IMG/VR virus record: IMGVR_UViG_3300038701_002343
Span: 1 to 41,913 of that record
From: a virus
DNA length: 41,913 nt
Strand: one strand, 5' to 3'
The notes beneath the pieces are model-generated. The model was not told the DNA's origin and made no database searches. It saw nothing but the letters and a program-made list of their open reading frames with translations. Numbering within the stretch: position 1 is the first letter of the stretch; each line of letters begins with the position of its first letter. Made by a program: the position numbers and the translations under genes. Shown in pieces: positions 1 through 41,913 of the stretch.

Positions 1-181
1 AAAGGAGGGAATCCTGGCGGGGCACCATTTACGGTTTTTGCAGTGAAAAGAAAATGGAACCCTATTAAGGATCTAAAAATCAAATATTTATAATTTTTTT
101 CCTTGCATATAAAAAAAAGATAAAAAAAATCAGGTTTTGTTTGTCCTCTAAAATCAGCTATTGTCTGGTTTAATTCGGAAC
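1..181. other. Non-coding left edge before the first gene
   Basis: AT-rich DNA with long A and T runs and no convincing gene start. Codons 1-93 are open in frame 1 and end in TAA at 91-93. If the window is circular they continue the frame that runs on after the large terminase stop codon. The motif TGTCCTC, which recurs upstream of several late genes, occurs at 142-148. A 13-base word near positions 10-22 (GAATCCTGGCGGG) recurs about 20 bases from the right end. Confidence 0.5.
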
Positions 182-499
182 ATGAATATTATCCATCTAA
201 ATGATGCGATTACATCTATGCGGGAAGGTATTCCTTTTTCTATCTCATTTGTCACTTTGGATGAGAACAGGAAAAAAGGAGGGAACATAATATCTCTGCA
301 AAAATGTCTATTAGCATCATTGGATAACGATAAAAAAAAAGAAACAGGGTTTGAGGTGATCGCCAATAAGACCGATTTCAAAAAAAAAGCTAATCACTAT
401 GAACACGCAACCAGAAATTTATTGCTAGAGAATGGACACATTAAAAAATTCCACATTCGGTTAATGCTTTATTTTAACGATAAAAAGGTTTTCTACTAA
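182..499 (+). CDS. Small conserved-looking phage protein upstream of portal
   Basis: A 105-residue basic protein without recognisable catalytic motifs. ATG at 182 is preferred over an in-frame TTG at 161, because the sequence beginning MNIIHLNDAI resembles the N-termini of small proteins I associate with Bacteroidota prophages (a REGIPFSISF-type segment followed by a basic stretch). Its stop shares one base with the portal start (TAATG at 497-501), so translation is coupled. Its position between terminase and portal suggests a packaging or DNA-delivery role, but that is inference only. Confidence 0.55.
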   Translation: MNIIHLNDAITSMREGIPFSISFVTLDENRKKGGNIISLQKCLLASLDNDKKKETGFEVIANKTDFKKKANHYEHATRNLLLENGHIKKFHIRLMLYFNDKKVFY

Positions 500-1836
500 T
501 GGGAAATTTCATCGAAGGGGTAGCCCCTGATATAGTCTATTCTAAGGCAACAGGAAATGTATTCCAGACAGTAGAAAAAAAATCTCTACGGCCTTTAATC
601 GTTCCTCCTCAGAAGAGCTTTGAGAATTCGGAGCTGGTACCTTGGGGAACGGATAATATATTCCCACAGCGGATATTAAAGGAGGTTCGTAAGTCTACCA
701 TCATAGGGCCTTCACTTAAGAAGCAGGCGGAGATTGCGTATGATGAGATTGTCTATGGTACTGAGGAAGCAGAGGAAGGGCAGGAACCTAAATTCAAAAG
801 GGCCTATGATCCCAAGGTAGAAGCTTTTTTTCAGCGATCACACATTCACAGGTACGCCATTGAAGCCCTTCGGAACTTCTACTATTTCTATTTCGCTACT
901 CCTCGGATGATCTTCACCAAGGACAGGTCTGAGGTGTATTCGCTTTCTTGCTATAAGACTGCACATTTTAGGTTTGCCAAGCCGGATGATTTTGGGAATA
1001 TTTCTAAGGGGTATGTTTGCGCTGACTGGGAATCTTACTACCATCCCGATTCTAAGTACGTTCGTCACTTACCGCTAATCGACATTTATCAAACGCCTGA
1101 ATTCTATAAGGATGAGGGAAAAGCTTTTGAATACATCTACCCGCTGGCTTATCCTACTGAGGACGAAATCCATTATCCGCTTGTGGACTGGAACACGGCC
1201 AGGGAGTCTGGATGGCTCGAACTATCGCAGTCTATTCCAAGGTTCAAAAAGGCCTTAATGAAAAACCAGCTTACGCTCAAAAACCTGATACAGATTCCGT
1301 CCTGGTGGTGGGAGTGGAAGCATCCTGGTTTCAATAAAATGGAACCTAAAAAAAGGAAAGAACTTCAAGACCTGGAAGCGGACAAGTTTGAGAAGTTTTT
1401 CAAAGGTGAAGACAATGCAGGCAACTCTATGATGGTGACATTTATCTCTGATCCTCAGTACCAGAAAGAATACCAGGGATGGAAGGTGGAGCCTGTGGAT
1501 AACAAGGTAAAAGACGGCATCTATATAGAGGATTCTAACGAAGCAGCATCACACTTGCTGTTCAGTTTAGGTATAGATCCGGCGATCATTGGTATTCAGC
1601 CGGGTTCCAAGATGGGGGCGGGCTCAGGATCAGACAAGCGTGTGGCATTTAACATCTATGTCGACACGGTAAAAGCACACCAGGATCTAATCCTAGAGCC
1701 GCTTTCATGGATTGGTGCCTATAATGGATGGCCTCCGTATAAGTACAAATTCAAGAACGCCCTGCAGACAAATGAAACCACAGCACCGGCACCTTCCCGA
1801 AGTGCTATCATAGAACCTAACCAACAGGCAAATTAA
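499..1836 (+). CDS. Phage portal protein
   Basis: A 445-residue protein matching the Bacteroidota siphovirus portal type. It has a hydrophilic N-terminus with a VPWGTDNIFPQ segment near residue 48, a central mixed region rich in Tyr and Trp, a basic WKHPGF/KKRKEL stretch around residues 270-290, and a C-terminal SNEAASHLLFSLGIDP/GSGSDKR segment (about 345-380) typical of portal crown regions. Portals form the dodecameric ring at the capsid vertex through which terminase pumps DNA. The gene follows the terminase genes if the window is circular and precedes a DUF6712-type connector. The call rests on family feel, length and context; a portal has no catalytic motif to confirm it. Confidence 0.7.
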   Translation: MGNFIEGVAPDIVYSKATGNVFQTVEKKSLRPLIVPPQKSFENSELVPWGTDNIFPQRILKEVRKSTIIGPSLKKQAEIAYDEIVYGTEEAEEGQEPKFKRAYDPKVEAFFQRSHIHRYAIEALRNFYYFYFATPRMIFTKDRSEVYSLSCYKTAHFRFAKPDDFGNISKGYVCADWESYYHPDSKYVRHLPLIDIYQTPEFYKDEGKAFEYIYPLAYPTEDEIHYPLVDWNTARESGWLELSQSIPRFKKALMKNQLTLKNLIQIPSWWWEWKHPGFNKMEPKKRKELQDLEADKFEKFFKGEDNAGNSMMVTFISDPQYQKEYQGWKVEPVDNKVKDGIYIEDSNEAASHLLFSLGIDPAIIGIQPGSKMGAGSGSDKRVAFNIYVDTVKAHQDLILEPLSWIGAYNGWPPYKYKFKNALQTNETTAPAPSRSAIIEPNQQAN

Positions 1837-2843
1837 TGGCACATCTTATTTCAGATATATCGGAAGTTCAGGAATATGTAAAGGTAAATAATGGCCTTTC
1901 TTTCCAGTCACTACTCCCTGCCATCAATGAAGTGGAGATGGGAGAGCTGAGGTATTACCTCGGGCAGACTTTACTGAATACCATTATTTCTGAAAAGAAC
2001 GCGGAAACCTACACAGGATCGAATTCACTTATAGCACCGCACATCATAGCGGCATGCGCTTGTCTGGCTGTATATAAGTCTACAGAGGAAATAGAGCTGC
2101 AGGTATCTGATACGGGAATCACCAGGCAGGAGACGAACAACGAAAAAACAGCCTTTGGTGGGCAGGTCAAAAGATTCAAAGACCTTGCCGGGTCCCGTGG
2201 TTATAAGGCCATTGATAATTTCCTGGCATTGCTGGAAGATGATCCGGCTTCTTTTCCTGACTGGGCATCTTCACCATATTACTCAGACAAAGCAGGGCTG
2301 CTGGTCAGATCGGTTACCGCATTTGAAACTGCTGGGGAGTCGCTCAAAGGCAGCTCGCTTACTTTCCGTTCCCTGATCCCTATTATGAAGGATATCCAGA
2401 ACCAACGCCTTGCCGGGGCTTTCCCGGATGGGATGTTTCAGGCGATAATGGATAATATAGGAGCAGAAACGCCCAATGCCGATTATGACATTATTGTAAA
2501 TAATTACCTCAGACCGGCACTGGTCAAGCTGACCATGGAAGAAGCTTTAACGACCTTACCCGTAAGCATTGATCATCAGGGTGTTTTCATCGATCAGGTG
2601 GCACTACAGGGAGATGCACGAACATTGACCTCGGCCCCTATTTCTCTCATAGAGAAGAAAGCCTGGGGGCTTCGCGGACGTGGTGAATTCTACTTAGCGA
2701 ACATGAAAGAATACCTTAACGGCCTTGCATCAGACAGCAAGTTTCCGCTTTGGTATGCTTCTAATTTTTATACAGAAACTCTTGCAAAGGAAATAGAGCG
2801 GGAATCCATTCATCCGCATGATCGCAGAATATACAGGGTATGA
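1836..2843 (+). CDS. DUF6712-like phage protein, probable head-tail connector
   Basis: A 335-residue, mainly helical protein. The N-terminus (ISDISEVQEYVKVNNGLSF, then EMGELRYYLG) resembles the DUF6712 family found next to portal genes in Bacteroidota phages. The start overlaps the portal stop by one base and the end overlaps the holin start by four, so it sits in one translationally coupled run. A connector or neck role is inferred from position. The second half (about 150-335) repeats the general composition of the first, so an internal duplication is possible but not demonstrated. Confidence 0.55.
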   Translation: MAHLISDISEVQEYVKVNNGLSFQSLLPAINEVEMGELRYYLGQTLLNTIISEKNAETYTGSNSLIAPHIIAACACLAVYKSTEEIELQVSDTGITRQETNNEKTAFGGQVKRFKDLAGSRGYKAIDNFLALLEDDPASFPDWASSPYYSDKAGLLVRSVTAFETAGESLKGSSLTFRSLIPIMKDIQNQRLAGAFPDGMFQAIMDNIGAETPNADYDIIVNNYLRPALVKLTMEEALTTLPVSIDHQGVFIDQVALQGDARTLTSAPISLIEKKAWGLRGRGEFYLANMKEYLNGLASDSKFPLWYASNFYTETLAKEIERESIHPHDRRIYRV

Positions 2844-3304
2844 GTTCTAACTTAATTAACAGCAGTTTGGAAAATATTCAGGACGCAGTACAGCACCCTA
2901 AAGGGTGGCTAGGCATCTGTACGCTTTTTTTTATTATTGATCAGTATGTTTTTTCGCAGTGGAGTTTTGGGCTTAACTTCTTTATGTTGTTTATCCTGGA
3001 CACCCTGGTAGGTGTTTATGTCGCTTTTCGTATGGAGCGGTTTTCATTCACAAAATTCAGAAGAAAGCTAATGGATAAGTCCCTGGCTTACTTCACTATT
3101 ATTATAAGCTATTCTATAGCCACTAAGATCGTGCTGGACGATGGGTCAGAGTCGATTATCAGCTATCTAAACATTCCTTTCTATTCCCTATTCGTAACCG
3201 TGGAGCTGGCCAGCATCATTAAAAACTGGTACACTTACAAGCAATGGCCATTCCTGCTTAAAATTATCAAGCATTTTGAAATAGACCTTGACGATAAGCC
3301 ATGA
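2840..3304 (+). CDS. Phage holin (Phage_holin_4 type)
   Basis: A 154-residue membrane protein with three or four hydrophobic segments, around residues 22-40, 45-65, 85-105 and 120-135. The segment LDTLVGVYVAFRMERF with a following basic KFRRKLMDK is characteristic of the Phage_holin_4 (toxin-secretion/lysis) holins, as is the SLAYFTIII segment after it. It would permeabilise the inner membrane at lysis. It overlaps the connector gene by four bases and the endolysin by four, forming a compact lysis cassette with the next three genes. Confidence 0.75.
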   Translation: MSSNLINSSLENIQDAVQHPKGWLGICTLFFIIDQYVFSQWSFGLNFFMLFILDTLVGVYVAFRMERFSFTKFRRKLMDKSLAYFTIIISYSIATKIVLDDGSESIISYLNIPFYSLFVTVELASIIKNWYTYKQWPFLLKIIKHFEIDLDDKP

Positions 3305-3747
3305 AAACCCTAATCCTACTTCGTGACCTACCGGAAAACGACCGGCAAACTACCGGGCAGCTTTTTGTCTTGGATGAGAATGCGCAGGTCATTTTCTCCT
3401 GCTATACCCTAGAGCTGCCATGGAGGGATAACCAGAAGAGCATCTCCTGCATTCCTGAGGGAACTTACCCTATAGTGCCCAGGCGATCAAACAGGTTCAG
3501 GGATCACTTGCATGTCCTGGACGTGCCTAACCGAACATATATTCTTATCCATGAGGCAAATTTCGTTAATCAACTCAGAGGCTGTATAGCTGTGGGGAAG
3601 GAGAGAAGGGACTTAAATGGTGATGGCCTCAGGGACGTGGTGTCTTCTAATATGACGAAAAAAGAAATTACCAAATTAATTACCTCAGCATCTCAAATCA
3701 TTATTTCAACCAATCAAACTAGATATGGAAATCTCAGAACTAATTAA
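3301..3747 (+). CDS. DUF5675-family endolysin-like protein
   Basis: A 148-residue soluble protein with the features of DUF5675: a short first strand, a CYTLELPW segment near residue 38, IPEGTYPIVPRRS near 55, a YILIHEANF segment near 83, and RGCIAVG near 96. The His of IHEAN and Cys of RGCI are the conserved residues of this fold and probably its active site. No signal peptide is visible, so export would depend on the holin. It lies between two membrane proteins, as expected for a peptidoglycan-cleaving lysin. The exact bond cut is unknown. Confidence 0.75.
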   Translation: MKTLILLRDLPENDRQTTGQLFVLDENAQVIFSCYTLELPWRDNQKSISCIPEGTYPIVPRRSNRFRDHLHVLDVPNRTYILIHEANFVNQLRGCIAVGKERRDLNGDGLRDVVSSNMTKKEITKLITSASQIIISTNQTRYGNLRTN

Positions 3748-3982
3748 CATCTGGATGACTACGCTCATCCCTATTGTCACAGAATTTCTTAAGCGATATT
3801 TTCCCAAGCTGGATTCACGGGCGGCAGCCGTTATCGTGATGGGGGTATTTGTGGGAGTATTTTTCTTACTCGGAGCTAACACGGTGGAGTTGTTTTTCTC
3901 TGTGGTGACGGCACTGGCTTCCTACGGTATATTATGGAAGCCGATGGTATTCCAGCCACTGATGGGTAAGCGCAGGAAATGA
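3725..3982 (+). CDS. Small two-helix membrane protein, holin or antiholin candidate
   Basis: An 85-residue protein with an N-terminal segment around residues 8-20 and strong transmembrane segments at about 33-52 (AAAVIVMGVFVGVFFLLGA) and 55-72, ending in a basic tail (GKRRK). It overlaps the endolysin by 23 bases and the spanin by four. Small size, two membrane passes, a charged C-terminus and location suggest a second holin, a pinholin or a holin antagonist. Sequence alone does not separate these. Confidence 0.5.
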   Translation: MEISELINIWMTTLIPIVTEFLKRYFPKLDSRAAAVIVMGVFVGVFFLLGANTVELFFSVVTALASYGILWKPMVFQPLMGKRRK

Positions 3983-4470
3983 TGTGGAAGTTTATTTTTT
4001 TCCTGCTTATACTCGTGATCGCTATGGGCTGCACTGCTCCACAGGTGATCACCGATACAGTGGTGAAGGATTCGGTCATTGTCCGGGAGGTTCCCAGAAT
4101 AGTGGAGATTCCCGGACAGACTATCTACAGCCCCTCTGTTAATCTGGATTCCCTGGTGAAGGTGATCCAGTCCGGGGTAAAGTCTGAGGTCATCAATAAG
4201 ACCCTGACCTATACCGATCCCGACACACAGCTGCAGGTAGGCCTGATTCTCGATCAGATGGGTAATCTATTCGCTGTATGCGAGCAACAGGAGCAGACCA
4301 TCAAGATCATGGAGCGAGAAATCGAACGCCTCCGAACCATCAACACCACCAAAGAAACAATCATAAAACCCACATTCTGGCAACAAGCCAAAGACTACCT
4401 AATGATCATCATCGTAGTAGTCATAGTAATCGTGGTAATATCAGCACTAAGATCCTTAGGTTTCTTTTAG
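3979..4470 (+). CDS. Putative single-molecule spanin (lipoprotein with C-terminal anchor)
   Basis: A 163-residue protein with an N-terminal signal ending in a lipobox (IAMGC, Cys about residue 18), a periplasmic region containing a coiled-coil-like stretch (about 95-125), and a very hydrophobic C-terminal helix (about 138-155, IIIVVVIVIVVIS). An outer-membrane lipoprotein end plus an inner-membrane C-terminal anchor in one chain is the u-spanin design known from phage T1 gp11. It would fuse the two membranes in the last step of lysis. It directly follows the holin and lysin genes. Confidence 0.6.
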   Translation: MMWKFIFFLLILVIAMGCTAPQVITDTVVKDSVIVREVPRIVEIPGQTIYSPSVNLDSLVKVIQSGVKSEVINKTLTYTDPDTQLQVGLILDQMGNLFAVCEQQEQTIKIMEREIERLRTINTTKETIIKPTFWQQAKDYLMIIIVVVIVIVVISALRSLGFF

Positions 4471-4580
4471 CATCAGCAAATCATACCATCAGCACATCAG
4501 CACATCATACCATCATCACATCACATAATCACATTTTCTTTGTCCTCCTGATTCACCACTTTCTCTGCTACATTTCCCTT
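4471..4580 (+). repeat. CATCA-rich low-complexity tract between spanin and next gene
   Basis: About 65 bases (4470-4535) made of imperfect repeats such as CATCAGCACATCAG and CATACCATCATCACATCAC. Similar CATCAC-rich tracts occur at about 15727-15757, 16447-16456 and 20157-20190. The motif TGTCCTCCTGA follows at 4541. No gene is visible here; the frame through it is open but has no plausible protein composition. Confidence 0.6.
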
Positions 4581-5411
4581 ATGGTAGCCTTTGATATACG
4601 TTATCCAAGAAAATTTATCCCTGATGGCAGGATCGTTAAGAAGATTCCCTCTTCCTGGAATGAACTGACGGAAAAGCAACTTCTGTACATCTGCCACCTT
4701 ATATATGTGGAGAGTGGTGACATTTACCGCTTTCGCATCGCCGCCCTTCGCTATCTGCTGGGGCTTTCATGGTTTCAGACGCTGATGATTGGGGACTTTC
4801 TCCCTGATTTATTCCCCTATGTGGCCTTTTTGGAGAAGGAAAACACCCTCACTGACAACAAAATCACCACATTAAAAGCCAAAAACATCACCCTTCACGG
4901 CCCCATGGGTGGTTTTGAGACGCTTATGGCTGAGGAATGGACAGAGGCTGACCAGGCGTTTATTGATTTTTCGGCATCTAAAGACACTGAAGACCTGGAC
5001 AGGATGATCGCTATTCTCTACAGGGAGGCCATTCCTGACATGGGACCCGGACATCCTGAGTGGAAAAAGGATCTCAGGCAGCCATTTATAGAAGAGCAGG
5101 TTCCGCTCAGGCAGCGGATCATTGCCGATATCTCCCCGGCGCACAAGTTTGCCATCCTTACCTGGTACACCGGATGCCGCAGGGAATGGGAAGAGGTATT
5201 TTACCGGGTGTTCAAAGAATCCAAGAGTGATGTGGAGTCCTTTGGCTGGCAGGAGACGATCCAGAAGATCAGCGGCGGCACCTTCGGGAGCCTCAGGGAA
5301 ACGGAGCGCACGAGCATGTACAAGATCATGCTCCACATGGAGATCACGGTCAAGGATGACCAGGAGCGGAAGAAGCAGGAACAGGTAAACAGAATGAGAC
5401 ATGCTAATTAA
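4581..5411 (+). CDS. Uncharacterised phage protein, possible tail-assembly chaperone
   Basis: A 276-residue, acidic and helical protein. ATG at 4581 is chosen because the upstream open frame is low-complexity repeat. The beginning MVAFDIRYPRKF is followed by SWNELTEKQLLYICHL, typical of proteins preceding tail genes in Bacteroidota phages, and the C-terminus is highly charged. It overlaps the next gene by 11 bases. Position ahead of the tail proteins makes a tail-assembly role plausible, but no family was recognised with certainty. Confidence 0.5.
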   Translation: MVAFDIRYPRKFIPDGRIVKKIPSSWNELTEKQLLYICHLIYVESGDIYRFRIAALRYLLGLSWFQTLMIGDFLPDLFPYVAFLEKENTLTDNKITTLKAKNITLHGPMGGFETLMAEEWTEADQAFIDFSASKDTEDLDRMIAILYREAIPDMGPGHPEWKKDLRQPFIEEQVPLRQRIIADISPAHKFAILTWYTGCRREWEEVFYRVFKESKSDVESFGWQETIQKISGGTFGSLRETERTSMYKIMLHMEITVKDDQERKKQEQVNRMRHAN

Positions 5412-5952
5412 AGACCATCAGAGCTATACGGCTTTTTTCAGAAAGGCGGCCACTAATCACAAGCAGATCCTGCACTCAGCTAACGAGGATCACTTTGCCA
5501 GGATGAATCTTTCCTCTCACCCTGTGCTGGCGAGGGAGGATATCACAGAATTTTTGCGAAGCATTAAGAACAAGCTTCATTTTCCCGCCCTCCTGCTCAA
5601 TGCTTTCTCTGCCCGCTACTCAGATTCGGACTCAAAGGATGCAAAACGGCTAATCATTCAGGGCGAATTCTTTATCCTCGACAGGTTTCATAAGGACGAC
5701 TGGGCCATGCAGGAGCAGGTCTTTGATAACACGGAGGAGATAGGCAGGGACATTCTTTCCTTTCTGGATGACTATTATGATGAGAATATCCAGGAGGGTG
5801 TTTTCGACTGGACCGAAGCCATGCAGGAGAAGATTTCTAACCTAGAAGTGGACTCCCTGGCAGGCACCAAGTTTTATTTTACCATCAGCATTCCCCATCA
5901 GGTGGCACTTAACCTGGATGAGAATGCTTTCAATATTGACATGTTCTCCTAA
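5401..5952 (+). CDS. Uncharacterised phage structural-region protein
   Basis: A 183-residue protein, mostly hydrophilic, with acidic helices (DWAMQEQVFDNTEEIG around residues 100-116) and a C-terminal half that may be beta-rich (FYFTISIPHQVALN). No motif was recognised. It starts inside the previous gene and its stop TAA shares one base with the next ATG, so it is made together with the tail proteins. Confidence 0.5.
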   Translation: MLIKDHQSYTAFFRKAATNHKQILHSANEDHFARMNLSSHPVLAREDITEFLRSIKNKLHFPALLLNAFSARYSDSDSKDAKRLIIQGEFFILDRFHKDDWAMQEQVFDNTEEIGRDILSFLDDYYDENIQEGVFDWTEAMQEKISNLEVDSLAGTKFYFTISIPHQVALNLDENAFNIDMFS

Positions 5953-8153
5953 TGGCAGCTGTAACCAAAACATACGACTACGTTCTCGGGGCCACGCCTT
6001 ATACCGTGGATGTGACTGTGGATATTCCCAGTACCTGTACAGGACTTGCCAGTCAAGACCCTAATGTTCAGGATGGAGAAAGGGATATCACCATTACCCT
6101 TTCAGAGGCACTTTCTTTTAATCTACTCGTCCGCCTGGAGGTCACCAGAAACAGGGTGGATCAGTATGGCAGCTCCCAGTCTGTCTATGATATCTATGCT
6201 GTAGTACCACAGGGGCAGACTTCGTATGTAGCCACTAAGGAATGCTACAAGTACAGGTATGATCCTTTCACTACCTTTTTCACGGAAGAGGATTGGAGCC
6301 ATGTATTTGCAGATCAGCAAGCCCCGCAGACAGGGGCAGGCCCTCTCACGGCAGAGGTCAGCAGCCAGGTAGATCAGTCTTGCTCCGGTACGGAAGATGG
6401 CACCATTATTCTGAATGTTTTTGGCGGTGATCCGCCTTATTCTTATGCATGGGCAGATGCACCCGGGCTGGATGTCTCCGAGCGGTTTGCCCTGCTGGCA
6501 GGGACGTATAATGTCACGGTCACGGATGATTCGGCCAATGTCACTTCACTCGAAGTGACCATCGGGCTTAATTCTCCGGCTATAGACACCCCCACCCCCA
6601 CCATTACAAATGTTTCCTGCTATGGCGGGGATGATGGAGCGGTCACATTCCCCGCACTTACCGGGGGCACGGCTCCACTTACCATGACCTGGGGTGATGG
6701 TATCGTGGGGATCAATAGGAATACCCTCTCTGTAGGTACCTATACTTATACCATTTCTGATGCCCTTGGCTGTTCACGCACCTTTTCCCTGACCATTACC
6801 CAGCCCGAAAGGCTCACGGTCACGGTCAATCAGTCCGGGCGAAATGTAGAAATGGACATCGCCGGGGGTACGGCTCCTTATACATACCTGTGGGATGATG
6901 GAAGCCCGGACAGTACGAGCAGAGACCGCTATATCTTACCCAATGGCAGTTATATTTTCACTGTCACGGATGCCAACGGCTGTGCGCAGTCAGTATCGGT
7001 GGTGGTGCAGGACATTAAGTTTTATTTCTCCAAAAATCCTATCTGGCTTTCCCTGCAGGCAGCCAGTCCGGAGGCGAAGGACAATCTTTCCTTTGTCTGT
7101 GAAGTCTATCTGGAAGAGGACTATCTTTCTGACACCTTCGCCAAAAAATACGAGTCCGAACACCCGGCACGGACAGACGGAAGCACCTATTTCAATGTAG
7201 AGCAGGTGCTTAATAGCTTTATGTCCGCAGCTGTGCCCACTTTCGGAGATACGGCCATCCTTCGGGTGCCTGAAGTATTCAAGCGGTTTTATTTGCGGTA
7301 CTTTGAGAAGTACGGTACCCCGCCCACACCAGCGGCAGCCACGCAGATAGATACTTTCTATGTGCTGTTTGGTGGCTTATCAGATCAGGAGTTTGCCAAG
7401 GACGTTTTCTTTGACACCTACCTGCAGGAGCAGCGGCCTTTCTTAAGCTGGCAGCCTCAGGAGGTCTCTATCGCAGATGACCAACACGCTTACCTGCATT
7501 TCGTGGTGGCTGTGCCTGGCTACACCTCCATTACCCAGCGCATCACGGTGCAGTTCACGGATGGGCAGGTGGTTAGCTTTGACTTTGGCACGGTATCGGG
7601 CGTACAGCCGTTTGAGGTGTACCGCTTCCCGGCAGGGGTGGAGCAGCTGGGTTTGGATGTGATGGACCCGGATAAGGTGATCGATACGTATGATATCCAG
7701 CTTTTCAGCGGTCAGGATGCTGTGTCTGAGCAGCGAAGTTACTGGGTAAGGCCTACCCGGAAGCATTACCGAAAGCTTATCTACCTCAATAGCCTCGGCG
7801 CCTGGGATCATCTCCTATGTATGGGGCGGGGCAGTGAGAGTATCCGTACATCTGAGGAGACGATCAGCCGTGAACTTCCGGTGGATTTCAGCTATGCAGA
7901 CCGCCGGAACATTACCGTCAGCAAAAATGGACAGATCACCGCCCGTGCCGTGGTGGATAGTCTCAACGGGCAGGAGCGAAAGCACCTTATAGACCTGTCC
8001 ATCTCTGAGGAGGTCTATGAGCAGACGGCCAGTGGCTATCTGCCCGTAAAGGTTAAGTTTGACTTTGACCCGCGGGATGATTTTCAGAACATCGACCTGA
8101 TCTCCCTGGACATCATCTATCCATCCATCCGAAGATACACACCCGAACTATGA
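5952..8153 (+). CDS. Tail protein with SprB-like repeats
   Basis: A 733-residue protein. Residues 1 to about 130 form a beta-rich N-terminal module. Residues about 134-355 hold three repeats of the SprB/Ig-like type: each opens with a conserved Cys (QSCSGTEDGTI, VSCYGGDDGAV and a degenerate third), has a GGTAPYTYLWDDG-like centre, and closes with GTYNVTVTDD, GTYTYTISDALGC or GSYIFTVTDANGC. The remaining 380 residues are a large virion-type domain. SprB repeats are known from gliding adhesins of Bacteroidota. The next gene overlaps by four bases and also looks tail-tip related, so a distal-tail or adhesion role is likely but inferred. Confidence 0.6.
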   Translation: MAAVTKTYDYVLGATPYTVDVTVDIPSTCTGLASQDPNVQDGERDITITLSEALSFNLLVRLEVTRNRVDQYGSSQSVYDIYAVVPQGQTSYVATKECYKYRYDPFTTFFTEEDWSHVFADQQAPQTGAGPLTAEVSSQVDQSCSGTEDGTIILNVFGGDPPYSYAWADAPGLDVSERFALLAGTYNVTVTDDSANVTSLEVTIGLNSPAIDTPTPTITNVSCYGGDDGAVTFPALTGGTAPLTMTWGDGIVGINRNTLSVGTYTYTISDALGCSRTFSLTITQPERLTVTVNQSGRNVEMDIAGGTAPYTYLWDDGSPDSTSRDRYILPNGSYIFTVTDANGCAQSVSVVVQDIKFYFSKNPIWLSLQAASPEAKDNLSFVCEVYLEEDYLSDTFAKKYESEHPARTDGSTYFNVEQVLNSFMSAAVPTFGDTAILRVPEVFKRFYLRYFEKYGTPPTPAAATQIDTFYVLFGGLSDQEFAKDVFFDTYLQEQRPFLSWQPQEVSIADDQHAYLHFVVAVPGYTSITQRITVQFTDGQVVSFDFGTVSGVQPFEVYRFPAGVEQLGLDVMDPDKVIDTYDIQLFSGQDAVSEQRSYWVRPTRKHYRKLIYLNSLGAWDHLLCMGRGSESIRTSEETISRELPVDFSYADRRNITVSKNGQITARAVVDSLNGQERKHLIDLSISEEVYEQTASGYLPVKVKFDFDPRDDFQNIDLISLDIIYPSIRRYTPEL

Positions 8154-9610
8154 TCAGCGTAGCTATCGCAGGCGAAAATATTGACCTCAGCCAGAGTGCC
8201 TCTTTTACCATCGGTGCCCGCTCTCCCTATACGGTACCGGGTGAGCTGTACGGCCCTAAGGTCTATAATATAGCTGCCCTGGACAGCAGGCTAAACAATA
8301 AGGTCTTTCAGTTTTCCAAATTGCTAAACAACACTTCCCGTGTCCGCACTTATCCTGATGCAGAGATCCGCTTTGCCGACCTGCTCTGGAAGGTGGGCAC
8401 CCTTAAGTTAAGGGATTATACAGGGGCGTATAATTTCAGCTTTCATACAGATGCCGGCGATATTGAGACCCGGATCCAAAACAGGAAACTTACTGACCTT
8501 GACCTGGGCGAAGTTCCTGCTACTTTCAACACGACCAATATTTACCCCGCTGCTAATTATGCACACTTCACCGTCAAAAACCCCACTTTCTACACCCCGG
8601 AAGCCTCTCCGGACTATGTGGGCTATGTCAATCTATACGATCAGGCAAACGATCGACTCTATAATCCTACAGACGATGGGATTAACTATGCTGTCACTCC
8701 TTTCCCTTTTTTGCTTTTCGTGCTGGATCAGGTATTCCGTGACCTGGGGTATTTTGGCATTGAGGGTAATTGGACAGCGGAAGAGGCTATAAAGCGGGTC
8801 GTTATCTATAATAATTACGACCAAAGGGGCGGAAATATGGCCTATTCCAGCCACTTGCCGCCCGTTTCCATCGGTTCTTTTTTGATAGATACGGCCATTA
8901 TGTTCGGTATTACCTATGTGGTCAATCCCCTCACCCGGAAGGTAAGCATTCAGCGGATCAGTGATTGGCTCAATGATGCTGCCTATACTGACCTGAATCA
9001 CCGGGCAAACGAGGGCTATAAGCTCGAACCTAACGAAAGTGACGGCTTTCTGTTCCGTATGCTGGCAGATTCTGAAGATAAATCACTCGACACCCTGCCC
9101 GGATGGATGGAATCCCGCACAGGATCGGGAGCAAGTGTCACGGATGTACAGGCCAGCCCCTTGCGGATGCTTTCCGAGACCAATCCTTACGGAGGGCAGT
9201 GGGACATTCCTTATGTGGAGCAGGCCGGTTCCGGTCCGGCGCTGGACATGGAGCCTGAGAGCAGGGGCGGGTTAAGGTTCATGTTCTTTGAGGGCATGTC
9301 AACGGACAGCCTGGGTAATGATTATCCTGTGGGCCATTACCTCCGGGCGGGGATGTCTCTCCGGTGGGATGGGGCAGACGGCATCCTTGCCCGATGCTAT
9401 ACAGAATGGATGGACTGGAAAAGCTACACCGAATACACCGAGCGCACCGTGGAGCTTAGTCTGGTAGAACTCCTGCAGCTGGACACCAGCCGAAAGGTGA
9501 TGATAGACAACTTAAAGTGGGTCGTGGATGAATACGAAGCCAGCATCAACACCGATGGCCGGGCAGACAGGATCAAGACAAGCTTAAAACTCTATTCCGT
9601 AAAGCTATGA
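8150..9610 (+). CDS. Probable tail-tip or baseplate protein
   Basis: A 486-residue protein, beta-rich, beginning MISVAIAGENIDLSQSAS. It resembles tail-associated proteins that follow a distal tail protein in Bacteroidota phages: an N-terminal strand-rich domain, a central part with aromatic motifs (about 170-260), and a C-terminal domain with paired RTVELSLVELLQLD/SRKVMIDNLKWVVDEY strands (about 430-470). It overlaps its neighbours by four bases each side. The role is inferred from order; no catalytic site was seen. Confidence 0.45.
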   Translation: MISVAIAGENIDLSQSASFTIGARSPYTVPGELYGPKVYNIAALDSRLNNKVFQFSKLLNNTSRVRTYPDAEIRFADLLWKVGTLKLRDYTGAYNFSFHTDAGDIETRIQNRKLTDLDLGEVPATFNTTNIYPAANYAHFTVKNPTFYTPEASPDYVGYVNLYDQANDRLYNPTDDGINYAVTPFPFLLFVLDQVFRDLGYFGIEGNWTAEEAIKRVVIYNNYDQRGGNMAYSSHLPPVSIGSFLIDTAIMFGITYVVNPLTRKVSIQRISDWLNDAAYTDLNHRANEGYKLEPNESDGFLFRMLADSEDKSLDTLPGWMESRTGSGASVTDVQASPLRMLSETNPYGGQWDIPYVEQAGSGPALDMEPESRGGLRFMFFEGMSTDSLGNDYPVGHYLRAGMSLRWDGADGILARCYTEWMDWKSYTEYTERTVELSLVELLQLDTSRKVMIDNLKWVVDEYEASINTDGRADRIKTSLKLYSVKL

Positions 9611-10044
9611 GCAATCTATCGATCAATCAGAAGATCAATCTTCGCGGGCTGGTAGAGGAATTCCCCCGGATAGGCCTTAAGGAATTTCGGCAGCGGTTCA
9701 GAAAGTTAAAAATCGGTGATACTGGCAATTTTGAGAGCAGTTTCCAGGTGCATTCTGCCATTAAGGGCAACTACAGCGTGGTACTTACCATCAGCTATGC
9801 CCATTATGGTGACTTTGTGCATTACGGCGTAGGCAAGGGGATCACCCGTGGAGACAACACCATCCGAAGGCTGGTAGGCTCCGGCCGAAAGGCCAAGAAA
9901 TGGAAAAAAGGCGTCTCTCATATGAAATACCGACTCGGTGAACTCTATGCCGAAGTCTCCGGTAAAGACATGAGCGAAAAGGTACTTAACATGATCGCTA
10001 ATCAGGACGGAGGTAAACCCGTTATGCTTTTTGATAAAAAGTAG
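9607..10044 (+). CDS. Small basic tail-region protein
   Basis: A 145-residue, strongly basic protein with a YAHYGDFVHYGVGKG segment near residue 60 and a SGRKAKKWKKG segment near 95. Such GDFVHYG-type segments occur in small tail-completion or connector proteins of phages, so this is the tentative role. It overlaps the preceding tail gene by four bases and ends the coupled run. The next gene begins after a 33-base gap. Confidence 0.45.
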   Translation: MSNLSINQKINLRGLVEEFPRIGLKEFRQRFRKLKIGDTGNFESSFQVHSAIKGNYSVVLTISYAHYGDFVHYGVGKGITRGDNTIRRLVGSGRKAKKWKKGVSHMKYRLGELYAEVSGKDMSEKVLNMIANQDGGKPVMLFDKK

Positions 10045-10077
10045 TATCTTTAGTTCTTAACCAAAACCCCAAATGTT

Positions 10078-10569
10078 ATGAAAAAAGTAATTTTAGCGAT
10101 TGTTTGCCTTGGTTTTTTGTATTCCTGTGGCATGAGCAAAGAAGAGCAGCTGGTATCAGATTATGAACAGCTGATCGAAGGCACCAAGATAGACCTTAAC
10201 TTAAAAGTGAAGGAATCTAAATTGATAGGAGAAACATTTTATGCTGATTCTATTGCTGAATTATCGGAATACATCGATTTTAAAGTGAATGAAAAGATTG
10301 AACAGCTTGGAAGAATCTACCAGGACAGTCCTGATGAACTAGAATCGTTTGTAAAGTTGTACCGTGGAGACAAAAAAGAAACCTTTCTGGAAGCACCTTA
10401 TAAAAAACTACTTTTCTATCAGGAAAATCCATCAAAAAAAATAGGTGAAGTATGGCAAATGACCTACACAATCAATAATCCACTACTGGGAGGCGTAGAA
10501 CAGGAACTAACAAAAAAATACCTCATCAATCCCGAAAAAACAAAAATAATCAGCACCATAAGCGAGTAA
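10078..10569 (+). CDS. Predicted lipoprotein, probable accessory (moron) gene
   Basis: A 163-residue protein with a clear lipoprotein signal peptide: MKKV, a hydrophobic stretch, and a lipobox ending YSCG (Cys about residue 17). The mature part is charged and helical, without recognised motifs. It is AT-richer than its neighbours and is followed by a perfect long palindrome. A cell-surface role in the lysogen, such as superinfection exclusion, is possible because phage-encoded lipoproteins often do this, but nothing in the sequence proves it. Confidence 0.6.
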   Translation: MKKVILAIVCLGFLYSCGMSKEEQLVSDYEQLIEGTKIDLNLKVKESKLIGETFYADSIAELSEYIDFKVNEKIEQLGRIYQDSPDELESFVKLYRGDKKETFLEAPYKKLLFYQENPSKKIGEVWQMTYTINNPLLGGVEQELTKKYLINPEKTKIISTISE

Positions 10570-10593
10570 AGGCCTATACCAGTAAGGGCCAAT

Positions 10594-10629
10594 TGCCGTA
10601 AGGGCCTATTGCAATAGGCCCTTACGGCA
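10594..10629. repeat. Perfect 36-bp palindrome after the lipoprotein gene
   Basis: The 18-base half-site reads TGCCGTAAGGGCCTATTG and is followed at once by its exact reverse complement, with no loop. The word GTAAGGGCC also occurs just upstream at 10582-10590. No T-run follows, so it is not a standard intrinsic terminator. It could be a cruciform, a dimer-binding site or the relic of a mobile hairpin. Confidence 0.85.
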
Positions 10630-10665
10630 TACCCATAAAGGACTCAAAACAAAATAAAAAAAACC

Positions 10666-10875
10666 ATGGCTGACGAAAAGACAACAATAGAAGTAATCAA
10701 CGAAAAACAGCAGGTAAGGAGAAAAATAGCCGATAACTGCCCTATGATCAGAGATGATCAGGTAATGGAGATGATGCAGGACTACGGCATGGAATATTTC
10801 CCTCCTGATTCGAATACCTTAAGATTATGCATGCTACTCGCTTCTGCTGAGCGAATGATCGAAAAGGTTGAGTAA
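10666..10875 (+). CDS. Small hypothetical protein
   Basis: A 69-residue charged helical protein (MADEKTTIEV start) with a Met-rich centre (DDQVMEMMQDYGMEY). No family was recognised. It stands alone between the palindrome and a strong terminator whose loop contains its own stop codon. Confidence 0.5.
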   Translation: MADEKTTIEVINEKQQVRRKIADNCPMIRDDQVMEMMQDYGMEYFPPDSNTLRLCMLLASAERMIEKVE

Positions 10876-10888
10876 TCTCAACCTTTTA
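10862..10888 (+). terminator. Intrinsic terminator at end of the small gene
   Basis: Stem AAAAGGTTGAG pairs with CTCAACCTTTT around a loop containing the TAA stop of the preceding gene. A/T-flanked stems of this kind act in both directions. It separates the tail block from the next transcription unit. Confidence 0.75.
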
Positions 10889-10946
10889 TACACTTTTCCG
10901 TAACTTATTGTACCGTTTTTTCTGAGGTAAACAACTTTTAATGAAG

Positions 10947-11127
10947 TACATTTATAATTCTAAAAGTTTAATATACAAGGGTAGGAAACTGCCCGCTGCG
11001 TTGCTGACGGGTTTTTTTATGCCCTAAAAATCTGCGGTGTCTAACCCCGTGCACTAGTTATAATGGCTAGTCGCAAGCCCTTGTATTGGACTTTTAGAGC
11101 GGGAAGTGGGCACCGTTTTTTTATGCC
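10947..11127 (+). ncRNA. Structured leader or small RNA upstream of the 77-residue gene
   Basis: A promoter-like TACATTTATA at 10947 is followed by CTAAAAGT...ACAAGGG (10960-10981), which pairs with CCCTTGT...ACTTTTAG (11078-11097). Inside, CCCGCT (10992-10997) can pair either with AGCGGG at 11098-11103 or within a local hairpin (CCCG/CGGG) followed by seven T. A 13-base word GTTTTTTTATGCC occurs at 11011 and again at 11115. The arms interlock, as in a pseudoknot or attenuator. The gene downstream is paralogous to the gene behind the other structured leader at about 28.9 kb. Confidence 0.5.
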
Positions 11128-11153
11128 TTCAAATCTAAAAAATCAATACTAAA

Positions 11154-11387
11154 ATGAAAAATGCACCTCAGTTACCAGACATGGCCCTGGAAGCCATCGA
11201 AAACCTTCTTATCGCTGATGATCTCAATGATATAAGGGACACTATGACCGATCTATTGCTAGGCTGGATCATCAATGCCGAAGAACCAGACCTCACCGAA
11301 CGCCGAAAGAAAGTCTTTCACTACCAGGTCATCATCGGCCTCATCACAGATGCACAGGCCATTAAAGACGGCCGTCCACTAAACTAA
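11154..11387 (+). CDS. Small conserved phage protein, paralogue of the gene at 29039
   Basis: A 77-residue acidic helical protein. Its C-terminal half (PDLTERRKKVFHYQVI) closely matches the protein at 29039-29269 (PELTERRTKVFHYRVI), and the N-terminal halves share a DDLNDIRDTMTDLLLGW / DDVKKIKGSLSEFFLEW pattern. No function is known to me. It has its own structured leader and a terminator behind it, so it is a separate transcription unit just before the tape measure gene. Confidence 0.65.
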   Translation: MKNAPQLPDMALEAIENLLIADDLNDIRDTMTDLLLGWIINAEEPDLTERRKKVFHYQVIIGLITDAQAIKDGRPLN

Positions 11388-11441
11388 AAATACATTTTAA
11401 CCATTAACATTTTAACATTTAAGATTATTCCCCTGTCCTCT

Positions 11442-11467
11442 AAAAGCCCCCTAAAAAGGGCTTTTTT
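11442..11467 (+). terminator. Intrinsic terminator before tape measure gene
   Basis: Stem AAAAGCCC / GGGCTTTT followed by a T-run. TGTCCTC stands immediately upstream (11434-11440). It closes the 77-residue gene's unit; the tape measure gene starts 22 bases further on. Confidence 0.7.
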
Positions 11468-11488
11468 GCTGCCATAAATATCCGCACT

Positions 11489-13921
11489 ATGGCCAGCACC
11501 GAACAGAGAAAAATCAAGATCATCGCAGACGGTACCCAGGTAAATGCCACCTTCAACGACATGACCGCTGCCGCCCGCCTTCTCCAAAACCAACTCAAAA
11601 AACTCTCCCCCGAATCGGAGGAGTTTGCCAAAAAGTCACAACAGCTTAAGGGTGTCAAGAAAAATATGGATGACCTGAAGCCCTCCGTATTTGGCACGCA
11701 GAAAGCCCTGCAGGGAATGAACAATGAGTTTCTGCAAATGACACCCTTCGGAGGTATCATCAATGGCCTCACCGCCGCCATGGGCAAAGGTAAAATGGCC
11801 GTCAACCTCCTGGCTACAGGCTTCAAGACACTAAGAGGTGCCATCATCTCCACGGGCATAGGTGCCCTGCTCGTAGGTCTCGGGCTTCTGATCAACTACC
11901 TTACCAGCACTCAGGACGGCATAGACAAGGTAAACAAAGTCCTTACCCCTATGCGGGTGATCTTCGAAAAGCTCCAGGGCGTAGTCCAGAACCTTGGCGG
12001 CAACCTGTTCAAAGGCCTGGGAGAATTGCTAAATGGTGACCTAAGCAAAGGATTCAACACCCTTAAAGACGGAGCCTCCCAGGCAGGAGAGGAGCTTTCA
12101 TCTGCTTTCACTGATGGTATAGAGCAGGGGTCAAGGCTGGCAGAAATGAACATCAAAATCCAGGAGACGGAAAATAAACTCCTCACCGAACGTGCCAGGC
12201 TTAATAAGGCTTATGAAGAAGCCCGGGAGATCGCTCAGGACCAGAGCAAAAGTGAAGAGGTAAGGCTTAAGGCCGCCAGGGATGCACAGGCCGCACAGGA
12301 TGAGCTGCTAAATCAGGAGCAGAACTTCATAGACATGAAGATCGAGCGAATGGAAATGGAGCAGTCATTTAATGATACTTCACGGGCAGACGAAAAGGAA
12401 CTGCAGCAGCTGGTAGCCGAGCGTACAAACTTCGAAGCCCAGGCAGCATCCAAGCGGATGCGGGCCAAGTCTGTGGAAAACAGCATTTCCAAGCAGATCC
12501 ACGCTGAGAACATGAAGCAACTGGATGAGCAGCGCAAGGCAGAGAAAGAAAACCAGGCACAACTGAAAAAGCTAAGGGCAGAATATGTCAAGGCATCCAT
12601 AGAAGCGGAGCAATCCCTGGAAGACCTGCGCATTTCTGTGATGGAAGATGGACTAGCTAAGAAAACAGCCAAACTAGACCTTGATCTGGAAAGGGAAATC
12701 CAGAAAATGGAAGAACGCCGGCAGGCCATCATTGACAATGAAACCCTCACCGAAGAAGAAAAACAAGCCGTCCGGGAGCAGTTCGCAGAGATGGAAGAAC
12801 TTAAGAGACAGGAGCGAAGGGATAAGCTTGCTGAACTTAAAGAGGAAGAGGAAAAAGCTGAAATTGAGAAAAAATTTGAAAAGTTTGACGAAGAACAAGA
12901 AAGAAAAACCTTGCTTTTTGAGTTGGATGCCACTAATGCAATTCAAGCTGAATATAGTAAAAATGAGAAGCTTTTAGAAATACAAAGGGAATATGCATTA
13001 CAGAAGCTTGCTATTCTGGAAAATGCCAACAAAGGAGAAACCAACCAGGCACTTAAACTGAAAGCTCAGATTGCGAATATTGATAAAGAAATTGCCGACA
13101 ATAAAATAGATGAAGCACAGCGGGCAGAGGACTTCAAGAGACAAATACAGGAAGCAGGACTTGAGGCCACGCGGGGCTTCTTACAGCTTGGTTTGGATTT
13201 ACTTGAAGATAATTCTAAAGCCAGAAAAGCAGTCGCCACCGCTACCAAAGCCTTTGATATAGCGAAAGTTATTTCAAATGGTATTACTGAAATTCAGGGT
13301 TATTGGAGTACTAATGGCCCTATACCATTTGTTGGCCCAGCATTAGCTACTGGATTATCTATTGCCGCAGGGGTAAGGACTGCGGCCGCCGTAAACAAAA
13401 TACGTACAACCAAGTACGCATCAGGAGGAGCCACCGGATCAGGAAATGTCGTGGATATGATGATGGGAGGAAATGGTGCCTGGTCCATGCCTGACGGCAC
13501 CAATACCCGATGGGTAGGCAGCTATGCCAACGGTGGGCATGTAGGCAGTCCATCATTTGGAGTGATAGGAGAGAAAGGTAGCGAATGGGTAGGCCCTAAC
13601 TGGATGCTTCGCAGTCCTAAGTATGCTGATATCTTCGGTTACCTGGAAGCAGAGCGACAGCGAGCCACCCCCTATGCAGCAGGAGGAGTGACCTCCATGT
13701 CCACACCCCAATCCTCCGGAAGAATCAGCGTTCCCGGATCAGAGATGCAAGCCCAGCAGATGATGGCCGAGTTCCGCCAGCTCAGAGCAGTGATGGAAGA
13801 CATGCGCGGCCTGATAGCCACCTGGCCAGACCGACTCAAAGTATATAACGACCCCAGAGACATCCTCACAGGCATCCAGGTACTCAACGACATCGAATCC
13901 GACAGTCGCATAAACAGGTAA
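11489..13921 (+). CDS. Tail tape measure protein
   Basis: An 810-residue protein. It has an N-terminal ASTEQRKIKIIADGTQVNAT strand segment common in tape measures, hydrophobic helices around residues 110-135 (GALLVGLGLLINYL), a very long charged coiled-coil region (about 200-590), another hydrophobic stretch (about 600-640) and a Gly/Ser-rich C-terminus. It sets tail length by spanning the tail tube lumen and helps DNA ejection. Its length would predict a tail of roughly 120 nm by the usual rule of about 0.15 nm per residue. This is the main evidence for siphovirus form. Confidence 0.88.
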   Translation: MASTEQRKIKIIADGTQVNATFNDMTAAARLLQNQLKKLSPESEEFAKKSQQLKGVKKNMDDLKPSVFGTQKALQGMNNEFLQMTPFGGIINGLTAAMGKGKMAVNLLATGFKTLRGAIISTGIGALLVGLGLLINYLTSTQDGIDKVNKVLTPMRVIFEKLQGVVQNLGGNLFKGLGELLNGDLSKGFNTLKDGASQAGEELSSAFTDGIEQGSRLAEMNIKIQETENKLLTERARLNKAYEEAREIAQDQSKSEEVRLKAARDAQAAQDELLNQEQNFIDMKIERMEMEQSFNDTSRADEKELQQLVAERTNFEAQAASKRMRAKSVENSISKQIHAENMKQLDEQRKAEKENQAQLKKLRAEYVKASIEAEQSLEDLRISVMEDGLAKKTAKLDLDLEREIQKMEERRQAIIDNETLTEEEKQAVREQFAEMEELKRQERRDKLAELKEEEEKAEIEKKFEKFDEEQERKTLLFELDATNAIQAEYSKNEKLLEIQREYALQKLAILENANKGETNQALKLKAQIANIDKEIADNKIDEAQRAEDFKRQIQEAGLEATRGFLQLGLDLLEDNSKARKAVATATKAFDIAKVISNGITEIQGYWSTNGPIPFVGPALATGLSIAAGVRTAAAVNKIRTTKYASGGATGSGNVVDMMMGGNGAWSMPDGTNTRWVGSYANGGHVGSPSFGVIGEKGSEWVGPNWMLRSPKYADIFGYLEAERQRATPYAAGGVTSMSTPQSSGRISVPGSEMQAQQMMAEFRQLRAVMEDMRGLIATWPDRLKVYNDPRDILTGIQVLNDIESDSRINR

Positions 13922-13924
13922 GCC

Positions 13925-14086
13925 ATGATCAACCACCCTATAATCCTACGCATCAGAAAACTATTCCCCTTCGCAGACAAGCTCCTGCTCCACTTACCCG
14001 CAGGCATCATAGTAGGATTACTCACCCTGCTCTACAGCCAAGACCCCTACGAAATCATCCGAAACGCCACCGACATCGGCTCATGA
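13925..14086 (+). CDS. Tiny membrane protein A downstream of tape measure
   Basis: A 53-residue protein starting at ATG 13925, four bases after the tape measure stop. It has a basic N-terminus (ILRIRKLFPFADK) and one transmembrane helix around residues 24-41 (PAGIIVGLLTLLY). Its codon use matches the tape measure gene. The stop overlaps the next start (ATGA). The function is unknown. Confidence 0.55.
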   Translation: MINHPIILRIRKLFPFADKLLLHLPAGIIVGLLTLLYSQDPYEIIRNATDIGS

Positions 14087-14193
14087 AAGAAGTCTGGGAT
14101 TATTCCAGAAGCAAAGTAATTAACCTCGAAAACATCCTTGACCTATCAGCCACCATGGCCGGAGGTGTACTGGTCGCTTTGTTTTTTATGTAA
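14083..14193 (+). CDS. Tiny membrane protein B
   Basis: A 36-residue protein starting at ATG 14083 inside the previous stop (ATGA overlap). The C-terminal third (MAGGVLVALFFM) is hydrophobic and could cross the membrane. It is the last gene of the tail operon; the DNA becomes strongly AT-rich after it. Its reality rests on the tight coupling and the membrane segment. Confidence 0.4.
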   Translation: MKEVWDYSRSKVINLENILDLSATMAGGVLVALFFM

Positions 14194-14225
14194 AAAAAAT
14201 AATTCAATCTTTTTTGCTCTTTTAC

Positions 14226-14258
14226 TTGACTTATATATACATTATAGTGTATATTTAC
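14226..14258 (+). promoter_or_regulatory. Bacteroidota-type promoter for the accessory locus
   Basis: TTGAC at 14226-14230, a 19-base spacer, then TATATTTAC at 14250-14258, in good agreement with the -33/-7 spacing of Bacteroidota sigma factor promoters. The same TATATTTAC box with the same 19-base spacing precedes the gene at 28016. The start codon follows 34 bases later. Confidence 0.65.
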
Positions 14259-14292
14259 ATTATAATCATTAGGGAAATAAAAGTTAAAGGTC

Positions 14293-14700
14293 ATGAAAAC
14301 TCAAATCAAAAATTTAACATCAGGAACAAAAAATCAAATTATAAATCCTGAAAAAGACTACAGTCAATTACCTCCTGCTTCCAGTCATGTAGGCCATTCA
14401 GGGAGTAACTCACAGGCTGTAGAAGATACATGGAATCAGGTGACCACTGAAAATCCTGAAAAGATTACTATTGATATATGGAATGAGGAGATCACTTTAA
14501 ATGCTAACTGGTCTATGTCTGGTAAAACCTGCGCTTATTTTGCAGATATTCCAAAAGAATTCCTGCAAAAAAATACCTCTTTGGTTCCGCCTAAAAAAGG
14601 GGAACCTTACATTTCTATTCAAAATGCAAACCACATAGTAATCCATAATGGTAAGAATAGTTATAAGACAATCTGCCCATCTTTGGTAACGATTAAATAA
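14293..14700 (+). CDS. Hypothetical protein of the AT-rich accessory locus
   Basis: A 135-residue protein, Asn- and Lys-rich, with a predicted beta-rich C-terminal half (ITIDIWNEEITLNANW, then GEPYISIQNANHIVIHNG). It is not recognised. It follows a strong promoter and precedes an HTH gene by eight bases, so a toxin-antitoxin-like or lysogenic-conversion pair is conceivable. Base composition differs sharply from the tail genes before it, suggesting transfer. Confidence 0.55.
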   Translation: MKTQIKNLTSGTKNQIINPEKDYSQLPPASSHVGHSGSNSQAVEDTWNQVTTENPEKITIDIWNEEITLNANWSMSGKTCAYFADIPKEFLQKNTSLVPPKKGEPYISIQNANHIVIHNGKNSYKTICPSLVTIK

Positions 14701-14708
14701 ATAAAAAA

Positions 14709-14987
14709 ATGGACAAAAAATTCAACCCTAAAATAGCAGACATCGCCCGTAAAAAAACGGGCGAACACTTCCGCAACCGCCGTGAAGAACTCGGCCTCTC
14801 CCAGTCAGAACTTGGCAGCTGTGCCGGACTAAAGCAGCAGCACCACCTCAGCCGATTCGAAAACGGCCTGCAAAACATCGGGATAAACAACCTTTTCGCC
14901 CTCGCCGGATGCCTAAGAATGGAAATCCAATTCATCACCAAAGACCCCAACTCAGTCCCAGGATTCCCGGAGAATTCTGATAATTGA
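14709..14987 (+). CDS. XRE-family helix-turn-helix regulator
   Basis: A 92-residue protein with a Cro/CI-type HTH at about residues 22-72 (FRNRREELGLSQSELG, then HHLSRFENG as recognition helix). It probably regulates the preceding gene and the promoter at 14226. The last ~38 bases of the gene belong to the 346-bp direct repeat, so its C-terminus (PGFPENSDN) may have been acquired when that block was inserted. Confidence 0.75.
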   Translation: MDKKFNPKIADIARKKTGEHFRNRREELGLSQSELGSCAGLKQQHHLSRFENGLQNIGINNLFALAGCLRMEIQFITKDPNSVPGFPENSDN

Positions 14988-15295
14988 TAACTAACCTCGG
15001 ATTATGACTGAATTAGAAAAGAAAATTTATGAACGTGCGCTTGAAATTCTGCCTGAATTAGAAAAAACAGTCAAGGTTGTTAAAACAAAAGCAAGATATA
15101 TATCATTCCCTTTTTTTTGTGACGGAGTAATTGATAAAATAATTTACGATACCAACGAGAGTAAATTCACAAAAATCGAATACACAAAAGGCAAAGGAAA
15201 TGGATCTACATTGGGACCATCAATGAATAAATTTTCTTCCCTCTTCGATGAAGTAGAAACATGTTCTTTTTATCTTCCAAATTAGAGATAACGGC
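14950..15295 (+). repeat. 346-bp direct repeat, copy 1
   Basis: Nearly identical to 15752-16097 (offset 802 bases), with roughly eight substitutions that I can see. It contains the 3' end of the HTH gene, a short linker and the whole 93-residue gene, and ends at GATAACGGC just after the stop codon, exactly where the attC-like hairpin begins. Confidence 0.95.
15004..15285 (+). CDS. Hypothetical 93-residue protein, duplicate copy 1
   Basis: A charged protein starting MTELEKKIYERALEIL, with a basic middle (VVKTKARYISF) and a C-terminal part rich in Lys, Gly and Ser. No family was recognised. A second copy at 15806-16087 differs at only two residues (Glu10 to Lys, and Asp to Asn near residue 81). 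It is followed directly by a long imperfect hairpin. Confidence 0.6.
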   Translation: MTELEKKIYERALEILPELEKTVKVVKTKARYISFPFFCDGVIDKIIYDTNESKFTKIEYTKGKGNGSTLGPSMNKFSSLFDEVETCSFYLPN

Positions 15296-15413
15296 CTTGA
15301 TAAAAAATCGGGCGGGATAACTGGCGTGAAGCCGCACTTAGGACGCTTGCAACATAGGTTCGGGTGCAATAATAGTAGCAATAGCCCCGCCTGTTTTTTA
15401 TCTATTGTTCTCC
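15285..15413 (+). repeat. attC-like imperfect hairpin, site A
   Basis: Begins at the stop codon of the 93-residue gene. Outer bases AGATAAC (15286-15292) pair with GTTCTCC (15407-15413). A longer inner stem, GATAAAAAATCGGGCGGG (15299-15316), pairs imperfectly with CCCGCCTGTTTTTTATC (15386-15402). The two stems are separated by unequal spacers. The AAC...GTT base, bipartite stem, asymmetric spacers and ~129-bp length resemble integron attC sites, although the GTT end does not match the full GTTRRRY consensus. Confidence 0.55.
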
Positions 15414-15443
15414 ATCTGGGCGGCTGAAACCAAATTTTGAATT

Positions 15444-15695
15444 ATGGAAATCGAAAATAAAGCTTGGAATTTATCCAGCGACAATTGTAAGTACATCGGC
15501 TATCGCGGGCTTAGGTTAGTGGTTTATCACAATATAAATGATCTATTCACTTGGTATGTGGAAACGAAAGCTGATGATGGAAAAAGAATCCTCCTTCATA
15601 GCGGACAGGATCACGGGGAAAAGCATTGCATGAGGCAAGCGGTTAAGGATGCGGACAGATATTTAGACAAAGATGATTTAACGAGAATTTTCTGA
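15444..15695 (+). CDS. Hypothetical 83-residue cassette protein
   Basis: A small protein with an N-terminal beta-rich part (YIGYRGLRLVVYHN, LFTWYVETKA) and a C-terminal charged helix (MRQAVKDADRYLDKDDL). It is not recognised. It lies between the two copies of the 346-bp repeat and within an imperfect inverted repeat (15405-15425 against 15695-15714, sharing TTGTTCTCCA and GGCGGCT), so it looks like a mobile cassette cargo gene. Confidence 0.55.
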   Translation: MEIENKAWNLSSDNCKYIGYRGLRLVVYHNINDLFTWYVETKADDGKRILLHSGQDHGEKHCMRQAVKDADRYLDKDDLTRIF

Positions 15696-15751
15696 GCCGC
15701 CTTGTGGAGAACAAGCGGATAAAGTGCACTCCATCACTAAATCACCCAATC

Positions 15752-16097
15752 ACTCAATCCCAGGATTCCCGGAGAATTCTGATAATTGATAACTAACTTC
15801 GGATTATGACTGAATTAGAAAAGAAAATTTATAAGCGTGCGCTTGAAATTCTGCCTGAATTAGAAAAAACAGTCAAGGTGGTTAAAACAAAAGCAAGATA
15901 TATATCATTCCCCTTTTTTTGTGACGGAGTAATTGATAAAATAATTTACGATACCAACGAGAGTAAATTCACAAAAATAGAATACACAAAAGGCAAAGGA
16001 AATGGATCTACATTGGGACCATCAATGAATAAATTTTCTTCCCTCTTCAATGAAGTAGAAACATGTTCTTTTTATCTTCCAAATTAGAGATAACGGC
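15752..16097 (+). repeat. 346-bp direct repeat, copy 2
   Basis: Second copy of the block at 14950-15295. It is preceded by a CATCAC-rich tract. Unlike copy 1, the attC-like hairpin is missing after GATAACGGC and another gene follows directly. Recombination between copies would delete 802 bp carrying the 83-residue gene. Confidence 0.95.
15806..16087 (+). CDS. Hypothetical 93-residue protein, duplicate copy 2
   Basis: Same protein as that at 15004-15285 except for two residues. Both copies are intact and in frame with identical ends (CSFYLPN), and several base differences are silent, which suggests either recent duplication or continued selection. No function is assigned. Confidence 0.6.
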   Translation: MTELEKKIYKRALEILPELEKTVKVVKTKARYISFPFFCDGVIDKIIYDTNESKFTKIEYTKGKGNGSTLGPSMNKFSSLFNEVETCSFYLPN

Positions 16098-16119
16098 AAA
16101 GGCTAAAACCAGTGCGACC

Positions 16120-16356
16120 ATGAAAAACGGAGATGTCAAAATGCTAATACGCAACCTTAGAAAAATGAGCGAACAAAAACACGATAAGCAAGCATTGGAT
16201 TTAGCCAATGTTGGCGATATGTGCCCATCCCACAAACCTAATTTGAAAAATAGTTATGTTCAGTGGCACGATTGGGCAGAAAGTCAGGCTAAAAAAGGGA
16301 TTAAGCAAACCCAGTGCGAAAAGTGTAAAAGGTGGTTCTTTCCTTCGGAGATGTAG
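16120..16356 (+). CDS. Small putative zinc-binding protein
   Basis: A 78-residue basic protein; ATG at 16120 is chosen because the upstream frame lies in the repeat. It has two Cys/His groups: CPSH near residue 35 and CEKCKRWFFPSEM at the C-terminus. Its ending resembles small phage proteins of Bacteroidota that finish GIKQxxCxxCxxWxFPSE. A role in nucleic-acid binding is plausible but not shown. Confidence 0.55.
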   Translation: MKNGDVKMLIRNLRKMSEQKHDKQALDLANVGDMCPSHKPNLKNSYVQWHDWAESQAKKGIKQTQCEKCKRWFFPSEM

Positions 16357-16368
16357 GGCATTATCGCC

Positions 16369-16439
16369 AACTCGGATATTAAAACATTGTGTTAATATCC
16401 TCACCAAAAAATGGAATTCAAAATTCAATAGATAAAATC
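16369..16439. repeat. 71-bp repeat with inner palindrome, left copy
   Basis: Matches 28701-28771 at about 66 of 71 positions, in the same orientation. It contains a near-perfect palindrome, GGATATTAA...TTAATATCC (16374-16400). It sits between converging transcripts: the accessory genes on the plus strand and the integrase on the minus strand. A bidirectional terminator or a recombination site would both fit. Confidence 0.85.
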
Positions 16440-16456
16440 TATAATAACCCCATCAC

Positions 16457-17650
16457 CTAATCCCGCACCATAAATCTACTTATCCTTAAACTCTCCGTCT
16501 TTTTCCGTGCTTCCATGATCTTTACATACTTTTCGGTTTGCTTCGTAGTCGTGTGCCCCATAAAGCTGGCAAGTACTTCCAGCTTCCCGTCATGCTCCAT
16601 ATACAAGGTGGCAAATGTTTCCCGGGCGATCTGAAAGCATACAGGCATCTTGATTTCAAGCAGGTCAGACACTTCATTGATGTACTTATTCTGCTTCTGC
16701 TCCGACATGCTACAGAACAGAGGAAACAAGCCTACCTCGTCCATCTCATCAGCAATCAAATCCACCGCCTCAGCGGTGATCGGCATCCGTACCCTCGTGC
16801 CAAATCGTTTGGTCTTATGCGGTACGAAATCAAAATTATCACCATCGATCCAGTCCAGTGTAAACCGCCTCAGGTCACCATGCCGAATGCCCGTCACACA
16901 GGAAAACAAAAATGCCCGCAAGACTATCCTATGCGAAGGATGGATCAGCGGCTCTTGATAAAAATCCCAAAACTGTAAAAATTCATCTTTGGTTAGTGGC
17001 CGGTACCTGCTGACCTCAGCCTTAGCCTTAAAATGATCGTAAGGATGGACAAACTCTATCCCATCCACTTTCTTAGCCTGATTAAGGTACGTCTTGAAAT
17101 TCTTATGATGTGCCCACCGCCCATTCAGCGTTTTGGCCCCTGTCTTTCGTGCCAGGTAAGTATCGAATAGCTGAGCAGTCCTGTTATTAAGATGCGAAAA
17201 AAGTAAATGATCATTCCAGGCTTCTAACGTGTTAAGCGTGCTCGTATGGTTCCGTTTGCTCTGATCATTGATCTCCCCCTGCCTATACCTGAGCAACATC
17301 TTCTTACGATAATACTCAATGACCGAATCCCTGTTAAGGTTAGAATAATATTCCTTCAAAAAAACAGGCAAAGAAAGTACCGTTTCCTGCAGGCGATGCC
17401 TAACAAAGATATCATTCGCTTTCCCCTCAGCAGCTGCCAGAATTAGATTATGATCATTATACCTGGTATCATCCTTAGATAGACTTAAGCACCGCCCCTT
17501 ATCCCTGTCAAACCTTTTCACCGGCCAGTAAAGCTTCAGATCAATATCCTTTCGCCTCCTGTCCACAATCACCCGGAGATACAACAGCACCGTCCCATCC
17601 ATCCTGACCCGTTGCGGATTAAAAACAATCTTTGCGCTACAATTTACCAT
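16457..17650 (-). CDS. Tyrosine recombinase, phage integrase
   Basis: A 397-residue protein, taking the ATG at 17650; a TTG 42 bases upstream is possible. The N-terminal arm-binding part (VRMDGTVLLYLRVIVDRRRKDIDL) and a SAM-like core-binding domain (about 90-200) are of the Bacteroidota type. The catalytic domain shows the first Arg in TGIRHGDL, Lys in PHKTKRFGTRV, the second Arg in QIARETFATLY, His in FMGHTT and the nucleophile Tyr in EKYVKI. The usual HxxR histidine is replaced by Gln. It would integrate and excise the prophage; attP probably lies in the flanking DNA but I cannot define it. Confidence 0.88.
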   Translation of the reverse strand: MVNCSAKIVFNPQRVRMDGTVLLYLRVIVDRRRKDIDLKLYWPVKRFDRDKGRCLSLSKDDTRYNDHNLILAAAEGKANDIFVRHRLQETVLSLPVFLKEYYSNLNRDSVIEYYRKKMLLRYRQGEINDQSKRNHTSTLNTLEAWNDHLLFSHLNNRTAQLFDTYLARKTGAKTLNGRWAHHKNFKTYLNQAKKVDGIEFVHPYDHFKAKAEVSRYRPLTKDEFLQFWDFYQEPLIHPSHRIVLRAFLFSCVTGIRHGDLRRFTLDWIDGDNFDFVPHKTKRFGTRVRMPITAEAVDLIADEMDEVGLFPLFCSMSEQKQNKYINEVSDLLEIKMPVCFQIARETFATLYMEHDGKLEVLASFMGHTTTKQTEKYVKIMEARKKTESLRISRFMVRD

Positions 17651-17828
17651 GTTGAAACAATGTTGTAACCACCCATTCAAATTACCTCCCAAACCTTATG
17701 CTCAGAATGACCCCCAGCACCGTTTTTCACACAATGCAGGGGGATTTGGTTTTATTGGTACACCCGGAAGGTGTCCTAAAAACCTTTCATTCACAGCTGT
17801 TTACAGATGTAAGTTGAAACCAGGTTGG
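17651..17828. other. Intergenic region between integrase and repressor
   Basis: 178 bases without a gene. It should contain the integrase promoter, reading leftward. CCCCCAGC near 17712 and GCAGGGGG near 17737 form a weak inverted repeat. No attP core can be identified from this sequence alone. Confidence 0.5.
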
Positions 17829-18230
17829 TTATTTTTGGAGTAATATTTTTAGAATTGCATCTTTTTTGGGGCCGGTGAGGTCTATGGAGACGGTGATATT
17901 ATCGGCCTGGACAGATGATTTTTTTGATGATGGAAGGGCAGGGATTATTTCCTGTCCAGGTTCATGGGCGAATGTTTTGGAAATAAGTTCCTGGGTATTA
18001 TAAGTTCGGGGGCTGCTTGGATCATGTTCAGATCGCCAGGATTCGGATAGAATTTGGTAAATATTAATTCCAAGCACCTTTGCATACGCTTCGATTGAGC
18101 CCATATGCAGGGCTGTTTTTTCAAAATCTTTCCTTACGGATGTTTCAGATTTCGCAACCTTTTCTGCTACTTCAGCAACAGAAAACCTTTTTTCCTTAAT
18201 TAATTCTTTGAGATAAGTACCTAAATGCAT
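17829..18230 (-). CDS. Probable prophage repressor (XRE-type HTH)
   Basis: A 133-residue protein with an N-terminal HTH (about 5-65: YLKELIKEKRFSVAEVAEKV, then SETSVRKDFE, then ALHMGSIEAYAKVLGINIYQIL). A Ser/Pro-rich linker and a short C-terminal segment (ITVSIDLTGPKKDAILKILL) follow, with no LexA/CI-type peptidase motif. It is divergent from the Cro-like gene, with operator-like repeats between them, the standard layout of a lysogeny switch. Absence of a peptidase domain suggests induction by means other than RecA-stimulated self-cleavage. Confidence 0.75.
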   Translation of the reverse strand: MHLGTYLKELIKEKRFSVAEVAEKVAKSETSVRKDFEKTALHMGSIEAYAKVLGINIYQILSESWRSEHDPSSPRTYNTQELISKTFAHEPGQEIIPALPSSKKSSVQADNITVSIDLTGPKKDAILKILLQK

Positions 18231-18434
18231 CTTAAAATTTTGTTAATCATTACATTAGGCTGCTAAGTTCCGAAAAAATACACTCCAATAATAACGAATT
18301 AAGCCCTTAAAAGTTTGGTTTTACACACATAAAAGTTAAAAAATAAAGCCTAAAATCAAGAAAATAGCAACCTAAAGTTTGGTAATTCAAAACTTTTTCT
18401 TTTTATTTGGTCATACAAAACCAAACAAAAAGTT
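18231..18434. promoter_or_regulatory. Lysogeny switch operator-promoter region
   Basis: 204-base AT-rich divergent region between repressor and Cro-like genes. Three related words occur: TTTGGTTTTACACACA (18314-18329), TTTGGTAATTCAAAAC (18378-18393) and TTTGGTCATACAAAACC (18406-18422), consensus TTTGGTnnTnCAnA. The third extends into an inverted half-site (ACCAAAC, 18420-18426) and lies just before the Cro-like start. These are the best candidates for repressor and Cro binding sites. Confidence 0.65.
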
Positions 18435-18653
18435 ATGAACCAGATCAAAAAGGTTATGAAAAACAAAGGGATAGAGGACATCAAGCCCACTGATGAAGTC
18501 CTGGAATCCCTGGGCGTGAAGATCCACACCTGGAACAAATGGGTAAGTGGTAAGAAAGACCCCACCATCACGCAGCTAGAGACTATATCCCAATTCCTGG
18601 GGTGTAAAGTATCCGAACTAATCCACAATGAGCATGAAGGGGCAAGTCTGTAA
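18435..18653 (+). CDS. Cro-like XRE-family regulator
   Basis: A 72-residue protein that is almost entirely a helix-turn-helix domain: KPTDEVLESLGVKIHTWNKWVSGKKDPTI, in which the second and third helices (about 25-50) form the DNA-reading unit, then QLETISQFLGCKVSEL. It is the first gene of the rightward early operon and faces the repressor across shared operators. It probably shuts off repressor synthesis when the lytic path is chosen. Confidence 0.75.
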   Translation: MNQIKKVMKNKGIEDIKPTDEVLESLGVKIHTWNKWVSGKKDPTITQLETISQFLGCKVSELIHNEHEGASL

Positions 18654-18927
18654 CCTGCTGCTAAGGATAGCCAACAGCCGGGAGCAGGCCTACCGGGCAG
18701 CTGGCAGGAGGGATATGGCACAGCTTAGGGCCATTACCAGGATCAGAAATGTAGCGGGGTATTTCAGCAACTACCCCGAAGAGACGCAACTGCGGGCAGT
18801 CATCAATCTGGAAGGTGAACTCATCGCCATCATGCCCGCACCGGAAAGCCGGTTTAGCAAGCTTAGAGAAAAGATTGATTCCCTGATCCAAAAAGCCTAC
18901 AAAAATGAGCATCAGCAAACATTTTGA
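18628..18927 (+). CDS. Early hypothetical protein, 99 residues
   Basis: A basic helical protein (LLLRIANSREQAYRAAGRRDMAQLRAITRIRNVAGYF). It overlaps the Cro-like gene by 26 bases and the next gene by 23. No motif was recognised. As an early gene under the Cro-side promoter it may act in takeover or replication control, but this is only position-based. Confidence 0.5.
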   Translation: MSMKGQVCNLLLRIANSREQAYRAAGRRDMAQLRAITRIRNVAGYFSNYPEETQLRAVINLEGELIAIMPAPESRFSKLREKIDSLIQKAYKNEHQQTF

Positions 18928-19144
18928 AGACGAGCGGCAATGGTTTCGCACCCGTGCCAGGCTTAAGAGAGGGTACAAGCTTACCCTCTGTGATCAGATC
19001 AGAAATCGCATCAGCTTGGACTGGATCAAGGCAGACGCACAGTGGAAGGCCAATTTTCGGGCTATCAGAGACTACGCCCATCAGGCCGTCACAGATGCAG
19101 AAATAGAAACATTTCTATCCAACCAAAACCTAAAAATAAAATGA
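18905..19144 (+). CDS. Early hypothetical protein, 79 residues
   Basis: A charged, Trp- and Arg-rich helical protein (ERQWFRTRARLKRGYKL, then RNRISLDWIKADAQWKANFRAIRDYAHQAV). It overlaps both neighbours and shares their codon use. There is no recognised family; the basic helices could contact nucleic acid. Confidence 0.5.
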   Translation: MSISKHFEDERQWFRTRARLKRGYKLTLCDQIRNRISLDWIKADAQWKANFRAIRDYAHQAVTDAEIETFLSNQNLKIK

Positions 19145-19359
19145 AACACATCGCTATATTTTTGGCTTATATCGCCATCATGGCTAACCTCAGTTATTAC
19201 TTTCAGCTGCAGGCCATGGGGGTGAATCTCTCAGGATGGATTACCATTGCTTACATCTTTACACCGCTTATCCTGGCGGCCATCCTTTCACTGATAGTCA
19301 TCCTGATAACAGCCGTAGGCATGCATTATAAGTGGTGGACCAAACCAGATACGATATGA
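19141..19359 (+). CDS. Early two-helix membrane protein
   Basis: A 72-residue protein with transmembrane helices at about 3-22 (IAIFLAYIAIMANLSYYF) and 32-58 (ITIAYIFTPLILAAILSLIVIL). ATG at 19141 directly abuts the previous gene (ATGA-like overlap) and is preferred to a longer frame starting inside it. Small early membrane proteins often serve superinfection exclusion; nothing more can be said. Confidence 0.5.
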   Translation: MKHIAIFLAYIAIMANLSYYFQLQAMGVNLSGWITIAYIFTPLILAAILSLIVILITAVGMHYKWWTKPDTI

Positions 19360-19517
19360 CTAAGAAGCTGATACTATCCATCATCATGGCAGCTGGCCTC
19401 TCCTTACTCATAATGGAAGCCATGCCATCTAAGAAGAAAGCCGTACGCATGTACCGAAGCATGAGAGCTTCCGGGAGACGTACCAGAAAAGATATTTTAG
19501 ACATCTACGAAGACTGA
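19356..19517 (+). CDS. Small early protein with one membrane helix
   Basis: A 53-residue protein starting at ATG 19356 inside the previous stop (ATGA). It has an N-terminal hydrophobic helix (LILSIIMAAGLSLLIMEA) followed by a strongly basic tail (KKKAVRMYRSMRASGRRTRKD). It is probably membrane-tethered with the basic end in the cytoplasm. The function is unknown. Confidence 0.45.
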   Translation: MTKKLILSIIMAAGLSLLIMEAMPSKKKAVRMYRSMRASGRRTRKDILDIYED

Positions 19518-19518
19518 C

Positions 19519-19821
19519 ATGGAATTATATATCAAAAGATTCCAGGCTTCGGAAGATAGCTGGAAAGACCCGCTACTCAGGTATGTAGACGAATACCTGG
19601 AAGTTATCGCCACAGAGATCATGGAAGACTATATTTATGACCTTCCTTCCCTGTACAAGTTCCTTACTGACCGGGTGAATGTATTTTTAGAAGCCAATCC
19701 GCTCAAATACCGAAAGCCTACAGGTTTTCACCTGGTATTTTACCAGCCCTCCTGCTGTCCCCATCATATCTGCATAGGGACTAAAACGGAGAAAATCAAA
19801 ATTTTTACCAAAACCAAATAA
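19519..19821 (+). CDS. Early hypothetical protein, 100 residues
   Basis: An acidic N-terminal half (SWKDPLLRYVDEYLEVIATEIMEDYIYDLPS) and a C-terminal part with a Cys/His cluster (SCCPHHICIG) that might bind a metal. It starts one base after the preceding stop. It is not recognised. Confidence 0.5.
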   Translation: MELYIKRFQASEDSWKDPLLRYVDEYLEVIATEIMEDYIYDLPSLYKFLTDRVNVFLEANPLKYRKPTGFHLVFYQPSCCPHHICIGTKTEKIKIFTKTK

Positions 19822-19823
19822 CC

Positions 19824-20216
19824 ATGACTACCTACACAGAAAGAGAAGGGAAAGAACCCTTTGACTGGAACAGCTTCCTGGACCGTGCTATCAGTGGAGA
19901 TGCCGATATAGTGGAGAACGACCTGGCAAAGCTATATGCCAAACACTGGGTGACCTGTGCCTGTGGCAATACCTGCGAAAGCATTCCACGAGATAGCATA
20001 GGCGCACCATTTGACCCGAAGCTCAGATCATTAGGCTTAGGATTCAACAGCGCTATTACTTTTGGTTATTACGAAAACGCCAAAGAAACTCTTAAGAGAA
20101 TAGAAAAAAGATCAGCCCAAATACTTTGGGAGATGGAAATAGAGGACAACACACTCACTCCATCACCATCTCACCCCATCACCCAACCCGGAAAGGAGGA
20201 CAATCATGAAACCTGA
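19824..20216 (+). CDS. Early hypothetical protein, 130 residues
   Basis: Contains CACGNTCESIPRD (about 46-58), whose Cys residues suggest a small metal site, and a helical C-terminal half. The last 20 residues (TPSPSHPITQPG) come from a CATCAC-rich low-complexity tract like those elsewhere in the window, so the C-terminus may have been extended by repeat insertion. It overlaps the next gene by 11 bases. Confidence 0.5.
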   Translation: MTTYTEREGKEPFDWNSFLDRAISGDADIVENDLAKLYAKHWVTCACGNTCESIPRDSIGAPFDPKLRSLGLGFNSAITFGYYENAKETLKRIEKRSAQILWEMEIEDNTLTPSPSHPITQPGKEDNHET

Positions 20217-20478
20217 CCACATCACCAGAGGAGACGCCATAGACCAGGTGCAGGAGCTTAGCGATCTGGCCAGGGGTACCGTCAGCATCCTCAGGCACAA
20301 GCAGCACCTTCGCAGAAATCGAGTCCACCACCTTTACCGAAAGAAAAATGAAATCACAACAGCCTACCAAAAATCCATCGCAGCCATCGACAGAGAAATT
20401 AAATCCACTGAATCCCGCTACCCTGCAGAAGGAGCTGGAAAGGTTCTCCCTCGAGGTGGAGATCCAGCAGACTTATAA
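20206..20478 (+). CDS. Early hypothetical protein, 90 residues
   Basis: A basic helical protein (AIDQVQELSDLARGTVSILRHKQHLRRNRVHHLYRKKNE). Its last 131 bases are also read in another frame by the gene at 20348. The N-terminal ~60 residues look like a normal coiled segment, while the final part (GAGKVLPRGGDPADL) looks like incidental translation of the second gene. Confidence 0.45.
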   Translation: MKPDHITRGDAIDQVQELSDLARGTVSILRHKQHLRRNRVHHLYRKKNEITTAYQKSIAAIDREIKSTESRYPAEGAGKVLPRGGDPADL

Positions 20479-20587
20479 CCGCCTGCACTGTATTCATGGG
20501 CTGGACCCGGTAAGAAAGAAAGTAGACACACAGAAGCTGCAGGTGCTCGAAGATCGCCTGCAGCGCATGGAAGGGGGAGAAGTATGA
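20348..20587 (+). CDS. Early hypothetical coiled-coil protein, 79 residues
   Basis: An N-terminal Gln/Pro/Ser-rich stretch followed by a coiled coil (LQKELERFSLEVEIQQTYNRL, then TQKLQVLEDRLQRMEGG). The stop overlaps the methyltransferase start (ATGA), which supports it as real. Its first 131 bases overlap the 20206 gene in a different frame. A later start is possible but no ATG is available in the overlap-free part. Confidence 0.45.
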   Translation: MKSQQPTKNPSQPSTEKLNPLNPATLQKELERFSLEVEIQQTYNRLHCIHGLDPVRKKVDTQKLQVLEDRLQRMEGGEV

Positions 20588-22152
20588 AGAATTCATATAT
20601 AACAGCAACAGATCAGTTTTGCGGGGCTGGCGGAAGTTCACAAGGAGCCAGGAAGGCTGGTGTAGAAGTTAAAATGGCATTGAACCACTGGAAGCTTGCT
20701 ATCGAAACACACAACACTAATTTTCCAGATACCCTCCATGACTGTACCGATATATCAGCATGTGACCCCAGAAGATATCCCAGCACAAACATTCTGATAA
20801 CTTCTCCGGAGTGCACCACACACAGCCCTGCAGGTGGTAACCGGCACAATAAGGTAAAACAATCAGTTGACCTTTTTGACAATGGCCTAATCGATCCATC
20901 TTCAGAAAGAAGCCGTGCCACGATGTGGGATGTTTGCAGATTTGCAGAATACCATGATTATGAAATCATCATAGTAGAGAACGTGGTCGAAGCAAAAACC
21001 AGGTGGGTGCTATTTGAAGTCTGGCTAAATGCGATGCATAAGCTCGGATATAATCACAAATGCCTTTACTTGAACTCTATGCATTTTTGGCCAACGCCAC
21101 AGAGCAGAGACAGGATGTATGTCGTTTTTTGGAAAAAAGGAAACAAAGCACCTGACCTGGACTATACACCAAAGGCATTTTGCACATGCTGTGGGAAGGA
21201 TGTAATGTCAGTACAAAACTGGAAAAATCCCTCACGGAAATTTGGAAAGTACAGAACCCAGTATGTATATGTATGCCCATCAGATGGGACTATTGTCACG
21301 CCTTACTACTACGCTGCTTTCAATGCTATAGACTGGTCAGATATTGGACAGAAGATAGGAGAGAGGAAAAAATCACTATCCCCTAATACGATGAACCGCA
21401 TCCAGTGGGGCCTTGATAAATATGGGGATGATCCGCTGATAATTCAAACAAGGCAAGTATCCGGTTTAGGATCAAGAGTGAAGAACAGCACCACTAACCC
21501 TATAGGCACCCAATGTACCGAATTAAGTCACGAAGTGGCTACGCCTATCATCGTAAAAGGTGAGCACACATCACTTCCCGGATATGTAAAGAAAATAGGA
21601 GACCCATTTATGACCCAAACTGTACGGCAGACATCCTCTCTGGTGATGCCCTGGATAATAGAAATGAACAAAACAGGAGAGGCCAAACCATCAGCAGAAA
21701 CTATGTCTACGATCACGGCAGGAGGGATCAATCATGCCTTGTTAACAAGTCCATTGATTGTTCAAAACAAAGGCCAAAGCAAGTCAAAACCCGCCACTCA
21801 ATCAATGCCTGCTCAAACTACAATGATCAATAACGGGATAGTTTCTCATCAGGCATGGAGTAGTTTTATCCAGTATTATTACAAGAGCAATCAATCCTCA
21901 AAGCTTTCTGAGCCTATAGGGACAGTGACAACAAATGACAGGTCATACATAGTCAATTACCAAAAACCACGCATAGAAGATTGCTATTACAGGATGATCA
22001 AGGCACCAGAGGTTAAAGCCTCAATGGCTTTCGATACAGATTATATAATCCTTGGAAACTCTAAAGAACAGGTGAAGCAATGCGGAAACGCTGTAACACC
22101 ACCAGTACAGGAGTGGATCATCAAACAATGCGTAAAATCTTTAGAGGAATGA
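20584..22152 (+). CDS. DNA (cytosine-5) methyltransferase
   Basis: A 522-residue protein. Motif I is DQFCGAGGSSQGARKAG (about 10-27, SAM binding). Motif IV carries the catalytic Cys in SPECTTHSPAGG (about 77-88), an unusual form of the canonical PPCQ. Motif VI is ENVVEAK (about 137), motif VIII QSRDRMYVVFW (about 173), and motif X GNAVTPPVQEW lies near the end (about 500). The long segment between VIII and X is the target-recognition region. It modifies cytosines in phage DNA, probably to evade host restriction. No cognate nuclease is seen nearby. It starts inside the previous gene's stop. Confidence 0.85.
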   Translation: MKNSYITATDQFCGAGGSSQGARKAGVEVKMALNHWKLAIETHNTNFPDTLHDCTDISACDPRRYPSTNILITSPECTTHSPAGGNRHNKVKQSVDLFDNGLIDPSSERSRATMWDVCRFAEYHDYEIIIVENVVEAKTRWVLFEVWLNAMHKLGYNHKCLYLNSMHFWPTPQSRDRMYVVFWKKGNKAPDLDYTPKAFCTCCGKDVMSVQNWKNPSRKFGKYRTQYVYVCPSDGTIVTPYYYAAFNAIDWSDIGQKIGERKKSLSPNTMNRIQWGLDKYGDDPLIIQTRQVSGLGSRVKNSTTNPIGTQCTELSHEVATPIIVKGEHTSLPGYVKKIGDPFMTQTVRQTSSLVMPWIIEMNKTGEAKPSAETMSTITAGGINHALLTSPLIVQNKGQSKSKPATQSMPAQTTMINNGIVSHQAWSSFIQYYYKSNQSSKLSEPIGTVTTNDRSYIVNYQKPRIEDCYYRMIKAPEVKASMAFDTDYIILGNSKEQVKQCGNAVTPPVQEWIIKQCVKSLEE

Positions 22153-25100
22153 ATAAACCTTTCAAATATACCCTAGAAGTAGGCTCCAAAAAACACCACT
22201 GCCCCGGATGTCAGAAAAAGTCCCTGGTAAGGTATGTATATACCGGTACGCGGGATTATGTAGGGGAGAACTTTGGCAGGTGCGACAGGGAGAATAACTG
22301 CGGATACCATCTGGTTCCGGAGAAAGATATTTCATCCCCCCCCAACCCCCCAACTAAAAAAGATATTCCCGAGCCGAAAACGCTAAAACCTACCCCAGAA
22401 TACCTCGAAAGTCTCAAAAACCAACAGTCTGGGAATCTTGCCCGGTTCTGTATGGGTAAGCTGGGAATGACCAAAGAACATTTGGTGAAATGGGGACTGT
22501 TTTCCTCATGGAAATTCGATGCCTTTGTTTTGTCCAATTTGGCAGGGGAGGCAGTTAATGTGAAGTTTGTGGTCTATACACCGGATGGCAAGCGGGACAA
22601 ATCCGAAAAGCCTGACGGCTCGCCCGCCTACTTCCCGCACTACCTGGGCAAGTCCTATCTGAAAAAGCAGGGCATCCTTATTGATCCCAAACAGCTGGAA
22701 GAATGGCAAGACCATTATAAGTTTGACCGCTGCTTCTATGGTGCCCACTTATGGGACCCTGAGCAGAACACCTGCCTGGTGGAATCTGAAAAGACCGCCC
22801 TGATCGCCTCCTGGTTTTTCCCCGGTGTGAACTGGCTCGCTACGGGTGGCAGCAATGGGATGAAGTACGAGCAGTTTGAGCTATTCCATGGATACAAGGG
22901 CCGGATTAGAAATCTGGTGGACAATGACCCTGCAGGCTATGAGAAGTCTAAGACCATACAGTGGCTGGACTTGCTCGCTGATCTCAGGGATGATCCGGAG
23001 GATATCATGTCTATCAATATTTTTCCTTCCAGTCCCGAAGGATGGGACATCGCCGATGCCATCATTAAGGATGGATACAGAGATAAAGACAAGTTCTACC
23101 ATGAGCTTAACCATGCCATGGACTGCCGCACAGACTACAGCATCGATGAAAGCACCGGAGAGGTGACAGCCCAGCCGGTCAAAAGGATCAGGCCGGACGA
23201 AAAGGAATACAAGCGCGCCACACAGGTGGCCGAGCGGATCTATGTAGACCAGGTTCCTATCATGCTGAGCAGTGAGGTCAATACCTTCACCATGATGGAG
23301 TCTCTCGCCTGCTTCGGAGAGCGGGGGCGCAGTATTGCCCGGAAGATACAGTCTGTGGTCAATATAGAACCTGAGACCACGGATGCTGCCTATAATCTGG
23401 CCATTGGCACACCGCATAAGGATGCAGGCTATTTCTTTGCCAAGGCTAAAGCGCATGGGGTAGATATCCGGTATATCAAGACCGCCAGATCAGAAGCCGC
23501 CGAAGGTGCTGAGGGCATAGATGCCAATGAGATATCCGTTACCTGGCCGGATGGTATGGAAAAGATGGAGGGCTTTGACCATAAGGCACTGATGCGGGAT
23601 GTTGCCAAGTATAATTTCATCGAATACAAGAACTGCACCTGGTACGGGATCTTCACAGGGAGCGAAAACAAGGGAAACCTTTCCCTGCACTTTGACCGGA
23701 TTAGTAATTTTACCATTCGGCCCCTGTACCTGATCAAGTCCAAGACCGATCCAAAGCGACTCTTTGAGATCAAGAATATATTTGGCATCAAGTACATCAT
23801 AGACATTCCGGCAAAGGCCCTGGTAAGCATGACCGAGTTTCAGGTATTCTGTGAGGGGCAGGGAAATTTCCTTTTCGAAGGGTCCAAGGTGCAGTTTACC
23901 AAGATCAAGCGCAAGCTGTACGACCATACCAAGGATGCCGAAGAGGTGAAAATGCTCGGATGGCAGGATGAGGGGTTCTATGCATTTGCGAACGGTGCCT
24001 TTCGAAAGGATCACTTTGACAAGGTAGATACCTATGGGATCATTCGCCACCTGGTGGAGAAGAACGACAGGGAGGCTGAGGAGAAGTACTTTTTCATCCC
24101 GGCGATGTCCAGCATATACAAGGACGAGAAGGACCAGTATGACATGGAGAAGAAGTTTGTCTATGTGAAGCGGCCTGATGTCAAGTTTGCCGACTGGGCC
24201 AGACTGTTTTATAATGTTTTCGGGGACAATGGCATGATAGGCATGGCCTATTACCTGAGCAGCCTTTACCGGGACATGATATATGCCAGGTTTAAGTTTT
24301 TCCCGCACCTCTTCCACTTTGGCCCACCCGGTACGGGCAAGAGTACCATGTGCTGGTCTATCCAGTACCTCTTCGGCTTGGAAAGAAAGCCATTTATGCT
24401 GAACGCTGGTACAGCTGTAGCCTTTCACCGGACATTTGCCCAGTTCAGAAATGCCGTCATCTGGTTTGATGAGTACAATAATAATATGGACATGAAGCGG
24501 GTGCAGGACTTAAAGTCTGCCTATGATGGTGCCGGGCATGTGAAGTCAGAGTGGAGCCAGACGGGAGGCACCAGCAACAGGACGAACACCACTCCTGTGG
24601 AATCTGCCTGTAATATCTCAGGGCAAGAGCTTCCCATCGCTGACAATGCGCTTTTCAAAAGGTGCATCCTGCTGCAATACTACCAGACCACCTTTTCTGA
24701 TGAAGACAAGGAGCAGCTCAGTAAGCTGCAGAAGCTACAGGAGAAGGGCCTCAGCCACCTGACCGGAGCCATCACCATCTTTCGGGAGAAGATGGAAAAG
24801 GAATATTTCCCGACCTTCGATAAGGTAGAGAAAGAGATCCTTACCGCCCTGCAGGATGATCCCACCATCGAGAGCCGGATCGTTAAGAACATCTGTGTAG
24901 TGGCCACTACCTACCGTATCCTAAAGGACGAACTCAATTTTCCCTACAGCTGGGACGACTTCATGGACGTGATGCTGCGCAATGTCCGATCGCAAAACGC
25001 CCTGATCAGCAATGCCAAGGAGACCAACCAGTTTTGGGACATGGTGGAGTACTGTATCTCTGAGGGCGAGCTTAAGGATGAGGAAGATTTCAAGATCGAA

Positions 25101-25499
25101 GACAGGCAGATGGTAAAGGTGATCGTAGACCGAAAGACCGTAGAGCGAAACCTGGGCGGAATGCGAAAGGTGCTGTATATCCGTCTGGCCACTGCCCACC
25201 CTAAGTACCAGGAGGCACTGCGCAAGCAGGGAGAAAAGAAGGGCATGGACAAAGGCTCCCTGGCGCACTACCTCAGCCACAGCCCCGGATTTATCGGGAT
25301 GGTAAGCAGTACGAGGTTTAAAAATGGAGACCGGAACTTTGCCAGCTCAGCCTATGCCTTTGAGTACAGGTACCTGGAAGACGCCGGCTATAACTTCGAC
25401 CGTGTCAACTTCCAGGTAGACGATGAAGACCAAAACCCGGAGGATGATCCGGAGCAAGTTTTCGAAAAAAAGGAAGGAGAAAATGATGAATTGTTCTAA
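22149..25499 (+). CDS. Primase-helicase: zinc finger, TOPRIM and P-loop ATPase
   Basis: A 1116-residue protein. ATG at 22149 lies in the methyltransferase stop (ATGA). Residues 18-21 (CPGC) and about 43-51 (CDRENNCGYH) form a DnaG-like zinc finger. A TOPRIM core follows: LVESEKTALIASW (about 208-220) with the conserved Glu, and LVDNDPAGYEKS (about 256-267) with the paired Asp. The C-terminal ATPase has Walker A GPPGTGKSTMCW (about 726-737) and Walker B AVIWFDEYNNN (about 769-779). It primes and unwinds DNA at the phage fork. C8 and C6 runs at 22336-22350 encode a Pro-rich linker after the zinc finger. Confidence 0.88.
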   Translation: MNKPFKYTLEVGSKKHHCPGCQKKSLVRYVYTGTRDYVGENFGRCDRENNCGYHLVPEKDISSPPNPPTKKDIPEPKTLKPTPEYLESLKNQQSGNLARFCMGKLGMTKEHLVKWGLFSSWKFDAFVLSNLAGEAVNVKFVVYTPDGKRDKSEKPDGSPAYFPHYLGKSYLKKQGILIDPKQLEEWQDHYKFDRCFYGAHLWDPEQNTCLVESEKTALIASWFFPGVNWLATGGSNGMKYEQFELFHGYKGRIRNLVDNDPAGYEKSKTIQWLDLLADLRDDPEDIMSINIFPSSPEGWDIADAIIKDGYRDKDKFYHELNHAMDCRTDYSIDESTGEVTAQPVKRIRPDEKEYKRATQVAERIYVDQVPIMLSSEVNTFTMMESLACFGERGRSIARKIQSVVNIEPETTDAAYNLAIGTPHKDAGYFFAKAKAHGVDIRYIKTARSEAAEGAEGIDANEISVTWPDGMEKMEGFDHKALMRDVAKYNFIEYKNCTWYGIFTGSENKGNLSLHFDRISNFTIRPLYLIKSKTDPKRLFEIKNIFGIKYIIDIPAKALVSMTEFQVFCEGQGNFLFEGSKVQFTKIKRKLYDHTKDAEEVKMLGWQDEGFYAFANGAFRKDHFDKVDTYGIIRHLVEKNDREAEEKYFFIPAMSSIYKDEKDQYDMEKKFVYVKRPDVKFADWARLFYNVFGDNGMIGMAYYLSSLYRDMIYARFKFFPHLFHFGPPGTGKSTMCWSIQYLFGLERKPFMLNAGTAVAFHRTFAQFRNAVIWFDEYNNNMDMKRVQDLKSAYDGAGHVKSEWSQTGGTSNRTNTTPVESACNISGQELPIADNALFKRCILLQYYQTTFSDEDKEQLSKLQKLQEKGLSHLTGAITIFREKMEKEYFPTFDKVEKEILTALQDDPTIESRIVKNICVVATTYRILKDELNFPYSWDDFMDVMLRNVRSQNALISNAKETNQFWDMVEYCISEGELKDEEDFKIEDRQMVKVIVDRKTVERNLGGMRKVLYIRLATAHPKYQEALRKQGEKKGMDKGSLAHYLSHSPGFIGMVSSTRFKNGDRNFASSAYAFEYRYLEDAGYNFDRVNFQVDDEDQNPEDDPEQVFEKKEGENDELF

Positions 25500-25509
25500 A
25501 AAAGAAATC

Positions 25510-26325
25510 ATGAAAATAGAAACAAACCTATATAGAGATCATTTCCAAAACTTTAAGAGGTATAATATACCAAAGGCTCAGCTAATTATTGCAGATATTC
25601 CATATAACATAGGGAAAAACGCATATGGATCAAATCCTAGCTGGTATATAGGTGGAGATAATAAAAATGGATCTTCTGAATTAGCTGGAAAAGAGTTTTT
25701 TGATACTGACAAAGATTTTAGACCTGCAGAGTTTATGCATTTCTGCTCTCAGATGATGAAAAAAGAGCCAAAGGAAAAGGGGAAAGCCCCATGTATGATT
25801 GTTTTTTGTTCTTTTGAACAGCAATTTCCTCTTATTGAATTAGCTAAGAGATACGGTTTGATGAAATATATAAATCTTGTCTTTAGGAAAAACTTTTCAG
25901 CTCAGGTGCTTAAGGCTAACATGAGAATTGTAGGTAATTGTGAATATGCCTTACTATTCTACAGGGATAAATTACCTAAATTCAATAACCACGGCAAAAT
26001 GGTAATGAACTGCATAGATTGGGAGAAAGACATGAAAAGTGAATTCAAAATACACCCCACTCAAAAACCTGTGAAATTGATTAAAAGACTAATTGAAATT
26101 TTCACGGACGAAGGTGAAGTAGTAATTGATCCAGTGGCTGGGAGCGCAAGCACTTTGGTAGCAGCAATAGAGAGCGGAAGGAAAAGTTATGGGTTTGAAA
26201 TCAAAAAAGATTTTCATACCAAAGGTGTTGAATGGGTTTCCAGAATTATACAAAGGAAATATGATATAGAAAAATTTGGTTTTTCAAAAACCGAGATTAA
26301 TAACCAATCACCAACGTTATTCTAA
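25510..26325 (+). CDS. DNA adenine/cytosine-N4-type methyltransferase
   Basis: A 271-residue protein. The catalytic motif IV appears as ADIPYNIG (about 28-35), a DPPY variant with Ile at the second position. The SAM-binding motif I comes late as DPVAGSASTLVAAIESGRKS (about 212-231), with FEIKK next. This IV-before-I order is that of the beta class, which methylates exocyclic amines. ATG at 25510 avoids overlap with the primase; ATG at 25483 is also possible. Base composition is much AT-richer than the primase before it, suggesting separate acquisition. Confidence 0.8.
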   Translation: MKIETNLYRDHFQNFKRYNIPKAQLIIADIPYNIGKNAYGSNPSWYIGGDNKNGSSELAGKEFFDTDKDFRPAEFMHFCSQMMKKEPKEKGKAPCMIVFCSFEQQFPLIELAKRYGLMKYINLVFRKNFSAQVLKANMRIVGNCEYALLFYRDKLPKFNNHGKMVMNCIDWEKDMKSEFKIHPTQKPVKLIKRLIEIFTDEGEVVIDPVAGSASTLVAAIESGRKSYGFEIKKDFHTKGVEWVSRIIQRKYDIEKFGFSKTEINNQSPTLF

Positions 26326-26369
26326 TGATCCGCTCTGAAAATAATTTTATCCCCGCAACCCCCATTTTC

Positions 26370-26630
26370 TGTTCCAACTGTTCCACATGTTCCAACAAAA
26401 TTAAAAAACCTTATTTAAAGGCTATAAAGGGACATTGTATCAAAAAAAGAAGGGTGGATTTGTTGGAACAGCGTTGGTCAGTGTTGGAACGTGTTGGAAC
26501 ACGTTGGTTTTGTTGGAACAGCGTTGGAACAGGTTTTTTTGATAAAAACCGCCTCCATAGGCTGGAATCAAAGATTTTTCGGTTTGTTGGAACAGTTGGA
26601 ACAGTTGGAACGCATTTCGTGTGTTGGAAA
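26370..26630. other. Iteron array, candidate replication origin
   Basis: Three tandem 9-mers on one strand (TGTTCCAAC at 26370, TGTTCCACA at 26379, TGTTCCAAC at 26388), then about 65 bases of AT-rich DNA, then seven GTTGG-headed words at 26462, 26473, 26483, 26493, 26503, 26512 and 26523, spaced 9-11 bases, and after a gap three exact tandem GTTGGAAC(A/G) at 26586, 26595 and 26604, with a partial copy at 26623. Opposed iterons flanking an easily melted stretch behind a primase-helicase gene is the architecture of a phage or plasmid origin. Confidence 0.65.
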
Positions 26631-26863
26631 AAAAAGAGGTAAAAATCGGCATAAAACGGGTGAAATCCATCCGTGAGCTACAGGAGGATACCAGTCAGGG
26701 ATGGAAAAGGAAACTCGGACAGCTGTATTTTCAGCAGCTCGAGGATGGAAACATGGTACCACGAGTGGTCAGCGAAAGAACAAATGGCCGCTGGGTGCAG
26801 CATATGATCGGTAAAGGTTTGCTGTGGATAGCAGAGGGTGGTGGTGTTTGTGAGATGAGTTAG
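26621..26863 (+). CDS. Hypothetical basic protein, 80 residues or fewer
   Basis: Conserved-looking small protein, rich in Lys, Arg and Trp (RVKSIRELQEDTSQGWKRK, then RWVQHMIGKGLLWIAEGGG). No ATG is available: GTG at 26621, TTG at 26624 and GTG at 26657 are candidates, the first two lying in the last iteron-like word. A later GTG would avoid reading the iterons as protein. The role is unknown. Confidence 0.5.
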   Translation: MLEKKEVKIGIKRVKSIRELQEDTSQGWKRKLGQLYFQQLEDGNMVPRVVSERTNGRWVQHMIGKGLLWIAEGGGVCEMS

Positions 26864-26865
26864 AT

Positions 26866-26896
26866 TTTAGATGTTAGAAGTTAGAAGTTAGAAAAA
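26866..26896 (+). repeat. Short TTAGAAG tandem repeat
   Basis: Three imperfect copies of a seven-base unit (TTAGATG, TTAGAAG, TTAGAAG) directly before the small gene at 26897. Only a short low-complexity tract. Confidence 0.7.
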
Positions 26897-27004
26897 ATGA
26901 AAAGCGAAATCGAAATAACATACGACTCCTGCTACCGTGGGCGGATAGAGATCCACACGATCATAGCCACGGGCGAAGTCATCTATTATAGCATCATCAG
27001 GTGA
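26897..27004 (+). CDS. Tiny hypothetical protein, 35 residues
   Basis: ATG at 26897, reading MKSEIEITYDSCYRGRIEIH and ending in IIR. It has alternating strand-like composition and normal codon use, and its stop overlaps the GTG at 27001 (GTGA). It is probably a real small gene, but there is no independent support. Confidence 0.35.
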   Translation: MKSEIEITYDSCYRGRIEIHTIIATGEVIYYSIIR

Positions 27005-27027
27005 TAAATTATTTTAAACAGAAAAAG

Positions 27028-27261
27028 ATGGATAAGCCATATAACTACAGAATGACCGTAAGCCAGGTACTCAAATCCTGCGAAAAACACAGGTACCTGC
27101 TCCTAAGATATCCTGACGGCAGAGTAATAGGAATAAATACAAAAGTAGCCGGGCTATCAAAGGCTAAATTTAAAGCCCATGGCAATAAAAAATCAGAATT
27201 CATTTCTTACCGCGTGATCAGCTTTCAGGAGTACATATCGTGTAAAAGCGGGTTTGTTTAA
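27028..27261 (+). CDS. Hypothetical protein, 77 residues, ends at attC-like site B
   Basis: A basic protein (VSQVLKSCEKHRYLLLRYPDGRVIGINTKVAGLSKAKFKAHG) with a beta-rich first half. ATG at 27028 is preferred; an in-frame GTG at 27001 would couple it to the tiny gene before. Its TAA stop is inside GTTTAAC, the 5' edge of the following attC-like hairpin, as typical of integron cassette genes. Confidence 0.55.
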   Translation: MDKPYNYRMTVSQVLKSCEKHRYLLLRYPDGRVIGINTKVAGLSKAKFKAHGNKKSEFISYRVISFQEYISCKSGFV

Positions 27262-27390
27262 CGACGGTCAAGCATAATATTAGGCGGTCTTTCAAGGCTC
27301 GGAACTATCCGCCCGAAACTAACTTAAATAGAGAGCCACAAGCGGCTAAAAAGCCCAATACTGCCCGCTTAATTTTATGCAGTGTTGGCA
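27256..27390 (+). repeat. attC-like imperfect hairpin, site B
   Basis: GTTTAAC at 27256-27262 matches the attC RYYYAAC box. GCATAATATTAGGCGG (27272-27287) pairs with CCGCTTAATTTTATGC (27365-27380) at 14 of 16 positions. GTTGGCA at 27384-27390 is at the opposite edge and partly matches GTTRRRY. A spacer of nine bases on the left and three on the right leaves an unpaired bulge on one side. The loop is about 77 bases with internal small stems. The layout is the same as sites A and C. Confidence 0.6.
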
Positions 27391-27399
27391 AACGTTATT

Positions 27400-27768
27400 A
27401 TGGTACTTGGATTCAAAAAACAATTTGTCGATAAAATACTTGACGGCAGAAAAATTCACACTATTCGGGAAGATAAGAATAGACGATGGCAACAAGGAAT
27501 GAAGATTCATTTTGCTACTGGTGTAAGGACAAAAAAGTATAATCAGTTTAAGCAAGGTTTTTGTAAATGGAATCAATCGGTTGAGCTTTACCCCGAAAGC
27601 AGAGAAATATATCTTGGGCTAAATGGCGGGATGCACTTACTGGACAAAAATCACAATGAAATGTTTGCGAAAAATGATGGCTTTGATTCTGAAGATGAAT
27701 TTTGGGAATGGTTCAATAAACCTTTCTATGGCGTTGTAATTCATTGGACGGACTTTGTCTATTCTTAA
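27400..27768 (+). CDS. ASCH-like domain protein, cassette gene
   Basis: A 122-residue protein with the ASCH/PUA-like signature: MVLGFKKQFVDKILDGRKIHTIR followed by RRWQQGMKIHFATGVR near residues 28-43. The final strands contain FYGVVIHWTDF. ASCH domains bind RNA or modified nucleosides, and the family includes nucleoside deaminase-like and RNA-processing regulators. It is the only gene between attC-like sites B and C, an almost exactly cassette-sized unit (about 464 bp). AT-rich compared with the early operon. Confidence 0.7.
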   Translation: MVLGFKKQFVDKILDGRKIHTIREDKNRRWQQGMKIHFATGVRTKKYNQFKQGFCKWNQSVELYPESREIYLGLNGGMHLLDKNHNEMFAKNDGFDSEDEFWEWFNKPFYGVVIHWTDFVYS

Positions 27769-27772
27769 TGTT

Positions 27773-27854
27773 TTCCAACGTCCGACAGCTTGTCTTAGTG
27801 GCTTTGGTTGTGCGGTTGGTTCGTGCGGGCCATTGAGACAAGGTGGTGTTATGA
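27773..27854 (+). repeat. attC-like imperfect hairpin, site C
   Basis: TTCCAAC (27773-27779) lies four bases after the ASCH gene stop. TTGTCTTAGTGGC (27790-27802) pairs with GCCATTGAGACAA (27829-27841) at 11 of 13 positions, and GTTATGA at 27848-27854 closes the element. The left spacer (10) and right spacer (6) are unequal. Loop of 26 bases. It is shorter than A and B but has the same order of parts. Confidence 0.55.
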
Positions 27855-28015
27855 TCTGGTGAGGACATCAACGGATTAGATCTTCAACTCTTAGGAGGCG
27901 CTTTTCTTTTATTTTTTGAGCGTTGGGGAAAATATTTTAATAAATATATTATAAATTGTTTGGCATTATAATATATATATTGTATATTTACATAACAATT
28001 AAAACAAACAAAGAC
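27855..28015 (+). promoter_or_regulatory. Intergenic region with Bacteroidota-type promoter
   Basis: About 160 bases without a gene. It holds TTTGG at 27959-27963, a 19-base spacer and TATATTTAC at 27983-27991, the same box and spacing as the promoter at 14226. The start codon at 28016 follows 24 bases later. It should drive the next three small genes. Confidence 0.65.
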
Positions 28016-28264
28016 ATGACACTTACAAAAAATCAAATCGTAGAAAAATTAGAAAAAATGAACAACTACACTGATTTTTCAAATCATTTCGCTCAAAATG
28101 CCTTAGAAGTTGGGACAGTATTAAACGGAATGAAATTTAAAGGTGAAACCATTGTAGGTTACGAAGTTGATGAAACCGACATTTCAATGACTCCTTATGT
28201 AGCAGTGGTAACAGACAAAGGAAATAAATCAGGATGGTCATTAATCGCAAAAACTCAAAAATAA
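28016..28264 (+). CDS. Hypothetical 82-residue protein
   Basis: An acidic-to-neutral small protein beginning MTLTKNQIVEKLEKMNNYTD, with a beta-rich second half (GETIVGYEVDETDISMTPYVAVVTDKG). It is not recognised. It has its own strong promoter and AT-rich composition, as expected for a gene expressed in the lysogen. Confidence 0.55.
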   Translation: MTLTKNQIVEKLEKMNNYTDFSNHFAQNALEVGTVLNGMKFKGETIVGYEVDETDISMTPYVAVVTDKGNKSGWSLIAKTQK

Positions 28265-28265
28265 T

Positions 28266-28466
28266 ATGAAAACTCAATTAGAAATTATTAAGGAAAAAAA
28301 GAAATGTATATCTCCAGACTATTATGTGGCTGCATTCAAGGATGGATCTGTATCAGAGTGGTTGGATATGAGTTCTGTTCCACACCCAAATGAAGGGGAT
28401 TATGTCAGGATATTCAAAAGAGACACTGACTCAGATATAGAAACAAAATTAGGATCAATGATATGA
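28266..28466 (+). CDS. Hypothetical 66-residue protein
   Basis: Starts one base after the preceding stop and overlaps the next gene by four. It contains KKKCISPDYYVAAFKDGSVSEW and a GDYVRIFKRD segment that could form a small beta barrel. No family was recognised. Confidence 0.5.
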   Translation: MKTQLEIIKEKKKCISPDYYVAAFKDGSVSEWLDMSSVPHPNEGDYVRIFKRDTDSDIETKLGSMI

Positions 28467-28669
28467 CCGAACATGAAAAATTTGAATCCCTGCTAAATGA
28501 AGCAGAGATTTCACGCCATGATCTGGCTGAACATCTTGGATTGGCTTATGGATCGGTTCAAAATCAGTTAGCACCATCCAAAGACCTTCCTCGCTGGGCA
28601 AAGTCTATCATGTTGTACCAGGAGCGAAGGGAAAAAATAAAAGAAAAGGATAGTGAGGATGGTGGTTGA
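28463..28669 (+). CDS. Small HTH-like protein
   Basis: A 68-residue protein whose core FESLLNEAEISRHDLAEHLG followed by LAYGSVQNQLAPSKDLPRWA looks like a compact XRE-type helix-turn-helix. It ends in a charged tail (REKIKEKDSEDGG). It is last in the three-gene unit and may regulate its own promoter or the nearby late leader. Confidence 0.6.
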   Translation: MTEHEKFESLLNEAEISRHDLAEHLGLAYGSVQNQLAPSKDLPRWAKSIMLYQERREKIKEKDSEDGG

Positions 28670-28700
28670 TGCTTCGGAAATGCCGTCCTCACTGGATCAT

Positions 28701-28771
28701 AACTCGGATATTAACACATTGTGTTAATATCCTGATCAAAAAATGGAACCCAAAATTCAATAGATAAAATC
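28701..28771. repeat. 71-bp repeat with perfect inner palindrome, right copy
   Basis: Copy of 16369-16439. Here the palindrome is perfect: GGATATTAACAC, a three-base loop, then GTGTTAATATCC (28706-28732). It follows the end of the early-side genes. The two copies bracket the 12.3-kb integrase-repressor-replication module. Confidence 0.85.
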
Positions 28772-28784
28772 AATATCTAACAAT

Positions 28785-28833
28785 TGTTAATTGATCACTG
28801 TTAATTGAACCTAACCAAACATACCAATTAACA
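28785..28833. promoter_or_regulatory. Operator-like cluster upstream of the late leader
   Basis: TGTTAATTG at 28785-28793 and again at 28799-28807 in direct orientation, 14 bases apart, and its reverse complement CAATTAACA at 28825-28833. They lie about 50-95 bases upstream of the promoter-like TATATTTATAG at 28880, a fitting place for an activator or repressor of the late operon. Confidence 0.5.
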
Positions 28834-28879
28834 AAACTTTTTAGTTAGTAACAAACGGTGTTAAATCCGGTATAAATGG

Positions 28880-29010
28880 TATATTTATAGTGCAAGACAG
28901 ACCAAAGAATCAACATCTATGAAATGGCTGAAAATAAAGAAAAAGGGAGGCGTATGGGTGAAAGGCCCTCAGCTATCGGTTCTTATGATGCTGTCTTGCA
29001 CATACCTCCC
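28880..29010 (+). promoter_or_regulatory. Late promoter and interlocked leader RNA
   Basis: TATATTTATAG (28880-28890) looks like a -7 box. The expected transcript begins near GTGCAAGACAG (28890-28900), which is exactly complementary to CTGTCTTGCAC (28991-29001). A second pair, GGGAGG..TATG (28945-28956) with CATACCTCCC (29001-29010), interlocks with the first, so both cannot form as simple nested hairpins. A 38-codon reading frame lies inside. The arrangement resembles a leader-peptide attenuator or a pseudoknot. Confidence 0.5.
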
Positions 29011-29035
29011 CTCATTTAACTTATTTACCCAATAA
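28919..29035 (+). CDS. Possible 38-residue leader peptide
   Basis: ATG at 28919, reading MKWLKIKKKGGVWVKG then QLSVLMMLSCTYLP. It has a basic N-terminus and a hydrophobic core with an SC that could act as a weak lipobox. It ends three bases before the next ATG. It lies wholly inside the interlocked leader, so its translation would change the folding. It may be a regulatory peptide or a fortuitous frame. Confidence 0.35.
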   Translation: MKWLKIKKKGGVWVKGPQLSVLMMLSCTYLPSFNLFTQ

Positions 29036-29038
29036 AAA

Positions 29039-29269
29039 ATGCAGGACGGCCAGAGGCTATTACAGACAAAGTCAGAAGAGGTCATGGACCTAATGATGAT
29101 CAGTGATGATGTGAAAAAAATCAAGGGAAGCTTATCCGAGTTCTTTCTCGAATGGGTGCAGTCAGACACTGAGCCAGAACTTACCGAAAGGCGAACGAAG
29201 GTGTTTCATTATCGCGTGATAATGGAAGTGCTCTCACATGCCGAAGCGCTGCAGGATGCAGACAGGTAA
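29039..29269 (+). CDS. Small conserved phage protein, paralogue of the gene at 11154
   Basis: A 76-residue acidic helical protein whose C-terminal half (PELTERRTKVFHYRVIMEVL) matches the 11154 gene. It is the first gene behind the late leader, and a strong hairpin terminator follows. Two paralogues each placed behind a structured leader suggest a regulatory or assembly role; no function is known to me. Confidence 0.65.
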   Translation: MQDGQRLLQTKSEEVMDLMMISDDVKKIKGSLSEFFLEWVQSDTEPELTERRTKVFHYRVIMEVLSHAEALQDADR

Positions 29270-29304
29270 AAAAAAATCTTAAACCCCACAATATATTTTT
29301 TTGC

Positions 29305-29352
29305 AAACCCAACTTAATGTTGTGATTTTCACAACTAAAGGTTGGGTTTTTC
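29305..29352 (+). terminator. Hairpin terminator after the leader-linked gene
   Basis: AAACCCAAC (29305-29313) pairs with GTTGGGTTT (29341-29349), with an inner GTTGTG/CACAAC stem, followed by TTTCTTT. It closes the small transcription unit. A new promoter-like TTTGGATTTTGTATTTTTAG follows at about 29354. Confidence 0.65.
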
Positions 29353-29393
29353 TTTGGATTTTGTATTTTTAGGGGACCAAACGAGCTGAGCCT

Positions 29394-29867
29394 TTGATCT
29401 CTATAGACATTCCCATCCGCCCACACCTTAAGAAGTACATTCAGGACTTCTACGATACGCCTTATATCCTTTCACAAAAAGACGACATGGGTCTCTTTCT
29501 CTTCCACCTGCTCCGAAGGCGGAAGTTTCGGGACCAGAAGTACTTCGCCACCTCGGGACTGACAGACAGCCTGCAGGTAATGATCTCTGACAGCTTCACC
29601 TTTGACCAGGGATGTGTCCACCTTAATCCTTACCAGACGCATATATTTAATACCTATCTGGAAAAGGTGATGATGCGCCACTGCATCACCTGGATCATGG
29701 CGGCGGAGATGGCAGATATGAACAATAAGAAGGCCATCCTCCGGTGGATAGAACGATACGAACTGGACGAGGGAAGTGTGGACTGGTACGACAGGATCAA
29801 AAAAAGCTACTTCAGGTACAGAAAATCCCGCAAAAACAAAAAAACAACCGTGCAAATTGTCCCCTGA
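29394..29867 (+). CDS. Hypothetical phage protein with TTG start
   Basis: A 157-residue protein. The only possible start near the conserved-looking beginning (ISIDIPIRPHLKKYIQDFY) is TTG at 29394, since an in-frame stop lies at 29370 and the next Met is about 32 residues in. The C-terminal half is helical and ends very basic (FRYRKSRKNKK). Its place at the head of the capsid block and a basic tail make a DNA-binding late regulator possible; no HTH is clear. Confidence 0.55.
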   Translation: MISIDIPIRPHLKKYIQDFYDTPYILSQKDDMGLFLFHLLRRRKFRDQKYFATSGLTDSLQVMISDSFTFDQGCVHLNPYQTHIFNTYLEKVMMRHCITWIMAAEMADMNNKKAILRWIERYELDEGSVDWYDRIKKSYFRYRKSRKNKKTTVQIVP

Positions 29868-29896
29868 TTTTTGACGCATATTATTAAACTTTGGAC

Positions 29897-30649
29897 ATGG
29901 ATCTTATCTTCCCTGTCTCCGGCGATAATTATGGAGGGGTAGACCGTTTTTGGTTTATCCGTGAGCAGGATATATCCCATGTCGACTTTTATGAACGCAT
30001 CATTCCTAAGGAGGGTAAGTTCTGGAATCTGGCCCGTGCGGTGAAGTACAGCCTGGAGCTAGTGGTACAGGCACCCACCATCAGGTCAGGTGTGGTATTC
30101 GAAGTGGAGCTGAGGGGAAAGATCAAGAAATACCGCCCCGACCTGGAAGCAGCCCTGCACCAGATGCGGGGTGAGCGGTACGCCATCATCATCAAAGACC
30201 TTAACGGCTACCTGTACCAGATCGGCCACCCGGACGAGCTGCTGACCTTTCGCACAGATCAGGGCAGCGGGTCTATTCCATCGGATAATAACGAATACAG
30301 ATTTTCCCTATCGGGAGATACCAAGTATAAGCCTGTTCCCTGGTTTGGTAAGATACCCGTAGGCGAAGGCACCCCGCAGCAGCCTGTGATAGGATCGTCT
30401 GTGGCGTTATTTGTCAATGATGCGAAGGTAGCCGATGTGGAGCCTGGGGGGAGGATAGACATGACCTCTGACTTTACCTTAGAAATGTTATTTGCGAGCA
30501 CGGTCACTGCTCCGGAAAATGAAGCTCCGGCAGGGGAGGAGCCTGTTCAGGTATTTTTTAATTATTCGCCACTACTCGTGGTGCCTGCCGGGTCTGACTT
30601 AAATATAGAGAGTGAATTCACTTACAATTATCAAATCACACAACCATGA
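29897..30649 (+). CDS. Virion-associated hypothetical protein upstream of fibre
   Basis: A 250-residue beta-rich protein. The first half (NYGGVDRFWFIREQDISH, then RYAIIIKDLNGYLYQIG near 95) resembles proteins near capsid and tail genes in Bacteroidota phages. The second half has a SVALFVNDAKVADVEPGG segment and strand-rich end. ATG at 29897 is preferred to a TTG six bases upstream. The stop overlaps the fibre gene start by four bases. Confidence 0.5.
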   Translation: MDLIFPVSGDNYGGVDRFWFIREQDISHVDFYERIIPKEGKFWNLARAVKYSLELVVQAPTIRSGVVFEVELRGKIKKYRPDLEAALHQMRGERYAIIIKDLNGYLYQIGHPDELLTFRTDQGSGSIPSDNNEYRFSLSGDTKYKPVPWFGKIPVGEGTPQQPVIGSSVALFVNDAKVADVEPGGRIDMTSDFTLEMLFASTVTAPENEAPAGEEPVQVFFNYSPLLVVPAGSDLNIESEFTYNYQITQP

Positions 30650-32244
30650 GTAATTTTCAATCCTGGAATGATATCAGCAACTTCATAAGGAGTATAATAG
30701 TGCCGGGGAGCAAAGGCAATACCACTGTAGAGAAACTCCGCAGTGCATTTCTAGCCATAACCAATAACATGGCCGTGGGTGGTGTAGATCCTCAGGTGGA
30801 CGCCAGCTGGAAAGTGGACGTGACTTATCCCAGAGACATACAGCCGGTACTATGGCGTGACCTGTGGCTGGTAAGTAATATCACCAATAATGTGGGCATA
30901 GAGCCTGTCAGTGCGCTGGGTGTGGTGAACTCCACATGGCGGGTGGTGGGCAGTAGTGCCGGAAGTGGCATCAGGCCATGGGAGGCGATAGTCTATGGCA
31001 ATATACTGGAAATCGTATTTGCCGAAGATAGCATCTACTACCTGGACAGAGATGTGGTGGGAGCTGATCCATTCCTAAGTGCTAACTTCACCACTGAGCG
31101 GGCAGAGGGAAAGTGGAAGAGCTTCACCAATGCAGGATTTCAGCCATCTACTGGTACACAAGGCACACCTGTGGATGATGACAGGTTTTACTTTGATCCG
31201 GTCACAGAGGCTTTGATGCACTACAGGGATGCGGTACCTACGGAGGGTTCTCTGAAAAGGATAGACAGTGGTGATTTATACAACCATTTCAAGTTTAATC
31301 AGGATTTGATCCCCGGATCTAATAATGCGCTGGTGCAGACTGCTGAAACTAATATTGATTCTTTCAGAAAGATAATAGGCAGGAGGGGTAATTTTTATGC
31401 GATCAAAACAACCGGGATAAATAACAGGTTCTATAGTTCTTTAGATGGGCAGACATTTATTCCTTCAGCTGGAACCACAGGGTCCCATAATTTTAGGGAC
31501 TTTGATATCTCGGATTCTGACACCACTATAATGGTCTCTAGTGATAACGCACCTAACAACTTTCACCGAAGCACAGATAAAGGAGGATCATGGGCGACAG
31601 TAGGATCAGGGGTTGGTGTCTTATTGTCCGCAATAAAGTACATCGGGAGCAGTAGGTGGGTAGCCTGTGCGAGCAGTGGGGAGGCACTGTACAGTACAGA
31701 TGATGGGGCTACTTTCACGGCAGCTACAGTAGCTGCTGCCAATGCATTCCAGGCGATAGGCTACGGGGCTGGTAAGGTATGGATAGTTTCCAATGATGGG
31801 ACGAACAGGTTTCAGTTGTCCACCGACTATGGTGTGACATACACGGCTAAGAACATGGTCAATAACAGGCTATTCAAGGCTACGACCTATTTTATTAACC
31901 ATGTAGTCGTCCTGAGAGATGGGATCGGGACTTTTGGACATATCACCGTGAGCGATGACTTTGGGGACACCTGGTCCGAGAGGCTGATCCCTCTGGATTC
32001 TAATAAGGAGATGGAAGGGATGATCCAAATAGGCCAATGGCTGTACTTATATGGGGCTGCTGGGTGGTGGTTCAGAACCAAAGACCTGACCACCTATGAG
32101 GTGAACTATTACTTTACGCCCTTTAAGATCATAGGAATGGATTGGACTACGGTCAACGGATTTCCTGAATTAATGGCGGTATGCAATACTGGCCATCCTA
32201 CTTTGCCGGCTGAGGTCTACAGCACGCTAGTCACTGAACCTTAA
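30646..32244 (+). CDS. Putative tail fibre with Asp-box beta-propeller
   Basis: A 532-residue protein. The N-terminal ~180 residues look like a virion-attachment part. From about 260 onward there are repeated Asp-box motifs of the S-x-D-x-G-x-x-W/F type: SSLDGQTFIP, RSTDKGGSWAT, YSTDDGATFTA, LSTDYGVTYTA and VSDDFGDTWSE, at about 40-50-residue spacing. These turn motifs mark sialidase-like or BNR beta-propellers used in glycan recognition. It is probably a receptor-binding fibre; no catalytic sialidase residues could be assigned. Confidence 0.6.
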   Translation: MSNFQSWNDISNFIRSIIVPGSKGNTTVEKLRSAFLAITNNMAVGGVDPQVDASWKVDVTYPRDIQPVLWRDLWLVSNITNNVGIEPVSALGVVNSTWRVVGSSAGSGIRPWEAIVYGNILEIVFAEDSIYYLDRDVVGADPFLSANFTTERAEGKWKSFTNAGFQPSTGTQGTPVDDDRFYFDPVTEALMHYRDAVPTEGSLKRIDSGDLYNHFKFNQDLIPGSNNALVQTAETNIDSFRKIIGRRGNFYAIKTTGINNRFYSSLDGQTFIPSAGTTGSHNFRDFDISDSDTTIMVSSDNAPNNFHRSTDKGGSWATVGSGVGVLLSAIKYIGSSRWVACASSGEALYSTDDGATFTAATVAAANAFQAIGYGAGKVWIVSNDGTNRFQLSTDYGVTYTAKNMVNNRLFKATTYFINHVVVLRDGIGTFGHITVSDDFGDTWSERLIPLDSNKEMEGMIQIGQWLYLYGAAGWWFRTKDLTTYEVNYYFTPFKIIGMDWTTVNGFPELMAVCNTGHPTLPAEVYSTLVTEP

Positions 32245-32247
32245 TAA

Positions 32248-32394
32248 GAAAAAATAAACTATTACATTAACCCTTCTTTTTCAGATGCCAATCCAGGGAC
32301 TATTGATGATCCGGATATTCTCACTGCTATTGCTTATAATTCAGGGACATTAACAGAATCTGAACGCCTGGAAAGGTCTATAATCTCACTTTAA
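32248..32394 (+). pseudogene. Fibre-type C-terminal fragment without start
   Basis: An open frame of 48 codons begins right after a stop and has no ATG, yet reads like protein: INPSFSDANPGTIDDPDI, then LTESERLERSI, an ending like LamG-type phage fibre proteins. It is probably the 3' remnant of a replaced fibre gene. TGTCCTC stands at 32402, just before the protease gene. Confidence 0.4.
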
Positions 32395-32414
32395 ATTTCT
32401 ATGTCCTCTATCTG

Positions 32415-33725
32415 ATGATAAAGCCACCCTATTTTCGTAATGTGAATAAAAAAAAAGATATCAAACAGCTCCTGGCGGTAGATGACAGCTACCTGATGGA
32501 GCATTTCACGGCTTTTGAAAATCCGGAAAGCCTGACGCCTGTGTCTATATCTGACCTTGCTCAGACCTATGAGGCAGGGCTAAACATAGGGTATAATCCT
32601 GAATCTTCCACGATATTCTTTAAGTCTCACCCGCAGGTGGCCATGATCCCTGTGATAGGCCCCACCCAGAAAATGGGCGGATGGTACGGTCCCGGATATA
32701 TGGAGCTGTCCCGCATGCTGTCCAGGATAGAAAAGGATGACCGGTACAAGGCTGTAATGCTCTATATCGATAGTCCCGGAGGTACCGTGGATGGCACACA
32801 GGACTGGTCAGAAGATCTGATGGGAACTTCACTGCCCACCATGGCTTTCATCGATGGTCTGGGCGCAAGTGCCGGCTACTGGCAGGCGATAGCTACTGAT
32901 AAGGTGATCGCTAACAGTAAGAATGAAAACTTCATAGGCTCCGTAGGCGTGCAGTCTATCTATATCAATCAGGCCAAGGTGCTGGAAAAGAATGTAGGCG
33001 ATGTGCGGATCTTTCGCGCTGAGCAGAGCCAGCTTAAGAACAGGCCCAACAGCATAGAGCCTCTCACGGAAGAGGATGAGAAAAAGATCATCGCCAGGCT
33101 GTCTGAGATGGCGGGTAAATTTATCAGTCATGTACAGGCCAGAAGGCCATCCATAGCCGCTGACTCTCCTGCCCTTAAGGGGGAAGTCTACTCTGGACCG
33201 GAAGCCCTGGAAAATGGGCTGATAGACGGACTGGACAGCCTGCCTAATGCACTGGACGAACTGATGCGTATGGCCGGAGGCAATGAGGGAAACAGCAATC
33301 AAACTGAGCAACCAAATAAAAATAGTATGAGATTTAAAGCAGCCTTAACGGCGATCCTGACGGCGTTGGGATTTGCCAATGTATCATCTGAAGAGGAGAC
33401 TCCAATGGTGACCGAAGAGCGCCTGGAAGCGCTCAATCAGAGTTTGGAAACGGCTAATGCCCGGATTCAGGAGCTGACAGGAAATGTGGACACTGCGAGC
33501 AGTGAGCTTACGACTGTCAGAAATGACCTTGCCACCATGACCACCGAGCGTGACGAATGGAAGGAAAAGGCCGAAAAGTACGGAAAGAACCCCGGTGCCA
33601 GTCACAACCAGCCACCTAAGGAGAAAGCCGAAGGCGGTAATGGTGAAGGTGATGGAGATGCTCAGGAGTTTCTGAACTACGCCCACAACGTGGAAGCACT
33701 CAACGAAATCAAGAACTTTTCATAA
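32415..33725 (+). CDS. Head maturation protease (S49 type) fused to scaffold-like domain
   Basis: A 436-residue protein. Residues about 65-280 form an S49/ClpP-like peptidase: AVMLYIDSPGGTVDG oxyanion region (about 115-129), nucleophile Ser in GLGASAGYWQA (about 153), and the general-base Lys probably in YINQAKVL after GSVGVQ (about 180-195). Residues about 305-436 are charged and coiled (LETANARIQELTGNVDTASSEL), as in scaffolds. An internal ATG at 33327 begins exactly at the scaffold part, recalling lambda gpC/gpNu3. The gene lies just before the major capsid gene. Confidence 0.8.
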   Translation: MIKPPYFRNVNKKKDIKQLLAVDDSYLMEHFTAFENPESLTPVSISDLAQTYEAGLNIGYNPESSTIFFKSHPQVAMIPVIGPTQKMGGWYGPGYMELSRMLSRIEKDDRYKAVMLYIDSPGGTVDGTQDWSEDLMGTSLPTMAFIDGLGASAGYWQAIATDKVIANSKNENFIGSVGVQSIYINQAKVLEKNVGDVRIFRAEQSQLKNRPNSIEPLTEEDEKKIIARLSEMAGKFISHVQARRPSIAADSPALKGEVYSGPEALENGLIDGLDSLPNALDELMRMAGGNEGNSNQTEQPNKNSMRFKAALTAILTALGFANVSSEEETPMVTEERLEALNQSLETANARIQELTGNVDTASSELTTVRNDLATMTTERDEWKEKAEKYGKNPGASHNQPPKEKAEGGNGEGDGDAQEFLNYAHNVEALNEIKNFS

Positions 33726-33734
33726 CATAGAGCT

Positions 33735-34778
33735 ATGGCAACAATTAACATTCAGGCGATTATAGACGAATGGGGTGCGCGCTACACTCCCGAGGGGCAG
33801 ACTACCCAGGACATCAAGAAGCAGCTATTTGCCCCGTCTGAGACGGAGGCGTTTTTTCGCACGCTACCCAATGACGGGGATTATTTCAAGTCATCTCTGT
33901 CTACCATAGACGAAGTGACGCAGGCGTTTTCTATCCCATTTGTGGATAAGGGGACTTTGACTTTCAAGCCATGGGAGACCAAGCTTGGAGAGTATAAGGT
34001 GGATCAGAACTTTGTCCCTGATGCTTTCAGGAACTCATGGCTGGGCTTTCTGGCCAATATCCCTGAGGTAGACCGCTCCAAGTGGCCTATCCTTGAATGG
34101 TATGTTCGTGAAATGCTCCTGCCTAAGATCAATGAAGAGCAGGAAGAAGAGCAGGCGTACTGGGGATGGCAGGTCACTGGCTATGATGCCACTCCTGAAG
34201 TAGTAGGCACTACTTATGTCAGGGAACTTGCCAGTGCGAGTGCTGCCAGTCCGGCTAATGCTGCTGTGGATGGTATCCATACGCAGATAGCCAAAATGAG
34301 GACGGCCAGCAGATGTGTGGTAAATAACTCCGGAGCATGGTCTACTACACCTGAGACTTTCGTCACAGAGGTAGAAGACTGGATGCAGGCCATAGATCCT
34401 AAGCTTAGGAGAAAGCTGGACTATGTCTTCATGTCTGAGGACTTGAAAAACAGGTACCAGGACGGCAGAAGGATAAAGTATAACATGAACTATGCGCAGG
34501 TATCTGACTTGCTGGGCATAGACAAGACTACTGCTCAGGTGCAGTCGCTTCACTCCATGGCCGGAGCCGGTGATCACGTATGGACTACGCCAGCGATCAA
34601 CAGGGTAAGACCTATCGCTAAGGACAGCAACGGGATGTTTGACATGCAGAAGGCCGACAGGGCTGTGAAGATGCTGAATGACTGGAAGAAGGTATTGACC
34701 TTTGAGGTACCGGAGTTTGTCGTGACGAATGACCAGGGCGGTGTGATCACTGCAGGTATCATCACAGCAAGGTATTAA
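33735..34778 (+). CDS. Major capsid protein (HK97 fold, probable)
   Basis: A 347-residue protein directly after the protease-scaffold, with no signal or membrane segments. N-terminal helix (INIQAIIDEWGARY), long central mixed region and strand-rich C-terminus (VLTFEVPEFVVTNDQGGVI) fit the HK97 fold. A GC-rich hairpin follows its stop, as commonly seen after highly expressed capsid genes. The assignment rests on order, length and composition, since HK97 capsids have little sequence signature. Confidence 0.8.
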   Translation: MATINIQAIIDEWGARYTPEGQTTQDIKKQLFAPSETEAFFRTLPNDGDYFKSSLSTIDEVTQAFSIPFVDKGTLTFKPWETKLGEYKVDQNFVPDAFRNSWLGFLANIPEVDRSKWPILEWYVREMLLPKINEEQEEEQAYWGWQVTGYDATPEVVGTTYVRELASASAASPANAAVDGIHTQIAKMRTASRCVVNNSGAWSTTPETFVTEVEDWMQAIDPKLRRKLDYVFMSEDLKNRYQDGRRIKYNMNYAQVSDLLGIDKTTAQVQSLHSMAGAGDHVWTTPAINRVRPIAKDSNGMFDMQKADRAVKMLNDWKKVLTFEVPEFVVTNDQGGVITAGIITARY

Positions 34779-34784
34779 TCTAAC

Positions 34785-34806
34785 GTGGCCCCTGAGAGGG
34801 GGCCAC
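34785..34806 (+). terminator. GC-rich hairpin after the major capsid gene
   Basis: GTGGCCCC (34785-34792) pairs with GGGGCCAC (34799-34806) around a short loop, followed by TTTC. It may be a weak terminator or an RNA-stabilising 3' end that raises capsid message over downstream genes. Confidence 0.6.
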
Positions 34807-34833
34807 TTTCTTATCACATAAGCAAAAGACAAT

Positions 34834-35139
34834 ATGGCTAACGAAGATCAGTCAAAAAAAATAAAGGAACTGGAAGCCCAGGTATCCGAGCAGGCCAAAA
34901 TCATAGAAGAGCTTAACAAGGCCCTCTCTGAGAAAGAAGCCGAAAATGAAAAGCTAAGCCCTAATCCTATTTTCAAGGTAGGCGGCAAAAGTTATGAGCT
35001 GGTGGATGAGAAGTCTACAGCGAGGTTTGATGGCAAGATTGTGACCATCGATAAAGATTCACTGAAGGAAGATAAGAAGCTTCTTGAGTTTTGTGTCAAA
35101 AAGGGCTTTTACTGCCTGCAAGAAAGGGGGAATAAGTAA
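34834..35139 (+). CDS. Small head-region protein with coiled-coil N-terminus
   Basis: A 101-residue protein: a coiled coil at about 7-42 (KIKELEAQVSEQAKIIEELNKALSE) followed by a small domain (FKVGGKSYELVD, then KKGFYCLQERG). It is between capsid and putative tail tube genes; it overlaps the next start by one base. A connector or capsid-decoration role is possible. Confidence 0.5.
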   Translation: MANEDQSKKIKELEAQVSEQAKIIEELNKALSEKEAENEKLSPNPIFKVGGKSYELVDEKSTARFDGKIVTIDKDSLKEDKKLLEFCVKKGFYCLQERGNK

Positions 35140-35669
35140 TGGCCTATCAGACACTAAAAAAGAACAAAACCAGGGACAATGCTCCCGGCCTGCGAAAGAA
35201 CATCTACTTGGCAGAGCGGGATTGGTTTGATTCCCTGGCGGTGCCTGTGGCTCCCTTTGAGAATCCGGGGGATTCGCTAAGGATCACGGCAGACCACACC
35301 TTTAAGACAGGTTTTGGATGGATAGGGATGCACACCACCCTGGCTACAGCTGAGCTGGTGGCTGAGATGGTGGGCGAGCGTGAATCACGCACCAATAATC
35401 CATCCCTAACAGCACAGCACCCCGGCCTTACGGCAGAGGTGATCGAGTTTGTACAGCAGATGAAGTCAGGAGACTGGATCACACTTGTGGAGACCCTTGC
35501 CGGTGAATACATCCAGCTCGGAGAGGATGGCCTCGAATGTGAGGTAATGTACTCATTCAACTCTGGAAGAGTGGACGGTGGCTATCAGGGAGTGACGGCT
35601 ACGATCAGTAACTATGGTAAGCCATATTTCTATGAGGGAGTATTGACCATGTTCCCTGATCCGGTATAA
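35139..35669 (+). CDS. Putative major tail tube protein
   Basis: A 176-residue beta-rich protein with no membrane segments, downstream of the capsid gene. The central helix (AEVIEFVQQMKSGDW) between strand-rich halves and the ending YFYEGVLTMFPD fit the tail-tube barrel seen in siphovirus tube proteins, which also form head-tail joining rings. The tape measure is far away in this genome, so this is tentative. Confidence 0.4.
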   Translation: MAYQTLKKNKTRDNAPGLRKNIYLAERDWFDSLAVPVAPFENPGDSLRITADHTFKTGFGWIGMHTTLATAELVAEMVGERESRTNNPSLTAQHPGLTAEVIEFVQQMKSGDWITLVETLAGEYIQLGEDGLECEVMYSFNSGRVDGGYQGVTATISNYGKPYFYEGVLTMFPDPV

Positions 35670-35716
35670 TGCATGATATTTAAAATTGACAGCAGATAGT
35701 AGTAGGTAGTTATTTT

Positions 35717-35770
35717 GGGTTTATGGGGAAACGGCTCTGACATTGTCAGGGTCGTTTTTTTTATGTCCTC
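35717..35770 (+). repeat. 54-bp repeat containing a terminator, copy 1
   Basis: Identical to 38591-38644. It begins GGGTTTATGGGGAAACGG and contains the terminator stem ACGGCTCTGACA/TGTCAGGGTCGT with a three-base loop and eight T (35731-35762), and ends ATGTCCTC. The two copies flank the AT-rich fibre insert and are 2874 bp apart. Confidence 0.95.
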
Positions 35771-35832
35771 CTGAATTTTGTTATTAATAATGAAATTGGT
35801 GCCACCAATATCAAGACATAAAAATTACGAAA

Positions 35833-37038
35833 ATGGCAGAAATAGAAATCACCCAAGGAACGGGATATTTTGCACTAAACGGGAAAAGGTACCCGAAAGG
35901 CAACTATGAGGTAGAGCCACATAATGATAAAGTCTATATCTCTAACATGAACAATAAACCGGTTATTGTGGCCGACCGATCGGATTTTTACAAGGTGGTG
36001 GAAGGTTCCAATGTCTATTTTGCCACCATGGACTTATTAATGGCTGAGTTTGACGCGGCTTTTAGCATAGGTGGGGGTGACGGCGAAGGGGTCACAAATG
36101 TAATAACTGGCGAAGTAGCAACAGGAGACATTTTACTGGACAATATAGCATCAAGAATTTACGGAGAAACAACTCCATTAACTGGAAATATTACCATAGA
36201 TGAAACAGGTTCTATAATAGGAGGTTCAGCAATCATTTATCACAATGATTCCTCTGAACCATTATTCTTAGGTTATTCAAGCCGTGTGAAAATATATGGT
36301 AACTATGAATTAAATGTAGACAACACAATAATGATTGCGAAAAATGGTGCAAATACCTTAGGAGTAGTTATTACACAAGATAGTGAACTAGATTATTATT
36401 TAAAATTTTTATTAGGTGATTATATATCAATACCACATAATGAAAGCATAAATTTTGAAAGAACGGATGCATTCGCCTTTTCTTTTGATATGAAAACAAC
36501 AATCTACAATAATCAAAAACCCTTTATAAATAAAGCTCTTCCATCGGCATCATTTTTTAAAGGATATGAAATAAAAACATTAACAACCTCTGGAATATTA
36601 CAATTTGGTTTAATATCTAATAATGTAGATACAAATCTTATGGTAGTTAGAAGCACAAACGCAATACCATTAGATACTTGGACAACGATACATGTCAGCT
36701 ATGATGGATCATCAAATGCTAGCGGAGTTAAGATATGGTTTAATAAAGTTTTAGAAACTAATAATGTAATACAAAACAATTTAACAGGTACAATAACAAA
36801 TTCAGTTCCTTTATTAATTGGAAGAGATGAAGCCAATTTAAATAAGTTCAATGATGACAATATGGATAACTTGAAAATATACGATCAGGCATTAACACAG
36901 TCGAATGTTGATAATGATGATGTAATTCCAATTCATTCATATAATATGAATCAAGTAAACATACAAGACAGTATAGGGGGGCTTGATGGGACAGCAACTA
37001 GCATGGACGAAAGTAACATAAAAATAAGAACGTTATGA
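35833..37038 (+). CDS. Tail fibre-like protein with LamG-type domain
   Basis: A 401-residue protein. The first ~85 residues (FALNGKRYPKGNYEVEPHNDKVYISN) look like a virion anchor and have the GC level of the phage core. From about residue 90 onward the DNA becomes strongly AT-rich. Residues about 190-360 form a LamG/concanavalin-like sandwich (DYISIPHNESINFERTDAFAFSFDM, then TWTTIHVSYDGSS, then VPLLIGRDE, then MDNLKIYDQAL). It probably binds surface glycan. A chimera of a resident anchor with a transferred binding domain is likely. Confidence 0.6.
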   Translation: MAEIEITQGTGYFALNGKRYPKGNYEVEPHNDKVYISNMNNKPVIVADRSDFYKVVEGSNVYFATMDLLMAEFDAAFSIGGGDGEGVTNVITGEVATGDILLDNIASRIYGETTPLTGNITIDETGSIIGGSAIIYHNDSSEPLFLGYSSRVKIYGNYELNVDNTIMIAKNGANTLGVVITQDSELDYYLKFLLGDYISIPHNESINFERTDAFAFSFDMKTTIYNNQKPFINKALPSASFFKGYEIKTLTTSGILQFGLISNNVDTNLMVVRSTNAIPLDTWTTIHVSYDGSSNASGVKIWFNKVLETNNVIQNNLTGTITNSVPLLIGRDEANLNKFNDDNMDNLKIYDQALTQSNVDNDDVIPIHSYNMNQVNIQDSIGGLDGTATSMDESNIKIRTL

Positions 37039-37991
37039 GGAATTTCTTTAGCCTTTTATCGGATGTATCAAGCAATCAAATTGATAATAAAAATTATGTT
37101 TTTACATATTCAAACATAACTGGTATAGGTGAGGAGTCAGGAGTATCAAGGCGTGATCCAAGCGATATTTTTAAAATTGGGAATACTTATTATGTATATT
37201 ATAGTTATGAAGGTACAGGTATAACACCTCCTGGTTATAATTCAACAGTTTATTTAGCAAAATCAACAGACACAGTAAGTTGGACTGAATTAGGGGAAGC
37301 GATACCGAGAGGAACTACAGGGCAATGGGATGAGTATTCCACATTTACCCCAAACGTTTTGATTTTGGATAATATAGTGTACGTGTATTATACAAGTGTT
37401 GATGCGCCTTTTGATTTGGCCACCTCAAAAACAAGAATGGGAGTTGCATGGCAAACAGTTGAAAATATAGAGACATTCCCTTACATAAAGAGTATAGATA
37501 ACCCTTTGATAGAACCTAGTGAAACTGCTTCTGATTTTGATAGTATGAGAATTGATGATGCACAAATGATTATACAAGGTAGTCAGATATATTTCTATTA
37601 CAAGGGAAGGAAACTAGGAGAGACACCAAATCAAACAAGACATGGCTTAGCAATTTCAGCAACACCATTAAGTGGTTTTGTCAAGTATTTTGATAATCCT
37701 ATTTATAACAGCGGTCATGAAGTAATGATATTTAGATATGGGTCACATTTAAGGTCTCTTATATCCCACCAGGGATTTGATGCATCTTTACACGATTCTG
37801 TCTTAGATAGTGCTAATGGATTAACTGATTGGAATATTGTAAAACCTTCAATTACACCTCCGTATGCTGGCGGATATTATAGAGAGGATAATTTCACTAA
37901 TCAGTACAATAGTAAGAATTTAACTTGGGGTATATCTACTGATTTTGGTGTAGATGGACTTCCTCATTTAAGGAAATTTATAGTTTCATAA
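37035..37991 (+). CDS. GH43/GH117-like five-blade propeller, putative glycan hydrolase
   Basis: A 318-residue protein. Repeated blades start with RRDPSDIFKIGNTYYVYYS (about 37-55), then FTPNVLILDNIVYVYYTS, then IDDAQMIIQGSQIYFYYKG, then NSGHEVMIFRYG. This DP-then-YYVYY pattern is that of GH43-related enzymes, whose catalytic residues are two Asp and one Glu; the Asp of RRDPSD, Asp of IDDAQM and Glu of GHEV are candidates. It overlaps the LamG fibre gene by four bases, and lies in the AT-rich insert, so a receptor-degrading fibre component is likely. Confidence 0.6.
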   Translation: MRNFFSLLSDVSSNQIDNKNYVFTYSNITGIGEESGVSRRDPSDIFKIGNTYYVYYSYEGTGITPPGYNSTVYLAKSTDTVSWTELGEAIPRGTTGQWDEYSTFTPNVLILDNIVYVYYTSVDAPFDLATSKTRMGVAWQTVENIETFPYIKSIDNPLIEPSETASDFDSMRIDDAQMIIQGSQIYFYYKGRKLGETPNQTRHGLAISATPLSGFVKYFDNPIYNSGHEVMIFRYGSHLRSLISHQGFDASLHDSVLDSANGLTDWNIVKPSITPPYAGGYYREDNFTNQYNSKNLTWGISTDFGVDGLPHLRKFIVS

Positions 37992-38036
37992 TACCACTAA
38001 CCCTAAAATGAAATACCGCCCTAACAAGAAAAAGAA

Positions 38037-38243
38037 ATGAGCAGTAACCAGTTATCTTTAGAAATAAAAAAAATATCCGACAAGACCAATTGCGGAGATG
38101 ATGGAAGCTATGCTTATGCCTCAACATCTTTACCTGCAAGTCAGTCTGGTGATGGTTATCCATATATAGATGAAGTAATCTATAGAGAGTGGAATGAGAA
38201 TATTATATTCAAAGCACTTCTGGAACTTATGCAGGAACGGTAA
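38037..38243 (+). CDS. Small protein of the fibre insert, possibly degraded gene
   Basis: A 68-residue protein (SNQLSLEIKKISDKTNCGDDG, ending ALLELMQER). Its end overlaps a second frame that reads like the C-terminus of an esterase, so this may be the surviving part of a broken gene. A ten-codon frame (38008-38040, MKYRPNKKKK) ends on its start. Confidence 0.35.
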   Translation: MSSNQLSLEIKKISDKTNCGDDGSYAYASTSLPASQSGDGYPYIDEVIYREWNENIIFKALLELMQER

Positions 38244-38407
38244 GAACAGCAAAAGTAAACACAGATGCAGCAGATGCAAATGTGTATCTAGTGGATTCGG
38301 AAGGGCTTACAACACTAGTCGATGGATTGCATTTAGCAGATTCTGCTTTACAATCTTTGGCTAATAGCTTCTTTGACTTATGTAAGGATTGGTATATATT
38401 TAGTTAA
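38198..38407 (+). pseudogene. Remnant of an SGNH/SASA-type esterase C-terminus
   Basis: A start-less open frame in a frame different from the 38037 gene reads DAADANVYLVDSEGL, then VDGLHLADSALQSLANSFFD. The DGLH motif with a preceding ANVYLVD strand is the C-terminal block of SGNH-type carbohydrate esterases, with the catalytic Asp and His. The nucleophile Ser block is absent. It suggests loss of a former fibre-linked deacetylase. Confidence 0.5.
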
Positions 38408-38590
38408 AAAATAGAATAATAAACTATTTACTTATTTTCTTTTTTTTTAAAGGCTTGAAAGATAGGTTAATGAAAAATGATTTTAATAATCCTCTTTGAA
38501 ATGTCAACAATACTTGGGTATTAAAATGCAATCTGGATGAAAACGGTAAGTTAATTCCTTATGAAAGAAAGTGCTATTTTATTGAATTCC
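38408..38590 (+). other. AT-rich junction with another possible gene fragment
   Basis: 183 bases with no intact gene. A start-less open stretch from about 38502 reads NVNNTWVLKCNLDENGKLIP then YERKCYFIEF, which looks protein-like and may be another fibre remnant. It ends at the second copy of the 54-bp repeat. Confidence 0.4.
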
Positions 38591-38644
38591 GGGTTTATGG
38601 GGAAACGGCTCTGACATTGTCAGGGTCGTTTTTTTTATGTCCTC
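38591..38644 (+). repeat. 54-bp repeat containing a terminator, copy 2
   Basis: Exact copy of 35717-35770, with the terminator hairpin at 38605-38636 and the trailing TGTCCTC. It marks the right edge of the AT-rich fibre insert. Composition returns to the phage core level within the next gene. Confidence 0.95.
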
Positions 38645-38677
38645 AGTTTGGCAGTTGCCATTTTTTATGTTTGGCTC

Positions 38678-39001
38678 ATGAAACCTACCAAAAGAGCAAA
38701 CCGCATATTATTGGCAATTTCCAAAAACCTGCCTTTGGAAAGCTACGCTGCTAAGTCTGCTGTCATTCTATCAGGTACAGAACTTATAGAATCCGGTCAG
38801 AAAGAAGTGGAAAGTATACCTGTAGATCCTAAGAAGGAATACATTCAAGAAATCCCACTATACAACAAAAAGAATCATTTCAGGAGGTTAAAAAGGGCGT
38901 ATGCATCAGGAGGTATTAATGCTGTTAAGAAATACCTTACTCCATATGTGAAGGAGGAATATAGAGAGAAGCTTTTTTCGGGACTAGATGCTGAGCTATG
39001 A
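38678..39001 (+). CDS. Hypothetical protein upstream of terminase genes, 107 residues
   Basis: A basic protein (MKPTKRANRILLAISKN, then KKNHFRRLKRAYASGGINAVKKYL). ATG at 38678 is preferred over a TTG 30 bases upstream lying near the repeat. The stop overlaps the next start (ATGA). A small basic protein before terminase may take part in packaging or its regulation; no family was recognised. Confidence 0.5.
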   Translation: MKPTKRANRILLAISKNLPLESYAAKSAVILSGTELIESGQKEVESIPVDPKKEYIQEIPLYNKKNHFRRLKRAYASGGINAVKKYLTPYVKEEYREKLFSGLDAEL

Positions 39002-39552
39002 AAGATCAAATCCATCATTGGTTAGATCATCCGGATTATGAAGAAGGGGTAATGCTTTACAGAAAGTACGGGAAGGATCAGGCCTTATTAAGTCTTTTTT
39101 TGCTACCTGAGACAAGCTTCACTTTTTCGAAGCTAAAAAATGCCCTGACCGATCTGATCAAAGAAACACCCGAAGCAGAAGTAAAACCAAAAACACCACA
39201 ACCGATTCTGGATCTCATCAGAAAACGAAGCCAGCTCCATGAGTCGCTATTCCATACCAAAGGAAAAGAAGACCGTCACCTTATAGCCAAGACCATCCTG
39301 GCTATAGGCAGAAAACTGGACCGTTACTATGATGATGGTCAGCTGCCGGATGACCAGGCAGAGAATGAAAATAAATCCGATCATATCCCGACTAATGCAT
39401 GGGAGCTTCACATGATGATCAATAATAATACCGCCTACCTGGCTAAGAATAAAAAAAGGGAAGACAAGCAGGGAGAGGTACAGCGCAGGATCAGGCAAAA
39501 TGGGAATATAGAGGAACGACTAAAAGAAATGAACCATGGGGCTATTTCCTGA
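38998..39552 (+). CDS. Hypothetical terminase-region protein, 184 residues
   Basis: A helical charged protein: N-terminal DYEEGVMLYRKYGKDQALLSLF repeat-like helices, a Pro-rich linker (PEAEVKPKTPQPI), then a basic helical C-terminal half (AKNKKREDKQGEVQRRI). It overlaps the small-terminase candidate by 17 bases. Possibly an accessory packaging factor; not assigned to a family. Confidence 0.5.
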   Translation: MKDQIHHWLDHPDYEEGVMLYRKYGKDQALLSLFLLPETSFTFSKLKNALTDLIKETPEAEVKPKTPQPILDLIRKRSQLHESLFHTKGKEDRHLIAKTILAIGRKLDRYYDDGQLPDDQAENENKSDHIPTNAWELHMMINNNTAYLAKNKKREDKQGEVQRRIRQNGNIEERLKEMNHGAIS

Positions 39553-40189
39553 AAACAGAGGCAAAGTAAAGATAAAGCTGGATAATCCTGAGGATAGGAT
39601 ATCTGCCTATATGATCAATAAGATCGAGAAAAAGCAACTCCATAAGGGCGATGATGTGATCATGCGGAGATGGTTTAAAATCTGGTCGCTCCTGCTAAAC
39701 TACCATTCACCCACCCAGGCGGTAGATGCCCATATCAAGGGATGCAAAGAAGATCCGGAGATAGGAGAAATATCCCAACGTACCGCCTGGTACGACCTTA
39801 AGCATGCCACTAATTTGTGGGGAAATCTTAATGATGTGCCTTATCATGCCTCATTGATCCTGCTTTCAGAATATGCGATGAAAACTTTCCAGCTGGCAGC
39901 ACAGCAGCGTAACGTCAAGGAGATGAACCGGGCCATATCAGAAATGCGAGAAATAAAAAAAGACCTGTACGCGATATCGGATGTTACAGACGAGGGTACG
40001 CCTACTTCCCGGTTTGTGCTGGTCATCCAGACAGGCGAAGGCTCTCCCAGGACGATAGACCTTGACGATTATGAGGAGCTGCCAGATGATATCGCTGGAG
40101 AGGTGATAGAGGCAGTTCAGAATAAAGAGGTGGATGGTGATGGCTTTATGAAGATCGTGGAAGACAGCAAAAATGTAACAGAGGAATAA
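39536..40189 (+). CDS. Putative small terminase subunit
   Basis: A 217-residue protein. The N-terminal part has a possible helix-turn-helix (SPTQAVDAHIKGCKEDPEIGEISQRTAWYDLKHA, about 58-91), followed by an oligomerisation-like helical region (about 110-150) and an acidic C-terminus (DLDDYEELPDDIAGEV). This order, and its position immediately before the large terminase with a one-base overlap, fits a small terminase that recognises packaging sites. Confidence 0.6.
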   Translation: MGLFPENRGKVKIKLDNPEDRISAYMINKIEKKQLHKGDDVIMRRWFKIWSLLLNYHSPTQAVDAHIKGCKEDPEIGEISQRTAWYDLKHATNLWGNLNDVPYHASLILLSEYAMKTFQLAAQQRNVKEMNRAISEMREIKKDLYAISDVTDEGTPTSRFVLVIQTGEGSPRTIDLDDYEELPDDIAGEVIEAVQNKEVDGDGFMKIVEDSKNVTEE

Positions 40190-41841
40190 TGCAGGCAAAG
40201 CAAACGATTTTTAATAAACCTCAGCAGTTGTTTCAGGTAATAAAGCCCGTATCCTCCAAAAATGTCTGGTCCAGGGGAACGGGAAAGTCTTTTTTGATCG
40301 CCTGGATTATACATATGATAGTGAAGTGGATGCCCCGGTCGAGTTGGGCTATAGTGGGAAAATCTTATAAGCAGCTACTTACCAGAACGCTACCCACCAC
40401 TATTTCTACCCTGCAGGAGGTGTTTGGGTACCGTGAGGATAAGGATTTCTTTGTAAGGAGAAAGCCACCGAAGCTGTATAAGTTTGAGACGCCTTTTTCG
40501 CCTCCTTTGGATTATGATCATTGTATCATTTTCCGGAATGGTACTTTCTTTCACCTGGTATCACTGGAAGGTGGTGGATCTACTATCCGGGGTCTATCCA
40601 TAGACGGCTATCTCGGAGATGAAGCCCTGGAGATCAACAAAGAGAAAATGGACTCCGAGGTCGTACCTACCAATAGGGGAAATCTGCGATACTTTAAGCA
40701 CATCCCATTCCACCATGGTAATTTTTTCTTTTCATCTATGGGATATGGACATGAATTTAAGTGGATGCTGGAAGGTGGTAAGTACTATGAGAATGACGGG
40801 TACAATTTCAGAGCTATACGTCAGTTGATCGTAGAGAAGGAGCTGGAATTAGTAGACTGCCCTGATAAGGTTAAAATGAAGAAGCTATGGGAAGAGATCC
40901 TGGTGCTTAAGCGACAGCTCCGGTGGTATAAGAATAAGAGCGGGTTTCTCTACATGGAGGCCGATGTATTCGATAATATAGAGAATGTGGGCTGGGCGTA
41001 CATCAAGGAGATGCGCAGGACATTGCTGGATTTTATCTTTATGGTGGAGATGCTTAACTGGTTTCCTGAGGGAGTAGAATCAGGGTTTTATTTTGCGTTA
41101 TCACGTAAGCATCATGGGTACAGTAACAGGTTTGACCAGGGCTTTATTGGGTCATTGGATCATGACTCAGAAGCAGTTAAGTTTCCTGATTGCCGCATGG
41201 ATGATGACCTGGTAAGCGGTCAGCCCTTAAGGATAGCCGTTGACTGGGGCAGCCATATAAACTCGATGACAGTATCTCAATATCTGCTATCACTTAATAC
41301 ATTGAGATTCCTTAAGAATTTGTATGTAAAGGGTGACACCTTGGAGCGATTGGCAAATGATTTCTGCGACTACTACGATTATCACAACCGAAAGGAGGTC
41401 TTTTTTTCTTATGGACATGACGGTAATATTACACATGCCAACTCAAAGCTTACCTATGCACAAGAGTTCTCGATGATATTAGAGAAGCGTGGATGGATCG
41501 TGCATATGAGCATGGATAAAGTTCCCCTTACTCAGATGGAACGATACCTCATATGGGCAAAGGTATTGAAGAACACCTCAGACCATAAGGAAGGCAAGAA
41601 GGTAGATCCCGTTTTACCTTTGGTTGAATTCAATGTGGATAATTGTAATGAAACCTTTATCTCTATGCAGAATGCACCAGCAAAGGAAGGCCGAAATGGT
41701 ATAGAGAAAAACAAAAGCAGCGAGCGTAATCCATTAATACCACAAGAGGAAGCCACCCACCTGTCTGATACAGCAGACACAAACCTCTGCTCTATACTTA
41801 ATGATCCATTCTCGATCCTCCCTCCTTTCATTGGAAATTAA
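40189..41841 (+). CDS. Large terminase subunit (ATPase-nuclease)
   Basis: A 550-residue protein. Walker A SRGTGKSF (about 28-35), Walker B with catalytic Glu in GYLGDEAL (about 140-147), and coupling region after it. The RNase H-like nuclease has Asp in IAVDWGSHIN (about 350) and another in SYGHDGNIT (about 409). The end KSSERNPLIPQEEATHLSD is typical of Bacteroidota terminases. It cuts concatemers and pumps DNA through the portal. The frame is open again after its TAA stop to the window edge, and in a circle would continue into positions 1-93. Confidence 0.9.
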   Translation: MQAKQTIFNKPQQLFQVIKPVSSKNVWSRGTGKSFLIAWIIHMIVKWMPRSSWAIVGKSYKQLLTRTLPTTISTLQEVFGYREDKDFFVRRKPPKLYKFETPFSPPLDYDHCIIFRNGTFFHLVSLEGGGSTIRGLSIDGYLGDEALEINKEKMDSEVVPTNRGNLRYFKHIPFHHGNFFFSSMGYGHEFKWMLEGGKYYENDGYNFRAIRQLIVEKELELVDCPDKVKMKKLWEEILVLKRQLRWYKNKSGFLYMEADVFDNIENVGWAYIKEMRRTLLDFIFMVEMLNWFPEGVESGFYFALSRKHHGYSNRFDQGFIGSLDHDSEAVKFPDCRMDDDLVSGQPLRIAVDWGSHINSMTVSQYLLSLNTLRFLKNLYVKGDTLERLANDFCDYYDYHNRKEVFFSYGHDGNITHANSKLTYAQEFSMILEKRGWIVHMSMDKVPLTQMERYLIWAKVLKNTSDHKEGKKVDPVLPLVEFNVDNCNETFISMQNAPAKEGRNGIEKNKSSERNPLIPQEEATHLSDTADTNLCSILNDPFSILPPFIGN

Positions 41842-41913
41842 AATAGCAGTTCATATATCGTAAAATTTAGCAAGCAGTTGCCGAAATCTTACAGAATCCT
41901 GGCGGGCTCTTTT
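41842..41913 (+). other. Right edge, open frame after the terminase stop
   Basis: 72 bases, all open in the terminase frame after TAA (SSSYIVKFSKQLPKSYRILA). No ATG. If joined to position 1 the open frame continues another 30 codons. GAATCCTGGCGGG, found near the left edge, recurs here at about 41893-41905. Confidence 0.5.

Follow-up and report, generated by a model that had tools for sequence, protein, structure and literature searches.

With a probability of about 0.86, the hairpins that end small genes in a bacterial virus are recombination sites of the attC type, part of a cassette system that resembles integrons and does without IntI. The DNA analysed, here called the window, is a linear IMG/VR virus record of 41.9 kb (41,913 nucleotides). 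Its small plus-strand genes lie in two clusters, array 1 (15004-16371) and array 2 (27013-28703), and both contain hairpins marked in an earlier, sequence-only reading. That reading had placed three attC-like hairpins, A, B and C, each at the stop codon of a small gene, and all of them were located there (Table 1).

Table 1. Features of the window with their positions, strands and details
Feature	Positions	Strand	Details
Tape-measure gene	11489-13921
Gene A, copy 1	15004-15285	+	93 aa, of no known family; its stop codon adjoins hairpin A
attC-like site A	15281-15418	-	AAC 15290-15292, GTT 15407-15409; spacers 4/6 nt in family polarity
Segment with 83-aa gene	15407-15713	+	gene 15444-15695; inverted ends GTTCTCCATCTGGGCGGCT ... 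AGCCGCCCTTGTGGAGAAC
Gene A, copy 2	15806-16087	+
attC-like site D	16083-16221	-	spacers 3/6 nt; covariance models R1, R2, R3
Zinc-ribbon-like cassette	16210-16371	+	45-aa ORF 16219-16356; edges GTTGGCGATA / TATCGCCAAC pair 10/10
Repeat D3.1	16369-16443	none	palindrome GGATATTAA..TTAATATCC adjoining cassette edge and integrase 3' end
Phage tyrosine integrase, Arm-DNA-bind_5 type	16457-17692	-
Primase gene	22080-25499
77-aa gene cassette	27013-27261	+	gene 27028-27261
attC-like site B	27254-27395	-	right edge on plus strand is GTTGGCAAAC at 27384
ASCH-domain cassette, complete	27384-27847	+	464 bp; gene 27400-27768; edges pair 9/10
attC-like site C	27768-27859	-	AAC 27777-27779, GTT 27848-27850; edges pair with B and D3.2
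Three-gene cassette	27848-28703	+	genes 28016-28264, 28266-28466, 28463-28669; edges GTTATGATC / GATCATAAC
Repeat D3.2	28701-28775	none	terminates array 2
Head maturation protease gene	32415-33725

Sites and cassettes of the window

Site calls rest on three covariance models of our own, R1 from 28 bacterial array elements (without window sequence), R2 from 95 array hits and R3 from 131 viral sites, all built from other genomes only and giving rough E-values. R1 recognises B (41 bits, E 3.9e-6) and D (23.7 bits), a fourth site that the sequence-only reading had missed. R2 finds B (39 bits), D (38.3 bits) and C (13.7 bits, E 0.54). With R3, D scores 50.2 bits at an E of 5e-8 and A 28.9 bits at an E of 0.0013; A is reported by neither R1 nor R2. 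In control loci, R1 has no match at E<=1 over 458 kb, R2 reaches 14.1 bits at best over 505 kb with one weak match overall, and R3 reaches 15.3 bits at best in 196 kb without integrons. By these models, A, B and D are assigned to one attC-like site family. For C the model score by itself lacks significance, and the site is retained tentatively, as it passes the edge-pairing test given below. Rfam RNA families yield nothing at the gathering threshold in the window. Direct pairing scans are of limited use, since a strict seed-based scan misses bulged sites and a permissive one is unselective.

Folding energy, proposed earlier as a check of the hairpins, does not separate them from shuffled sequences (z of -1.6 for A, -0.1 for B and +0.2 for C). 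The long loops of attC-like sites make this measure ill-suited to them. The alternative that the genes simply end in ordinary terminators or in hairpins formed by chance would likewise agree with the shuffle-like energies of B and C, with the position of the sites at stop codons and with the near-perfect, terminator-like palindrome of repeat D3, yet full-length model matches with clean controls, paired edge boxes and the clean loss of cassettes from the arrays of relatives render this explanation scarcely credible.

Cassette edges pair in a regular manner, as seen when the 7 nt following a cassette's left GTT are matched, in reverse complement, to the 7 nt preceding its right AAC. Pairing of at least 6 of the 7 positions occurs in 44 of 71 consecutive pairs of bacterial arrays versus 2.6% of mismatched pairs, and in 77 of 117 in viral arrays versus 3.3%. 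The same relation connects D with D3.1 (GTTGGCGATA/TATCGCCAAC, 7/7), B with C (GTTGGCAAAC/GTTTTCCAAC, 6/7) and C with D3.2 (GTTATGATC/GATCATAAC, 6/7). Added up over four window pairs, with edges chosen by eye, the score is 21, and none of 400,000 random draws goes beyond 20. Edge boxes pair across about 10 nt.

Array 2 contains the complete cassette. Since the edge boxes of B and C pair, the ASCH cassette comprises 464 bp between the edges at 27384 and 27848, the extent that had been predicted. The right end of B had been put at the last CGTT, and is corrected here to GTTGGCAAAC as its functional edge. GTTTAAC at B fits the full RYYYAAC box, as read before, and GTTGGCAAAC and GTTATGATC depart from GTTRRRY. 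TTAAACA, at the start of the 77-aa cassette, is complementary to the edge TGTTTAAC of B, and the gene of this cassette is flanked by TTAAACA and TGTTTAA. The ASCH gene matches phrog_8581 (E 4e-20). Its relatives occur at 39 genome loci, and the 24 of them inspected possess no flanking sites, so ASCH homology is uninformative on cassettes.

In array 1, the two copies of gene A have 10 differences in 348 nt, and their identity stops just past ATAACGGC, the left hairpin edge. The 83-aa gene is bordered by GTTCTCCA..GGGCGGCT and its complement, and its hairpin has been shortened by the downstream duplication. The duplication of gene A and the truncated site of the 83-aa gene show decay, and the left end of the array is without a matching edge box. 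Homology between D3.1 and D3.2 (92% identical) starts exactly at AAC, and D3 is a candidate primary insertion (attI-like) site. Its palindrome has no exact match in the viral contigs, in which gene A, the ASCH gene and the phage integrase, used as queries, have no relatives either. DNA of the array-1 region found no relative among phage records.

The phage integrase of the window was considered as array recombinase and rejected, being unrelated to the array recombinases; it is probably not the cassette enzyme. Among the genes tested, neither IntI, the absence of which had been stated before, nor an array-family recombinase is recognised in the window, so its cassettes would need an enzyme in trans.

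Bacterial arrays and their recombinases

The earlier suggestion to look for the same hairpins in Bacteroidota proved productive. When 395 Bacteroidota genomes are searched with the DNA of hairpin B, the right arm of B turns up in several of them, every time as one arm of a gene-end hairpin, and arrays are found. The B arm is common to genomes G123, G230, G145 and G108. In G230 such hairpins form clusters. One stretch of 29 kb consists of small genes on a common strand, with a hairpin of about 140 nt after each gene, and includes five copies of a 263-aa gene at 98-99% DNA identity. The best sub-threshold IntI match adjoins the array in G230, G123 and G108, with 51 nt from the recombinase stop to the first cassette in G230, and in G145 a broken copy adjoins sites.

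These array recombinases are tyrosine recombinases of about 370-392 aa, nearest to XerA and IntI models. The spacing between box I and box II is 91-92 residues in the bacterial and 86 in the viral array recombinases, compared with 133 in IntI and 98 in Xer; at 91-92 versus 133 residues, the IntI-specific insertion is absent. In a first tree the bacterial array recombinases and IntI fall together, apart from XerC/D. The viral enzymes make up a clade of their own in a second, quicker tree, the deeper order not being settled there. Twenty loci picked by recombinase alone contain 51 hairpin matches, strong in at least 11 loci. All strong matches lie on the recombinase strand, mostly downstream, and the bacterial layout is therefore recombinase, then array, in one direction.

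XerA or archaeal Xer-like proteins and IntI (PDB 4a8e, 5hxy, 2a3v; NCBIfam NF040815, TIGR02249) belong to the same family and are the nearest sequences. The new bacterial proteins differ from them by an extra N-terminal part of about 90 aa and by adjoining cassette arrays, and they score below the IntI cut-off.

Known cassette arrays without integrase, CALINs, are defined by at least two attC sites according to the attC model of IntegronFinder. The hairpins of the window could be classical IntI-type cassettes of this kind that landed in a phage, as in other phages. IntI is common, being present in 105 of the 395 Bacteroidota genomes, R3 weakly recognises some attC sites of IntI arrays (20-27 bits), and attC sites recognised by IntI1 are known in phages, including a Polaribacter phage (PMC9892861). 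Such an origin is nonetheless unlikely. R1 has no matches in 262 kb of IntI arrays and R2 just the one weak control match, but both find B and D; the matching arrays adjoin recombinases without the IntI insertion (86-92 versus 133 aa), and in G230, G123, G145 and G108 no IntI passes the cut-off.

Viral arrays and cassette loss in Polaribacter phages

Eighty viral contigs, picked by protein alignment of the recombinase alone, contain 206 hairpin matches, which lie on the strand opposite to the recombinase with the exception of three weak ones. The viral arrays sit upstream of the recombinase, the latter mostly about 263-271 aa long, and some array-bearing contigs reach at least 300 kb. Genes run against the polarity of their site in 101 of 104 viral cassettes and in 5 of 39 bacterial ones (34 of 39 agree). 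Family polarity assigns all sites of the window to the minus strand, against the direction of the genes and contrary to the orientation first assumed. With its genes on the plus and its sites on the minus strand, the window therefore follows the viral pattern. Possibly, phage transcription runs opposite to the site polarity, so that only inverted cassettes would be expressed.

Freya_1, 2, 5, 8 and 10 are Polaribacter phages isolated on one host, with genomes of 44.0-48.9 kb and an integrase that was read as a sign of lysogeny (PMC8776804); the words "integron" and "cassette" are absent from that paper. These phages encode a relative of the viral array recombinase (37% identity to the viral query), and R3 detects sites within their array. 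The five genomes have 99.99-100% identity across 43.2 kb; the differences are losses of whole cassettes just upstream of the recombinase, of 4942, 4100, 3198 and 902 bp. AAC is found at each loss junction, and the ends share only AAC (CAAC once), which is what a crossover at G^TT predicts. Judged from these genome comparisons, the Freya phages provide natural evidence of cassette excision; apparent excision at GTT is thus seen in Freya, not in the window itself. The fixed terminators without exchange at their AAC/GTT edges that the sequence-only reading had named as its refutation are not what these phages display, since their cassettes are gained or lost exactly there.

A single viral contig is 66-73% identical to the window over parts. 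From tape measure to integrase it has 92 bp versus 2.5 kb in the window (array 1), and at the place of array 2 it carries five other genes, one ThyX-like and four small. The possibility raised at the outset that relatives always carry the same genes does not hold for this phage. The highest-scoring site match in it has 18.3 bits, which is not strong. As it differs at both array places, content has been exchanged there; as it is without D3, the comparison gives no exact insertion point.

Unrelated genes at the array-2 place, as well as the duplicated gene A and the truncated site, would also be expected of a phage hot spot in which recombination between hairpin repeats, whether homologous or illegitimate, exchanges small genes. 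The pairing of edges is cassette-specific, however, and the ends in Freya, sharing AAC or CAAC only, are too short for homologous recombination and lie at a constant place in the site, making a hot spot highly improbable.

A proposed integron-like system without IntI

According to the cassette model preferred here, one small gene, or a few, and a folded site would constitute a cassette, the ends of which would carry reverse-complement boxes of about 10 nt. A tyrosine recombinase would exchange cassettes at the GTT/AAC triplet, probably acting on a single strand folded as a hairpin, and would be encoded beside arrays in Bacteroidota chromosomes and in many phages. The window phage, with two short arrays and no enzyme, may have its cassettes moved by the enzyme of the host or of a co-infecting phage.

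Integrons spread antibiotic-resistance genes. The system described here shares with integrons and CALINs a single small gene for each hairpin site, stems with imperfect pairing, AAC/GTT ends, unequal spacers, complementary edge boxes, the GTT crossover and arrays adjoining a tyrosine recombinase. It differs in its recombinases, which are without the IntI insertion (91-92 or 86 versus 133 aa) and form separate clades, in site models that miss or weakly see the sites of IntI arrays, in edge boxes of about 10 nt compared with 7 in integrons, and in orientation, as chromosomal recombinase and array are co-directional and viral cassettes inverted. The IntI-specific insertion is held essential for integron function (PMC8138268), and IntegronFinder 2.0 reported one complete integron in Bacteroidetes proper (PMC9024848). 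Qi et al. 2023 described cassettes and attC sites in phages, including a Polaribacter phage with divergent sites; unlike the present ones, those sites were found by IntI-based tools and tested with IntI1, and no dedicated non-IntI phage recombinase was described (PMC9892861).

The system works like an integron and is not an integron by the IntI criterion. The literature searched, without preprints and most subscription papers, contains no description of non-IntI arrays. As the sequence-only reading had surmised, the sites belong to a related, apparently undescribed integron-like system, being members of a family found in long arrays, and this system is widespread and often carried by viruses. 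It is likely that it represents a separate integron-like lineage of Bacteroidota and their phages, with recombinases without the IntI insertion and a phage branch with inverted genes that reshuffles during propagation.

Long arrays beside insertion-less recombinases would mean a second molecular solution to the capture of genes by folded sites, missed by current tools. The Freya isolates and their host, both in culture, make the reaction open to test at once. Small genes of unknown function, possibly including counter-defence, would be moved directly by phages in which such arrays are carried and trimmed.

Repeats of the window and a possible site in the relative phage

Densely packed TGTTGGAACA repeats, direct and inverted, lie immediately upstream of array 2, the window's second row of cassette genes, and possibly mark a replication origin or repressor site. 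A 59-nt repeat, present between structural genes in two 97% identical copies, bears a terminator-like hairpin and T-run, and an 18-bp inverted repeat (TGCCGTAAGGGCCTATTG/CAATAGGCCCTTACGGCA) is perfect and loop-free. In the relative phage (L278), the array-2 region contains a weak (18.3 bits) minus-strand match to R3, our covariance model of attC-like sites, possibly a decayed site.

Coordinates of repeats, cassette copies and recombinase neighbours
Feature	Location
TGTTGGAACA repeat cluster	window 26369-26611
59-nt repeat	window 35712-35770, 38586-38644
18-bp inverted repeat	window 10594-10629
R3 match, relative phage	L278:13521-13689
Array with 263-aa gene copies (L161, L162)	G230:C1:1105000-1134000
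Zinc-ribbon-like gene	L173:2269-2640
Zinc-ribbon-like gene	L176:3707-4090
Zinc-ribbon-like gene	L175:11160-11573

Cassettes and recombinases

A single array of the Bacteroidota genome G230 contains five copies of a 263-aa leucine-rich-repeat-like cassette gene, whose 98-99% DNA identity suggests recent cassette duplication. Among the bacterial array-type recombinases, three each adjoin a small, divergently oriented zinc-ribbon-like gene, possibly a conserved partner. Cellulophaga phage Ingeline_1 (L282) encodes a relative of the viral recombinase with no R3 site found nearby, so some members of this family may be ordinary phage integrases.

Classical integrases in Bacteroidota

Classical attC arrays (L087, L088, L091, L093, L102, L103, L105) are present in several IntI-bearing genomes of our Bacteroidota sample. 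IntI exceeds the NCBIfam cut-off in 105 of the 395 genomes, a frequency far above that suggested by published surveys of complete genomes.

Follow-up and report, generated by a model that had tools for sequence, protein, structure and literature searches.

Where does replication of this phage start? The window, by which we mean the whole analysed stretch of virus DNA (41,913 bases), contains at positions 26370-26631 an array of short repeated words, which a preliminary description had proposed as a candidate phage origin. The features that bear on this proposal are listed by position, with their strand where they have one.

20584-22152: C5-cytosine methyltransferase gene, upstream of the primase-helicase gene
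22080-25499, + strand: gene for a fused primase-helicase-DNA-binding protein of 1139 amino acids, the proposed initiator
25014-25415, + strand: C-terminal domain of that protein (residues 979-1112), the proposed word-binding domain
25423-26325, + strand: N4/N6 DNA methyltransferase gene (PF01555, E 1.1e-25; phrog_67)
26325-26642, + strand: 105-codon open frame across the array, with no Pfam or PHROG match; frame not conserved
26370-26396, - strand: reverse word cluster, three words in 9-bp steps
26397-26461: A+T-rich spacer, 65 bp, 74% A+T, the proposed melting region
26462-26531, + strand: forward word cluster, seven GTTGG-headed words 9-11 bp apart
26532-26585: second spacer, about 62% A+T
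26586-26631, + strand: forward word cluster, three words in exact 9-bp tandem and one 19 bp further on
26621-26863, + strand: small gene directly 3' of the array, 80 amino acids from a GTG start (from the translations)

The array and its surroundings

The three tandem reverse words and the roughly 65 AT-rich bases of the preliminary description are present as reported. The words (TGTTCCAAC at 26370, TGTTCCACA at 26379 and TGTTCCAAC at 26388) follow each other in exact 9-bp steps, and only 3.5% of the 65-mers in the window match or exceed the A+T content of the adjoining gap. Where at least ten GTTGG-headed words had been counted, seven of them 9-11 bases apart and three in 9-base tandem, we find eleven with the same spacing, starting at 26462, 26473, 26483, 26493, 26503, 26512 and 26523 in the first cluster and at 26586, 26595, 26604 and 26623 in the second. 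The successive steps are 11, 10, 10, 10, 9 and 11 bp, then 63 bp, then 9, 9 and 19 bp. Reverse words precede the second spacer in many relatives; the window has no such second reverse set.

Every copy of GTTGGAAC (eight) and GTTCCAAC (two) in the whole window lies within the array. The top 7-mer cluster within 350 bp comprises 11 copies, compared with a maximum of 5 in 400 simulations of the whole window (200 Markov-1 and 200 Markov-2) and 5 in the runner-up cluster of the window, making the array the strongest. When one mismatch is allowed, an individual 9-mer is by itself nothing rare (14 seen, 9.6 expected); the rarity of the array is in the clustering of its words, not in their number. GC skew, which had been suggested as a check, does not single out the array, as the cumulative minimum is at 22425, about 4 kb away.

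The array had been placed just downstream of the primase-helicase gene. It is downstream, but not directly behind, because the N4/N6 methyltransferase gene separates it from the end of the primase-helicase gene at 25499. A gene is often inserted between initiator gene and array in different loci: besides this methyltransferase (25423-26325 in the window), the insertions include a PAPS-reductase-domain gene (L018, 7950-8729) and methyltransferases (L008, 7635-9619). The slot before the array is possibly one for DNA-modification genes that act at the origin. Behind the array, the product of the small gene found no match in Pfam or PHROG, and similar proteins are encoded behind the array in L003 (9643-9897), L018, L019 and L042; this small protein might assist initiation. 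Since the window genes include a head protease, a tape measure and a weak terminase match, the record is that of a phage and not of a satellite.

The 105-codon frame was rejected as a gene. An open forward frame spans the array in just 6 of 25 loci, leaving 19 arrays without one, and the spanning frames of the window and of L003 translate to different proteins. On these sequence comparisons we judge the frame to be an artefact, as the preliminary description had done.

Arrays behind related helicases

We listed 35 loci with a helicase of this type, 34 of them with downstream DNA (L012 had just 97 bp). Of the matches listed in the searches, 20 helicase-region and 17 DUF6371-region places were taken, with weaker matches left out. 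Repeats of counted loci were dropped, namely L015, L016, L024-L029 and L052, the last being the same genome as L051 with a helicase ORF of equal length and C-terminus. In the 1500 bp that follow the gene on its 3' side, one 7-mer reaches six or more copies in 18 of 34 loci; background windows do so in 9 of 236 cases, and four of these nine contain the same arrays farther out. With at least five copies, the figures are 23 of 34 and 17 of 236. The same 3' segment beat all 200 shuffles in 20 of the 34 loci, and the downstream count was matched by 5 of 200 shuffles in L019, 3 in L011, 1 in L053 and 5 in L044. Upstream of the helicase-type genes, 1500 bp never held more than four copies of one 7-mer. 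Contrast loci with DUF6371 alone reached at least five copies downstream in 0 of 16 cases and upstream in 4 of 17. Many loci are mutually related, and 14 of 23 proteins remain at less than 50% helicase-core identity.

The preliminary description had suggested looking for the same word array behind primase genes of other Bacteroidota phages. Behind relatives of the primase-helicase the layout indeed recurs with different words (25 tabulated loci). The viral relative L003 (66% identical) has the same layout with GTTTGAC replacing GTTGGAAC, and arrays are also found in Bacteroidota loci, in phages of Flavobacterium and Porphyromonas, and in a phage recorded under Microcystis, accompanying the helicase across otherwise differing gene neighbourhoods. 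In L007, L008, L021, L022 and L055 the array is farther off, 2.9-6.7 kb to the 3' side of the helicase gene. Presence in relatives, on which the earlier proposal also depended, holds for most loci but not for all: no array was found in L017, L050, L058 and L009 (Ingeline), for which the whole genome was searched, and L044 and L049 contain weak words only, those of L049 being degenerate and seen by eye.

Other searches were less productive. Searching viral contigs with single proteins yielded at most one locus each, the first scan of genome contigs yielded none, and a literature search with the word itself retrieved unrelated papers only. An exact 26-mer search of viral contigs for the tandem word found three unrelated contigs (L004-L006), and the tandem word alone is therefore not diagnostic.

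Several arrays differ in placement or company. In L079, a Persicobacter plasmid with a helicase relative that was found later and is outside the 34 loci, word clusters are located 5' of the helicase gene and not 3' (35557-37597). L060 has, some 4 kb upstream of its helicase gene, a second mixed-orientation array (4296-4575; GTTAGAA, 6 and 3 copies), which is perhaps part of another element. The plasmid-like L080 (1008-1068), L081 (3719-4006), L065 (8389-8506) and L078 (993-1099) carry mixed-orientation arrays of words such as TGTCCCA at the 3' end of a RepA-like AAA ATPase gene, just 5' of a DUF6371 gene, a gene pair so annotated in L080 and L081. In these elements the same replicon is maybe divided over two genes. 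The primase-helicase and array of Microcystis phage Mea-Yong924-1 (MZ447863, L007) are close to those of two Sphingobacteriaceae MAGs (L021 and L022). Because the three have TGTCCGA/TGCCCGAA words and flanking DNA in common, the recorded cyanobacterial host may be wrong.

Reverse words, a spacer of 31-83 bp with 67-89% A+T, and forward words follow each other in 24 of 25 arrays, the exception being L059. Among nearby segments of the same length, a median fraction of 0.013 are at least as A+T rich as the spacer (25 loci). According to the layout table, the reverse-spacer-forward unit is doubled in 13 arrays; four further arrays (L003, L014, L019 and L042) are doubled too, with one additional word in between. 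Neighbouring words on the same strand are 8-12 bp apart in 73 pairs, 13-16 bp in none and 17-24 bp in 22, and the words therefore lie on one face of the helix.

The words themselves change. Relatives use, among others, TGTTGGAA, TGTTTGAC, TGTAGGA, TGTCCGA and TGCCCGAA, as well as TGTGGAA, TGTTGTA, TGAGGAA, TGTTGAGA and CTGCTAA, and in array DNA aligned across five close relatives the spacers are mostly fixed and the words vary. A TGT-N-GRAA consensus was derived from 14 sequences with hand-aligned word registers, leaving out L011 and the L059-type CTGCTAA words. Among 14 non-redundant proteins, word similarity tracks the helicase core (r 0.34, permutation fraction 0.0014), whereas its correlation with the C-terminal domain is not significant (r 0.14, 0.15). 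The putative recognition helices of the window protein and L003 are almost identical although their words differ, so recognition of the words may be loose; L018 and L019 mix both words. Different words beside such similar helices argue against a strict code between word and initiator.

The candidate initiator and known replicons

The 1139-residue protein, whose PHROG match is a DNA primase, contains the Pfam domains Zn_ribbon_16 (residues 28-84) and DUF6371 (149-272), followed by a P-loop helicase and a C-terminal winged-helix-like domain. We used a structure model of residues 480-1139 (660 residues; mean pLDDT 69.4, with a poor stretch behind the Walker A motif). Foldseek matched it to SCCmec Cch (5dgk, E 8e-10) and SaPIBov1 Rep (8tch, E 1.8e-6), and VIA gave Z 18.5 and 15.3 for the same two proteins, with MCM helicases next (Z 10.7). 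The predicted fold thus appears to be of the SaPI Rep/Cch type by VIA, with Cch as its best match. The Cch alignment covers 445 residues between positions 31 and 628 of the model at an rmsd of 10.8, a high value that we think reflects domain orientation.

Sequence searches were less telling. Phmmer against PDB sequences found no match to the window helicase, and a profile search of PDB sequences found clamp-loader P-loop matches only. DUF927, the Pfam domain of Cch and SaPIBov1 Rep, has no match in the window protein and one among nine relatives (E 0.0027). The domains of P4 alpha (Zn_Ribbon_Prim, Toprim_3, D5_N, DUF5906 and Pox_D5) are not found above cut-off in the window protein, and the sequence-profile match to alpha is weak (probability 32%).

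AlphaFold2 predicts the C-terminal domain as a helix, a hairpin, two helices and a hairpin (pLDDT 91.7). Searched alone against the PDB, it has no strong match (best Z 7.1), and Cch and SaPI Rep are absent among the matches listed. It modestly resembles DNA-binding winged helices (TcpK on oriT, Z 6.6; Cdc6, 5.7; forkhead), a likeness of the predicted structure that is only suggestive.

The closest counterparts are the replicons of PICIs and SaPIs. According to one paper, SaPI Rep uses its C-terminal domain to recognise iterons directly downstream, and Cch2 was shown to bind, likewise through its C-terminal domain, iterons behind the gene that encodes it (PMC7581432). Another places PICI origins on the 3' side of rep and describes two sets of iterons, one on either side of an A+T-rich region, tested by plasmid replication (PMC6092414). 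To the extent of these accounts, PICI/SaPI replicons and the window have in common an initiator helicase, a primase adjacent or fused to it, an origin 3' of the initiator gene, and two iteron sets around an A+T-rich region. The 3' position applies to our group of loci; in the window the methyltransferase gene intervenes. Whereas PICIs lack a full set of structural genes, the array here is in a 42-kb Bacteroidota phage record with structural genes (tape measure, head protease and weak terminase matches), the primase part is of the Zn_ribbon_16/DUF6371 type, the layout is often doubled, and the words are different. SCCmec differs in having a separate polymerase-based primase and few iterons (AAGTG), as far as the portions cited describe it (PMC7581432).

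P4 (NC_001609) served as a positive control. The cluster that our detector ranks first coincides with the annotated crr, which begins some 45 bp beyond the 3' end of alpha and, read in the sense of alpha, consists of reverse words, spacer and forward words, twice over; the second cluster is the P4 ori. Like the window, P4 has a primase fused to a helicase and reverse-spacer-forward words 3' of the gene. The double array of crr is found in the helicase family as a group, the window lacking the second reverse set. Unlike the window protein, alpha carries the five domains named above, and a further region of P4, ori, is located some 2.1 kb away on the 5' side of alpha.

The Rep proteins of RK2/F/P1-type plasmids are not known to be helicases. 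These plasmids resemble our proposal in that the initiator has a winged helix, a melting region adjoins the iterons and binding is sensitive to the helix turn; their iterons are mostly 17-22 bp, unlike the 9-bp words here, in the parts of the account cited (PMC4980987).

Origin reading and its alternatives

We conclude, with a probability of roughly 0.87, that the array is the replication origin of the phage and that the fused primase-helicase encoded upstream is its initiator. The recurrent layout 3' of homologous helicases, the initiator-like helicase fold and the make-up of P4 crr give this reading, and with it the original proposal, strong comparative support. It is best read as a pri-rep-ori replicon of the PICI/P4/SCCmec type in full-size Bacteroidota phages. 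The replicon very probably works like and is built like those of PICIs, P4 and SCCmec, and we do not call it a PICI; the claim is limited to likeness because in Pfam the P4 alpha domains are not found above cut-off in the window protein and DUF927 is matched in just one of nine relatives. Several findings speak against the origin reading: words that follow the helicase core and not significantly the C-terminal domain, different words beside near-identical putative recognition helices, a GC-skew minimum 4 kb away, arrays that are absent, distant or 5' of the helicase in some loci, a C-terminal domain that has no strong PDB match when searched alone, and the weak profile match to P4 alpha.

We infer that initiation takes place at the array. 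With its C-terminal winged-helix-like domain the helicase would bind the 9-bp words that flank the A+T-rich stretch, and hexamers assembled on the two clusters, reverse and forward, would point towards one another. These hexamers would melt the spacer and achieve their own loading with no loader from the host, and the N-terminal Zn-ribbon/DUF6371 primase part would prime both forks.

The array might instead be an operator or enhancer at which a phage transcription regulator controls the small genes behind it. Its intergenic position, the conserved small gene directly behind, and phased words in both orientations, which also suit cooperative regulators, agree with such a role. We consider it improbable: array and helicase occur together in gene neighbourhoods that otherwise differ, the annotated crr of P4 shares the layout of the array and belongs to a region that P4 needs to replicate, and there is no promoter-like excess near the array (4 versus 5.3 expected, although Bacteroidota promoters differ from the consensus used).

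An RNA element, in which reverse and forward words pair in a transcript, is very unlikely. Compared with 200 shuffles, the strand folds into a structure of unusual stability (z -4.69), but a word present in both orientations gives pairing automatically, and this symmetry explains the stability. A helical phase in which no pair is spaced by 13-16 bp is a property of duplex DNA, and a search of Rfam returned no match.

Short words also cluster at partition sites and integrase arm sites, and the P4 record lists attP arm repeats. Either role seems still more remote here, since the array accompanies the helicase in a wide variety of loci, the integrase gene (16457-17692) is 9 kb from the array, and no partition gene was found among the proteins scanned, which covered part of the ORFs. 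A coding repeat, for which the open frame across the array might speak, or a functionless chance expansion, of which the bare tandem GTTGGAACA runs in the unrelated contigs L004-L006 could be examples, is the least likely of all, because the layout is kept with different words and phased spacing and the frame is not conserved.

Replication origins of Bacteroidota phages seem to be hardly described; a literature search, mostly outside subscription journals, found no description of one with iterons behind a primase-helicase. Reading the array as the origin yields a rule by which such origins can be found from sequence, namely to search the DNA that follows the helicase gene on its 3' side, and it offers a ready test in culturable phages, for example Flavobacterium laban6-1 and 6H. 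It could also supply self-contained replicons for Bacteroidota genetics. It extends to full phages a replicon layout credited to satellites. We tentatively speculate, while thinking it rather less probable than its opposite, that these phages are a reservoir from which the replicons of PICIs, SCCmec and P4 may have drawn, and that in these phages the word drifts around a TGT-N-GRAA core while the layout is kept, giving each lineage an origin code of its own.
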